Shown here piece after piece: positions 1 through 46,650 of a stretch of DNA of 46,650 nt. Positions within the stretch are counted from its first letter, which is position 1, and the number at the start of each line of letters is the position of its first letter. Below the pieces are notes generated by a model that did no database searches, was not told the origin of the DNA, and worked only from the letters and a program-made list of their open reading frames with translations. The translations under genes were made by a program, and so were the position numbers. Origin of the DNA: Mesoaciditoga lauensis cd-1655R = DSM 25116 (GTDB taxonomy: Bacteria > Thermotogota > Thermotogae > Mesoaciditogales > Mesoaciditogaceae); the NCBI RefSeq assembly GCF_000745455.1, contig NZ_JQJI01000017.1, positions 1-46,650 of the forward strand. Reading direction: 5' to 3'.

Positions 1-71
1 TTATCCTTGTCAGGATAATAAAAAGCAACGTCAAACTTTTCAGAAGAAATATCCACACCAACGTATACCAT
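1..71 (-). CDS. IS110-family transposase, N-terminal fragment (cut by window edge)
   Basis: The first 23 codons are visible and begin MVYVGVDISSEKFDVAFYYP. This matches the start of the DEDD (RuvC-like) domain of IS110-family recombinases, in which the Asp of GVDIS is the first catalytic acidic residue. A strong Shine-Dalgarno AAAAGGAGG lies just upstream of the ATG at 71. The rest of the gene, including the C-terminal serine-containing domain, lies beyond position 1, so integrity cannot be judged. It could also be read as a Holliday-junction resolvase-like protein, but the long non-coding leader favours IS110. Confidence 0.72.
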   Translation of the reverse strand, partial: MVYVGVDISSEKFDVAFYYPDKD

Positions 72-244
72 ACAGATTCCTCCTTTTCATAAACCCGTTA
101 GACGTCCGATCTTTTGAGGTCATTATTCTGAATCATGTTTGTGGAGGAAGCTAAATCCGAGACACAAGCTTACAGGCTTAAAAGATGTTCTAGCTTTCTG
201 CAGCAAACTTGATTCAGGCTTAAACCTACAATTATATTTTACAC
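72..244 (-). ncRNA. Possible bridge-RNA region of the IS110 element
   Basis: In the IS110 group the non-coding DNA upstream of the recombinase encodes a structured RNA of roughly 170-180 nt that specifies donor and target sites. The 173-bp leader here has the right size and position. It contains a TTTAAGCCTG motif twice on the minus strand. I infer an RNA from position and length only; I could not fold it. Confidence 0.32.
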
Positions 245-245
245 G

Positions 246-423
246 GAAGATGGAAAGAAGAGCGAATCCTTTCTGACAAGTACTTCGAGGATGAGATTTA
301 ATTTCTTTTTGATTAGCTTCGTGATTTGTAGTTACTTTTCACGCGTTTTTAGTCTCATTTTAGTTCATTCGGTCATTAACTTTGGTATTAACAATGCTTT
401 GTAACATTGACGCACAACGTGAG
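246..423 (+). mobile_element. Palindromic MITE-like repeat, copy A (type 1, long arm, truncated)
   Basis: Right-hand part of the dispersed repeat. Its arm from about 275 to 423 matches the long arm of copy C and ends in the type-1 terminus (TTGTAACATTGACGCACAACGTGAG-like). The end at 423 abuts the TAA stop of nnr (424-426). Its left part is missing where the IS110 leader begins. The core stub reads GAAGATGGAAAGAAGAGCG and then switches to the opposite arm at the inner TTCTGACA motif. Compared with copies B and D, this means the core is inverted relative to its arm. Confidence 0.7.
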
Positions 424-1968
424 TTAAACAGAAGCTAATTCTTTTAGAACTTTTGGAATGCTATCAACGAGGTCTTGTGGAATAAGAGAGGCCTCGTTGT
501 TATTTTCTGCATATACCTCAGCGCATCGACCGTGAACGTAGGCCGCTAATTTCAAGGCATCCTCTATACTTACACCTTGTGCCACAAGTCCGGCGATCAT
601 TCCGGTTAACACGTCGCCGCTTCCACCCGTGGCCAGTCCACTGTTGCCGGTAACGTTTAAAAAGTACTTTCCTTGTGGTGTGGCGATAACTGTGGTTGCT
701 CCTTTAAGCAAAACGTAAATATTTTTCTGGGTGGCAAAATCCAATGCATACTTAACAGGATTGGACAGTATATCTTTCACATCTTTCGAAATGAGTCTTG
801 AGAATTCACCTGGATGGGGAGTTATAGCCACTTTATCCGAAAATTCCACGTTATCTATGTCCTTTGCCAATAAATTTAAAGCATCAGCATCTAAAATTAA
901 CGGTTTATCAAAAGTGGATATCACCCATTTCACCACTTCTCCTGTTTCAAAATTGGTTCCAAGACCAGGTCCCATTGCCAACACATCGGCTTTTTCTAAC
1001 AACGCTTCTATGCTTTGCCTGGCATTTACAGCAAGAAATCCATCCTGAGTGGCCGGAAGCGGAAAAGATATGGATTCCGGCATGACGGATGTGACGATGG
1101 TATTAAAAGGTGCAGGAACGCCAACGGTTACAAGACCGGCTCCCACTCTCAAAGCGCCCGAAACGGTTAGAACCGGTGCGCCGGTATACTTGCTTGATCC
1201 GGCTATTATCGCAACTCTCCCGAATGTTCCTTTATGAGATAACCGTGGTCGCCTAGGTAGATATCTCTTTGCATCGTTAAAAGTTATAAGTTCTCCCTGT
1301 AAATCTATTTCATCCAGCAGACGAGGAGGAAATCCTATCTTCCCTATCTTTATTTTTCCGCACAATTCTTTGGCAGGGTAGAAAAGCATCCCTCTTTTCA
1401 ACATTCCAAAAGTTACAGTCATATCGGCATGAATGCTTTGCCCCAATATTTTGCCAGTGTTGCTCTCAACACCGCTGGGTAAATCGACAGAAACGGTGTA
1501 TCGGGAATTCTCGTTGATCAGTTCCATCAAAGCTTTGAGATCATCGGAAACCAAGTTCGATGCTCCTGTACCCAAAATCCCATCCAAAACCACGTCTGCA
1601 CTTTCAATCATGTTCTTTACTTTTTCTTTTTTTGAAGGATCGTATTTCTCAATTTTCACACCTATCTTTTTCAAGATGTCCAAGTGTTTTTGGGGCAAAT
1701 TTCCAGTAGGTTCTCCAAAAGCAAGCAAAACTTCAACGTTCGCGCCAGCCTCTATGAAATTTCTCGCAGATGCCATCGCATCTCCACCGTTGTTTCCTTT
1801 ACCCGCAACCACAAGAATGTTTTTCCCATAAAGAGGAGAGATTTCATCTTCAACGGCCAAAAAGAGAGAGATTGCCGCATGTTCCATCATCAGCCATCCA
1901 TCCACACCGTATTTGCTTGTGTTTTCTATTTCCAAAGCCCTCATTTCCTCTTTACTTACTATTCTCAT
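424..1968 (-). CDS. nnr: Bifunctional NAD(P)H-hydrate epimerase / ADP-dependent dehydratase
   Basis: Repairs hydrated NADH and NADPH (NADHX/NADPHX) formed by heat or by GAPDH. The N-terminal YjeF_N domain (about residues 1-210) epimerises the S and R forms. The C-terminal ribokinase-like domain (about 220-510) dehydrates them using ADP. Visible motifs are GKGNNGGD at residues 56-63 (epimerase nucleotide loop), GPGLGTN near 333 and TGGSGDVLTGMIAG near 447 (the anion hole and catalytic Asp of the dehydratase). The length of 514 aa is normal for the fused bacterial enzyme. The gene overlaps the preceding membrane-protein gene by 17 nt, so the two are probably translationally coupled in a three-gene operon. 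Its stop codon touches repeat copy A. Confidence 0.96.
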   Translation of the reverse strand: MRIVSKEEMRALEIENTSKYGVDGWLMMEHAAISLFLAVEDEISPLYGKNILVVAGKGNNGGDAMASARNFIEAGANVEVLLAFGEPTGNLPQKHLDILKKIGVKIEKYDPSKKEKVKNMIESADVVLDGILGTGASNLVSDDLKALMELINENSRYTVSVDLPSGVESNTGKILGQSIHADMTVTFGMLKRGMLFYPAKELCGKIKIGKIGFPPRLLDEIDLQGELITFNDAKRYLPRRPRLSHKGTFGRVAIIAGSSKYTGAPVLTVSGALRVGAGLVTVGVPAPFNTIVTSVMPESISFPLPATQDGFLAVNARQSIEALLEKADVLAMGPGLGTNFETGEVVKWVISTFDKPLILDADALNLLAKDIDNVEFSDKVAITPHPGEFSRLISKDVKDILSNPVKYALDFATQKNIYVLLKGATTVIATPQGKYFLNVTGNSGLATGGSGDVLTGMIAGLVAQGVSIEDALKLAAYVHGRCAEVYAENNNEASLIPQDLVDSIPKVLKELASV

Positions 1969-3382
1969 ATCCCTTACCTCCCGTTTTCATGAGTTTCATA
2001 GCCAATTGGTATTCCCTTTGGGCTTCTTCAAATCTTTCAATTCTCTCGTAAAAGTTTGCCAACTTAATATGCCATCTAAAGTCTTCAGGCGATTTTGAAA
2101 GTTTCTTGACGTAAAATCCCATTTCCATGTTTTTAAGGTTTAGAAATCTGTAAAAGGATAATCTAAGACGTGGAATCAACATGAAGGAAACTAAAAATCC
2201 GACGGCAATTGAAATGTAGTAATAGAAAGAAGAAAGTTCGTACTTACTCTGCTTTTTTTTATTTGAAGTGAGGAGTTCTGCCTGTTTGGAAGAAGTCTCA
2301 TCTTTTTGCGTTTTCCTGGTGTTTAAATTGGAATTAAGCGTAAGTGCCATGAGCTTTGAAGAGTTAGGATCTTTTGGGTATTTAGTGGCAAGTTCGCGAA
2401 TGTCGGATACAACATCCTTAGTCGTGTTCACTTTGGTTGTGCTGATCTTCTGAATCAACAGATCAAGGTATTCAGAAAATTCTTTAGATAGCGCTTCTTT
2501 ATATTGAAGGGGAAAATCCTGAATTGCCCTGTAAAAAGTTGGAACGTATCCAAGATACACATCCAATTTCTTGGCCGTTGAAAGTTGGCGCATGGCATTT
2601 GAAATGGAAGTGTAAAAAGACAAGTACTTTGCCGTCATGTATTTCCATTGGAGCAAATTTGGATCCATTTTGGTTTTTGAAAAAGATGAGATTAGACTCT
2701 CGAATTCCACCACGCTTAAACCACTATTTGCCTGTTCAACACTAAGCCCGCTAAGCCAGACGTACGTTTTCATGTACAAGGTGTGTATATCGTAAGGGGT
2801 TAAAATAGACGACAAAAACTTGGCACCGTCTTCATCGAAAACTTTCGGATTTAATCTTATTCCTTGAGCAAGGAAACTCCATAGCGATGAAGTATCTTCG
2901 GTTGGAAGAAAGTTAGAGATGTTCGGGATTTTGTAAAGGTACCTCATCTTTGCAAAATATTTCACGGCATCAGCGTACTCCCCGTGAGAAATATGGGAGA
3001 AGAAGTTTGAATAGTCTTGAACCACGTTCAGAACGTTAAAAACCAACGCAAAATCAGATGGAAGAATGGTTATGCTGGTAGATGAAAGAGATGAGTAAAA
3101 AGCATCTTTATTTTCTTCTATCACCGTTTGTGCTAAGTGAATTTCTGGCGTTGACTTTGTGCTTTCCAAAATTTTTATCTTAGAATACACCCGATTGGCA
3201 ACTTTCAAAACTGCTGGAGAAGACGGATCAGAGAGCGTCAATTTTATAACCTCTTGGCGCGCTTTGAACAAAGTAGAAGGATTTTGTGACAATCGTACAA
3301 TTTCATTCAAAGAAAGGGCAAAGGCGCTTGAAAAAAATAAAAAAACGAAAACAAGTAGTAGGAGTGACAAGTTTTTTCTCAT
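1952..3382 (-). CDS. Secreted/membrane-anchored TPR-like protein, function unknown
   Basis: 476 aa. It has an N-terminal signal peptide (residues 1-22, hydrophobic LLLLVFVFLFFSSAFA), then a long alpha-helical region typical of solenoid repeats. One C-terminal transmembrane helix (about 390-410, YYYISIAVGFLVSFMLI) is followed by a short TPR-like tail with WHIKLANFYERIERFEEAQREY. This predicts a periplasmic or extracellular helical domain and a cytoplasmic TPR stub. It lies 7 nt after a TolC-like envelope gene and overlaps nnr, so a role in envelope assembly or protein complexes is plausible. I do not recognise a named family. Confidence 0.72.
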   Translation of the reverse strand: MRKNLSLLLLVFVFLFFSSAFALSLNEIVRLSQNPSTLFKARQEVIKLTLSDPSSPAVLKVANRVYSKIKILESTKSTPEIHLAQTVIEENKDAFYSSLSSTSITILPSDFALVFNVLNVVQDYSNFFSHISHGEYADAVKYFAKMRYLYKIPNISNFLPTEDTSSLWSFLAQGIRLNPKVFDEDGAKFLSSILTPYDIHTLYMKTYVWLSGLSVEQANSGLSVVEFESLISSFSKTKMDPNLLQWKYMTAKYLSFYTSISNAMRQLSTAKKLDVYLGYVPTFYRAIQDFPLQYKEALSKEFSEYLDLLIQKISTTKVNTTKDVVSDIRELATKYPKDPNSSKLMALTLNSNLNTRKTQKDETSSKQAELLTSNKKKQSKYELSSFYYYISIAVGFLVSFMLIPRLRLSFYRFLNLKNMEMGFYVKKLSKSPEDFRWHIKLANFYERIERFEEAQREYQLAMKLMKTGGKGYENSK

Positions 3383-3388
3383 TTCATG

Positions 3389-4390
3389 TCAATCTCCAAA
3401 GTAAGTGTAAAGATACCATTCTTTCAAAAGCCTTATGCAATAGAGATCCCTTTCGTAGCCTGTAAGAGAAATTTGATTGGACACCTCATCAACTTCCTTC
3501 TTGGTTGCTTTGCCGTTTAAATATTCTCCGTACTTGTTTGAGTAAAGTTCAAACAAGCCCGCTATATGTTTATCGTAAGCTTCAACGATTTTAGATAAGA
3601 CGTGTATATCCCTGAAATATCTTCTTTTTTGGGCTTCTAATAATTTGTTTTCGTAATTGGAATTATCATTTTGAACCTTGGGATTCCAAGAGTAATTGAA
3701 GAAAGCTCCCAAATTCAACGTGTTTGAAAAGTCTGCTTTTATTCCAAAAGACAAATCAGAATCGTTCCCTTTGCTGTTTGCCGGAGAATAAGGGACATAA
3801 GTTTCGGGGATCTTGGGAATATTCAATTTTGGAAAATCCAATTTTACCAATTTTATGCTTAAAAGACTCCCAAGCGTTTCCAAATCATAATCGTATGCTG
3901 ACATTTCCAGGGTAATCTTGGCCTGGTTTTGAAGAGAAGAGCTCTCAGAAGAAAGCTGAATTACGTTTCTCTGTCTCAGCATCGCATCAAAAAAGAGAGA
4001 AATCACCTTGGACTTCAACTTCATTTTTTCACTCATATGGTCTACAAACATTTCATTCGAGAGTTCGTCATATTCAGTTGGGTTGAATTTCAAAGATATC
4101 TCCAATCCGTTATTTGAAAGTACCGCTGCAAGTTCAACTGATTTTGAAAACTCGATGTCAAAGGTTGCGCTACCATTTATCGTGGGTGTGGAAGAAAACG
4201 TAAGACCACTTTCTCCTTCCATGTTTGTTTTGGTAATGCCGGAAAGTGAAGAAAGAGATTTGGCATAATTCAAATTTGTCACGTCGTTTGCCAAATTCAA
4301 AAGCTCATCTAAGCTTTGCGCCCATAGAGATGTCCCAAAAATTGTGAATAAAACGATCAACAAAAACGCACTTACTCTTTTCTTACTCAT
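3389..4390 (-). CDS. Secreted helical/beta protein, possibly TolC-like outer-envelope protein
   Basis: 333 aa with a clear signal peptide cleaving near AQS (residues 24-26). The mature protein alternates amphipathic helices (FFDAMLRQRNVIQLSSESSSLQNQAK, and the helical C-terminus from about 250) with beta-rich segments (LGAFFNYSWNP). This pattern recalls outer membrane efflux (TolC/OEP) proteins, but it is shorter than the usual 400-480 aa and I cannot confirm the duplication seen in TolC. It is the first gene of the operon with the TPR-like protein and nnr. The GTGAAAA upstream of ATG 4390 is the likely ribosome binding site. Confidence 0.62.
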   Translation of the reverse strand: MSKKRVSAFLLIVLFTIFGTSLWAQSLDELLNLANDVTNLNYAKSLSSLSGITKTNMEGESGLTFSSTPTINGSATFDIEFSKSVELAAVLSNNGLEISLKFNPTEYDELSNEMFVDHMSEKMKLKSKVISLFFDAMLRQRNVIQLSSESSSLQNQAKITLEMSAYDYDLETLGSLLSIKLVKLDFPKLNIPKIPETYVPYSPANSKGNDSDLSFGIKADFSNTLNLGAFFNYSWNPKVQNDNSNYENKLLEAQKRRYFRDIHVLSKIVEAYDKHIAGLFELYSNKYGEYLNGKATKKEVDEVSNQISLTGYERDLYCIRLLKEWYLYTYFGD

Positions 4391-4431
4391 TTTTCACCGC
4401 CGTTCCTTTGTGCGAAATCTTTCGAACTTAC

Positions 4432-4438
4432 TTAAGAA
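4432..4438. repeat. Target-site duplication (left), TTAAGAA
   Basis: The seven bases TTAAGAA directly precede the CTCAT terminus of copy B and recur at 4804-4810 directly after its ATGAG end. This is the clearest target-site duplication in the window and fixes the ends of type-1 elements. Confidence 0.7.
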
Positions 4439-4803
4439 CTCATCTTGTGTGTGAGCCTTACGAAAGGTATTTACAAGAGAGACATTACAAAAATTCTCTA
4501 TGAGAACATATGAACCACATTTGACGACACTTTTTGATTTTAAAACCGCTTTTCAAGTGATCAAGACATTTTTTCGAAGCACTTGTCAGAACGGATTCGC
4601 TCTTTTTTCCATCTTACGATTCAAAATATGAGGCACGCTCAGACACTCATCCGTGGGTGCTTCGCTTTCTCGGCACATCCTGTGCCTCTCAACCTCATAT
4701 TTGTGAATCTTCAGATGGCGAGCTCATATGTTCTGACAAGTACTTCGAGGGTGAGATTTAATCCTTTTTTGAAATACTTTGTAACATTGATGCACAATAT
4801 GAG
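4439..4803 (+). mobile_element. Palindromic MITE-like repeat, copy B (type 1, complete, 365 bp)
   Basis: It begins CTCATCTTGTGTG and ends in the inverted form (GATGCACAATATGAG), giving imperfect terminal inverted repeats of about 30 bp. Inside is the shared core: TGTCAGAAC and GTTCTGACA mark inner inverted repeats. Within them AATATGAG/CTCATATT and GAGGCAC/GTGCCTC close a large stem containing further small hairpins. Copy B is flanked by perfect 7-bp direct repeats (4432-4438, 4804-4810). It encodes no transposase, and short ORFs inside it are non-coding by-products. It separates the divergent genes at 4390 and 4859, so its right end lies just upstream of the M23 peptidase. Confidence 0.85.
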
Positions 4804-4810
4804 TTAAGAA

Positions 4811-4846
4811 CTTCCCACATTTAAATATGATATCATACTTGGGAAG
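4811..4846 (+). promoter_or_regulatory. Inverted repeat overlapping the ribosome binding site of the M23 gene
   Basis: CTTCCCA (4811-4817) is the exact complement of TGGGAAG (4840-4846). The right arm overlaps the start of the Shine-Dalgarno AAGGTGGTGA (4844-4853). In RNA the hairpin, with a 22-nt loop, could mask the site. Its function is inferred. Confidence 0.35.
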
Positions 4847-4858
4847 GTGGTGAAAATT

Positions 4859-5692
4859 TTGAAGAGATTGCTCTCTTTTTTAATGTTGTTATCGTTTTTA
4901 TCAACTTTCTACATGGGGTATGTTCTTCGTTATTACACTATAAAAAAGGGAGATACTTTAAGCGTAATAGCTCAAAAATTGAATGCATCGGTAAGCTCCA
5001 TACTTGACATAAACCTGATGATAGATGCCGATAAAATTTACGCTGGCGAGAAAATAATGTACGTAAAGCCTGATGGAGTCTTTCAAACGATAAACAAGAA
5101 TCAAGCTTTGTGGTACATAGCCGCGGAATATTTCACAACGATCAAAGATATCTTATCCAACAACAGCATTAAAAATCCGAATTTGATCTTTCCGGGACAA
5201 AAGATCTTCATCCCTTTAAATATCATGTGCAAAACTTCCAACAAAAAAACGGGCGTTATTTGGCCCGTGTTTGGAGAGATCACATCTCCATACGGTTGGA
5301 GGATAAACCCAATTACACATAAAAAAGAATTTCACGCCGGTGTGGATATCGGTGCTCCAGAAGGTACGCCTGTTTTTTCAGCTATAAGAGGAGTTGTGAC
5401 GTATGCAGGATGGTATGGTGGGTATGGAAATATGATTCAAATTTTCGACGGCCATATGCTTACAAGATATGGGCATCTTTCTAAAATAGACTGTTACGTT
5501 GGCGAACACGTCAAACAAGGAATGTTAATAGGAAGAATAGGTTCAACGGGTTTGAGCACAGGCCCTCACCTTCATTTTGAAATAAGAATAAAAGGAACGC
5601 CTTACAATCCATTGGGATATTTGCCCTATGCGTATTGGTCCGGAGAAGGTAAAAAAACACCCACTCCTTTCCAAGAAGGAATGGGCTATTGA
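4859..5692 (+). CDS. LysM-domain M23 metallopeptidase (peptidoglycan endopeptidase)
   Basis: A secreted or membrane-anchored murein hydrolase of 277 aa that should cut peptide cross-links during wall growth or division. It has an N-terminal hydrophobic signal, a LysM domain (YYTIKKGDTLSVIAQKLN), a second LysM-like segment ending in FPGQKIFIP, and a C-terminal M23 (lysostaphin/NlpD-type) domain. The zinc and catalytic residues are intact: HAGVDIGAPEGTPV supplies His and Asp, and HLSK and GPHLHFEI supply the others. I place the start at TTG 4859, because the in-frame GTG codons at 4847 and 4850 fall within the AAGGTGGTGA ribosome binding site. It stands alone between repeat copies B and C. Confidence 0.9.
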   Translation: MKRLLSFLMLLSFLSTFYMGYVLRYYTIKKGDTLSVIAQKLNASVSSILDINLMIDADKIYAGEKIMYVKPDGVFQTINKNQALWYIAAEYFTTIKDILSNNSIKNPNLIFPGQKIFIPLNIMCKTSNKKTGVIWPVFGEITSPYGWRINPITHKKEFHAGVDIGAPEGTPVFSAIRGVVTYAGWYGGYGNMIQIFDGHMLTRYGHLSKIDCYVGEHVKQGMLIGRIGSTGLSTGPHLHFEIRIKGTPYNPLGYLPYAYWSGEGKKTPTPFQEGMGY

Positions 5693-5699
5693 AGAATTG

Positions 5700-6092
5700 C
5701 TCATTGTGTGTCAATGTTACAAAGCATTATTAATGCCAAATATTGTGAATAATAAAATGAACTAAATGGGACTAAAAATGCATGAAAAGTAACTACAAGG
5801 CACGAAGCTAATCAAAAAGAAATTAAATCTCACCCTCGAAGTACTTCTCAGAACATATAAGGTTGGGAGGCACAGGACGTGCCGAGAAAGCGAACCACTC
5901 ACGGACGAGTGTCTGAGCGTGCCTCATATTTTGAATTGTGAGATGGAAAAAAGAGCGAATTCGTTCTGACAGGACTTCGAAAAAAATGCCTTGACCGCTT
6001 GGAAAGCGGATGCTAAATCAAAAAAGTGTTGCCAAACGCTGCTCGGGTGTTCTCCTTGTAATACCTTTCGTAACCTTTGTGCACAAGATGAG
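5700..6092 (-). mobile_element. Palindromic MITE-like repeat, copy C (type 1, long arm, 393 bp)
   Basis: Complete copy in the opposite orientation to B. It starts CTCATTGTGTGTCAATGTTAC and ends GTGCACAAGATGAG. Its left arm carries about 85 extra bp shared with copy A (GATTAGCTTCG on the other strand). It fills the whole gap between two convergent genes: it starts 7 bp after the peptidase stop and ends 4 bp before the dnaJ stop. It could therefore serve as a two-way transcription terminator. No exact target duplication is visible. Confidence 0.8.
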
Positions 6093-6096
6093 TAAA

Positions 6097-7248
6097 TTAT
6101 CTATGAAAAAAACTTTTCTTCTTTTTCTTTATGTCTTCTCCGGAAACTTCCGCGTATTTTCTTAAAAGCTCTTCTTGTTCACTTGTAAGAGATTTCGGAA
6201 TTACGACGTTTATTTTTACAACGTGATCTCCTCTCCGCCTTCCATTAACGGTGGGAAATCCTTTTCCTTTCAGGCGGAACAAAGTTCCCGGTTGCGTGCC
6301 AGCGGGAATATCCAACAATTCTTTTCCTTCGATGCCGTCTATCTCTATGGTATCTCCTAAAGCTGCCTGGACGAAAGAAATGTTTACTTCGCTGTAAACG
6401 TTTGTTCCTTCTCTTTTGAGGTTCGATGGCATTCCCTTTATTTTGATTATTATGAAAAGGTCCCCATATGGACCGTTGTTATCCCCAACATGGCCACCGT
6501 TTGCAACCCTCATTCTTCCGCCATCTTCGACGCCGGCGGGAATTTTTACTTTTATCTTCCTCTTTTTGATGACTTTACCGCGTCCGCCGCAGACAGGGCA
6601 TTTTTCAGTTATTATCTTTCCCGTACCGCCACACATGTCACAAGTTGTTTGTGTTGTCATCACGCCAAATAGAGTTCGTTGCTGGACGGTTATCACACCC
6701 GTTCCATGGCATTTTGGACACGTTTTAAAAGCCGTCCCGTTTTTTGCACCCGTTCCATGGCATGCTTCACAAGTTTCATATCTGGTGTATTCGACTTCCT
6801 TCTCCGTGCCGTACAGAGCATCCTTAACATCTATCCAAACGGTTGTGTATATATCTTCGCCTTTTGTTTGACGTGCTCTAGACGCTCCACGGTGGGTTCT
6901 GGTTTCTTGGCCGAAAAAAGTTCCAAATATGTCTTCCAGATCATCAAATAATCCTCCACCGAAGGGACTATCCCCAAAGGGATTTCCTCCTCCGCTCCAT
7001 CCCTGGGACGTTCCGCCACTTGGATGACCAACGTATCCAAATTTATCGTATTGTGCACGTTTTTGAGGATCCGATAGCACCTCGTACGCTTCCCTTATCT
7101 CTTTGAATTTTTCTTCAGCTTGCTCTTTGTCATCTTTATGAAGATCTGGATGCCACTTTTTAACCAAATCTTTGTACGCTTTTTTGATCTCTTCAGTGGA
7201 AGCGTTTCGAGATACCCCTAAAACCTCATAATAATCTTTCTTCGCCAT
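6097..7248 (-). CDS. dnaJ: Chaperone protein DnaJ (Hsp40)
   Basis: Co-chaperone that stimulates DnaK ATPase and delivers unfolded substrates. The 383 aa show all classical parts: a J domain (residues 4-70) with HPD at 33-35, a Gly/Phe-rich linker (about 75-115), four zinc-binding CxxCxGxG repeats ([32 protein letters not shown]; about 155-225) and C-terminal substrate-binding barrels. It is a full type I DnaJ. It is the last gene of the hrcA-grpE-dnaJ operon and starts 2 nt after grpE, so expression should follow the CIRCE/HrcA heat-shock switch. dnaK is not in this window. Confidence 0.98.
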
Positions 7249-7250
7249 TT

Positions 7251-7868
7251 TCAGTCACCATCTTTTTTACTGTCTTTTTTCTCATCACCGTTCTTGTTGT
7301 TTTTGTTGGATACGTTGGAATGGCTATGAACGGCGACTTTAACCTTAGCCGGCCTTATAAGTCTTGAACGGAATTTATATCCCTTTTGCACCACTTCAAC
7401 TATGTCCCAATCTTCATGCTCTGAACTTTCAACCCTTTCAACGGCATCATGATCAAAAGGATCGAATTTCCCCTCACTTTTTATTTCTTTCAGCCCTTCC
7501 GAAACGAGTACATCTTTGAACTTGTTGTATATGATCGTCAACGCATCGTACTCCAACGATTTTTTATCTTCAAAATTATTCAGAAGTCGTTCCATATCAT
7601 CAAGAACGTAAACAAGTTTTTCAACGATATTTTTGTTTGCATAATCCATGGCATTTCTTATTTCTTCATCTTTTTCCCTTCTAGCATTTTCAAGTGCTGC
7701 TTTGCTTCTCTTTGCATAATCTTCGAGTTCTTTCGCTCTTTTTAAACAATCTTCAAGCTCCTTTTCCTTTTCTTCATGAGGATTTTTTGTTTTATGCTGT
7801 TTTTTTTCTTTTTTTTCTTTATCTGAAACTTTTGAAATTTCATCCTTTCTTTCTTTTTTTTCGCTCAT
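7251..7868 (-). CDS. grpE: Nucleotide exchange factor GrpE
   Basis: Exchanges ADP for ATP on DnaK. 205 aa: a highly charged Lys/Glu-rich N-terminal coiled coil (residues 1-100), then the conserved beta-domain with [13 protein letters not shown] and the C-terminal [18 protein letters not shown] signature. I choose ATG 7868 (MSEKKERK) rather than the upstream in-frame GTG, because GAGAGGTGATAACA directly before it is a good ribosome binding site. The C-terminus has an unusual Asn/Lys/Asp-rich tail of about 20 residues. It sits between hrcA (14 nt) and dnaJ (2 nt). Confidence 0.97.
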
Positions 7869-7882
7869 TGTTATCACCTCTC

Positions 7883-8917
7883 TTATTTTTTAATTCTCCC
7901 GAGTCTTGAAAGGAACGTGAACATTTCCGTTAGACGGTTTCCCACGTACCTTGTTGTGGATATGGCTTTTTGGTAATCTATGGCTTTTGCTCCAATTGTC
8001 AGCACAAAGCCGACCGTCTCCTTGTTTACCTTATAAGGTGCTATAAATGATGAAAAATCGTCCATTCCAATTTGAGGATGTTCACTTCCCACGAATACTG
8101 AAGGTTCATTTACCTTTCCAAAACCTTCTAAGAATGTATAGAACCTCTTCGGAGATTCCAAAGTTAAGACAAATCTTCTTAAGCTTTTCTGTTCTATAAG
8201 ATCATCGGAAATCAAATTCTCCAGACCCCTTACCACATACGTTTCAGAACTTGATTCCTCTATTATGCTTTTCAAGATATCGAAAACGCTTTCAACACTC
8301 GTTCCTTTCCACTTTCTTAAAACGTCAGAATCTTCAAGACTTCCCTTTATATCTTCAATTGTCCTTCCTACAAGAGAAACGTTTAAAAATTTCTCAACGC
8401 TCTTTAAGGAATTTTCATCCATTTTTTCGAGAACAGTTTGAGTGTCTATCATTCCTATTTCGGTTATTAACACCACTGTGATATAATCATCCGAGGTCTT
8501 ATGAAGCCGTATGGCCTCTATTTTTAACGTGTCAGTCCGTGGTTTGGTTATCACGCTGACAACTGGTAAAGTTCGCGAGAGCAGCAAAGCTGCATGGTTT
8601 ATGATCGTGCTCACGTTGAGTTGCGGATATTCCGTAAAAGCATTCATGTCTTTTGAATTGTTCATGTTTTCGATCAGTTCTGAAATTGAATCTATGTAAA
8701 AACGGTATCCCTTATCAGTTGGAACTTTTCCGGATGAGGTATGGATATGACGAACATATCCCAGGTATTCGAGTTTTTTCAGATCATTACGAATGGTAGC
8801 ACTGCTGTAAGAAATATCAGTGCTTTCTAGAATTCTGGATGAACTAACCGGTTTTCGATTTTGGATGTATTCGTTAACAACGCAAAACAAAACTTTTTTC
8901 TGTCGATTATTCAGCAT
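7883..8917 (-). CDS. hrcA: Heat-inducible transcription repressor HrcA
   Basis: Represses class I heat-shock genes by binding the CIRCE element, and is normally activated by GroEL. It is 344 aa, with an N-terminal winged helix (NRQKKVLFCVVNEYIQNRKPVSS, then SSATIRNDLKKLEYLGYVRHIHTSSGKVPTD) followed by the GAF-like dimerisation core. The sequence is close in style to Thermotoga HrcA. The most likely start is ATG 8917, with AGAGGTGAT as ribosome binding site; ATG 8923 and GTG 8926 lie inside that site. A perfect CIRCE operator stands just upstream (8930-8956), so the gene is autoregulated. Confidence 0.97.
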   Translation of the reverse strand: MLNNRQKKVLFCVVNEYIQNRKPVSSSRILESTDISYSSATIRNDLKKLEYLGYVRHIHTSSGKVPTDKGYRFYIDSISELIENMNNSKDMNAFTEYPQLNVSTIINHAALLLSRTLPVVSVITKPRTDTLKIEAIRLHKTSDDYITVVLITEIGMIDTQTVLEKMDENSLKSVEKFLNVSLVGRTIEDIKGSLEDSDVLRKWKGTSVESVFDILKSIIEESSSETYVVRGLENLISDDLIEQKSLRRFVLTLESPKRFYTFLEGFGKVNEPSVFVGSEHPQIGMDDFSSFIAPYKVNKETVGFVLTIGAKAIDYQKAISTTRYVGNRLTEMFTFLSRLGRIKK

Positions 8918-8929
8918 TTCCATCACCTC

Positions 8930-8956
8930 TTAGCACTCTTTATATTAGAGTGCTAA
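8930..8956 (-). promoter_or_regulatory. CIRCE operator (HrcA binding site)
   Basis: TTAGCACTC, a 9-bp spacer TTTATATTA, and GAGTGCTAA form a perfect match to the CIRCE consensus. It lies between the predicted -10 box and the hrcA ribosome binding site. Confidence 0.98.
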
Positions 8957-8960
8957 TAAT

Positions 8961-8990
8961 ATGGTACTACATTCTGCGTTATTTTGTCAA
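8961..8990 (-). promoter_or_regulatory. Sigma70-type promoter of hrcA-grpE-dnaJ
   Basis: On the minus strand a perfect TTGACA (8985-8990) is followed after 18 bp by TACCAT (8961-8966), directly upstream of CIRCE. The -35 box overlaps a spurious upstream TTG of the divergent PAP2 gene, which supports the later start chosen for that gene. Confidence 0.65.
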
Positions 8991-9007
8991 GAGAGGAAGT
9001 GGTAATT

Positions 9008-9652
9008 TTGAAAAGAAGTTTTTGGAAGTATCTATGGATTTCCCTTATTTTATTCGCAATAGGAGTAGTGCTAGGATTGGGAGAAAAAGCGGGATGGTTC
9101 CAATATTTCAACATAGCAACCGTCAAATGGGCAAGCTCTTTGAGGAACCCTCACTTAAACCCATACTTTATAGGAGTGGATAAGTTTGCGAAGACTTCTT
9201 ACGATATAGGAGTTGGCTTAACCATAATAGTCATCTTTTCCCTGTTTAAAAAATGGAAAGAACCACTAGAATTGCTTTTCTCTTTGATCTTTGCAGGAAT
9301 ATCCGTAGAGGTTTTAAAACTTGCTTTTAGAGTGCCACGCCCTCATTTTTCGTGGCTTGTAAATGCTTCCTCTTATTCTTATCCAAGTGGACATTCGGTA
9401 GGAGCCATCGCACTTTATGGCCTTTTGGCTTATATGATAACTAAAACAAAGATGCCTAAATCTCTATCATATACGCTTTCAACGATTTTATGGATCTTCG
9501 CCGCATCTATTTTGTTTGATAGATTGTACGTTGGCGTTCATTGGGGAATGGATGTAATCGGAGGAGCCATCATAGGATTTGCATGTTTGATATTGGCAGT
9601 CGGCATAGTTGAAAACATGAAAAAAGCAAAAGAAGTACAGGAAAACAAATGA
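9008..9652 (+). CDS. PAP2-family membrane phosphatase
   Basis: Integral membrane acid phosphatase of the PAP2 superfamily, probably acting on undecaprenyl diphosphate, phosphatidic acid or phosphatidylglycerol phosphate. About 214 aa with five or six transmembrane helices. The three signature motifs are complete: KLAFRVPRP (motif 1), SYPSGHS (motif 2) and DRLYVGVHWGMDV (motif 3, with Asp in place of the usual Ser). TTG 9008 is preferred because the upstream TTG (8984) lies within the hrcA promoter and the purine-rich GAGAGGAAG follows it; this remains uncertain. The stop overlaps the ATG of the next gene (ATGA), so the two are coupled. Confidence 0.88.
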   Translation: MKRSFWKYLWISLILFAIGVVLGLGEKAGWFQYFNIATVKWASSLRNPHLNPYFIGVDKFAKTSYDIGVGLTIIVIFSLFKKWKEPLELLFSLIFAGISVEVLKLAFRVPRPHFSWLVNASSYSYPSGHSVGAIALYGLLAYMITKTKMPKSLSYTLSTILWIFAASILFDRLYVGVHWGMDVIGGAIIGFACLILAVGIVENMKKAKEVQENK

Positions 9653-10536
9653 AATTCTACTTTCAAGAAATAACAGCAGATCGCCAGGAAGAAAGATTGG
9701 ATAAATTCTTACGGCGCTCTTATCCGGAAATAAGAATGGCCGTGCTTCAAAAATTTATACGCTCCGGCAAGGTGGTGGTGGACGGTACAAGGATAAAAGA
9801 TGGTTCGTATCGCTTAAAAACTGGCCAAAGAGTTCTGATAAAAGTTCCAGGCAATCAAGATGAAATAAAACAAAGATACGGCAGGACGCCACCAGAACAC
9901 ATTCCCTTGAAAATGAATTTAGACGTTATATACGAAGATGAATACATGCTTGCCATAAACAAGCCGGTGGGTATACCAGTTCAACCGGGTACTAAGACGT
10001 TCAACAGTTCAATATACAACGTTCTTTTAAGCTACAATTCTGAATTTTACCTGGTACACAGGTTGGATAAATATACATCTGGAGTGTTGCTTGTTTCAAA
10101 AAAATACGAGTTTACCAAAGAGTTGGCCGATCTTTTCCAATCTCATAACTTAGAAAAGCGTTACATAGCCCTTGTTTATGGACTGGTTAAGAACGATCTT
10201 AAGATAAAATCTGATTTAGATGGCAAAGAAGCGGTTACCTTTGCCAGGCCAATTGAATTCTTCAACGGTTACACATTGCTGGAAGTTGAGATATTGACCG
10301 GCAGAAAGCACCAGATAAGAAGACATCTTGCCTTTAACGAAACTCCAATTGTTGGCGATGATGTGTATGGGAACGTTGAAATAAACAAAGAATTCAAGAA
10401 GAAATATGGCCTTGAAGGGTATTTCCTGCATTGTTCGGAAATGTCCTTCGTGCATCCAAAAAAGAAAAAGAACATAATCATAAAGGCGCCTTTGCCGCAA
10501 AAAAGAAAACAAATTTTGGAAGCTCTTAGAAAGTAA
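9649..10536 (+). CDS. RluA/RluD-family pseudouridine synthase
   Basis: Isomerises uridines in large-subunit rRNA. 295 aa: an N-terminal S4 RNA-binding domain (about 15-80, EERLDKFLRRSYPEIRMAVLQKFIRSGKV) and the catalytic domain with HRLDKYTSGVLLVSKK carrying the essential Asp. GRKHQIRRHLAFNETPIVGDDVYG gives the C-terminal family signature. Whether it is RluC- or RluD-type cannot be told from sequence alone. It overlaps the PAP2 gene by 4 nt. A palindromic terminator-like hairpin follows at 10620-10639. Confidence 0.93.
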   Translation: MKFYFQEITADRQEERLDKFLRRSYPEIRMAVLQKFIRSGKVVVDGTRIKDGSYRLKTGQRVLIKVPGNQDEIKQRYGRTPPEHIPLKMNLDVIYEDEYMLAINKPVGIPVQPGTKTFNSSIYNVLLSYNSEFYLVHRLDKYTSGVLLVSKKYEFTKELADLFQSHNLEKRYIALVYGLVKNDLKIKSDLDGKEAVTFARPIEFFNGYTLLEVEILTGRKHQIRRHLAFNETPIVGDDVYGNVEINKEFKKKYGLEGYFLHCSEMSFVHPKKKKNIIIKAPLPQKRKQILEALRK

Positions 10537-10619
10537 AAGCGGCGATTTTTGGCGTTGGTGTGTCTTCGATTATCCATTTTTATGGGATTGAAATTGTTAT
10601 AAGACTACTATTCCTACTC

Positions 10620-10650
10620 TTCCGGCTTTTAAGCCGGAATTTCGTTTTCA
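10620..10650 (+). terminator. Rho-independent terminator after the pseudouridine synthase
   Basis: TTCCGGCTT and AAGCCGGAA form a 9-bp perfect stem with a 2-base spacer (effectively a 4-base loop), followed by a T-rich stretch (TTTCGTTTT). It lies about 85 bp after the stop codon. Confidence 0.6.
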
Positions 10651-10701
10651 CGAGCCCCTGGAACCTCCAGCAAGAATCATCCGGACGATTTTTTCAGGTT
10701 G

Positions 10702-10718
10702 CTTTGTGACGTTGATGC
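10702..10718 (+). repeat. Possible relic of a type-1 MITE terminus
   Basis: CTTTGTGACGTTGATGC differs at two of 17 positions from the CTTTGTAACATTGATGC terminus of type-1 repeats. No other part of an element is visible beside it, so this may be chance. Confidence 0.28.
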
Positions 10719-10747
10719 GAAAGGACAATTTTGAAAGCCGGTGACTT

Positions 10748-10954
10748 TCAAAAAAACGTGGCAACAATAAGAAGAGAGGAAAGCGCTATTCCCACTACAG
10801 AGAAGACAAGGTAAACGTACAAACTTTTTTTACCTTCTATCATTTTACCTTTTTTCTGTTCAAAATGCTTCAACAGAAACACACTCCATCCTGCCAATGC
10901 CAACGAGGAAAAGAGTGTGATGAAATAAAATATCATGAGTACCATATTTTTCAT
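10748..10954 (-). CDS. Small two-helix membrane protein, unknown
   Basis: 68 aa with two strongly hydrophobic segments (about 4-26 and 47-67) joined by a Lys-rich cytoplasmic loop (KHFEQKKGKMIEGKKS). The shape resembles small membrane proteins of unknown role often found beside housekeeping genes in Thermotogota. It lies downstream of HU but behind HU's terminator hairpin, so it may be expressed separately or by read-through. Confidence 0.55.
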   Translation of the reverse strand: MKNMVLMIFYFITLFSSLALAGWSVFLLKHFEQKKGKMIEGKKSLYVYLVFSVVGIALSSLLIVATFF

Positions 10955-10962
10955 TCCTTCTT

Positions 10963-10986
10963 TGAAAAACGCGCCTTGCGGCGCGC
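10963..10986 (-). terminator. Rho-independent terminator after HU
   Basis: On the minus strand, CGCGCC, a GCAA tetraloop and GGCGCG are followed by a T-run (10965-10969). It directly follows the HU stop codon. Confidence 0.85.
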
Positions 10987-10996
10987 TTTTCAGAAA

Positions 10997-11269
10997 TTAT
11001 TGAACCTTATCTTTCAAAGCTTTTCCTGGGCGGAATTTGGGAACTTTCCTCGCGGCGATCTTTATCTTTTTGCCGGTTTGTGGATTTCTTCCCTCTCTTG
11101 CCGCTCTCTTGGAAACCTCGAATGTTCCAAATCCAACGAGTTGAACTTTTTCTCCTTTTTCCAAAGCTTTCGTGACTGCTTCGGTGATTCCTTCGAGAAT
11201 TTCCTTAACTTCCTTCTTGTGGTATCCCGTTTCTTCGGAAACTTGATCCACCAATTCTTTCTTGTTCAT
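10997..11269 (-). CDS. hup: DNA-binding protein HU
   Basis: Histone-like nucleoid protein that bends DNA as a dimer. 90 aa beginning MNKKELVDQVSEETGYHKKEV. The DNA-binding beta arm carries the canonical GRNPQTGKKIKIAARKVPKFRPGKALK signature, including the intercalating Pro of NPQTG. I start at ATG 11269, since GGGGGAAATTGT upstream is a suitable ribosome binding site and the extra residues MRKGGNC encoded further upstream translate that site. It is a monocistronic unit closed by its own hairpin. Confidence 0.97.
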   Translation of the reverse strand: MNKKELVDQVSEETGYHKKEVKEILEGITEAVTKALEKGEKVQLVGFGTFEVSKRAAREGRNPQTGKKIKIAARKVPKFRPGKALKDKVQ

Positions 11270-11503
11270 ACAATTTCCCCCTTTCCTCAATGAGGTAAGT
11301 GTAAAAAATGATGCACGCTCTTTCCGTTCTTCAAATTTTCTTTCAAAACCAGCGTCAATTCACTTTTTCCGCTTCTTCCAAAATATACACCAAAAATTGA
11401 TTCATTCAAAATACCATGGTTATGGTAAAAACGTAAATTTCATGAGAAAAACAGAGAAAAACGCAGATTTTTCCGCGTAAACGCATGAAATAACATTTAA
11501 TTA

Positions 11504-11533
11504 CCAAAAATAGGCTATTTTGTCTATTTTTGG
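11504..11533. promoter_or_regulatory. Perfect 10-bp inverted repeat with 10-bp spacer (operator-like)
   Basis: CCAAAAATAG and CTATTTTTGG flank GCTATTTTGT. Perfect dyads of this size and spacing are typical of dimeric repressor sites. It lies in the 950-bp gap between HU and the LacD-type aldolase gene, about 240 bp upstream of HU. No regulator is implied by position alone. Confidence 0.4.
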
Positions 11534-11617
11534 AGGTTGACTTTTTTGACAAAATAAAAATAGCCCGAAAACATGCGGTTTTGGATCCTTTTTCTGATTT
11601 CATAAGGGTAAAAATTC

Positions 11618-11648
11618 TCAAAAAAAGAGGTGATAATTTTCACCTCTT
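11618..11648 (-). terminator. Minus-strand hairpin terminator
   Basis: AAGAGGTGA and TCACCTCTT form a perfect 9-bp stem around TAATTT. On the minus strand it is followed by a run of seven T. It lies downstream of the amino-sugar operon. Repeat copy D appears to have inserted between the last gene of that operon and this terminator. The rest of 11270-11853 shows no gene, only AT-rich DNA with short GTAAGT/AGTGA-type repeats near 11720-11790. Confidence 0.65.
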
Positions 11649-11853
11649 GTTGGATTAAAAACTTCTGTGTGTGCTTAAGCATACTTTATTTAGCCGTCCC
11701 TTGAAGTTTCTGTCAAAACCTATGAGTAAATAGTAAGTCGTAAGTAGTGATGAGTAAAAAAACAAGTGGCAAATAGTGAATGATAAGTATTTTACTTCTT
11801 AATTCGACTTGCATAATCTGAGAAGAAGGCTTGTAAATTGGCACATATAATGA

Positions 11854-12204
11854 CTCATGTTGTGCGTGAACATCACGAAAGATATTACAAGAGGCATTAC
11901 AAAAATTCTCTATAAGAACATGTGACGACACTTTTTGATTTAGTACCTGCTTTCCAAGCGGCCAAAGCAATTTTTTCGAAGTCCTGTCAGAACGGATTCG
12001 CTCTTCTTTCCATCTTCTGATTCAAAATATGAGGCACGCTCAGACACTCGTCCGTGAGTGTTTCGCTTTCTCGGCACGTCCTGTGCCTCTCAACCTCATA
12101 TTTATGAATTTTCAGATGGAGAGCTCATATGTTCTGACAAGTACTTCGGGGGTGAGATTTAATGCCTTTTTGAAATACTTTGTAACATTGATGCACAATG
12201 TGAG
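11854..12204 (+). mobile_element. Palindromic MITE-like repeat, copy D (type 1, complete, 351 bp)
   Basis: Same orientation and layout as copy B, from CTCATGTTGTGCGTGAAC to GATGCACAATGTGAG. The flanks TAATGA (left) and TAATAA (right) may be an eroded target duplication. It ends 13 bp from the stop codon of the aldolase gene at 12218. Confidence 0.83.
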
Positions 12205-12217
12205 TAATAAGTAAAAA

Positions 12218-13156
12218 TCACAGAGACAGTTCCAAATTCTCCATGCCACCAAAGCAAGGGGCTTTAAAGAACGGTGTTGCTTGTGCCGCATTCAATTTTA
12301 AAAGCTCAAGATTGTAAATTCCTGTGTTTTTCAAATGTAAATCCATCAGCTCCGGACTAAGAATGTACTTGGGAGCTTCTTTCCATATCACTCGACCGGC
12401 TAAAAATCCAGAAGCGCCAATTTGGCAATTCCACTTTAGTATGTCTTTAAAATCTTCCACATCCATTCCACCACTGAGAATAACCCATGGCTTTCCGTTC
12501 GAAAAATCGTAAACATCCTCTCTTTTTAAATTAAAGTGAGCTTCTCTTACTATTGGTTCAACTTTAAACATGTCCACTTTGTATCTTTCATCGCTGAAGA
12601 CTTTCATGGCGTTTAGTATGGCTTTCTCTTTATCCGAATTATTCACATCATACGTGAGTATTTCCAATATGTAAAGAATATCTTCTTCCAAGCAAACCTG
12701 CCCTAACTCTTCAACTATTTTCGTCTGGTGAGCTTTTGCCTCTTTAGAAGCGTTATCTGACCAATAAACAAGGAGCTTAACGGCGTCCATTCCTGATTTC
12801 TTGGCAAAAACTCCAACATCTTCGCGATAAAGCTTGCTCAATCTGGATGAACTCTTTTCGTCTGTAACGTATCCACTCTTTTCGGCAGACAAGATTATGC
12901 CTGTTTTATGTGAAACGTACTTTAAATTAGAAGGGAACCCATATTCTCCATCAACAAGAACGGCACTAACCTTATCCGATAACGTTTTTAATATCGATCT
13001 CTTCACGCTCACAAGATCTGAGTCTTCAACGGTACCCTTTTGGGCAGTTATCATCTTTTGCAGGGAATTTCTTTGATCCAAAGCCAACATTTGAAATTGG
13101 CCAAGATCGTTTGAAATCCTCATAAATCCTTTGAATTTGCCCACACCTATTTTCAT
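12218..13156 (-). CDS. LacD-type class I ketose-bisphosphate aldolase
   Basis: 312 aa, related to tagatose-1,6-bisphosphate aldolase (LacD) and sulfofructose-1-phosphate aldolase (YihT). It splits a ketohexose-1-phosphate or bisphosphate to DHAP and an aldehyde by a Schiff base. Family features are LALDQRNSLQKMI near the N-terminus, DAVKLLVYWSD (candidate barrel strand), VDMFKVE (Lys of the Schiff-base strand) and PWVILSGGMDVEDF, GASGFLAGRVIWKEA (phosphate-binding end). It is the last gene of the operon with a BadF-type kinase and a SIS protein. This suggests a galactosamine/tagatose-type route, although the tagatose-6-phosphate kinase is not in the cluster. A sulfosugar substrate is possible. 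Confidence 0.83.
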   Translation of the reverse strand: MKIGVGKFKGFMRISNDLGQFQMLALDQRNSLQKMITAQKGTVEDSDLVSVKRSILKTLSDKVSAVLVDGEYGFPSNLKYVSHKTGIILSAEKSGYVTDEKSSSRLSKLYREDVGVFAKKSGMDAVKLLVYWSDNASKEAKAHQTKIVEELGQVCLEEDILYILEILTYDVNNSDKEKAILNAMKVFSDERYKVDMFKVEPIVREAHFNLKREDVYDFSNGKPWVILSGGMDVEDFKDILKWNCQIGASGFLAGRVIWKEAPKYILSPELMDLHLKNTGIYNLELLKLNAAQATPFFKAPCFGGMENLELSL

Positions 13157-13162
13157 ATTTAA

Positions 13163-14113
13163 TTACCTCCTCAGTCCTTGGTAAAATTCCTGCATTTTCT
13201 CCTCACTTAATAATTCTCTTGCGGCCATTATGACAGCTCCCATGTGGGGTTCGAATTCCTTTTCAACTAAGATTATGTTTTTGAGAGCGCTTATTTCTTT
13301 TTTGAATTTTTTAAAAAGATATTTGCATTTAAATACTCCACCCGCTGTGGAAAAAGGTATTGAACCTTCCCCTTCAAATATTTTCCCCAAAGCTTTAACA
13401 CTCTTAACAAGCTCATGAACCGCCTCATCTAATATCTCTTGCGCTGGCTCTACGTTTCTTTTTGCAGCTTCACATGCCACTTTTGAAAAGCTTGCAATGT
13501 ATTTGCGAACATTCGAACCCTTACAGTGAATGAGTATCTCTCTTAGCTCCTTAACATTCGCGAACTCTTTTACCATCTTCAAAATAGGAGTAAGCGAAGA
13601 ACGACCATCATATTCTTCAAAGGCTCTTCTTAAAATAAGTTGCCCTATAAAATATCCACTTCCCAAATCTCCTACGTGCTCGCCCCACCCATCGATTCTA
13701 GATACATCACCTTTTTCGTCTTTTGCCATGACCATTGCGCCAGTGCCGGCCAGCAAAATAGCTCCTTTTTTCATGGGAAATGCCCCTTCAAGAGCCACTC
13801 TTACATCGTTAACCACAATGAAGTTGGATACCTTTAGTTCTTCTATAAATGGCGTTATCTCTTTCTCTATCCCCTCAACGTCTCCAACGGCAGGCATTCC
13901 AAAACACGCAGAAGAAATGGATTTAACATCTACATCTACCTTTTTTAAAGCTTCATGAATCGCTGCAAAGAGATGATCTTTAAACTCTTCTTTGGTTTCG
14001 TTAAGTATATCGACAGAACCGGAAATGCCATGTCCAACTTCTTTTCCATTCTCATCGACAACAATCGCGTAAGTCTTGCTTCCGCCTCCATCGACACCCA
14101 AGAAATAGTTCAT
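13163..14113 (-). CDS. BadF/BadG-family sugar kinase (N-acetylhexosamine kinase-like)
   Basis: ATPase of the BadF/BadG/BcrA/BcrD superfamily. In sugar operons this family phosphorylates N-acetylglucosamine or related amino sugars. 316 aa; the actin-like phosphate loops are visible: FLGVDGGGSKTYAIVVDENG (phosphate 1) and ILLAGTGAMVMA (phosphate 2), followed by GWGEHVGDLGSGYFIG typical of GlcNAc kinases of this type. Its neighbours are a SIS-domain isomerase/deaminase (1 nt away) and a LacD-type aldolase (6 nt). This matches the general plan of the Thermotoga GlcNAc locus, in which such a kinase and a SIS-type deaminase occur with an ABC transporter. Confidence 0.85.
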   Translation of the reverse strand: MNYFLGVDGGGSKTYAIVVDENGKEVGHGISGSVDILNETKEEFKDHLFAAIHEALKKVDVDVKSISSACFGMPAVGDVEGIEKEITPFIEELKVSNFIVVNDVRVALEGAFPMKKGAILLAGTGAMVMAKDEKGDVSRIDGWGEHVGDLGSGYFIGQLILRRAFEEYDGRSSLTPILKMVKEFANVKELREILIHCKGSNVRKYIASFSKVACEAAKRNVEPAQEILDEAVHELVKSVKALGKIFEGEGSIPFSTAGGVFKCKYLFKKFKKEISALKNIILVEKEFEPHMGAVIMAARELLSEEKMQEFYQGLRR

Positions 14114-14114
14114 C

Positions 14115-15137
14115 TCAAAATTTCACTACCCTTGTAAGATTCTTGGGCTTGTCCGGATTCAGTCCTTTTTCAAAGGCCTTTTTTACGCCTATGATTTGCA
14201 AGGGAATAACACGTAAGAACCAATCGCCAAAATCGTCAAAATCGTATGGGATCACCATATTTTTAACGTCTTTCATTTCACGTTTGGAAATGTTTATCAC
14301 ATTTCCTCCCAATCCTTTTAGCTCGATTGCTACTTTTGCCTCCTCTTCATGAAGCACTTCATTTGACAATATGCATATCAAACTTCGTTGTGTTACTTTT
14401 GATTTTGGTCCATGACGATATTCGAGGGTTTGATACGCTTCCACCTCGGATAGAGAAGTCTCCGTCACTTTTGTGACTCCTTCTAAAGAAGCGGCGAAAT
14501 ACTCATCGTAACCAAGAAAGACAAAATGACTGATCTCTTTAAATTCAAATTTGTCGAAAAAATCGCTTGCATTTTTTAAAAGCTTGCCTGCAAGTTGAGG
14601 AATAACTTGCAAATACTCATGTTGGCTATCTACATTGAAGAAGTGGCGAATAAAGGCAGAAACGAAAAAAGCCATGGAAGTAAACGACTGCGTCATAACC
14701 ACAGATTTTTCATCAACGAAATCCAGGGCCACTGATACATCGCTCACTTTTGTTATAGAGCTATCCTTTTCACACGTGATTCCCACCGTTTTAACACCAA
14801 AAGTTTTTTTTGCCTTTTCCAGCGCCGAAACCGTTTCCGTTGATTCACCAGATCTGGATAGACCTATGAGTACGCCGTCTTTTTTCAACTTTTTTAATCC
14901 AAAAGCCACTTCGGAACCGCTAAAAAATCTTGAAGGGATCTTTTCCTTTCCAAGCCTCCTAAATTGATGCGATAACCCCATTGCAAGGTTGTAAGAAGTT
15001 CCGCATCCCACAAAATTAACCTCTGAAAATTGATTATCCTTAAAGAATTTCATGAGATCTTTCGAAAGATCTGAGTATCTCTCTGAGAGCTTTTCGAATT
15101 TTTCAGGCTGAGCATTTATTTCATCAATTGTTGACAT
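14115..15137 (-). CDS. SIS-domain sugar-phosphate isomerase/deaminase (GlmS/AgaS/NagB-II type)
   Basis: 340 aa with two SIS domains (about 30-165 and 200-320). It is expected to convert an amino-sugar 6-phosphate to a ketose phosphate plus ammonia. Motifs are VGCGTSYNLAMGLSHQFRR, GLSRSGESTETVSALEKA (phosphate-binding Ser loop), YRHGPKS and a C-terminal NLTRVVKF resembling the tail of GlmS. The glutaminase domain of GlmS is absent, which points to a catabolic deaminase/isomerase. It is followed 1 nt later by the kinase. Whether it acts on glucosamine- or galactosamine-6-phosphate cannot be decided here. Confidence 0.85.
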   Translation of the reverse strand: MSTIDEINAQPEKFEKLSERYSDLSKDLMKFFKDNQFSEVNFVGCGTSYNLAMGLSHQFRRLGKEKIPSRFFSGSEVAFGLKKLKKDGVLIGLSRSGESTETVSALEKAKKTFGVKTVGITCEKDSSITKVSDVSVALDFVDEKSVVMTQSFTSMAFFVSAFIRHFFNVDSQHEYLQVIPQLAGKLLKNASDFFDKFEFKEISHFVFLGYDEYFAASLEGVTKVTETSLSEVEAYQTLEYRHGPKSKVTQRSLICILSNEVLHEEEAKVAIELKGLGGNVINISKREMKDVKNMVIPYDFDDFGDWFLRVIPLQIIGVKKAFEKGLNPDKPKNLTRVVKF

Positions 15138-15150
15138 AAAATTCCTCCTC

Positions 15151-15993
15151 TCACTTTATGCTACCAGACGTTAAACCTTGAACTATGTATTTTTCAACCA
15201 GCAAGAAAAGCGTAACCGGTATTAAAGTGGATATCAGTATCGCAGCCATTAACGGTCCCCAACTTACGGAACTTCTACTGAAAAATTGATATAGTCCCTG
15301 AGTAATCGGCATCATCTTGTCATTTGAGATCAACACCAACGCCAATGTGAATTGTTGACTCCAACCGGTTATAAAAGCGTATATGAAGATGGCAACTAAC
15401 GCTGGTTTCATCAAAGGAATTACTATTCTGTGTATGATTGAATACGGAGTGCATCCATCTATCAAAGCCGCTTCTTCGATCTCAACCGGTATGGTTTGCA
15501 TGTAAGAAACGCTTAGCCATGTTGAAAGAGGAATGGTAAAAACAGAGCCAGCAAGTATCATTGACAGATAGGTGTTTATCAATCCGAAGGCTTTCATTAT
15601 GACATACAACGGCACTAAAAGCATTATTGGGGCAAACATATTTGCATATATGACAAACACCATCATCGGGCTCCTGAGTCTATATCGGAAACGTGCCAAG
15701 CTGTATCCTGCCGGAATGGCTATCAGCAAGGAGAAAGCGCTCACTCCTATGCCGTATATGAAACTGTTCAAAATATATATTGGCAGGCGTTGAACAAGTT
15801 GAAACGCATCCAAAAAGTTTCCAAATGTGATTGCTCTGGGAATCAAGGGTGCTGGTGAAATCCATCCGGAAGTAGAGGGGGTAAGAGCCGTGATCAGAGC
15901 TTGATAGATTGGAATCAACATAAAGATGCTAAAAAGTATTGCGAGGATTTGATATGATATACCTTTAACTTTTCTAGTTGTACTCCTCTTCAT
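15151..15993 (-). CDS. Sugar ABC transporter permease (MalG type)
   Basis: 280 aa with six predicted membrane helices. It carries the binding-protein-dependent permease EAA loop (VEIEEAALIDGCTPYSIIHRIVIPLMKPA) that docks to the ATPase. It pairs with the MalF-type permease, overlapping it by 4 nt. No ATPase is encoded in the cluster, so the transporter presumably borrows a shared MsmK/UgpC-like ATPase encoded elsewhere. Confidence 0.93.
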   Translation of the reverse strand: MKRSTTRKVKGISYQILAILFSIFMLIPIYQALITALTPSTSGWISPAPLIPRAITFGNFLDAFQLVQRLPIYILNSFIYGIGVSAFSLLIAIPAGYSLARFRYRLRSPMMVFVIYANMFAPIMLLVPLYVIMKAFGLINTYLSMILAGSVFTIPLSTWLSVSYMQTIPVEIEEAALIDGCTPYSIIHRIVIPLMKPALVAIFIYAFITGWSQQFTLALVLISNDKMMPITQGLYQFFSRSSVSWGPLMAAILISTLIPVTLFLLVEKYIVQGLTSGSIK

Positions 15994-16895
15994 GATTCTT
16001 CCCCCTTAAGTGTTTTTATGTAAATAAGAGACACAGAGGTTACGAGCAGTACCTGAAATATGGTCATGGCGGATGCCTTTCCAACACCACCAAACGTCAA
16101 ATATCTAAATGAGGTGTTGTAAATAGCTATGGGAAGAGTTGTGGTAGAGGTTACAGGTCCTCCTCGTGTGAGGATCCATATGGGAGCAAAAGAGTTGAAA
16201 GTCCAAACCAGGGATAGCAAGCTTATCGTTAAAAGCACGGGTTTTATCATCGGTAAGGTGATCTTTGTAAATTTTATAAAATCACCAGCTCCATCGATAG
16301 TCGCGGCTTCATAAAGGTGTTTTGGGATCGTTTGAAGTCCAGACAGCAACATTATCACCATAAAAGGCAACCCTATCCATGCATCTACGATAAAAGTCGA
16401 TATAAACGCAGTCGTAGGATATCCCAAAAACGCAACAGGCTCACTTATTATATGAAGGTGTAAAAGTATGGAATTTATGAGACCAAACTGACCATTCAAA
16501 GTCCAATACCAGATCATGGCTGACATAGCCCAGGGAATTGACCAAGGAATTATCAAAAGGGTACGATAAAATTTCTTTCCTTTCAGAAATTCGCTGTTTA
16601 AAAGTAAAGCTCCACCGAGTCCTAAAGATATCTTCAATCCAACAGAGCCTCCAACCCATAAGATCGTTCTCAAAAGAGCTCCCACAAAATAAGAGTAAAC
16701 GGGATTATAAAGTTTAAAAGAGAATAACCAACTATAATTAGAGCCTCCTACCCATATTTTATGTGAAGGATTGAGGAAGCTAAATTTGTAAAACGAATCC
16801 CATACCACTTTTCCCAACGGATAAAGCAAAAAAAGCCCGAATGCTATCAATAAAGGTAAAAGAAAAACATAAGGTGTACTCTTTTTAGCTTTCAA
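15990..16895 (-). CDS. Sugar ABC transporter permease (MalF type)
   Basis: 301 aa, six membrane helices. The EAA motif is YEAATIDGAGDFIKFTKITLPMIKPV near residue 200. It is the partner of the adjacent MalG-type subunit and of the solute-binding protein encoded just upstream. The 68-bp gap before it carries a strong intercistronic hairpin (16916-16953), which would let the binding protein be made in excess over the permeases. Confidence 0.93.
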   Translation of the reverse strand: MKAKKSTPYVFLLPLLIAFGLFLLYPLGKVVWDSFYKFSFLNPSHKIWVGGSNYSWLFSFKLYNPVYSYFVGALLRTILWVGGSVGLKISLGLGGALLLNSEFLKGKKFYRTLLIIPWSIPWAMSAMIWYWTLNGQFGLINSILLHLHIISEPVAFLGYPTTAFISTFIVDAWIGLPFMVIMLLSGLQTIPKHLYEAATIDGAGDFIKFTKITLPMIKPVLLTISLLSLVWTFNSFAPIWILTRGGPVTSTTTLPIAIYNTSFRYLTFGGVGKASAMTIFQVLLVTSVSLIYIKTLKGEES

Positions 16896-16915
16896 AATTC
16901 ACATCCCCCTTAGCT

Positions 16916-16953
16916 TTAATTAAAGAGTGGGGAACTCCCCACTCTTTAATTAA
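16916..16953 (-). promoter_or_regulatory. Intercistronic hairpin between binding-protein and permease genes
   Basis: A perfect 17-bp stem (TTAATTAAAGAGTGGGG and its complement) with an AACT loop on the plus strand. It has no long T-run beyond the stem. It is therefore more likely an mRNA-stabilising or attenuating element than a full terminator. Its position after the solute-binding gene is the classical one. Confidence 0.75.
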
Positions 16954-16963
16954 GTGTTAGATG

Positions 16964-18184
16964 TTATTTTTGAAGTATTGCAATCGTTTGAGCTGCTTTT
17001 TTAAGAGCTTCTTGTGGAGTTGATTGCCCAAGAAGAACACTTTGAATGGCATTAAGTATGGCATTCGCCGTGCTGACCCAATCTTTTATACCAGCTGCCT
17101 GTGGATGTCCATATTTAAGGGCTTGAATGTATGGTTTCCAATACCATTTCTGGAATTCAGGTTCTTCTGCTTCTTTTATCATTGGAGGCACAAATCCTTG
17201 CAAGGTGTCCCATCTGGTTTGTTCTTTAAGGGTTGACATGTAGTCCATAAATTCCCAAGCCAGCTCTTTATTCTTTGTTTGAGAAGACATCGCTATGTTA
17301 TCCACAACAACAACAGTGGAATAAGGAGCCTTTGAATCTGGTCCGCCGGGAATTGGGAAGAATCCAACATCTATTCCAGCTTTCATAGCCTTTAAAGCGT
17401 TATGAACGTGATCTATGTACATTCCACCTTTTCCAGCTTCAAAAAGTTTTATCAAATCTTCTCTTGTCCAGTTAGTGATTCCAGGCTGGGCGTATTTTGA
17501 AAGCTCTTTGTAGAACTCCAACGCTTTAACGGCTTGAGGAGAATCAATTTCCACTTTTCCTGTATTGGGATCGACGATTTCTCCACCGTTAGCGCATAGA
17601 TATTGTTCAAACTGCGTAACGGTTGAAACGAATTTCTTTCCAGCCATCAAGATGCCGTAGATGCCCTTCTTGGGATTGTATATCTTTTTGGCATCTTCCA
17701 ACAGTTCATTCCAATTGGTTGGTACTTTTGTTATGCCGTTCTCTTTGAAGAGCTTCTTGTTGTAAATGAAAACCTTTGTTGACATTGCCCTCGGAACTCC
17801 CCAATAATGTCCGTCATAAATTAAACTGCTCCATACCGATGGATAATACATGTGTTCTTTCTTAACGGTTATGTAATCTTCTAAAGGTGTTAAAGCTCCC
17901 ATGCTTGCAAGAGCCGGTATCCATCTTGAAGCTATGTACATGACATCAGGTGCATTGTTTGCTCCAAAAGAAGTCACGATTTTATTCCAAAGATTTGCCC
18001 AACCTACAAATTCCATGTTTATCTTCACGCCGGGATGTGTTTGTTCAAAACCTTTTGCCAACACCTCTTGACTTTCAATGGTATAACCGCCACCAATTGG
18101 CATCAAAACCGTTAGCGTCTGCGTGGCAAGCCCCATGATTGCAATGACACTAATTACTGCCATTACCAGCCAAACCTTTTTCAT
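16964..18184 (-). CDS. Sugar ABC transporter solute-binding protein (family 1)
   Basis: 406 aa secreted binding protein. The signal peptide MKKVWLVMAVISVIAIMGLA is followed by the family 1 (MalE/UgpB-like) fold: GFEQTHPGVKINMEFVGWANLWNKI, DVMYIASRWIPALASMGALTPLEDY, then YWGVPRAMSTKVFIYNKKLFKENG. Aromatic residues (several Trp and Tyr) are consistent with sugar binding. It is the first structural gene of the amino-sugar-type cluster, with a good AAGGAGGGG ribosome binding site. The ligand is unknown; an N-acetylhexosamine or oligosaccharide is inferred from the downstream enzymes. Confidence 0.93.
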   Translation of the reverse strand: MKKVWLVMAVISVIAIMGLATQTLTVLMPIGGGYTIESQEVLAKGFEQTHPGVKINMEFVGWANLWNKIVTSFGANNAPDVMYIASRWIPALASMGALTPLEDYITVKKEHMYYPSVWSSLIYDGHYWGVPRAMSTKVFIYNKKLFKENGITKVPTNWNELLEDAKKIYNPKKGIYGILMAGKKFVSTVTQFEQYLCANGGEIVDPNTGKVEIDSPQAVKALEFYKELSKYAQPGITNWTREDLIKLFEAGKGGMYIDHVHNALKAMKAGIDVGFFPIPGGPDSKAPYSTVVVVDNIAMSSQTKNKELAWEFMDYMSTLKEQTRWDTLQGFVPPMIKEAEEPEFQKWYWKPYIQALKYGHPQAAGIKDWVSTANAILNAIQSVLLGQSTPQEALKKAAQTIAILQK

Positions 18185-18277
18185 GTTTACCCCTCCTTGT
18201 TGTTTTGTTATTTCCCGGAAAAAACCGGAATTTATTATTGCTCATTTTTATTCATAAAAATTCATTATCTTAACTAA

Positions 18278-18292
18278 TTATGATTATAAATG
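18278..18292 (+). promoter_or_regulatory. Candidate DeoR-family operator, upstream of the binding-protein gene
   Basis: TTATGATTATAAATG shares TTATGATTA-N3-ATG with a site just upstream of the DeoR gene (19260-19274, other strand). A motif present at both promoters of the locus is what an autoregulating local repressor would need. The surrounding 18185-18472 is otherwise a non-coding promoter region. Confidence 0.42.
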
Positions 18293-18472
18293 GTCACAAA
18301 GAAGAATCCAATTCTCAAAAACGGCTGTATTTTCGTTTCAAGTGGCATTAGAGCAGATTAAAAAGCATTATCTCTTGAAAGCTCAAAATATTTCCTGAAT
18401 TCTTTCTTTTCCCATCAAATGCATTTAAAATGGGAAGTCAAAAATGCATAAAGACTATCAAAAAAAGGATCA

Positions 18473-19243
18473 TCAAATAACCTTTAAATTTCTTAAATCC
18501 TTGTATTTTGAAAGTTCTCTTATAAAATTCTGGGGAATACTGTCCGTTATGATGGTATTTATTTCAGAAAGATCTATTAAGCGTGCTGGCTTCGTCAAAC
18601 CAAATTTTGTGTGATCGGCAATAACATATGTTTCCCGGCTATGATCATGGATCTCCTTGGCAACTTCTGATTCTTGAAGATTGGAAAAAGAAATCCCACC
18701 TTTTAGAGATATGCCATTCACCCCCACAAAAAATTTATCTATGTTGAACTTTCGAATTGTTCTCAATGTTATCTCTCCTACACATTCATAAGTTCCCTTC
18801 CTGGGAACTCCTCCGGTAACTATAACTTGAAAATCTTTTACACTTTCCAAAATAAGTGATGTTATATTTATGGAATTTGTGAGAATGGTTAAACCTTGGA
18901 GGGAAGAGTTCAATATCTCCGTAGCCAACATGTAAGATGTGGTCCCTCCACTTAAAGCTATAAAATCGTAATCCTCTATGAATTTAACCGCCTTTTCGGC
19001 TATTATCTTCTTTTCCTCTTGCATACGGTAGTAATTAAACAAAAATCCACTTTCCGCATGGGGAGAGTTCACCATAGCACCGTTGTGTGTTCGAATTATG
19101 AGATTTTTCTTTGCAAGGTATTCTAAATCCCTTCGAATAGTGCTCCCTGAAGCTCCAAATTTTTCCGAAAGTTCATTCGTTGTAGCGCTGGTATTTCTTT
19201 TTATGTATTCGAATATTTTTAGCCTGCGATCGTTGGTAAGCAT
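18473..19243 (-). CDS. DeoR-family transcriptional regulator of the amino-sugar-type cluster
   Basis: 256 aa. It has an N-terminal DeoR helix-turn-helix (MLTNDRRLKIFEYIKRNTSATTNELSEKFGASGSTIRRDLEYLAKKNLIIRTHNGAM). The C-terminal phosphosugar-sensing DeoRC domain shows ALSGGTTSYMLA and the DKFFVGVNGIS and VIADHTKFG signatures. It probably represses the operon until a sugar phosphate binds. It is transcribed in the same direction but separately, 288 bp ahead of the binding-protein gene. AGGAGG 7 nt before ATG 19243 supports the start. Confidence 0.92.
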   Translation of the reverse strand: MLTNDRRLKIFEYIKRNTSATTNELSEKFGASGSTIRRDLEYLAKKNLIIRTHNGAMVNSPHAESGFLFNYYRMQEEKKIIAEKAVKFIEDYDFIALSGGTTSYMLATEILNSSLQGLTILTNSINITSLILESVKDFQVIVTGGVPRKGTYECVGEITLRTIRKFNIDKFFVGVNGISLKGGISFSNLQESEVAKEIHDHSRETYVIADHTKFGLTKPARLIDLSEINTIITDSIPQNFIRELSKYKDLRNLKVI

Positions 19244-19259
19244 TCCGGTTCCTCCTGTT

Positions 19260-19274
19260 CATAATTAATCATAA
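19260..19274 (-). promoter_or_regulatory. Candidate DeoR-family operator, upstream of the DeoR gene
   Basis: On the minus strand TTATGATTAATTATG, matching the 18278-18292 site in TTATGATTA-N3-ATG. It sits within 20 bp of the DeoR ribosome binding site, consistent with autorepression. Confidence 0.42.
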
Positions 19275-19326
19275 AAGACACATTTTTATGACTAAATATA
19301 ATTATAGACGATTTAAAGTTCTTTTT

Positions 19327-19361
19327 CAACCCGAAGCTGGTAATCTTAAAGTCATAGAAAA
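19327..19361 (+). repeat. 210-bp direct repeat, copy 1, left part
   Basis: CAACCCGAAGCTGGTAATCT and the following 15 bp match 21921-21955 with only a few changes. In copy 2 this DNA is the 3' end of the beta-barrel gene plus the start of a terminator. Here it is a stranded fragment, interrupted by repeat copy E. Confidence 0.85.
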
Positions 19362-19750
19362 TTCGGTTCTCATCAGTTTAGTGTGGGTAAAACATGCCGA
19401 TTCTCTATTCTGTCTGTTGTTGCAGTTCTGAATAAAATCATCCCCAAATACCTTGTTATCAAGTGAAAAGACGAGCACCCTCGGAGTACTTGTCAGAACA
19501 TATGAGCTCTCCATCTGAAAATTCATAAATATGAGGTTGAGAGGCACAGGACGTGCCGAGAAAGCGAAGCACTCACGGACGAGTGTCTGAGCGTGCCTCA
19601 TATTTTGAGTTGTAAGATGGAAAAAAGAGCGAATCCGTTCTGACAGGACTTCGAAAAAAATCACCTGGGCCGCTTGTAAAGCGGTAGTGAAATGTCAAAA
19701 GATGCTATTATTCGAAATATGTTACCCATCCAATTCCGTAGAGAACCGAA
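19362..19750 (-). mobile_element. Palindromic MITE-like repeat, copy E (type 2, ~390 bp)
   Basis: Type-2 element with different ends from copies B-D: TTCGGTTCTC...GTGTGGGTAA on the left, and TTACCCA...GAGAACCGAA on the right. The inner core is shared with type 1, from CTCGGAGTACTTGTCAGAAC to GTTCTGACAGGACTTCG. It interrupts copy 1 of the 210-bp direct repeat. Copy 2 (21921-22130) preserves the uninterrupted site (CATAGAAAAAGCTCAGG), so the insertion can be read directly; only about 2-4 A residues appear duplicated. A 112-codon frame on the minus strand crosses it but is an artefact of the repeat. Confidence 0.85.
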
Positions 19751-19780
19751 AAAGCTCAGGAAAACTCCTGAGCTTTTTCT
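19748..19780. terminator. Duplicated bidirectional terminator (copy 1)
   Basis: GAAAAAGCTCAGGA, AAAC loop, TCCTGAGCTTTTTC: the same hairpin as at 21950-21983. The A-run and T-run on either side make it usable on both strands. Its first bases overlap the end of repeat copy E. Confidence 0.75.
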
Positions 19781-19790
19781 ATCTACCTTT

Positions 19791-19927
19791 TCATTTCTCA
19801 ACACACATTTTCAGTAACGAAGTCAATCTTTCCGTCTTTCCTTTTAAAAACAGGCATCCCACAACACTTTCAAAGGCCATGGCTTTTCTGTAAAAAGGAT
19901 CCTTACTTCGTGGACTTTTAAGATTTC
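19791..19927 (-). pseudogene. Duplicated 3' fragment of mrnC
   Basis: The last 45 codons and TGA stop of mini-ribonuclease III, nearly identical to 21994-22130 (differences include the last residue, Glu to Lys, and two single-base changes). There is no start, N-terminal half or catalytic Asp motif, so it cannot encode an active enzyme. Similarity ends abruptly at AGATTTC (19927). Confidence 0.85.
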
Positions 19928-20071
19928 CTCTATAAGGTAATAACCCTGTGTCCCGAAATATTATTTTGTGATAAAATATTTAGATGCATCAAGCATTTGT
20001 GCTTTGAGAGCAGGTTGTTTAGGAACTCTCGTGAAGTCTTCTAAAATTCAATTTTAAGGAGGGGGAAAAAG

Positions 20072-20707
20072 ATGAAGAAAGTAGTGGTAATTTCTTTTGC
20101 TGTTCTTGCTTTAGCGTTAATACTCTCATCATGTATGAAAACTCCAACAAGTGCCGCAATGAGCATCAGAGATGCAATTAGCGCTGCCGCAAGCTCAACG
20201 GTAAACGCGACAGTGGTAGGAGTGGTAACCTACGGATACGGAGATTACGTGATAATTCAGGATAATACGGCTGCAATTGAAGTTTACCTAAAAAATTCAT
20301 CCTTTGGGAACAACTACGCTCGTGGAGATAAATTAAGAGTCTTTGGTGAAGTGGAAAACTACAAAAACAATTGGGAAATAGTTCCTTCCGCTACATCAAA
20401 TGTTACCAAAATCGGTACAGATACGGTGGAACCAACGCTAATTTCTACAGATACATCACTTAATGAAAACTACGATTGGATGCTCATGAAGGCTTCAAAC
20501 CTTTTGGTGGAGAAAATAGCGGATAAGTATTACGACGTTGTATTGAAAAATGGTAACACTGATATCACCATATATTCTTACGATTCTGCCGTAAGAAATT
20601 GGCTTACTTCTTTATCAACAGGAGATATCGTATCGGTTCAGGGATACGTGAAATACAATTACGGCTGGAAATTGATACTTAGAGATCAAAATGATATACT
20701 TAAGTAA
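20072..20707 (+). CDS. Predicted lipoprotein with OB-fold (nucleic-acid-binding-like) domains
   Basis: 211 aa. A lipoprotein signal ends in LILSSC, with Cys at residue 21. The mature part contains two OB-fold-like segments: VNATVVGVVTYGYGDYVIIQDNTAAIEVYL with GDKLRVFGEVENYKNNWEI, and a second with DIVSVQGYVKYNYGWKLILRD. Such repeats occur in secreted nuclease-associated and surface OB-fold proteins (YhcR-like or DUF5689-like), but no nuclease domain is attached. GGAGGGGG lies 6 nt before ATG 20072, and its own terminator follows. It lies inside the 2-kb interval bracketed by the 210-bp direct repeats. Confidence 0.72.
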   Translation: MKKVVVISFAVLALALILSSCMKTPTSAAMSIRDAISAAASSTVNATVVGVVTYGYGDYVIIQDNTAAIEVYLKNSSFGNNYARGDKLRVFGEVENYKNNWEIVPSATSNVTKIGTDTVEPTLISTDTSLNENYDWMLMKASNLLVEKIADKYYDVVLKNGNTDITIYSYDSAVRNWLTSLSTGDIVSVQGYVKYNYGWKLILRDQNDILK

Positions 20708-20714
20708 TTCACAA

Positions 20715-20746
20715 AAAAGGGGAGAGAATTCTCTCCCTTTTTCTTT
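20715..20746 (+). terminator. Rho-independent terminator after the OB-fold lipoprotein gene
   Basis: GGGAGAG, AATT loop, CTCTCCC and a T-run (20738-20742), 13 bp after the stop codon. Confidence 0.9.
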
Positions 20747-20858
20747 GATAACATAAATTATTGTTACTTTATCCATCATTTAAAGCATTCTACCCCAAAG
20801 CTATTCTTCAATTCTATCCACAGCAAAGGATAAAATCATCGACTCATCTTATAACATA

Positions 20859-20873
20859 TTTACAATTTGTAAA
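20859..20873. promoter_or_regulatory. 15-bp perfect palindrome upstream of the beta-barrel gene
   Basis: TTTACAA-T-TTGTAAA, 57 bp before the start codon of the next gene. It has operator-like size and symmetry; no regulator can be assigned. Confidence 0.4.
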
Positions 20874-20929
20874 CGAATGTACTCTAGGAGGCTGAATAAG
20901 CAATTAAAATCAACATAAGGAGGATGAAT

Positions 20930-21937
20930 ATGAAGAAATATCTTGTAATTGGCTTCATTGTCATCTTATCTTTAAGTGTTTTAGCATCTGGCATAAAGTT
21001 CAGCGTTTTAACTTTTTACACCACTGATCTCCAAACTGGAAATTCTAACATATGGCCTATAGCCTATTTTAGGATACCACTTACAGATAACATAGGTTTA
21101 AATGTAGAAGATTATGTAATGTCCACACATGATACTCTGAAAATTGGTGATTTTCAAATCATGGAGCCTACCTACTGGTATGCTTCTTACAGAAGTGGTG
21201 GTTTGAAAGCCTACATAGGACATTTTAAATCCAAACATGCCTTGACACGCCGAATGTATCTGTTAAGGGTGGGTGGATTTTACGATACAACTACAGGTGC
21301 AGAATTGAGTTACAGTAATTATGACTACGATTTGGGAATAAGATACGATTGGAAATATTCCGAACTGGCAGCTTACGCTGGCCTTCTGGGAAATAATTAC
21401 AAATTGTATCTTTATGCCTCTAAGGGAGACAAACTTTCTCTTTCAACGAATATGCTTTTTAATTTTTCAAAAGATCTCCTTAATTCTGAGATTTGGGCGG
21501 CAGCAGCTTATGATGTAGATCTCTCAAACGTTTCATTTGGAATACCTACGATACTTATAGGAGGAAATTTCTCATTTAAAGTCTTCGATCTAAGCGCTCA
21601 ATATGCGTTTAGGCCGAACACGAACGCTGCTAAGATATGGTACGATTATAACGATCCAAACAAAGCTGGTTATCCACTTCAAGACTTTAACTCGCTTTTA
21701 ACATACAAGATCAATGGAAGAGATTCCATCGGAGTAAGGGCAAATTGGAATTCTAATCTTTCAATGCCGGTTTTCGGATTGAAGTTTTCCCACGGCGATC
21801 TATCGCTAGAAATCGGAAGTGGAGATCTCAACGGAGGAATAAGTGGAACGCAATATATTACGTTGAACTATTCGAATTATTTTTCAATTCCCTTGACCAC
21901 ACATCCTATTTTTTCATCACCAACCCGAAGCTGGTAA
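20930..21937 (+). CDS. Predicted outer-membrane (toga) beta-barrel protein
   Basis: 335 aa. It has a signal peptide (MKKYLVIGFIVILSLSVLASG) and then a sequence dominated by alternating aromatic/hydrophobic strands with short Gly/Asn/Asp turns (PTYWYASYRSGGLKAYIG, GAELSYSNYDYDLGIRYDWKYSELAAYAGL). This is characteristic of transmembrane beta-barrels in the Thermotogota toga. ATG 20930 is preferred over 20924 because AAGGAGG needs spacing. The last codons (PTRSW) lie in the 210-bp direct repeat, and the same gene-end fragment recurs at 19327. No enzymatic motif is visible. Confidence 0.68.
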   Translation: MKKYLVIGFIVILSLSVLASGIKFSVLTFYTTDLQTGNSNIWPIAYFRIPLTDNIGLNVEDYVMSTHDTLKIGDFQIMEPTYWYASYRSGGLKAYIGHFKSKHALTRRMYLLRVGGFYDTTTGAELSYSNYDYDLGIRYDWKYSELAAYAGLLGNNYKLYLYASKGDKLSLSTNMLFNFSKDLLNSEIWAAAAYDVDLSNVSFGIPTILIGGNFSFKVFDLSAQYAFRPNTNAAKIWYDYNDPNKAGYPLQDFNSLLTYKINGRDSIGVRANWNSNLSMPVFGLKFSHGDLSLEIGSGDLNGGISGTQYITLNYSNYFSIPLTTHPIFSSPTRSW

Positions 21938-22130
21938 TCTTGAAGCCATAGAAAAAGCTCAGGAAAACTCCTGAGCTTTTTCTATCTATTCTTTCATTCC
22001 TCAACACACATTTTCAGTAACGAAGTCAATCTTTCCGTCTTTCCTTTTAAAAACAGGTATCCCACAACACTTTCAAAGGCCGTGGCTTTTCTGTAAAAAG
22101 GATCCTTACTTCGTGGACTTTTAAGATTTC
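21921..22130 (+). repeat. 210-bp direct repeat, copy 2 (uninterrupted)
   Basis: Contains the end of the beta-barrel gene, a shared terminator and the last 45 codons of mrnC. Copy 1 is at 19327-19361 plus 19751-19927, split by repeat copy E. The ends of two intact convergent genes meet here, so this is probably the original junction and copy 1 the derived one. Confidence 0.88.
21950..21983. terminator. Bidirectional terminator between beta-barrel gene and mrnC
   Basis: A 15-bp stem (AGAAAAAGCTCAGGA / TCCTGAGCTTTTTCT) with AAAC loop. The A-rich and T-rich arms terminate transcription from either side, between two convergent genes. Confidence 0.92.
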
Positions 22131-22353
22131 TTCCACGAAGTGCTACTGCCCTCTCATCTTCTTGAAGCGCGCTTTCTATTTTCTCAAAATACCTAGCTTG
22201 TGCGCGTGCGTTGACATGGGTAACCACTTCTTTGTTGTTGAAAGAGTAATTCATCCTACAAAAGAGCTCAAATACAGAATCACCCACATATGCCAGAGAC
22301 TTCGTCGAGATCTCCCTTAAATCTTTATCAAAATTAATTCCTAAGAATTCCAT
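21994..22353 (-). CDS. mrnC: Mini-ribonuclease III
   Basis: Dimeric RNase III-like nuclease without a double-stranded-RNA-binding domain, which matures 23S rRNA in Firmicutes and probably Thermotogota. 119 aa. The active-site signature LAYVGDSVFELFCRMNY carries the catalytic Asp and Glu, and the second acidic patch lies around KATAFESVVGYLFLKG. Length is normal for the family (about 120-145 aa). It overlaps the end of prfA by 20 nt, so the two are co-transcribed. Its 3' end is duplicated upstream at 19791-19927. Confidence 0.92.
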   Translation of the reverse strand: MEFLGINFDKDLREISTKSLAYVGDSVFELFCRMNYSFNNKEVVTHVNARAQARYFEKIESALQEDERAVALRGRNLKSPRSKDPFYRKATAFESVVGYLFLKGKTERLTSLLKMCVEE

Positions 22354-23392
22354 TTTTTTCCGCTTCCCATTTTCTCAAAGATTCAATTATCTCATCCAAT
22401 TCTCCATCCATAACTCTATCCAATTTATAAGTTGTAAAACCATTTCTATGATCGCTAACACGATTTTGTGGGTAATTGTAAGTTCTTATCTTTTCACTAC
22501 GCTCACCACTACCTATTTGATTTCTTCTCATAGAAGAGAGTTTTTCACTTTCTTGCTTACGTTTTAATTCCAACAACCTGGAACGTAATATTTTCATCGC
22601 TATTGCCCTATTTTGAATTTGAGAACGCTCCGATTCGCAAACAACGACAATTCCCGTTGGAATGTGTGTTATTCTCACGGCAGACTCAGTTCTGTTCACA
22701 TGCTGGCCGCCCGCGCCTGATGATCTGAAAGTATCTATTTTTAATTCATCCGGTTTTATGTTTACGTCCATTTCAGAAGCTTCCGGTAGAACGGCAACAG
22801 TGGCTGTTGAGGTGTGAATTCTTCCAGAGGCTTCGGTTAAAGGCACTCTTTGAACCCTATGAACTCCGCTTTCATATTTAAAAAGCTTGTAAGCTCCTTT
22901 TCCGCTAACTGAAAATACCACTTCTTTGAAACCGTTCAATTCAGTACCATGAGAGTAAAGAATTTCCGTTTTCAATCCATGCCTTTCCGCATATCTTAAA
23001 TACATTCTTAAAAGATCCCCTGCAAAGAGCGCGCTTTCCTGTCCACCTACACCCGCTCTTATTTCAACTATGACATTTCTATTCATGTCAGGATCGGAAT
23101 CTTCTAACAGTTGAATAGATTCCTCTTCAAGGGCTTCTATTTCTTTCTCCTTATCAGAAATCTCTTTTCTCACCTCTTCCTCCATATCACCAGACATGAT
23201 ACTTTTAAGTTCCTCAATTTCATTTTTCAGTTTTAAATATCTTTCATACATGTGAGCGCGCTCAGAGATCTCTGAGAGCTCCTTTGAATATTTAATAAAC
23301 ACATCTGGAGAATTCGCCATATCGGGGCTGGAAAGAAGTGTATTTATCTCTTTATATCTATCATAAAACTTTTTAAAGCTTTTTATTATCAT
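22334..23392 (-). CDS. prfA: Peptide chain release factor 1
   Basis: Releases the peptide at UAA and UAG. 352 aa. The codon-recognition PxT motif appears as VPLTEASGRIHTSTATVAVLPE (RF1 rather than the SPF of RF2). The catalytic GGQ is in RSSGAGGQHVNRTESAVR, and EKIRTYNYPQNRVSDHR is the family signature. The start at ATG 23392 has no Shine-Dalgarno; an extended -10 box ends 6 nt before it, so the mRNA may be leaderless. It is followed by mrnC in the same transcript. Confidence 0.97.
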   Translation of the reverse strand: MIIKSFKKFYDRYKEINTLLSSPDMANSPDVFIKYSKELSEISERAHMYERYLKLKNEIEELKSIMSGDMEEEVRKEISDKEKEIEALEEESIQLLEDSDPDMNRNVIVEIRAGVGGQESALFAGDLLRMYLRYAERHGLKTEILYSHGTELNGFKEVVFSVSGKGAYKLFKYESGVHRVQRVPLTEASGRIHTSTATVAVLPEASEMDVNIKPDELKIDTFRSSGAGGQHVNRTESAVRITHIPTGIVVVCESERSQIQNRAIAMKILRSRLLELKRKQESEKLSSMRRNQIGSGERSEKIRTYNYPQNRVSDHRNGFTTYKLDRVMDGELDEIIESLRKWEAEKNGILRN

Positions 23393-23398
23393 ATTTGG

Positions 23399-23428
23399 AT
23401 TATATCATGCACTTCGCTAAATACTCAA
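23399..23428 (-). promoter_or_regulatory. prfA promoter with extended -10, predicted leaderless transcript
   Basis: On the minus strand TTGAGT (23423-23428), an 18-bp spacer, then TGATATAAT with TATAAT at 23399-23404. Only CCAAAT separates the -10 from the ATG, so transcription should start at or next to the start codon. Confidence 0.65.
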
Positions 23429-23491
23429 TTTGGTGTGCATATAATAGTGGGGTGTAACGATCAAGTAGAATGCGGATTCACAAGTTTGTTA

Positions 23492-23651
23492 CTCATGTTG
23501 TGCGTGAACATTACGAAAGGTATTACAAGAAGCATTAATTTCCCTATAAGAACATGCGAGCCACATTTGACGATACTTTTTTTAAATCCGCTTTCCAAAT
23601 GGCCAATGCATTTTTTCTGGAGTCCTGTCAGAACGGATCCGCTCTTTTTCC
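23492..23651 (+). mobile_element. Palindromic MITE-like repeat, copy F (type 1, left half only)
   Basis: Runs from CTCATGTTGTGCGTGAAC through TGTCAGAACGGATCCGCTC and then loses similarity. The core and right arm are missing. A faint echo of a right end (TTGACGCAC) is seen near 23928. The remaining 23652-23964 has no gene. Confidence 0.75.
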
Positions 23652-23727
23652 CTTGTATAGATATTCGTTTGAATCAGTTTTGGCAAAATTTTAAATGTAG
23701 AGTAGGCTTCGTTACTTCTTCTCTTTA

Positions 23728-23843
23728 GTATTCTGCCAAAACTTGTCCCCCACGCCGGCTTTGCTGCCACTTCCCACACACGTGGGGCAGACTTCTTATA
23801 CAAAATGACGTCGTTGATATTTTCCCCACAAATCGGCAGAATA
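23728..23843. repeat. Short imperfect inverted-repeat element
   Basis: TATTCTGCC near the left end and GGCAGAATA near the right end bracket about 100 bp that also contains CCCCCAC and CGTGGGG facing each other. It lies where the core of copy F should have been. It may be a second small non-coding element or a chance dyad. Confidence 0.35.
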
Positions 23844-23964
23844 TCCATAAAAGGATAAAAGGAAAGAAAGGTTTATTTTCCATATTAACTTTCAATATAG
23901 AAAACTTTCCAATTGATTTCTCAAACTTGACGCACGTTAAGAGCAAGAGCGTGATAAGAGCAAT

Positions 23965-24387
23965 TTACTTTTCGGTTTTCAAAGCCGCATACACTGCATC
24001 GTAAACTTTGAACTGTTCTTCTAAGTTTTTCATGTCATCTGGGTACATGATAGAAAATCCTCTTGCTATTAATTCCATGCCCGCGGCATATTCGCTTGCT
24101 TCTGGGTGACCGGTGTCAGCTGCGTTTATTATTTCAGCAAGCTTTTTAATCGTTGGGTCCGTTATTTTGTACTTTTCCATGATTGATACGAAAGAACAAT
24201 GACCGTCTTTATGTCCTAATTCAACTCCTTTAACATCAAACGGAATTGCATTTTCTCTTTTTGCGGTTTCCATTACCAATTCTCTCGTTACGAAGATAAA
24301 CTCTGCTTGGTTGTCAACAAATCTTTTTATAAGCCAAGGGCATGCCACTCTATCAACATGCACGTGGGATCGAGTTACCCATTTCAT
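23965..24387 (-). CDS. ChrB C-terminal-domain protein (chromate-resistance family)
   Basis: 140 aa, a stand-alone version of the C-terminal domain of ChrB (Chrome_Resist family). The hallmark segment is WVTRSHVHVDRVACPWLIKRFVDNQAEFIFV, with further conserved KDGHCSFVSIMEKY and DTGHPEA. In proteobacteria ChrB regulates or assists chromate efflux, but the single domain occurs widely without a ChrA transporter, and none is seen here. I start at ATG 24387, with AGAGGCGAT as ribosome binding site. An inverted repeat (24393-24400 and 24441-24448) includes that site. Confidence 0.85.
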   Translation of the reverse strand: MKWVTRSHVHVDRVACPWLIKRFVDNQAEFIFVTRELVMETAKRENAIPFDVKGVELGHKDGHCSFVSIMEKYKITDPTIKKLAEIINAADTGHPEASEYAAGMELIARGFSIMYPDDMKNLEEQFKVYDAVYAALKTEK

Positions 24388-24469
24388 GATATCGCCTCTT
24401 TTCATAGAATAAGAGTTACAAAACGCGAAAAGTATAACATAAGAGGCGTTTTCTTACTAGACCCCTTTC

Positions 24470-24961
24470 TCAGAACCAAACGTTGATATTCATTCCCCTT
24501 TTTGCCAAATCGTAATCGTTAAATCTCCACACATAAAGATTGGAAGATTCGAAGTAGGGTTTTGGATCAACCGAAATATCTTTCGATTTGGATTCACGCA
24601 GATCGACTATTACCATGAAAAACCTTTCAGGATTGAAAACCATTTTTTTGCGTGGGTTGTAAGGCTGTGCGTAAATACTTATGTGGTAGCCGGAATCATC
24701 TTTTTCAAATTTTGTAAGACCTAAGGAACCCGTTATGGCATTTGTGCTTGTGTATTTTGTGAGAGGATCAACCAACGGAGCGAAATACGAAAATTCTTGA
24801 CCTGATGCATTTTGAGTGACCGCAACGGTAACCGGATATATGTACATTTTAGCACTATAATTCTTGACGAATCGGTATACAATTCCCCCAGAATAATTTA
24901 CATTTGCCAATGCTGTAATGGATATCGACAACACGAGAATAACCAACAACGCTTTTTTCAT
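24470..24961 (-). CDS. Secreted protein of unknown function
   Basis: 163 aa. A clear signal peptide (MKKALLVILVLSISITALA) is followed by a beta-rich mature domain with many aromatic residues (YSGGIVYRFVKNYSAKMYIYPVTVAV, FNPERFFMVIVDLRES, SNLYVWRFNDYDL). I recognise no family. It has a GGAGGTG ribosome binding site and ends 83 bp upstream of the ChrB-domain gene on the same strand. The 24962-25114 gap is AT-rich with no feature I can name. Confidence 0.65.
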   Translation of the reverse strand: MKKALLVILVLSISITALANVNYSGGIVYRFVKNYSAKMYIYPVTVAVTQNASGQEFSYFAPLVDPLTKYTSTNAITGSLGLTKFEKDDSGYHISIYAQPYNPRKKMVFNPERFFMVIVDLRESKSKDISVDPKPYFESSNLYVWRFNDYDLAKRGMNINVWF

Positions 24962-25114
24962 TACGACACCTCCATTTTTGATAACTAAATATTTACCACT
25001 TTTAGTGAAAAAAATTCTATAGAAAGTAAAAGAGTGTAGGTTGTTTATCCTGCCAAATTACAAAATATTAAAAATATTATAACATAATATTTCTTTAAAA
25101 GAAACCTATAAAAA

Positions 25115-25377
25115 CTCATCATGTGCGTCAATGCTACAAAGTATTTCAAAAAGAAATTAAATCTCCCCTCGAAGTACTTGTCAGAACATATGAGCTCTTC
25201 ATCTGAAGATTCATAAATATGAGGTTGAGAGGCACAGGACGTGCCGAGAAAGCAAAGCACTCACGGATGAGTGTCTGAGCGTGCCTCATATTTTGAATTG
25301 TAAGATGGAAAGAAGAGCGAATCCGTTCTGACAGGACTTCGAAAAAATTGTCTTTCGTAACATTCACGCACAACATA
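25115..25377 (-). mobile_element. Palindromic MITE-like repeat, copy G (type 1, short right arm)
   Basis: Starts CTCATCATGTGCGTCAATGC, contains the full core (GTGCCGAGAAAGC, CACTC...GAGTG hairpin) and ends CATTCACGCACAACAT. About 90 bp of the right arm present in B and D is absent between GACTTCGAAAAAATTG and TCTTTCGTAACATTC, so it is an internally deleted derivative. Confidence 0.8.
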
Positions 25378-25390
25378 AGGCAATGATAGA

Positions 25391-25426
25391 TAAAAAACGA
25401 GGCTGATCACGATTAACGATCAGCCT
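25391..25426 (-). terminator. Terminator of the 25453-37697 operon
   Basis: On the minus strand AGGCTGATC and GATCAGCCT pair around a 9-nt loop. The hairpin is followed by a T-rich tail (25392-25397). It lies 27 bp after the transketolase stop. Confidence 0.88.
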
Positions 25427-25452
25427 ATAAGGAAGAGAGAAACTGAAAGAAT

Positions 25453-27684
25453 TTACGCCTTTTTTACGAACCTTTCTACCCCTCTCAATATATTTTCAGG
25501 ATCTAAGTGGGCTTCTTCTATAACTTCATCGAGGGTACCCCCGCTTCTCCATTTGCCATCCCAATCCGATGAAAGGCAATATTCGGCATTCTTTTTCGTG
25601 GCTATCCAATCTTCGACGGCCTTAAGCGATTCGTTTGTTATAACCATCGAATTCTTCCAATCTTCCCATGGAAGGACTTTTTCTCTATATTCAGAACTTT
25701 GCATATCGAAGAGTTCTTTTGAAGGAATAGCCACTATCTTTAAATTGTACTTTTCATCTAATTCGTCTATTACTTTAAGTAAATTGTAGGTAGACATGGT
25801 TCCTCTCACCAATATCGTTCCATCTTTCCTTCCTTCCTTGAAATCTCTCAAAATGTACGCTCCTCTTGCCGCTTCAAAGTGGGAAGGAATGCGAAGCTTT
25901 TCTCTGTTTGGAATCTCTATCGGAGGTCGCGTGAGATGAAGTGCCACTATCGGAATGTCTGTTGAAAATGCCGCTGCAAGCAAAACCGGCACTTCGTTCG
26001 CTTCCCATGGGTACAGGTTTATTATGTGTCCCTTTGGGAATAGCTGAGTGACGACAGGTGAGAATATTCCAAAGTGGGTTCGGGAATCATCTGCCGTTTC
26101 TGGACCGGAATGTCCAGCTATCCAAAGCACTTTGCCCAACTTTACAGGGCAATCCTGTGCCATTTGGGAAAATAGCCTGTATTCACCGTACTTCAAATAA
26201 GAAAATGAACCGTACGTCGAAGTGGCCATGTAAAAACCGTTAAACTCTTCAAATGGCTTGTCAGATAAATTGACACTTACCACGCCACAAGAAATCCCGG
26301 CATTTGTGAATTCAGTGATCTCCTGGGGAAGTAGCACACCATCTGGATTTTTCTCTTTTTCGTACCAACCGTATCCCTTAAAATCTTCAAATGGTTCTGC
26401 AAAACCGGATATATTCGTTGATTCGGCTAAGTCCGCCGATGCGGCCAGGAAGAGGGGACGATCGTATTTCCGTTTGCTCATGGCATTTATCCAGGCTCCC
26501 CATTTTCTCAAGGCATTTCTGTTAGCGGCTTTTGTTCCCGGTTCGAAGAAGATCTCTTCTGGATATTTTTTATAATCGAATAGCTCTTTGTCCTTGAATA
26601 TACCAGCGTTGAGTGTTACTTTTTTCTGAGGAATGCTTTCTGCTATGCTTACCATTTCATCTGTGAGATGTTTTACCAATTCTTCGTTCTCTAAAACAAC
26701 ATTGAGTGCTATCTGTAAATTTTGATACGTTTGTTCCGCGAACGCTTTACCTGCGGGTGCCGGTTTTTGGAATCCAACAAAGTCCACATTGTACTTTTGC
26801 ATGAATTTTTCCCGCGTTTTCCAGAAAATTTCAGAATTCGCTTTATGAGGCGTGCCGTGAGATTTGTTATCATAAATTCCGTATTCATATCCCTTACGTG
26901 TTTTAAACCACATAACATTTGGGGTGCGTTCTTTCTTGTTTTGCTCAATTTTATCGAAAGCGCCCAATACACATTTCCAATCATGGCCATTTTCACACCC
27001 AACGACATTCCAACCATACGGGAGGAACCAATCATCTGGCGTTCCGTGAACCACAGAACTTGTCGGCCTGTTATCTATACCGTAGTTGTTCCAGTCGATC
27101 AGCCAATAAAGATTGTCCAATCCTAAGGCCCATGCGGAGTTTTTTGATTCGTGCGATGCACCAGGTGTTAAGCCGCCTTCTCCTTCTATTGCCCACACCT
27201 TAACATCCGAAAGTCCAGCGCGTTTTAGTGCAAAAGCTTCCCCCACCGACGGTGGCAAGCCGTGGCCAGAAGGACCTGTGTTGAATTTAAGAAAGAGGGT
27301 TTTTCCAGAAAATTCAGCGTGCCCCGAAAGTCCTCCCCTATGCCTGAATCTCAAGAGATCTTCCAACAGCACTATACGTGATGGATCTATTTTGAACTTT
27401 TCATCTTTCGTTTCTTCAAATCGCTTCTTGAAAGCTTCTCCGATAAGCGCTAACGATGCGTAGATCAAAGGAACAGTATGGCCCGCACTTAGAATAAACC
27501 TATCGGACAGAGGATTTTCAGGATGGCGTATATCGTATTTCATCTTTCCGCTTAACAGCATAGCCCATAGCATATGCATTTTAGAGCGAGAGCCTCCGGG
27601 ATGTCCACTTTGCCGCAGGTTAAGTGTGAAGTCTATGAGCTGTCCCGTTACGTCTTTTAGAATCTCGAGTTCTTCAAAGTTCAA
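25453..27684 (-). CDS. Divergent full-length transketolase-like enzyme
   Basis: 743 aa, thiamine-diphosphate enzyme expected to transfer a two-carbon ketol unit. Transketolase landmarks are present but altered: GHPGGSRSKMH (substrate loop), SDRFILSAGHTVPLIYA, GEGGLTPGASHES and DWNNYGID (cofactor/Mg motif, Glu replacing Asp of GDG), ASADLAESTNISGF, and QEITEFTNAG (catalytic Glu). It is about 80-120 residues longer than housekeeping transketolase and departs from it in the substrate loops. That, and its place as last gene of a sugar-acid operon, suggest a specialised acceptor or donor. The start is TTG 27684 behind AGGAGGGAG. A dihydroxyacetone-type or other ketol-transfer role cannot be excluded. 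Confidence 0.85.
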   Translation of the reverse strand: MNFEELEILKDVTGQLIDFTLNLRQSGHPGGSRSKMHMLWAMLLSGKMKYDIRHPENPLSDRFILSAGHTVPLIYASLALIGEAFKKRFEETKDEKFKIDPSRIVLLEDLLRFRHRGGLSGHAEFSGKTLFLKFNTGPSGHGLPPSVGEAFALKRAGLSDVKVWAIEGEGGLTPGASHESKNSAWALGLDNLYWLIDWNNYGIDNRPTSSVVHGTPDDWFLPYGWNVVGCENGHDWKCVLGAFDKIEQNKKERTPNVMWFKTRKGYEYGIYDNKSHGTPHKANSEIFWKTREKFMQKYNVDFVGFQKPAPAGKAFAEQTYQNLQIALNVVLENEELVKHLTDEMVSIAESIPQKKVTLNAGIFKDKELFDYKKYPEEIFFEPGTKAANRNALRKWGAWINAMSKRKYDRPLFLAASADLAESTNISGFAEPFEDFKGYGWYEKEKNPDGVLLPQEITEFTNAGISCGVVSVNLSDKPFEEFNGFYMATSTYGSFSYLKYGEYRLFSQMAQDCPVKLGKVLWIAGHSGPETADDSRTHFGIFSPVVTQLFPKGHIINLYPWEANEVPVLLAAAFSTDIPIVALHLTRPPIEIPNREKLRIPSHFEAARGAYILRDFKEGRKDGTILVRGTMSTYNLLKVIDELDEKYNLKIVAIPSKELFDMQSSEYREKVLPWEDWKNSMVITNESLKAVEDWIATKKNAEYCLSSDWDGKWRSGGTLDEVIEEAHLDPENILRGVERFVKKA

Positions 27685-27711
27685 CTTTCTCCCTCCTATC
27701 TTTCTTCCAAT

Positions 27712-28755
27712 TTATATTAAATCTATTTTTATCACTTTTTTCTCTTTGCAAGATGTGTACAGACCTTCAACGATGGCCAAGGCGTTTCTTCCATCCTCTC
27801 CCTTGACATCTAATTCAACACCTTTGAGTATGGAATCAACGAAGTTTCTCAACTGTTTTTCATGCAATACGTAAGATATTTCTGGCCCAGAAGTTGAATT
27901 TTTTTTGTCGCCCATATCTTTCTTTTCTAAGATATTTTCGCCTTTGGTTATTATAAGCTCAGCTTCGTCGTTTACCAGAGCCGCGCTTCCATTGTCTCCG
28001 TACACGTCCACTCTTGAAAAGAATCCGGGATAGGCTGCCGTTGTGCTCTCGACCAAGCCTATTGCCCCGTTTTTGAATTTCAAAGATCCCACAACTAGAT
28101 CTTCCACTTCTATTTTATGCGCCATAGTTTTACAATAACCGAAGACCTCTTCAACTGGACCAACAAGGTATTGAAGAAGATCTACGTAGTGAATTGATTG
28201 ATTTATCAAAGCGCCACCACCATCAAGCTCCCACGTTCCTCGCCATTGTGCGCTGTCATAATATTCTTGGGAGCGATACCATCTCACCTGCATTCCTCCA
28301 AATCCTATTTTCCCAAGTTTGTTACTTTTAATGGCTCTTCGTATTTGTTGGACTCCACCAGAATAACGCCTTTGAGATATAACAGCCAACTTTACATTCT
28401 GTTTTTCACATGCCTTTATGAGGGCGTCCGCTTTTTCCAGGGTTACATCTATTGGCTTTTCCACAACAACGTGCTTTCCAGCTTTGGCAGCCTTTATTCC
28501 AATGTCCGCATGGGTACCGCTCGGGGTAGTGATGCAAATGGCATCTATATCTTTTCTTGCAAGAAGCTCATCTACGCTTGAAGAAATGTCACATTGAAAT
28601 TCATTTGAAAAAGCCAGGGCTTTTTGAAAGTTACGTCCAACCACGGCTACCAATTTCGCGTTTTCTATCTTAGATAGGGCTTTTGCATGAATTTTAGCGG
28701 CGTTTCCCGTTCCTATTAACCCGAATCTTACTTTATCTTGGAAAAGCTTTGGCAT
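27712..28755 (-). CDS. Gfo/Idh/MocA-family NAD(P)-dependent oxidoreductase
   Basis: 347 aa. An N-terminal Rossmann fold (VRFGLIGTGNAAKIHAKALSK) and the family signature EKPIDVT (catalytic Lys of the EKP motif) are followed by the C-terminal beta-sheet domain with GGGALINQSIHYVDLLQYLVG, whose His is the usual acid/base. The family includes inositol, glucose-fructose and uronate dehydrogenases. I start at ATG 28755 behind AGGAGGATG; the longer frame overlaps the upstream kinase gene. In this operon it probably oxidises a polyol or sugar acid, or reduces a keto intermediate. Confidence 0.93.
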   Translation of the reverse strand: MPKLFQDKVRFGLIGTGNAAKIHAKALSKIENAKLVAVVGRNFQKALAFSNEFQCDISSSVDELLARKDIDAICITTPSGTHADIGIKAAKAGKHVVVEKPIDVTLEKADALIKACEKQNVKLAVISQRRYSGGVQQIRRAIKSNKLGKIGFGGMQVRWYRSQEYYDSAQWRGTWELDGGGALINQSIHYVDLLQYLVGPVEEVFGYCKTMAHKIEVEDLVVGSLKFKNGAIGLVESTTAAYPGFFSRVDVYGDNGSAALVNDEAELIITKGENILEKKDMGDKKNSTSGPEISYVLHEKQLRNFVDSILKGVELDVKGEDGRNALAIVEGLYTSCKEKKVIKIDLI

Positions 28756-28757
28756 AT

Positions 28758-30089
28758 TCATCCTCCTAAAACGAATCCCAACGACGAGATCGTGTCTCCC
28801 AATCCAACTGAGATTTTCTGATTTTGAACTATTTTCGTTGGAAATAAGATAAATGTCGTTCCATTGGACTTCCATTCTTGATATTTTGCGTTAGAAAGTG
28901 GGATCTCAAGTATTTCTTTTATTTTGTCCTGCGCTATGTATCCATCTCTTGCCCTTTGAGCCGCTGCCAGCGCCGCAAACGCAAGGGCATTTCTTTCGCT
29001 TTCAAGGTCGTAGAAATTTTCATCAAAAGCAAGAAGGTAAAAACCTAGCGTGTGAAAATGTATCCTTTTGAGTCCCATATATCGTAATTTCGAAAGTACG
29101 CTGGAAATTTTTTCAACACTCCCAGCCTCAATTCCCGTTGTATCCATGCCCATATCGTTGGCTATCCATGAAAGTTCCACTTCGTTGGCACCCAGGCTAT
29201 CTGAAATTGGAAAGAGCACACTTTCCACGGCCTTTCTCACACCATTTCTCCTTATGGAAGCGAATTCAAGATGGAATTGTATATGAGGGTTCTTTTCTTT
29301 CATTTGCTTTATGAATTTTGCCACTTCAGCCATTCTATCTTTCGCACTTTCACCATTTGGGTAATTATCTCTCATTATGTGAAAACCTGAAACAAGAAAT
29401 TTGGAAATCTCTTTTGCATGGTCTAAAACGTATGAACGGAAAGGATCTCTTATTTCCAAACGGGAATTCACAGGGTTCCAAGAAGCTATGAACCTATTTG
29501 AACGCGGGCACACGTATTCTTTGCCTTTGATTTTTATCTTTTGACCTTGCGAAAATTCAAATATCCAATGGATGGCTTTCACGCCATGCTCAAGATGGAG
29601 ATTTTTTGGGTGTTGGAGTTCGTGATCATGAACCACAAAAAGATTTTTAGAATCGGGAAATAACCCTGCCAATTCTTTTGTCAAAGGATAAGCGTAAATC
29701 AACACTTTGGGAAATGAAAAGTTAGACAGCGTTTTTGCCATGTTGGCGGAAGTGCCACCCAATCGAAGAGTACCTGTCCCGAACTTTTCTTTTATCCACA
29801 AGTAAACTTCTTCCGAATCTATCATGATTTGAAGCGCTTTACCGTTGACAAATGAAAAGAGTAATCCTTCAAAAAAATCATCTTTTGTTTTGATAGAAGT
29901 TGGAATTGAATTCAAATCCTTTGGCACATCGACCAAAATTTCCTTTTCTACACTTGATGGATCAAGTTTCACCAGTCCATCTATGACCGAATGAAATCCC
30001 AAAGCTATCGTGGATGATTTTTTTGAATAGTTTACAGCCCAATTAATGGATTTTTCGTATATATCGTTTAAATTCATTCTATCATTCAC
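28758..30089 (-). CDS. ADP-dependent sugar kinase (archaeal ADP-glucokinase/phosphofructokinase family)
   Basis: 443 aa, ribokinase-superfamily enzyme that uses ADP and yields AMP. It matches archaeal ADP-dependent glucokinase throughout: RLGGTSANMA, FHLEFAS (Mg-binding Glu), GANEVELSWI, LKRIHFHTLGFYLLAF, FAALAAAQRARDG and the C-terminal FPTKIV...VGLGDTISS with the catalytic Asp. The family is mainly archaeal and animal and is rare in bacteria. The substrate is unknown. Since the operon carries a Cgl0159-type aldolase, I infer a keto-sugar or keto-sugar-acid rather than glucose. The start is taken as GTG 30089 (AAGAAGG 6 nt upstream); ATG 30077 is the alternative. Confidence 0.9.
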   Translation of the reverse strand: MNDRMNLNDIYEKSINWAVNYSKKSSTIALGFHSVIDGLVKLDPSSVEKEILVDVPKDLNSIPTSIKTKDDFFEGLLFSFVNGKALQIMIDSEEVYLWIKEKFGTGTLRLGGTSANMAKTLSNFSFPKVLIYAYPLTKELAGLFPDSKNLFVVHDHELQHPKNLHLEHGVKAIHWIFEFSQGQKIKIKGKEYVCPRSNRFIASWNPVNSRLEIRDPFRSYVLDHAKEISKFLVSGFHIMRDNYPNGESAKDRMAEVAKFIKQMKEKNPHIQFHLEFASIRRNGVRKAVESVLFPISDSLGANEVELSWIANDMGMDTTGIEAGSVEKISSVLSKLRYMGLKRIHFHTLGFYLLAFDENFYDLESERNALAFAALAAAQRARDGYIAQDKIKEILEIPLSNAKYQEWKSNGTTFILFPTKIVQNQKISVGLGDTISSLGFVLGG

Positions 30090-30105
30090 ACTATCAACCT
30101 TCTTA

Positions 30106-31488
30106 TCATCCGAGGTGGAAAAGATGTGGCAAGAACATTGAAATGGATGGCACATAAGTTATGAGCAATAAGACTGCTGCCATTGCTATGTAAAGTGGAA
30201 TCATTTCTTTTGAAACTTTCTCTATCGTTGTCTTTCCAACCGCGCACCCGACAAACAGTGTGTTGCCAACAGGAGGCGTACACAAACCTATGCCGAGGTT
30301 TATGAGCATTACTATGCCAAACTGTATGGGATCCATGCCAGCCCTTTGTACTATTGGCAAAAGTATTGGCGTCATTATAACTATAAGTGGAGCCATATCC
30401 ATAACCAGCCCCAAAGCCAGAAGAATGGCGTTAACCATTAACAGAATGACAACTGGATTAGAGCTTATGGAAGTTATGGTATCTGCAAAAAGAGAAGGAA
30501 TTTGTAAGTATGCCATGAGATACCCAAAAGCTGCTGCGTTTGCTATAAGGAAAAGTACCATTGCGGATGTTTTTGCAGATTCTCTGAAAGTGGCCAACAC
30601 GTTTTTCTTCGTCCAATTCTTTCTGTAAAAGGCGAAATAAGCTACCAATGCTAGTGCTGCACCAACGCTTGAAGACTCCGTGGCTGTGAAGAATCCAAAC
30701 ACTATACCGCCAACGACGATAAAACCAATTGCCAGTATTATCAAGGATCTTAAAAGAATCATTGGTATCCGTTTCTTTTCAACTTTTATACCTTTTGGGA
30801 AGTGTTTCACCGGTGCAAGAGCCAAAACGATGAGCATTTGGGCAAGACCTAAAATGATGCCCGGAATGTATCCCGCCATAAACAGAGCTCCCACTGACAC
30901 TCCACCAGCTGCAAGAGAGTAAATGATCATGTTTTGACTTGGAGGTATTATGATCCCCTCTTGTGAAGAGGTAACGGTTATTGCCGTTGCGAATTCGCGA
31001 GAATAGCCTTCTTTTTCCATCATCGGTATTACAACGGTTCCGATAGAAGCTGTGTCAGCCACGGATGAACCAGATATTCCTCCAAAGAGCATGCTCGCTA
31101 AGATGTTAACAAGTGCCAAACCGCCGGGAAGCCATCCCACAAGAAGATTTGCCAAATCCAAAAGATCGTTACCCATTCCGCTGTAATTAACAATTTGTCC
31201 TAAAAGAATGAAAAATGCTATTGCAACGAATGCAAACGAATTTATACCGTAAGTTAAGCTTTGAAATATAACGGCTATGGGCAATTGAACGTACAAGGCG
31301 GTGAAAAATGCCGAAATTCCCAATGAAAAAGATATGGGAACTCCCATTAATATAAAGAGAGCAAAACTTCCCCATAAAAACGTGATTTGAAGCTGGCTTG
31401 GAGACATGAATTGTACCCAGGGAGCGTTTAAGAATATGGAAACCACAAATAAAGCAAGACCTATGAGAATGGAAATCTTTATCTTCAT
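30106..31488 (-). CDS. dctM: TRAP transporter large membrane subunit (DctM)
   Basis: 460 aa with about twelve membrane helices; sodium-coupled translocation subunit. Family motifs include LFGGISGSSVADTASIGTVVIPMM, SSQEGIIIPPSQNMIIY and the C-terminal NLGIGLCTPPVGNTLFV. ATG 31488 overlaps the DctQ stop as ATGA, so translation is coupled; the longer upstream frame lies inside dctQ. With DctP and DctQ it forms a complete tripartite importer of the kind used for organic acids and hexuronates. Confidence 0.95.
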   Translation of the reverse strand: MKIKISILIGLALFVVSIFLNAPWVQFMSPSQLQITFLWGSFALFILMGVPISFSLGISAFFTALYVQLPIAVIFQSLTYGINSFAFVAIAFFILLGQIVNYSGMGNDLLDLANLLVGWLPGGLALVNILASMLFGGISGSSVADTASIGTVVIPMMEKEGYSREFATAITVTSSQEGIIIPPSQNMIIYSLAAGGVSVGALFMAGYIPGIILGLAQMLIVLALAPVKHFPKGIKVEKKRIPMILLRSLIILAIGFIVVGGIVFGFFTATESSSVGAALALVAYFAFYRKNWTKKNVLATFRESAKTSAMVLFLIANAAAFGYLMAYLQIPSLFADTITSISSNPVVILLMVNAILLALGLVMDMAPLIVIMTPILLPIVQRAGMDPIQFGIVMLINLGIGLCTPPVGNTLFVGCAVGKTTIEKVSKEMIPLYIAMAAVLLLITYVPSISMFLPHLFHLG

Positions 31489-31976
31489 TTTATCCCCCCT
31501 GTTTTCTTTGCAACGATTATTCTTATGATTCTTTCCGTGGAAAATACCATCGTTAAAATACCTCCAATGATAACAGGAATATAAAGCCATGCGTTAGATA
31601 TTCCCAATTCTGGCATTATTCCCGGTAATAAAGCCATTGAATAAGAACCAACTACCATGTAATATCCAAAATAAAATAAAAGACAAAACACGATGATATC
31701 CACTATTCGTTTCGTTTTCGGCGGGAGGGTATCAGCAAAGGCGGCCACTCTGATATGCAAGTTGCTTCTAACGCCCGTACCTGAAATGAGCATTGCCATC
31801 CATATCATCATCACGATGGTGAGACTTAAAGACCAAGTAAGAGGAGCATTAAGCGCATCTCTGAATACCACTTCGAGCAACGAGACAACTAGCATAATTC
31901 CTATGGCAACGATGCCAGCCCATTCCATGGCTTTTTCCACGATATCCAAAATACTTTCAATTGTTTTCATGTTCAC
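31485..31976 (-). CDS. dctQ: TRAP transporter small membrane subunit (DctQ)
   Basis: 163 aa with four membrane helices. FRDALNAPLTWSLSLTIVMMIWMAMLISGTGVRSNLHIRV is the conserved DctQ core. The start is GTG 31976, five nucleotides after GAGGTGAT; ATG 31970 is the alternative. A strong intercistronic hairpin separates it from dctP. Confidence 0.93.
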   Translation of the reverse strand: MNMKTIESILDIVEKAMEWAGIVAIGIMLVVSLLEVVFRDALNAPLTWSLSLTIVMMIWMAMLISGTGVRSNLHIRVAAFADTLPPKTKRIVDIIVFCLLFYFGYYMVVGSYSMALLPGIMPELGISNAWLYIPVIIGGILTMVFSTERIIRIIVAKKTGGIK

Positions 31977-31998
31977 AGTGGATCACCTCAAAAGATCT

Positions 31999-32020
31999 CC
32001 GGGGAGGGAAACCTCCCCGG
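31999..32020 (-). promoter_or_regulatory. Intercistronic hairpin between dctP and dctQ
   Basis: CCGGGGAGG and CCTCCCCGG form a perfect GC-rich 9-bp stem with a GAAA loop (plus strand). There is no T-run. It probably protects the upstream dctP message or attenuates read-through, giving more binding protein than membrane subunits. Confidence 0.78.
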
Positions 32021-32032
32021 ATTTATTTTTGA

Positions 32033-33007
32033 TTATTTTGTATTTCTTATTTCGTTTATTATGTCTTTGAATTGGCTGTATTTTGCGTAAACCGGCTCAA
32101 CCGCTTTCTGGAAAAGAGCTATATCTTCTGGCGTCGGATAATAGAAATGAACGCCGGCTTTCTTCAATTTTGCCAAATCCTGTTGAACTTTTTCATTCCA
32201 CAATTGTCTTTCATATAACGATGCTGCCATAGCCGCAGTTTTGAAAATCTCTTTTTCCTCAGGCGTTAAGGAATTCCAAGCGTTGAGGTTCATAAAGAGA
32301 ATCTCAGGCACTCTTGAATGTCCGTCGTAGGAATAGTAAGGAGCAACTTGGTAGAAGCTCATGGTGTAATAGCTTGGTATGTTATTTTCAGCACCGTCTA
32401 TAACGCCTGTTTGGAGAGCCGTAAAGACTTCTCCGTATGCCATTGGAACTGGGGAACCACCCATGTCTTTGACCATTTCGACGAAAACAGGAGCCTTTTG
32501 GACACGTACTTTGAGACCTTTAAGGTCAGAAGGTTTCAAAATAGGCGTTTTTCTCGTGAAGAAACTTCTCTGACCGGAATCGAAATAGGTGAGCCCCATT
32601 AATCCAGCAGATTTCATGTCTTCAAGTAATTTCTTTCCTACCGGGCCATAAAGCACTTTCCACTCTTGTTCCGAGCTTGAGAAGATGTAAGGAAGAGACA
32701 AAACACCAAGTTCGGGAACAAAGGATGCCATTGGAGCTGCATTTACCCTGTTGAGTTGAATGATGCCGGCCATGGTTTGCTGAACCGTTTGCGTTTCTGA
32801 ACCAAGCTGCCCACCGTAGTACACTTTGATGTTTATCTTGCCGTTTGTCATTTCCCTTACGATGTTGGCAAAGAACTGGTCTGCCATCGTAGTTGGATAC
32901 CCTGCCGGTTGATCTTCTGCCAGCCTCCAAGTAACGGCTAACACGCTCAAACTAGCCACTGAAAGCATGAGCGCGAAGATCAAAATGATACGTACCTTCT
33001 TTTGCAT
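32033..33007 (-). CDS. dctP: TRAP transporter solute-binding protein (DctP)
   Basis: 324 aa. The signal peptide ends near LAVTW. The mature protein has the DctP landmarks: GGQLGSETQTVQQTMAG, LKGLKVRVQKAPVFVEMVKDMGGSPVPM (carboxylate-binding Arg in RVQ), and YGEVFTALQTGVIDGAENNIPSYYT. The conserved Arg means the ligand carries a carboxylate, which fits a uronate or aldonate substrate for this operon. AAGGT/GGAGGTGG precedes ATG 33007. Confidence 0.94.
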   Translation of the reverse strand: MQKKVRIILIFALMLSVASLSVLAVTWRLAEDQPAGYPTTMADQFFANIVREMTNGKINIKVYYGGQLGSETQTVQQTMAGIIQLNRVNAAPMASFVPELGVLSLPYIFSSSEQEWKVLYGPVGKKLLEDMKSAGLMGLTYFDSGQRSFFTRKTPILKPSDLKGLKVRVQKAPVFVEMVKDMGGSPVPMAYGEVFTALQTGVIDGAENNIPSYYTMSFYQVAPYYSYDGHSRVPEILFMNLNAWNSLTPEEKEIFKTAAMAASLYERQLWNEKVQQDLAKLKKAGVHFYYPTPEDIALFQKAVEPVYAKYSQFKDIINEIRNTK

Positions 33008-33054
33008 TTAGTTCCACCTCCTATTTTCTATCTCCCCTTCATTCAGGGAAATTA

Positions 33055-33483
33055 TCAGCTTGTGTATTTACCCATCAGTGGAGTCCATCCACCGATTTGT
33101 ACCCTTTCAAGTTTGAATCCTGTTATCTTGTAAATGAATATCTCATTTGTGACGTTCACCGTTGCTTTGAACAAATGCCCGCCTACCAACTTCTTTTCGG
33201 GATTTGCAAGTGCGACGTGAATGTGGGCAAAAGGCTTCCCTTCTTTTGTTTCTATGTTTCCGGTCATTGCGACTAATTCATGGGGTGTGTCAATTTGAAT
33301 TTTTTCGTATTCTTTTCCGTTGAACCAACCTATTTCGAAGTCTTTGAGCATGCCCATTCCGGACATAATCACGCCGGTTTCTATCGAATACTTTTCAATA
33401 ACGGAGTAAAGCGATTCATAAAAATCGTCTCCTCCATCGAATCTTGCAAAGATAACGTTTCCATCTCTCATGTCAAAAATCAT
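33055..33483 (-). CDS. PPC/DUF296-domain protein
   Basis: 142 aa comprising a single PPC (plant and prokaryote conserved) domain. GVIMSGMGMLKDFEIGWFNG, HIHVALANPEKKLVGGHL and a central beta core are typical. The His residues of HIHVALA and GGHL cluster in the fold and may bind metal. Prokaryotic members have no firmly known role; in sugar operons they may act as enzymes or ligand sensors rather than DNA binders. The start is ATG 33483 behind AAGGAGGAAG. It lies between the aldolase fusion and the TRAP genes. Confidence 0.85.
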   Translation of the reverse strand: MIFDMRDGNVIFARFDGGDDFYESLYSVIEKYSIETGVIMSGMGMLKDFEIGWFNGKEYEKIQIDTPHELVAMTGNIETKEGKPFAHIHVALANPEKKLVGGHLFKATVNVTNEIFIYKITGFKLERVQIGGWTPLMGKYTS

Positions 33484-33505
33484 ACTATCTTCCTCCTTCA
33501 CATTT

Positions 33506-35653
33506 TTATGTTAAAGTTTCTTTGAAAACATCTCTTAATTCTTGGAAATTTGCATTTCTTATCTTAAGCATTTCTTCAAGGGATTCCATTGCGGAGAGCC
33601 CATCGTGGACGGTTCTGTACACCGCGTACATCACAGCGCCTGGATCGTCATTGCCGGGGAAAAGAATGTTCCTTCCAACCAGAGCACCCCGTACATTTGG
33701 TCCGCTTTCAAGAGCCTTTGAGATATTTTCTATCGTGTAAGTTGGATCGCCTGTAGATTCACCACCAAGGATCAATATGGGAAGAGTGGTGGATCTTGCT
33801 ACCCTCTCAAATCCATCTACGTATGGGATCTTTATCCACGTTTTCGCGGTTGAACCGCCTATTCCAGAAGCTATTCCAACTATTTTTATCAGCTCATCTG
33901 CGTCTAGAATGGTTTGATAAGGGGAGTTTTCATCTGGACGATTAACCGGCAACGGTTCCAAGAATACAGGAAGGCCTTTTTCGTTGCATTGTCTTACGGC
34001 TTCCGCGCACGCTTGAAGTGTTCTTATGGACCATCTTGAATAATGGCCAGTCTCAAGTCTGAAGAGCAATTTACCAGCATCCAAGTTGTTCTTTATCAGA
34101 TCTTCTGGCCAATACGCTGTGATCATGTCATCCATTTCGTATTCAATTCCAGAAAGGCCTGACCTGTTCATGCTGCCGATGATCACTTTGTTGTCCATAA
34201 AGCCCTTTCTTCCGGATTTTTTGTAAAGATATTCGATCAGGGCCAATTCGTCTATTATGTCTGGCGTAGCCATAACACCATCGACGTATCCCAAAGATAG
34301 TGTCCTCACTATCCTGCCAAGATATTCCAGCCTGTCCCCCATTGCTGTCGGAGAATCTCCCACGCTTGTGACGCGTCTAGCTGGATGATCGGCGGCCAAT
34401 ATCACAAGATATCCATCTTCTGTTAAGCTTTTCCGTTTTTTTCTTGCTTTTAAAGTTTCCGTTATTATTTCTGGATTTTTTATCCTCAAATCGGTTAACT
34501 TGAAGAACGCCCATTCTGGAAAGTATTCACGCGTTACGAATTTGTATTTTCCAACTCCATAAATAACATCCTGCCATGTTCGTGCATCGTCATAAAAAGA
34601 TTTCGCGTGTTGAAGGACCGGCACGCTGCCTTCTCTTCCCCTAGGCATAACTTCGAAGCCAACAGGACCTTTGTATCCCATTTCATGGAGGGCTTTGATA
34701 AAATCGGCAACTTCTCTAAGCTTTATTGCCCCGTTTGGGTAGGCAAAAGAAACATGGGAATCGCCGTAATTCGGATCGTTTGGATCTAAGACACAGTTTC
34801 CTATATGAACGTGCATGAGGTACGGAGCAAGATATTGGAGCACTTCGGGTGCTTCAGGCTCCTCCACTATTTCTTCTCTAACGAGCCCTTCGTACCTTTG
34901 GGCAGTTGTGGCTGAACCGGAAGCATTCTCAGCCGGAATTTCAACGTTTACGCTTTCATGTCGGGTATGCACGTTTCTGATCAAGAACATGTGCGTTAAA
35001 TCGTAAAGAAGGCCAAACTCATCGTGATGATATTCATCTCTTAATCTTCTTGCTATCTCAATAGCTTCAAAGGTTGGCCCTATTAATTGGTTGTGAAATC
35101 TTCCGTTTGGATCGTTTACCCTATCAAACATCTCAAGGATGATCTTCATAGGCTTTCTTTTAAGCGATTTGGCAACTTTATTTGAGTAATCGCAGATCTC
35201 ATGTATGGATCTTATCAAGGAAAGTTTTGCACTTTCGCGCAAAGTTTCTCCCGGATCGCGCCCGCTCATAAGCGTAAAACCTTCGGCGTTGACCTCGTAA
35301 GCTTGGTCTATCATCTCTTTAAGACGGTTAACCGCATTTATTCTGTCAAGCTCGTTAATGGATGATATGTCCGTTGGAGCGTATCCTTCTTCGTTCAATA
35401 TCTGAACCGGTTGGGAAGAAAAGAAGATGTGAAGTTTCGTTTTCGACAGGTATTCAATGGCTTTCTTTCTCAAAGAAGGATCTTTTATTCGAGTTAATTC
35501 TATTCCTCCAAAATATGGATCCTCTGCCAAAACTCTGAGAGACTCCATGAGATAACGCTCTCCTGGTTCTCCTCTCAACATTGAATTCGTGTTTTGTCTG
35601 CCTGGGAAAGCCATGGCATGAACGACTGTTACGATGTTATCTTTGAGGATCAA
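33506..35653 (-). CDS. Fusion of an AP-endonuclease-2-type sugar isomerase/epimerase barrel with a Cgl0159-type aldolase
   Basis: 715 aa made of two TIM barrels. Residues about 1-385 resemble xylose-isomerase-like/AP endonuclease 2 proteins, with metal-site candidates KIILEMFDRVND, YDLTHMFLIRN, HVHIGNCVLD and GFEVMPRG. Residues about 400-705 resemble the Cgl0159 family of actinobacterial inositol clusters: VILAADHPARR, PTAMGDRLEYLGRIVR, VDGVMATPDIIDELAL, VIIGSMNRSGLSGIEYEMDD, AKTWIKIPYVDGFERV (Schiff-base Lys region) and LPILILGGESTGDP. I infer an epimerase that channels a phosphorylated or free keto-sugar acid to an aldolase. It overlaps the DeoR gene by 17 nt. Confidence 0.83.
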   Translation of the reverse strand: MILKDNIVTVVHAMAFPGRQNTNSMLRGEPGERYLMESLRVLAEDPYFGGIELTRIKDPSLRKKAIEYLSKTKLHIFFSSQPVQILNEEGYAPTDISSINELDRINAVNRLKEMIDQAYEVNAEGFTLMSGRDPGETLRESAKLSLIRSIHEICDYSNKVAKSLKRKPMKIILEMFDRVNDPNGRFHNQLIGPTFEAIEIARRLRDEYHHDEFGLLYDLTHMFLIRNVHTRHESVNVEIPAENASGSATTAQRYEGLVREEIVEEPEAPEVLQYLAPYLMHVHIGNCVLDPNDPNYGDSHVSFAYPNGAIKLREVADFIKALHEMGYKGPVGFEVMPRGREGSVPVLQHAKSFYDDARTWQDVIYGVGKYKFVTREYFPEWAFFKLTDLRIKNPEIITETLKARKKRKSLTEDGYLVILAADHPARRVTSVGDSPTAMGDRLEYLGRIVRTLSLGYVDGVMATPDIIDELALIEYLYKKSGRKGFMDNKVIIGSMNRSGLSGIEYEMDDMITAYWPEDLIKNNLDAGKLLFRLETGHYSRWSIRTLQACAEAVRQCNEKGLPVFLEPLPVNRPDENSPYQTILDADELIKIVGIASGIGGSTAKTWIKIPYVDGFERVARSTTLPILILGGESTGDPTYTIENISKALESGPNVRGALVGRNILFPGNDDPGAVMYAVYRTVHDGLSAMESLEEMLKIRNANFQELRDVFKETLT

Positions 35654-36434
35654 CTTTATCCCCTCCTTTTTTGGGTGCCTTTATAACTTCTATTCCAAAA
35701 CTTTTAAGCATTTTTTCCGTTTCTGAAGAAATGCCTTCATCTGTTATCACGTGATCTATTTCATCCAAATTGGCGTAAATGGCAAAAGATGGATGAGTGA
35801 ATTTTGAAGAATCTGCTACTATGAATATCTCACTTGCTTGCGAAACCATCATGTTCTTTATTTTGGCTTCATTCACGTCTGGCGTCATAAAACCCTCGCT
35901 CGAAAAGCCGGTGGCACCTATAAAAGCTTTATCAACGTATATCTTCTTCAAATTTTCTTCGCAAAATGCACCTATCAAAGAGAAGCTGTTTTCCCTTACG
36001 GTTCCACCTAAAACTATAAGATCAACGGCGGTTCCCACGAGTTCCGTTGCGATGAAGAGATTGTTCGTCACGACCGTAAGTGGATGAAGATGTGTGCGCT
36101 TTATCTCACGCGCCATTGCCAGCGTTGTTGTGCCGCTGTCCAAAATTATGCTGTCGCCCACCTTTACAAATTCCAATGCCCTCTGTGCAATTGAAAGTTT
36201 TTCTTCAACATGCTGCTTGGACTTTTGAATGAAATTCCATTCTACTCTCGTGTGAGAAGGAAGTACTGCTCCCCCGTGTGTGCGGATGATTAAACCCAAT
36301 TTTTCCAGTTCTTTTAGGTCTTTTCTTATGGTTACACTTGTCACACCGAGATACTTGGAAAGATCTTTAACGGTCACTTCTCCTCTTTGCTTTATAAGGT
36401 CTATGACCTTTTCTTTTCTGGTTTCGTCTAGCAT
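35637..36434 (-). CDS. DeoR-family transcriptional regulator of the TRAP/uronate-type operon
   Basis: 265 aa. DeoR winged helix (VIDLIKQRGEVTVKDLSKYLGVTSVTIRKDLKELEKLGLIIRTHGGAV) plus the DeoRC sensor domain with SIILDSGTTTLAMA, DKAFIGATGFSSEGFMTPD and IVADSSKFT. It is the second gene of the operon it probably controls, so it would be autoregulated. The start is ATG 36434 behind GAGGTAA; a TTG one codon earlier is less likely. Confidence 0.93.
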   Translation of the reverse strand: MLDETRKEKVIDLIKQRGEVTVKDLSKYLGVTSVTIRKDLKELEKLGLIIRTHGGAVLPSHTRVEWNFIQKSKQHVEEKLSIAQRALEFVKVGDSIILDSGTTTLAMAREIKRTHLHPLTVVTNNLFIATELVGTAVDLIVLGGTVRENSFSLIGAFCEENLKKIYVDKAFIGATGFSSEGFMTPDVNEAKIKNMMVSQASEIFIVADSSKFTHPSFAIYANLDEIDHVITDEGISSETEKMLKSFGIEVIKAPKKGGDKVDPQR

Positions 36435-36449
36435 CAAATTACCTCGCTT

Positions 36450-37697
36450 TTAGAACTTTCTATTCAAAAATTCCTCGAATTCCCCTCCGAACAACGTTTT
36501 CATATCTCTTCTCATCTCTTCTTCAGAAACGTTCCAACCGTCGTCCAATATCTGTGAATACTTTTCTATCAGCACGTTTTTTATGATCTCTTTTGAATGC
36601 TTCCACTTGTACATAACTTGATCTAAAACACGCGCATCGGAGTGTTGGACTGTAAATCCCCATCCCAACATTTCAATGCGTTCGCGAGTCAACTCTTCAA
36701 TTATGGAAGGATTGTTCAGGAACCACCAGCATCCGAAAATGTGGATGTTCCTGAATTTACGGGCGGCAACGACCAACTCGTGTTGATTTTCTCTTGAAAG
36801 CATGGTTATTATGAACTTGTTATGTGGATAAGTTTTCGCCAGATATTCAAGTGATTCGATGTTTGCCTTTCCCACTGAGTCGCCTGCAAGGAGCAACTCT
36901 GGATTTGTAAGCTTTTTCACGCCTATCATCATAGCGAATGGGATATCCCTTTCTCTTGAAACTTCAACGATGGCCTTCTCTATAATGATAGATGTCTCGT
37001 TATCTGAAGGAACTTTGAGCGTTGGGGGAAGGGATGCTGCCATGTAAAGGGGATCCATTTTGTCGATCCAATCGTTCAAAAATCTTTTTATCTCTTCCAA
37101 CGTCTTTTCCGTCAATTTTTCTGTGACGTCATATCCCCATTCTTTTAGCTTTGGATAAGTGGTGGGCCATTTGACCAAAAGCGGATCTATCCTAAGTGCA
37201 CTTTTGAACCTTTCATCTTTTTCATGCCCATTTTCCCAAACTTCTCTTTCTGCATCTACAAAAGGATCGTTTGTCATGACAACGTACTTGATATTTGCCT
37301 TTTTAAAGACCGTGTCTATGTAATTACTTACGTTCTGGTTTTCAAAGTAATTCCTGTACGAATCCAATCTTCTTTCGTACACCTCTAAGCCAAGTTCTTC
37401 TAAGACGGTTAAAACACCTCTGGTAGCTTCACTGATGGGGGTTCTATCGATGAAAAGGGTTTTCCATATAAAATCTGCTTGTTCCCTCTTGGACATGCTC
37501 CAAAATTTTTCATAGGGCATATCGGTGTATCTCATCGCTTCTGCCACAAGATAGTGATAAACCAGCAGTTCGTCTATTCCCCAGAGTAGCAAACTTCCGA
37601 AGCTTTTATCAAAAATGTGAGTGTGCACGTCTATGATAGGAGTTTCGTTCATTATCTTCTCTATCAGTTCTCCCAACTCATGTTTTTCAACCTTCAT
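36450..37697 (-). CDS. Uronate isomerase (UxaC)-like amidohydrolase-fold enzyme
   Basis: 415 aa. It resembles glucuronate/galacturonate isomerase: PIIDVHTHIFD (metal His-x-His), FFEN... RLDSYRNYF helices, GCWWFLNNPSIIEEL and GFTVQHSDARVLDQVMYKWKHS (Asp-Arg signature near the C-terminus). It is shorter than classical UxaC (about 470 aa), so it may belong to a side branch acting on another aldose acid or a phosphorylated sugar. It is the first gene of the operon, with GGAGGGATAAAA before ATG 37697. Nothing else of the usual KDG pathway (UxaB, UxuA, KdgK, KdgA) is present here. Confidence 0.85.
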   Translation of the reverse strand: MKVEKHELGELIEKIMNETPIIDVHTHIFDKSFGSLLLWGIDELLVYHYLVAEAMRYTDMPYEKFWSMSKREQADFIWKTLFIDRTPISEATRGVLTVLEELGLEVYERRLDSYRNYFENQNVSNYIDTVFKKANIKYVVMTNDPFVDAEREVWENGHEKDERFKSALRIDPLLVKWPTTYPKLKEWGYDVTEKLTEKTLEEIKRFLNDWIDKMDPLYMAASLPPTLKVPSDNETSIIIEKAIVEVSRERDIPFAMMIGVKKLTNPELLLAGDSVGKANIESLEYLAKTYPHNKFIITMLSRENQHELVVAARKFRNIHIFGCWWFLNNPSIIEELTRERIEMLGWGFTVQHSDARVLDQVMYKWKHSKEIIKNVLIEKYSQILDDGWNVSEEEMRRDMKTLFGGEFEEFLNRKF

Positions 37698-37751
37698 TTT
37701 TATCCCTCCGTTTGTGTAAACGAAATCAAAAGAAAATTAAAAGCAATTAAA

Positions 37752-37779
37752 TGAAACCATACGAAAGTAGAAATGTCAA
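37752..37779 (-). promoter_or_regulatory. Candidate promoter/operator of the 25453-37697 operon
   Basis: A perfect minus-strand TTGACA (37774-37779) is followed by weak -10 candidates near 37753. TGAAACCATA (37752-37761, plus) lies within the promoter and recurs at 37882-37891, where it is part of ACCATATGGT. A repeated motif of this kind could be the site of the operon's DeoR protein. Confidence 0.4.
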
Positions 37780-37881
37780 ACACGTTTTTGAAGGATTATT
37801 GGGAATTTCAACACTTTTAAATTGATTAAACGGATTCTCCGCTTTTTTTCTTAACTATGCTTCGAATATCTAAGAAAATCG

Positions 37882-37922
37882 TGAAACCATATGGTGAGAA
37901 TTGTGTGTTAAGGTGATATAAT
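37882..37922 (+). promoter_or_regulatory. Extended -10 promoter and second TGAAACCATA motif upstream of the DUF998 gene
   Basis: TGATATAAT (TATAAT at 37917-37922) is an extended -10 box without a good -35. The ACCATATGGT palindrome (37886-37895) lies just upstream of it. The predicted 5' leader is about 90 nt. No further feature is seen in 37698-38018. Confidence 0.5.
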
Positions 37923-38018
37923 TTACGTAAGTGTTTGGTTTTGTGGAATTAAAGGTGAAGACAATACGATTAAAGCGAAAGTAAAAGAAAGCAAAATGGA
38001 ATTTTAGAGGTGGCCAAA

Positions 38019-38564
38019 GTGCGTAAGTACTTCAGATACTTCAAATATTGTGGGGTTGCTTCCATAATTCTGTTTTTTTTCATAGTTGGAATTGGCATAT
38101 ATTACAATCCAGCTTTTTCGTTTTTCAAGAATGCTTTCAGCGATTTAGGTTCGTACTACGCCAACTTTCCCACCATTTTCAACGTGGGTCTCTTTTTCGT
38201 GGCGATTCTCATGTTCCTCTTTTCCATCTACATGATGGAAATAAGCGGGAACAAAATGCAAACCATAGCGGGTGCGTACATATCGATAGCTTCCATCTTC
38301 ATATCCTTAATAGGACTTTACAATGAAAACACAAAACCTCACGATTTTATAGCTCTTTACTTTTTCATTCAATATTTCTTGGGAATAATCACGTATGGTT
38401 TGGGAAATTGGAAAAATAAAGTGAAGCTTTCCATCTCCTTGCTGCTCTTTGGTGGATTCATATTGGTTTTCTTCATTCCCTGGCCTTCGCTTGCCATGGC
38501 AGAAAGCTACGCCATTCTTTTGATATTGACATTCACGATATTGGTTTGGAAGACTGAAAGATAA
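38019..38564 (+). CDS. DUF998-family membrane protein
   Basis: 181 aa with about six membrane helices. The N-terminal region FFKNAFSDLGSYYANFPTIFNVGLFF matches the NxxSDLGs...N signature of DUF998 proteins, whose function is unknown. I take GTG 38019 as start because the GTG at 38010 overlaps the TTAGAGGTGG ribosome binding site. It is divergent from the uronate-type operon and transcribed alone. Confidence 0.78.
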   Translation: MRKYFRYFKYCGVASIILFFFIVGIGIYYNPAFSFFKNAFSDLGSYYANFPTIFNVGLFFVAILMFLFSIYMMEISGNKMQTIAGAYISIASIFISLIGLYNENTKPHDFIALYFFIQYFLGIITYGLGNWKNKVKLSISLLLFGGFILVFFIPWPSLAMAESYAILLILTFTILVWKTER

Positions 38565-38618
38565 AAGTAGAAGTTCACATTTCCAAAACGCTTCGCATTT
38601 GAAAAGCAACATTTGAAA

Positions 38619-39002
38619 CGGTTCTCATCAGTTTAGTGTGGGTAAAATATGCCGATTCTTCATTCTGCCTGTTGTTGTAGTTCTGAACAAAATCATCCCA
38701 AAATACCTTGTTATCAAGTAAAAGGACAAGCACCCTCGAAGTACTTGTCAGAACATATGAGATCCCCATCTGGAGATTCACAAATATGAGGTTGAGAGGC
38801 ACAGGACGTGCCGAGAAAGCGAAGCACTCATGGACGAGTGTCTGAGCATGCCTCATATTTTGAATCGTAAGATGGAAAAAGAGCGAATCCGTTCTGACAA
38901 GACTTCGAAAAAAATCACCTTGATCGCTTGGAAAGCGGTAGTAAAATGTTAAAGGATGCTATTATTCGAAATATGTTACCCACACAATCCGGTAGAGAAC
39001 CG
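38619..39002 (-). mobile_element. Palindromic MITE-like repeat, copy H (type 2, complete, 384 bp)
   Basis: CGGTTCTC...GTGTGGGTAA at the left end and TTACCCACAC...GAGAACCG at the right end form the type-2 terminal inverted repeats. It is nearly identical to copy I at 41701-42084 (a few substitutions, including the loop of the CACTC/GAGTG hairpin), so both are recent. It begins 54 bp after the DUF998 stop. Confidence 0.85.
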
Positions 39003-39043
39003 AGAAGTTATAGTCATTTTAAAAGCTTTTCCATCCCTCAAAA

Positions 39044-39135
39044 CACTTGCCGAGGCTTGTGAACCCCTCATTTGAAGACTCATAAAACGACGCACTCTCA
39101 GATACTCGTCTGTAAGTGCGCCGCTTTCTATCCAC
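39044..39135 (-). repeat. Degenerate relic of the repeat core
   Basis: GACGCACTCTCAGATACTCG and the following TCTGTAAGTGCG...CCGCTTTCT align with the GGCACGCTCAGACACTCGTCC...GTGAGTGCTTCGCTTTCT core with many changes. No terminal repeats remain. The 38565-39179 stretch holds only copy H and this relic. Confidence 0.55.
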
Positions 39136-39179
39136 TTTTTGTTCAACCGAACAGAAACAACAGAGACTCTTGATTGATA

Positions 39180-40625
39180 TTACAGATTTAGCGTTGGAGC
39201 TAATTTGCCTTCCCAGAAGAAATTCGGAATTTCGGGTTTTTTAAAGGGAGCTTTTGCCTCATTTATGGCTTTTAAGTATCCTTGAGCCGTGGCATTCCAC
39301 GTATATTTTTCTTTTACTCTCATCAAAGCTTTTCTTTGAAATGTGAGATAGACATCTACGTTTTTCAAAAGTTCTGTGAATCCTTTTGCGATTTCAGATG
39401 GAACTTCTGGATTCACCAACACTCCATACTCTTGACCTGATTCTTTCAGTATCTCAGAAGGGCCACCGTTTTTAGTTGCTACCACCGGCAATCCGCATGC
39501 CATGGCCTCTATGATGGATAGTCCAAAAGGTTCGTAAAGGGCGGGGTTGCAAAAGATAGACTTTTTCTTCGAAGCGATTCTGTAAAGCGAAGCCAATTCA
39601 TTTTGACCATTTGCCTGGATAAAGAAAACACGATCTTCTGCTTTTTCCTTTTGAATCAAATTAACCATTTCAGAAAGCACGTTTTTTTCATTTTCTTCAA
39701 GATTTTTGTACTCTTCATACACGTTTTTCATGCCACGAACGACTATCAAGAAATTCGCGTGATTTTTGAGCCATTCATCATTTAAATACGCTTTTAAAGC
39801 TGAAATGTGATTTTTCTTTTGTTCTATTCGACTGGAAAGTATTATGAGCGGAAGATCAATCCTTGAAGAAGTGGCGTACTTGGCAACCACATTTTCCAAT
39901 CTTTTTTCCATCTGCTCATCTTGTGCAGAAGAATGTTCGTTGAAAATCTTCAAATTCACGCCAGGCGGAATGACTTTGAATTTTTCATCCTCTTCCACGC
40001 TTATCCATCCTTTGTAAAGTTGATGGGAGTACTGTTCAAATCTTTCCATCGAGGTGCTTACGACGTTAAAAGATGAGTACTTCATAGCGGTTCTTTCTGC
40101 TTGAATTCGTGTAGAGAAATTGTATTTTGTGTCCATTTCTTCGATGTTTTGCTTGGTCACGTGAAGTTTATCCATCTTTTGTGCACCAAGTGAGTGAGCG
40201 GTAAAGGAATAAGGGATGTTTGTTATACTGGCAAACATAGCGGCAGATATACCTCCATCACCGTAATGCCCTGTGACAAAATCTGGCATTTCCCCTTCAG
40301 ATTGATAAAATTTCTCTATTCCTTTGACATATTCTTTTAGATAAGGCCAAAGCTTTTCTTTCGGAAGAAATTTTTTCCCTCCAAAGTTTATCCTAACTAT
40401 ATTGAGGTTGCTTACACCTGGATAATGATCAATTTTAGAAGAAAACTCAGGCCATTGAGGATCTTCTATTCTTCTGGTGAAAATATCCACCTTTATCCCA
40501 AGCGATGCCATTGCTGTTGCCACTTCTTTTACGTAAACGAGTTGCCCGCCAAAATCTGGATGAGATGTCCAATAACTGTCATGCGGATCAAAATTTCCTT
40601 GAGGGTTGAAGAACGCTATTCTCAA
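39180..40625 (-). CDS. GT4 glycosyltransferase, sucrose synthase / sucrose-phosphate synthase-like
   Basis: 481 aa retaining GT-B transferase. The N-terminal acceptor domain carries FNPQGNFDPHDSYWTSHPDFGGQLVYVKEVATAM, typical of the sucrose synthase/SPS group. The C-terminal nucleotide-sugar domain has LSSRIEQKKNH and the E-x7-E motif in NPALYEPFGLSIIEAMACGLPVVATKNGGP. The sucrose-phosphate phosphatase domain is absent. Cotranscription with a PfkB sugar kinase (a fructokinase candidate) favours reversible sucrose metabolism. A mannosylfructose- or glucosylglycerate-type product is also possible. TTG 40625 follows the PfkB stop directly, with GAGAGGATGAG as ribosome binding site. Confidence 0.86.
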   Translation of the reverse strand: MRIAFFNPQGNFDPHDSYWTSHPDFGGQLVYVKEVATAMASLGIKVDIFTRRIEDPQWPEFSSKIDHYPGVSNLNIVRINFGGKKFLPKEKLWPYLKEYVKGIEKFYQSEGEMPDFVTGHYGDGGISAAMFASITNIPYSFTAHSLGAQKMDKLHVTKQNIEEMDTKYNFSTRIQAERTAMKYSSFNVVSTSMERFEQYSHQLYKGWISVEEDEKFKVIPPGVNLKIFNEHSSAQDEQMEKRLENVVAKYATSSRIDLPLIILSSRIEQKKNHISALKAYLNDEWLKNHANFLIVVRGMKNVYEEYKNLEENEKNVLSEMVNLIQKEKAEDRVFFIQANGQNELASLYRIASKKKSIFCNPALYEPFGLSIIEAMACGLPVVATKNGGPSEILKESGQEYGVLVNPEVPSEIAKGFTELLKNVDVYLTFQRKALMRVKEKYTWNATAQGYLKAINEAKAPFKKPEIPNFFWEGKLAPTLNL

Positions 40626-41579
40626 TTAACTCATCCTCTCATCATTTGTTTTGTCGTTATTATGAAGATAATTTTCGACGATTTTTTTCGCACTCGGAAG
40701 AGGGGTGTCAGAGCCCACGTTTTCAACTCTGAACGCCGCCGTGGCGCTTCCAAATTTTGCCGATTCGAATATATCATTTCCCTTTAGTAGAGAGTAGTAC
40801 ATCCCGGACCAAAATGCGTCTCCAGCTCCTGTGGAATCCACCACTTTTCTTGCAAGAGATGGCATTTTCCTTATTGCCTTTCCGTTTGAAACCAAAGCCC
40901 CATCTTTTCCCAACGTTAGGACAACGTTTTTGACTCCGAGCCGGTGGAAAGTCTGAATATATTTTTCTGGTGTCATATCCCCTAAAAGGCATTTTGCGTC
41001 ATCTAATGAGGGTTTCATAAGGAAGATATCTTTTAGCATTTTCTTTATAAAAGAAGTTCCATTTCCTTCCTTTTCCCACAATATTTTTCTGTAATTTGGA
41101 TCGAAACATATCTTTACATTCCGTTTTTTTGCGAGTGAAATGATGCTTAAAACAGTTGAACGCGAAGGTTCCCTTGAAATGGGCCAACTGCTAAAATGAA
41201 TTAAATCCACTTTTGTGATAAGCTTTTCCGCATTTTCTGGAAGTTTAAGCTGAAAATCAGCGCCTCTTAACGGAAGAAAATCTGGCGTACCTTTTGATTT
41301 TGAGACCAAAACCACGGATGTTGGATAAATTGGATCAAATTGGATATACTTCGTTTCCATATGTTGACTTTTTAATTTTTCAACCAGTGCCTTTCCAAGG
41401 GAATCGCTTCCAACTCTTGAAAGAAGAATAGGGTTTATTCCTAAAGAAACAAGATTGGCTGCTATGTTGGCCGGTGAGCCGCCAAAGTGTTTTTCGAATG
41501 TTTTTGCTTCGGATAGATTTTTGACGTATTCTTTGGATATCAAGTCTATAAGTAGTTCACCTATTACCAAAATATTCAA
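40626..41579 (-). CDS. PfkB-family sugar kinase (fructokinase-like)
   Basis: 317 aa ribokinase-fold kinase. FGGSPANIAANLVSLG is the N-terminal PfkB signature. DSTGAGDAFWSGMYYSLLKG is the C-terminal one, with the catalytic Asp and anion hole. LRGADFQL resembles bacterial fructokinases. I place the start at TTG 41579: frames opening at 41645 or 41627 would translate the -35/-10 promoter found at 41616-41645, and GAAGTGA precedes the TTG. It shares an operon with the GT4 transferase, whose start codon lies just after this stop. Confidence 0.9.
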   Translation of the reverse strand: MNILVIGELLIDLISKEYVKNLSEAKTFEKHFGGSPANIAANLVSLGINPILLSRVGSDSLGKALVEKLKSQHMETKYIQFDPIYPTSVVLVSKSKGTPDFLPLRGADFQLKLPENAEKLITKVDLIHFSSWPISREPSRSTVLSIISLAKKRNVKICFDPNYRKILWEKEGNGTSFIKKMLKDIFLMKPSLDDAKCLLGDMTPEKYIQTFHRLGVKNVVLTLGKDGALVSNGKAIRKMPSLARKVVDSTGAGDAFWSGMYYSLLKGNDIFESAKFGSATAAFRVENVGSDTPLPSAKKIVENYLHNNDKTNDERMS

Positions 41580-41615
41580 CGTTTTCACTTCGCTTCTTGT
41601 TGTTTTTGTTGTTTC

Positions 41616-41645
41616 AATATATACCATGATGTTTTGATTTGTCAA
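41616..41645 (-). promoter_or_regulatory. Sigma70-type promoter of the PfkB-GT4 operon
   Basis: Minus-strand TTGACA (41640-41645), 18-bp spacer, TATATT (41616-41621). The predicted start lies near 41609, giving a leader of about 30 nt to TTG 41579. Confidence 0.75.
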
Positions 41646-41700
41646 GATGTATAGTTGGTGAGTCGTGAATGGTAAGAGGTAAGCTAAGTGTTGGAAAATT

Positions 41701-42084
41701 CGGTTCTCATCAGTTTAGTGTGGGTAAAATATGCCGATTCTTCATTCTGCCTGTTGTTGTAGTTCTGAACAAAATCATCCCAAAATACCTTGTTATCAAG
41801 TAAAAGGACAAGCACCCTCGAAGTACTTGTCAGAACATATGAGATCCCCATCTGGAGATTCACAAATATGAGGTTGGGAGGCACAGGACGTGCCGAGAAA
41901 GCGAAGCACTCACGGACGAGTGTCTGAGCGTGCCTCATATTTTGAATCGTAAGATGGAAAAAGAGCGAATCCGTTCTGACAGGACTTCGAAAAAAATCAC
42001 CTTGGCCGCTTGTAAAGCGGTAGTAAAATGTCAAAGGATGCTATTATTCGAAATATGTTATCCACACAAATTCGCAGAGAACTG
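41701..42084 (-). mobile_element. Palindromic MITE-like repeat, copy I (type 2, complete, 384 bp)
   Basis: Near-twin of copy H, from CGGTTCTC to GAGAACTG. Its right end lies only 12 bp from a separate type-1 arm (42097-42151), so it probably landed in or next to an older type-1 copy. The DNA between it and the PfkB promoter (41646-41700) has GTGAGT/GGTAAG-type short repeats like those near 11720. Confidence 0.85.
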
Positions 42085-42096
42085 AAAATGCTTGAA

Positions 42097-42151
42097 TGAT
42101 GAGATTTAATCCCTTTTTGAAATACTTTGTAACATTGACGCACATGATGAG
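42097..42151 (+). repeat. Type-1 MITE right arm remnant
   Basis: GATGAGATTTAATCCC, then TTTTTGAAATACTTTGTAAC and a terminus ending CACATGATGAG, matching the right ends of copies B and D. The rest of that copy is missing; copy I stands in its place. Confidence 0.75.
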
Positions 42152-42193
42152 TAAGTATAGGATATAATCATTATGATGAGGAGGGATGTTTGA

Positions 42194-44149
42194 TTGTCAA
42201 AGAGAATAGGAATAGTTTCTTCAAAAAGCAACGTTTTGGAATTACTAGAGAACGAGCTTAGGCAGATCTTAAAAGGTAAGGTGGAATTTGTACGCTACAT
42301 CGTAAATGAGAAAAATGTGCTTTGTGATGTGGATGTGGTGGTGTTGTCGGGGGGAGCTGTTGCCAAATACGTTTCAACTCCCGTGAACAAATCCGTCCCC
42401 ATTTTAACTCCAAGACGTACGATAACGCTTGCTGGATGGAGAAGGTTAAAATCCATTCCCGAGGGGACATCAGTGCTTGTGGTAAATGACACGAAAGAAA
42501 CTGCCGAAGAAACCGTTAACCTTTTTAAAGAATTCGGTCTTCGCCTTAAATTTTATCCTTACTATCCTGGATGTGCTCAATTTCCAAAGTGCAGAATAGC
42601 CATAACCCCAGGAGAAAGTAGATACGTTCCTTTGTTTGTGCAAAAGATCGTGGATGTTGGAGATAGAATATTTGAACCTTCCACCATTTTAGAGTTGCTC
42701 TTCATGTTGGATTTGTTTAAATGGGAAGATCTTCAAGAACTTTCCAAGTATTCAAAAACCGTTAAATCCACCCAACCTGCCCTTCAAAAATTCCTCTTTG
42801 ATATGGCTGCCATAAGACTTGAACTGGAAACCGTCCTTTCTATGGCTCGTCAGGCGGTGATGGCCTTTTCGAAGGAAGACGGGAAAATCGTTTTCTTCAA
42901 TGAATTTGCCCGGGAATACGCCGGAATTAACAGCCGCGATGCTTCAAAAAATGCAAAAAAAGTGTTGAAAAAACTTGGAATAAAGGATGCATCCAAGGAA
43001 TTGCACAACGAAATAGTGGAAATAAACGATATGGAAATGGTGTTGAATTCAAAGACAACTCCCTTCGGAACCACGATCGTTTCTTTTTATCCTGTTGAAC
43101 TTCACAGAGAGATCGAAAGAAAGCGAATGGTTAAAATAAAGAAATCAGGAATGATAGCCCATTCAAAATTCACCGACATCGTGGGAGGGCAAGAGATACA
43201 AAAGACGATAAAACTTGCCAAGAAAATGGCTTTATCTGATGCGCCCATATTGTTGGAAGGAGAGAGCGGCACAGGAAAAGAGCTTTTCGCACAAGCCATT
43301 CACAATTATTCAAAAAGGAGTGGACCTTTTGTTCCAATAAATTGTGCATCTCTTTCAGAAGAATTGTTGGAGAGTGAACTTTTCGGTTACGTTGAAGGGG
43401 CGTTCACCGGAGCAAAGAAAGGTGGAAAGTTGGGGCTTTTCGAGGTTGCCAACGGCGGAACAATTTTTCTTGACGAGATATCCGAACTTTCTCTCGCCTT
43501 GCAATCAAAACTGTTAAGAGTGCTTCAAGAAAAAGAGATCATAAGAGTGGGAGGAGTTCAGCTTATACCCGTAAATGTCAGGGTTATAGCAGCAACCAAC
43601 GGTAATTTGTTTGAAATGATGGAAAGCGGCAAATTCAGAATGGATCTCTTTTATAGAATATCCACGTTTCAATTAAGGCTTCCTCCTTTACGTGAAAGAA
43701 TAGAAGATCTTGAAATGCTAATTAACTTTTTGATAAGCAAGAATGGTTATGACATATTCATAAGGAAAGAGGTTTTACAAACGCTGAAAAAATATAAATG
43801 GCCAGGGAACATCAGGGAAGTGGAAAATTTCATAGATTACGTTGGAAACCTCTTTTCTGGTGAAATAGGTTTTAATGAACTTCCACCGTATCTTTCAAAA
43901 AGGATACTTTTATCGGATGAGATAAGTGAGGAGGAAATAAGGGTTCTAAGATTTTTGAAAAACATTGGTAATTCAGGAAGACAAAAGGTGGCAAAAGCTT
44001 GCAGGATGAACGAAAGAAAAACAAGGAAAATCCTAGAAAAGCTACAAAGAAAAGGTTTTATCTCCATAAGTCGTGGAAGAAATGGAACTAAAATTACAGA
44101 AATGGGCGTCCAATTTCTAGAGACGAATTATGTGAAAGATAGAAGATAA
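42194..44149 (+). CDS. Sigma54-dependent transcriptional activator with PrpR-like sensor domain
   Basis: 651 aa. An N-terminal PrpR_N/phosphonate-type sensor (about 1-150, [33 protein letters not shown]) is followed by a PAS-like domain (about 205-300) and an AAA+ sigma54 interaction domain (about 328-560). The latter has [10 protein letters not shown] (Walker A, near 355), GAFTGA (near 402) and GTIFLDEIS (Walker B, near 422). The C-terminus is unusual: instead of a Fis-type helix-turn-helix it ends in a winged-helix-like region ([41 protein letters not shown]). A sigma54 promoter lies 126 bp downstream, so the isoaspartyl-peptide genes are the probable target. TTG 42194 follows AGGAGGG. Confidence 0.93.
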
Positions 44150-44274
44150 AAGAGCAATTTTCATCTGCTTAAATTCTCGAATGTGTTCCAATTAAAGATC
44201 CATTTTATTTTTCTATCCTTCTTACAATCCTTCTTTTATCAATGAATATGGCATTCTCCTTTTAACTTAAAAAA

Positions 44275-44290
44275 TGGCATGAATATTGCT
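44275..44290 (+). promoter_or_regulatory. Sigma54 (-24/-12) promoter of the iadA-peptide transporter genes
   Basis: TGGCATG, AATA, TTGCT: a full match to TGGCAYG-N4-TTGCW. The GG and GC have the required spacing. Transcription should begin near 44301, twelve bases before the ATG of the dipeptidase gene. The activator gene lies directly upstream. Confidence 0.88.
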
Positions 44291-44312
44291 ATACATAAAA
44301 AGGGGATGCTAT

Positions 44313-45443
44313 ATGCTAAAAGTTTTGAAAGATTTAGAAGTTTACTCTCCACGTTATATAGGCAAGAAAAACTTGCTAATTTCTAACGGAATAATTGAAG
44401 ACATCTTTGAAGAAGAAAAATACACAGATATTCCCGTCAAAGATATGAAAGGAATGTACGCTTTCCCGGGCTTTATAGATGGTCATGTGCACGTAATAGG
44501 AGGAGGTGGGGAAGCGGGCTTTACTTCAAGAATAGAAGAGATAAAAACGAAGAAACTCTTAAAGTGTGGAGTAACAGGTGTAATTGGACTTTTAGGAACT
44601 GATTCTGTTACACGATCTTTGATATCTCTTTTTGCAAAAATCATGGCTTTAAGGGAAGATGGTATAAACGCTTACATGGTAACTGGTTCCTATTCTTATC
44701 CGGTTAAAACCATCACTGGTAGCGTAGAAAAGGATATGATACTCATCGAACCTGTTATAGGTATTGGTGAATTGGCTATATCAGATACACGAAGTAGTGG
44801 CGTTGATGCAAAGGAATTGAAAAGGGTTGCTCATGAAGTTTACGTTTCTTCGTTAATAGGAAAGAAAAGCGGAAAGATAATAGTCCATGTTGGTAAATTA
44901 CCAAGCAAGCTTTCCTTGCTCTTTGAAACTGTGAAGGATGGGGAGATAAACAAAAATGTTTTTCTTCCTACCCATGTGAATAGGAATTACGAACTCTTAA
45001 AAGATGCAGCAAAATGGGTAAAAAGTGGAGGATACATAGATTTAACGGCAGCTGATGAGGAAAGCAGAAGCATTTCTGTAAAAGAAGCGGTGAAATTCCT
45101 TTTAAAAGAGGATGTGAATTTGGAACATGTCCTTATCAGTAGCGATGCACAAGGAAGTTTGCCTTCTTTTAATGGTAATGGAGATTTGGATTCTATAAGA
45201 GTATCGGATTGTTCCGTTCTGCTAAATTCGTTCAGAGAGTGTGTAGAAAGCGGAATGGGCGTTGAAGAGGCTTTAAGGATGTTCACTTCTAATGTTTCTG
45301 GTTTTTTTGGATTCAATTCTGGAAAAATTGAAAGGGGGAAGAGAGCAGATATACTTTTTGTGAATCCATCAGATTTAACGTTGAACGCTGTGATGGTGAG
45401 AGGGGAAATTCATGCTTTGGATGGTAACAAGAGTGGTGTTTGA
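44313..45443 (+). CDS. iadA: Isoaspartyl dipeptidase (beta-aspartyl peptidase)
   Basis: 376 aa amidohydrolase that hydrolyses beta-Asp-X dipeptides from damaged or heat-isomerised proteins. It aligns along its length with E. coli IadA: PGFIDGHVHVIGGGGEAGFTSR (HxH zinc site), GVTGVIGLLGTDSVTRS, TGSYSYPVKTITGSVEKD, LPTHVNRN (His), and SSDAQGSLPSF (catalytic Asp). The bridging carbamylated Lys position (VKCAISDHRS in E. coli) reads GELAISDTRS, so Glu appears to replace it. ATG 44313 is chosen because the frame upstream crosses the sigma54 promoter; AAGGGGATG is the ribosome binding site. It is followed 21 bp later by a peptide-binding protein gene. Confidence 0.93.
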   Translation: MLKVLKDLEVYSPRYIGKKNLLISNGIIEDIFEEEKYTDIPVKDMKGMYAFPGFIDGHVHVIGGGGEAGFTSRIEEIKTKKLLKCGVTGVIGLLGTDSVTRSLISLFAKIMALREDGINAYMVTGSYSYPVKTITGSVEKDMILIEPVIGIGELAISDTRSSGVDAKELKRVAHEVYVSSLIGKKSGKIIVHVGKLPSKLSLLFETVKDGEINKNVFLPTHVNRNYELLKDAAKWVKSGGYIDLTAADEESRSISVKEAVKFLLKEDVNLEHVLISSDAQGSLPSFNGNGDLDSIRVSDCSVLLNSFRECVESGMGVEEALRMFTSNVSGFFGFNSGKIERGKRADILFVNPSDLTLNAVMVRGEIHALDGNKSGV

Positions 45444-45464
45444 AAATAAAGGGAGGTGTTTATC

Positions 45465-46650
45465 TTGTCCAAACGTTATTTCTTCTTAACGTTTTTAGTG
45501 GTTTTGCTTGCGGGAGCTCTTGCATTCGCAACGGTTCCCAATCCGGATACAATCATTCAATTGACGGATAGCGATATAGTGAGTCTTGATCCGTTTTGGC
45601 CCTATTCGCCTCCGTCTAACAACATCGATTTCCAGATTTATGAGAGTTTGGTTCAATACGATGCTTCAAGCACATCGCGATTTCTACCGATGCTCTCTAC
45701 CAACGTTCCTTCTGTAAAAGATGGAACGATCCTTGATAACGGCAAGACGTACATATTTCACATACGTCAAAATGTGAAATTCCATAACGGAGATGTACTT
45801 ACACCGGAAGATGTGAAGTATTCTCTGGAGAGGTTGGTTATATTCGATCGTTCTGGTGGTCCATCGTGGATGGTTACAAGACCGCTCACTGGTGTGGACA
45901 GTTTGGCTGACTTAGCGATGAAGTACGCTGGCGTGAAAAAATGGAGTGACATGATCGAAAATGGTTCTCTTAAGCCAGAATATAAAGATGCCATTCTTAA
46001 AGCCTTCAATGTCCTGGATAAATCGATAGAGGTAAAAGGAAATGATGTGATCATTCACATGCCAAAACCTTATCCTTCTCTTATTTCCATTCTCGCCCAC
46101 GGTATATGTGGCTCTTACATATTAGACAAAAAATGGGCTGTTGAAAACGGAGCATGGGATGGAAAAGCTTCCACATGGTGGAAATATCACAACCCAGTTC
46201 GTGAAAAAGATCCACTTTACGCCATTACAAATGGAACAGGCCCTTACATGTTGATAAGATGGGAAAGAGGCGTACAAATAACGCTTCACAGATTTGATGG
46301 CTATTGGAGAACCCCGGCGAAGATCAAGAACGTCATAATTAAAGTTGTGAAAGAGTACACCACACGAAAATTGATGCTTGAACACGGAGACGCTGATATA
46401 GTGACCATACCTCAACAGTACATTCCTCAAGTGAAAAACATTGCCGGCGTTGAAGTGGTTGAAAGACTTCCAATTTTGGGAGAAGATTGTGGATTTATGA
46501 CCTATTCCATCAACACGAACGGCAATCCATATGTTGGAAGTGGAAAACTCGATGGAAATGGTATACCACCAGATTTCTTCAGCGATGTAAACGTCAGAAA
46601 GGCGTTCTCTTACATGTTTCCTTACAAACTTTACATAAAAGAAGTATGGA
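45465..46650 (+). CDS. Peptide ABC transporter solute-binding protein (family 5, DppA/OppA-like), 3' end beyond window
   Basis: About 395 codons are visible before the window ends. The signal peptide (SKRYFFLTFLVVLLAGALAFA) is followed by family 5 landmarks: FQIYESLVQYD, VKFHNGDVLTPEDVKYSLERL and GTGPYMLIRWERGVQITLHRFDGYWR. TTG 45465 is the start, with GGGAGGTG upstream. Being in the same sigma54-driven unit as the isoaspartyl dipeptidase, it probably captures peptides for that enzyme. Permease and ATPase genes would be expected just after the window. Confidence 0.92.
   Translation, partial: MSKRYFFLTFLVVLLAGALAFATVPNPDTIIQLTDSDIVSLDPFWPYSPPSNNIDFQIYESLVQYDASSTSRFLPMLSTNVPSVKDGTILDNGKTYIFHIRQNVKFHNGDVLTPEDVKYSLERLVIFDRSGGPSWMVTRPLTGVDSLADLAMKYAGVKKWSDMIENGSLKPEYKDAILKAFNVLDKSIEVKGNDVIIHMPKPYPSLISILAHGICGSYILDKKWAVENGAWDGKASTWWKYHNPVREKDPLYAITNGTGPYMLIRWERGVQITLHRFDGYWRTPAKIKNVIIKVVKEYTTRKLMLEHGDADIVTIPQQYIPQVKNIAGVEVVERLPILGEDCGFMTYSINTNGNPYVGSGKLDGNGIPPDFFSDVNVRKAFSYMFPYKLYIKEVW

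Follow-up and report, generated by a model that had tools for sequence, protein, structure and literature searches.

A Thermotogota operon that may encode a redox-neutral route from hexuronates to pentose phosphate using an ADP-dependent-family kinase

A ten-gene operon and its conserved core

The window (the whole 46,650-nucleotide stretch of Mesoaciditoga lauensis DNA that was analysed) carries on its minus strand an operon of ten open genes, running from 37697 to 25453, that are tightly packed and end at a terminator. Its features are:

36450-37697, minus: uronate isomerase of BH0493 type (phmmer to BH0493 structures; without a PF02614 match)
35637-36437, minus: DeoR-family regulator (DeoRC and HTH_DeoR)
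33506-35653, minus: fusion protein of 715 aa, AP_endonuc_2 plus Cgl0159 (Pfam, alignments and the context of relatives)
about 34520-35653, minus: N-terminal sugar-isomerase barrel of the fusion, proposed hydroxypyruvate isomerase
about 33506-34510, minus: C-terminal Cgl0159-type class I aldolase of the fusion
33055-33501, minus: PPC/PCC-domain protein (PF03479)
32033-33007, minus: DctP, TRAP binding protein of hexuronate type (top PDB matches 4n8y and 4x8r)
31485-31976, minus: DctQ, small TRAP permease (PF04290)
30106-31488, minus: DctM, large TRAP permease (PF06808, 374 bits)
28758-30077, minus: ADP-dependent-family sugar kinase, proposed ketohexonate 1-kinase (PF04587, 253 bits)
27712-28755, minus: Gfo/Idh/MocA dehydrogenase, IolG-like, accessory (PF01408)
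25453-27684, minus: divergent transketolase, proposed hydroxypyruvate:glyceraldehyde-3-phosphate transferase (Transketolase_N/C)
25400-25426, minus: Rho-independent terminator (11-pair stem, 5-nt loop, T tract)

The genes are separated by short gaps or overlap, and Shine-Dalgarno-like sequences precede most of the start codons; the starts of DctM, the ADP-kinase and the MocA gene were re-set to 31488, 30077 and 28755 respectively. The initial annotation had described a minus-strand gene string closed by a terminator, and this is what is found: all ten genes are open, and the stem with its T tract lies at 25426-25400. Its family assignments also hold, with profile matches for DctM, DctQ, DctP, the PPC protein, the fusion, DeoR, the kinase, MocA and the transketolase. 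It had proposed a search for the same gene set in other genomes. The full gene order is kept in the Thermotogota genome L003, with protein identities of 55-86% and the MocA gene split, so the arrangement is not due to chance and the ten-gene operon is real. The operon hosts are heat-loving Thermotogota.

A smaller module, consisting of the isomerase-Cgl0159 fusion, the ADP-kinase and the divergent transketolase, is found in other Thermotogota too. The three genes co-occur in 103 genomes (Fisher p 8e-11 to 1e-9, ignoring shared ancestry), and a DeoR regulator is present at every intact module locus read. Of the genes that had been grouped together, the transketolase is a core member, and the MocA dehydrogenase and the TRAP genes lie outside the conserved core. 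The MocA gene was not found at the module loci of Athalassotoga, g32 and g36; the model that fits its product best is IolG, at 168 bits where the cut-off is 355. A homologue of the PPC protein adjoins IolO in the inositol clusters of g36. Neither MocA nor PPC has a part in the pathway proposed below, and this counts against that model. Searches of plasmids gave no match for the uronate isomerase, and matched the fusion as single domains only.

Uptake, isomerization and the KDG enzymes

The structures closest to DctP (4n8y and 4x8r) are TRAP binding proteins with bound galacturonate and glucuronate. R147, R168 and N208 match the Arg/Arg/Asn residues with which other DctP proteins bind glucuronate, with spacings of 21 and 40 residues compared with 20 and 40 in STM3169. 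In Athalassotoga the corresponding operon also contains genes for a GH4 glycosidase and for a GH2 protein that is most similar to beta-glucuronidase. The imported substrate is thus most likely a hexuronate, probably glucuronate and possibly galacturonate. The import of a uronate that had been suggested is supported by the DctP matches and ligand set, and the broader 'sugar acid/polyol' is narrowed to a hexuronate here, and an inositol-derived ketohexonate in relatives.

The first gene of the operon had been termed UxaC-like. It gives no match to PF02614 (the Pfam UxaC family); the description is nevertheless correct, since phmmer aligns the protein over its full length (residues 6-413, E = 8e-156) with the structures of the BH0493 uronate isomerase. 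It is proposed to convert a hexuronate to D-fructuronate or D-tagaturonate, and this homology supports the isomerization step as it was originally envisaged.

The genome is 99.96% complete, and a genome-wide family search found no UxuA, no PF01081 KDPG aldolase and no PF02614 UxaC. The stated absence of KDG-pathway enzymes therefore holds for these three families, which define the test. Both UxuA and KDPG aldolase were detected in T. maritima. Among the module genomes they are mostly absent, UxuA occurring in one (G008) and PF01081 in three, a depletion that is not significant alone (Fisher 0.46 for UxuA and 0.09 for KDPG aldolase). A hexuronate or ketohexonate route other than KDG is well supported overall.

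In two g36 genomes the module lies beside, and divergent from, a Thermotoga-type inositol cluster (IolM-IolG-IolN-IolO). The listed intermediates of the Thermotoga inositol route end in D-tagaturonate (PMC5931981). The front ends of the module are mutually exclusive: the BH0493-type isomerase is found in eight genomes, IolN in six and both in none, and IolN was not found in the window genome. Both front ends would yield 5-ketohexonates. Since g36 would feed in tagaturonate, the C4 epimer of fructuronate, the aldolase would need either relaxed specificity at C4 or an epimerase, which speaks against the pathway proposed below.

A proposed pathway and its alternatives

The kinase matches PF04587 over its full length, and the motifs GLGD, HxE and NEVE are seen in alignments, in keeping with the phosphorylation by an ADP-dependent-family kinase that the initial annotation had proposed. 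It has Gln where aligned glucokinases and phosphofructokinases of solved structure carry the acceptor-site Glu, and it scores under every equivalog cut-off for ADP-dependent glucokinase or phosphofructokinase. Its probable use of ADP, like the likely substrates and products of the pathway enzymes generally, is assigned at the level of the family.

The C-terminal domain of the fusion matches the Cgl0159 family with 246 bits, and the Lys of its WIKIPY motif aligns with that of LsrF; together these are consistent with the aldol cleavage suggested earlier. In actinobacterial iol clusters the Cgl0159 gene follows iolC. The N-terminal domain scores well below the cut-offs for both the hydroxypyruvate isomerase Hyi (TIGR03234; 12 bits, cut-off 353) and the 5-keto-L-gluconate epimerase IolO (30 bits, cut-off 300). 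A fold search with a predicted model (mean pLDDT 64) placed it in the superfamily only, i.e. with xylose isomerase, tagatose epimerase and IolO-like proteins. Identity with IolO was ruled out because a separate, true IolO gene accompanies the fusion in g36. Its proposed role as a hydroxypyruvate isomerase is taken from the context of one relative, a standalone protein whose gene follows that for glyoxylate carboligase and precedes those for a 2-hydroxyacid dehydrogenase and glycerate kinase. In the Athalassotoga clade the presumed first metal ligand of this domain is Val, which counts against the assignment.

The divergent transketolase keeps the equivalents of the catalytic H26, H66, H100, H261, E411 and H473, with Lys or Ser in place of R358. 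It scores 122 bits against the transketolase equivalog (cut-off 682), and a housekeeping-like transketolase also exists.

We propose the following pathway. The TRAP PQM system would bring in the hexuronate, and the BH0493-type isomerase would convert this to D-fructuronate or D-tagaturonate; both steps are suggested by close homology and genome context. From family chemistry and context, the kinase might then phosphorylate the primary hydroxyl beside the ketone, and the Cgl0159 aldolase could split the resulting ketohexonate 1-phosphate into DHAP and tartronate semialdehyde, much as the position of related genes in iol clusters suggests for the cleavage of 2-deoxy-5-ketogluconate-6-phosphate. 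We note that the latter has the same C3/C4 configuration as fructuronate-1-phosphate. For the remaining steps we infer that the fused N-terminal barrel would isomerize tartronate semialdehyde to hydroxypyruvate, and that the divergent transketolase would transfer its two-carbon unit to glyceraldehyde-3-phosphate, giving xylulose-5-phosphate and CO2. A hexuronate would be converted overall to pentose phosphate and CO2 without a redox step. The N-terminal isomerase had been placed before the kinase in the initial annotation; the order is probably different, and the domain most likely acts after the aldolase. This exact chemistry is the best explanation, if at somewhat less than even odds. We put at about 0.42 the probability of a new redox-neutral pathway that starts from a hexuronate, or from inositol by way of tagaturonate: an ADP-dependent kinase would act on the ketose acid, a bifunctional aldolase-isomerase would cleave the product to DHAP and tartronate semialdehyde and pass on hydroxypyruvate, and a dedicated transketolase would form xylulose-5-phosphate and CO2.

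The N-terminal domain could instead epimerize ketohexonates ahead of the kinase step, merging fructuronate and tagaturonate, with tartronate semialdehyde passing to glycerate for phosphorylation and the transketolase merely reshuffling sugar phosphates. Its weak similarity to IolO and a predicted fold that would fit tagatose 3-epimerases and xylose isomerases agree with this, as do the different epimers that the uronate and inositol front ends would supply. Glycerate kinase is present in 7/7 genomes checked, so that reduction of tartronate semialdehyde to glycerate is possible. However, the nearest relatives of the domain are not known epimerases and one has a hydroxypyruvate context, the core has no dedicated reductase, and a dedicated divergent transketolase is left unexplained given the housekeeping-like one. 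We consider this explanation unlikely.

Less likely again is that the transketolase acts first, as in the sulfo-transketolase pathway, moving a two-carbon unit straight from fructuronate to glyceraldehyde-3-phosphate. The four-carbon uronate left with xylulose-5-phosphate would be isomerized by the N-terminal domain to 3-oxotetronate and phosphorylated by the kinase, and Cgl0159 would decarboxylate 3-oxotetronate-4-phosphate to DHAP and CO2. The net stoichiometry equals that of the preferred pathway. The transketolase does belong to the core, and the superfamily of the N-terminal domain includes 2-oxo-tetronate isomerases, IolO itself scoring against that model; but the fused domains would serve non-consecutive steps, and relatives of the two domains occupy aldolase and hydroxypyruvate slots, Cgl0159 proteins not being found in a decarboxylase slot. 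More improbable still is a different acid or polyol as substrate (an aldonate or inositol derivative), the uronate isomerase being a relaxed homologue. The IolG-like MocA protein and the inositol genes beside the module in relatives point that way, against which stand the uronate-type matches and binding residues of DctP, the glucuronidase-like GH2 gene within the Athalassotoga operon and the lack of IolN in the window genome.

Relation to known pathways

The Ashwell pathway (UxaC-UxuB/UxaB-UxuA/UxaA-KDG) shares the start, i.e. uptake by TRAP or other transporters and aldose-ketose isomerization to fructuronate or tagaturonate. In the pathway proposed here the ketohexonate would by contrast go straight to the kinase, with neither a reduction nor a dehydration step, in a genome with no UxuA, PF01081 or PF02614. 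The lower part of the Bacillus and Corynebacterium iol pathway (IolC kinase and DKGP aldolase) likewise applies a kinase and an aldolase to a 5-keto-hexonate-type acid to give DHAP, and the Cgl0159 aldolase domain, encoded after iolC in actinobacteria, is common to both. The kinase here is however PF04587 rather than IolC, the operon lacks IolB, IolD and IolE, and the C3 product would be tartronate semialdehyde instead of malonate semialdehyde. The Thermotoga inositol pathway (IolG-IolM-IolN-IolO), whose end product is D-tagaturonate, adjoins the same module in g36; T. maritima has UxuA and KDPG aldolase, whereas the module-bearing genomes mostly have neither.

The galacturonate pathway of L. 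suebicus also leads from a hexuronate to pentose phosphate and is redox-cofactor-neutral (PMC6978723). It employs a mannonate kinase and a 6-phosphomannonate epimerase, proceeding via mannonate and 6-phosphogluconate, while the pathway proposed here would dispense with reduction and use an aldolase and a transketolase. Breakdown of an acidic hexose with a transketolase occurs in the sulfo-transketolase pathway, which is not known to involve a kinase/aldolase fusion and acts on sulfoquinovose rather than a hexuronate. The route had been thought to be new; in the largely non-subscription literature searched we found no description either of a uronate-hydroxypyruvate-transketolase route or of fructuronate with an ADP-dependent kinase and an aldolase.

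If correct, the pathway would be a further route for the use of uronic acids, in addition to the KDG and oxidative pathways. It would explain how deep-branching Thermotogota have a uronate isomerase yet mostly lack mannonate dehydratase or KDPG aldolase, would give bacterial ADP-dependent kinases a catabolic role, and would point to a substrate for Cgl0159 aldolases encoded outside inositol clusters. The module is compact, with three core proteins and the isomerase, and a redox-neutral route from uronate to pentose phosphate would help in engineering the fermentation of pectin and glucuronoxylan.

The operon and the probable entry of hexuronate

The initial annotation described a string of ten minus-strand genes closed by a terminator. 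Window sequence and family searches bear this out for every gene; the spacing is close, and the operon ends in an 11-pair stem with a T tract. The sugar genes considered here are:

37697-25453, minus strand: the ten-gene operon, with a proposed role in hexuronate catabolism
33506-35653, minus strand: the 715-aa fusion protein, a sugar-isomerase barrel (N-domain) followed by a Cgl0159-type class I aldolase
12218-19243, minus strand: a second DeoR-controlled sugar operon, by eye
39180-41645, minus strand: a sucrose-phosphate-synthase-like glycosyltransferase gene adjoining a PfkB-type sugar kinase gene, by eye

The genome (Thermotogota; 2.17 Mb, 99.96% complete; window on contig C13) has its nearest sequenced locus in a Mesoaciditoga MAG, where the fusion is 98% identical. 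A search elsewhere for the same gene set, as had been proposed, recovered the full order in another genome (L003): isomerase, DeoR, fusion, PPC, DctP, DctQ, DctM, ADP-kinase, MocA, transketolase. Upstream of the operon, at L003 330-6460, a tartrate dehydrogenase gene (TTC) exceeds its cut-off, an IolB-like one falls short of its own (118 bits) and a transketolase gene is split; genes for phosphoglycerate kinase and glyceraldehyde-3-phosphate dehydrogenase were recognised there by eye.

The isomerase, called UxaC-like in the initial annotation, gave no Pfam detection and is nonetheless homologous over its full length (E=8e-156) to BH0493 of B. halodurans, which was deposited under the name uronate isomerase. 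DctP is closest to structures 4n8y and 4x8r, whose ligands are galacturonate and glucuronate (PMC11668362), and keeps R147, R168 and N208 at a spacing near that of residues 150, 170 and 210, which bind hexuronate in STM3169 (PMC7660916). The Athalassotoga clade has an ABC transporter in place of the TRAP genes, and GH2 and GH4 genes between PPC and the ADP-kinase. The best model for the GH2 protein is beta-glucuronidase (489 bits, slightly below the cut-off of 544); the GH4 protein carries the NCBIfam family label alpha-glucosidase AglA and matches 1vjt. We take 1vjt to be TM0752, an alpha-glucuronidase, for which a literature search gave no confirmation. It is very probable that the operon imports and isomerises a hexuronate.

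Two other gene groups lie nearby. In the 12218-19243 operon an ABC transporter, SIS-domain isomerase, BadF/NagK-like kinase and LacD-like tagatose-bisphosphate aldolase, read by eye, suggest amino-sugar use; counterparts lie a few kb from a decayed uronate operon in G015, another Thermotogota genome (L045). The glycosyltransferase-kinase pair at 39180-41645 suggests sucrose metabolism.

A probable route avoiding KDG

The enzymes of the KDG route had been claimed missing, and searches of the window genome for UxuA, PF01081 aldolase and PF02614 UxaC found none, with T. maritima positive in the same searches; these three families were the scope. Among the 16 Thermotogota genomes with the core module (fusion, PF04587 ADP-dependent-family kinase and divergent transketolase), PF01081 occurs in 3 and UxuA in 1. 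PF01081 is present in 17/20 IolN genomes without the module versus 2/6 with it, and overall depletion in module genomes is not significant on its own. We put the probability of a ketohexonate route avoiding KDG at about 0.8.

A proposed order of kinase and aldolase, with a possible transketolase tail

The ADP-kinase retains its family motifs. It has Gln (10/10 sequences compared) where aligned solved glucokinases and phosphofructokinases have Glu, and the acceptor is therefore probably neither glucose nor fructose-6-phosphate. In the Cgl0159 domain the lysine that lines up with the LsrF lysine is retained. The Cgl0159 gene of actinobacterial iol clusters comes directly after iolC, in one cluster just before methylmalonate-semialdehyde dehydrogenase; this is the place of the aldolase that converts 2-deoxy-5-ketogluconate-6-phosphate to DHAP and malonate semialdehyde. 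By stereochemical derivation, D-fructuronate-1-phosphate matches that substrate in configuration at the two carbons on either side of the bond that is split, with a difference of one hydroxyl; its C3 product would be tartronate semialdehyde. On balance we favour kinase, then aldolase, giving DHAP and tartronate semialdehyde.

The N-domain would isomerise the aldolase product, the fused domains performing consecutive steps. Of the standalone relatives found, TIM-barrel proteins from E. gilvus and Thermus come closest to it (E about 2e-35); the match to IolO is far weaker (3e-5), and there is no significant similarity to E. coli Hyi. The E. gilvus gene is flanked on one side by glyoxylate carboligase (636 bits), whose product is tartronate semialdehyde, and on the other by genes for glycerate kinase and a D-2-hydroxyacid dehydrogenase from the hydroxypyruvate-reductase superfamily, an order in which an isomerase making hydroxypyruvate is expected at that slot. 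A more distant Klebsiella homologue adjoins a 2-hydroxyacid dehydrogenase; on plasmid locus L114 (5932-12705) another sugar isomerase, a transketolase and a transaldolase are also near. The Thermus context is uninformative. The predicted N-domain structure is weak, fold search resolving the superfamily level alone, and Val at the presumed first metal ligand in the Athalassotoga clade counts as a doubt.

Transketolases classically use hydroxypyruvate as their irreversible donor, which would explain a dedicated transketolase. The catalytic residues are retained in this enzyme, and R358 of the phosphate site is replaced by Lys or Ser. A further transketolase, of a housekeeping-like type, is encoded in module genomes (e.g. 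G000:C1:78731 in the window genome). We advance the hydroxypyruvate/transketolase tail tentatively. A reductive branch is possible, since glycerate kinase is present in 7/7 genomes checked. MocA is limited to TRAP-type operons and their relatives; PPC accompanies both uronate and inositol clusters.

Distribution and front ends of the module

The three module proteins, each searched for in 103 genomes, co-occur (Fisher p 8e-11, 3e-11 and 1e-9, ignoring shared ancestry). In G003 (family f4; L107 3035-7868) an ABC transporter, an 829-aa protein whose N-terminal domain is GH67 and a DHDPS-family aldolase precede the divergent transketolase, which may therefore serve another uronate-linked route there. 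Genus g20 (family f7; L109 6799-8124) has a different, distant PF04587 kinase (28% identity) with an FGGY sugar kinase gene close by, and lacks the other module components.

In genus g36 (family f10) the module, ordered transketolase-DeoR-fusion-ADP-kinase, is divergent from an inositol cluster of IolM, IolG, IolN, PfkB kinase, IolO, PPC and ABC transporter, with IolM, IolN and IolO above equivalog cut-offs. A short contig of a third g36 genome, G098, carries DeoR and transketolase genes and an IolM-like one. According to the intermediates given in PMC5931981, the Thermotoga-type inositol route passes through 5-keto-L-gluconate and ends at D-tagaturonate.

In the G015 and G016 lineages, where no uronate isomerase was found, the operon is in decay. 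G015 (L045 8500-10330) has its MocA and transketolase genes intact, with the fusion and kinase next to them reduced to fragments; G016 (L110 5117-8528) retains PPC and transketolase alone.

Among the 16 module genomes the front end is a BH0493-type isomerase in 8, IolN in 6, both in none and neither in 2, which are G015 and G016 with their decayed loci. Two unrelated front ends that both make 5-ketohexonates thus converge on the same three genes, and this is the strongest evidence on what the module consumes.
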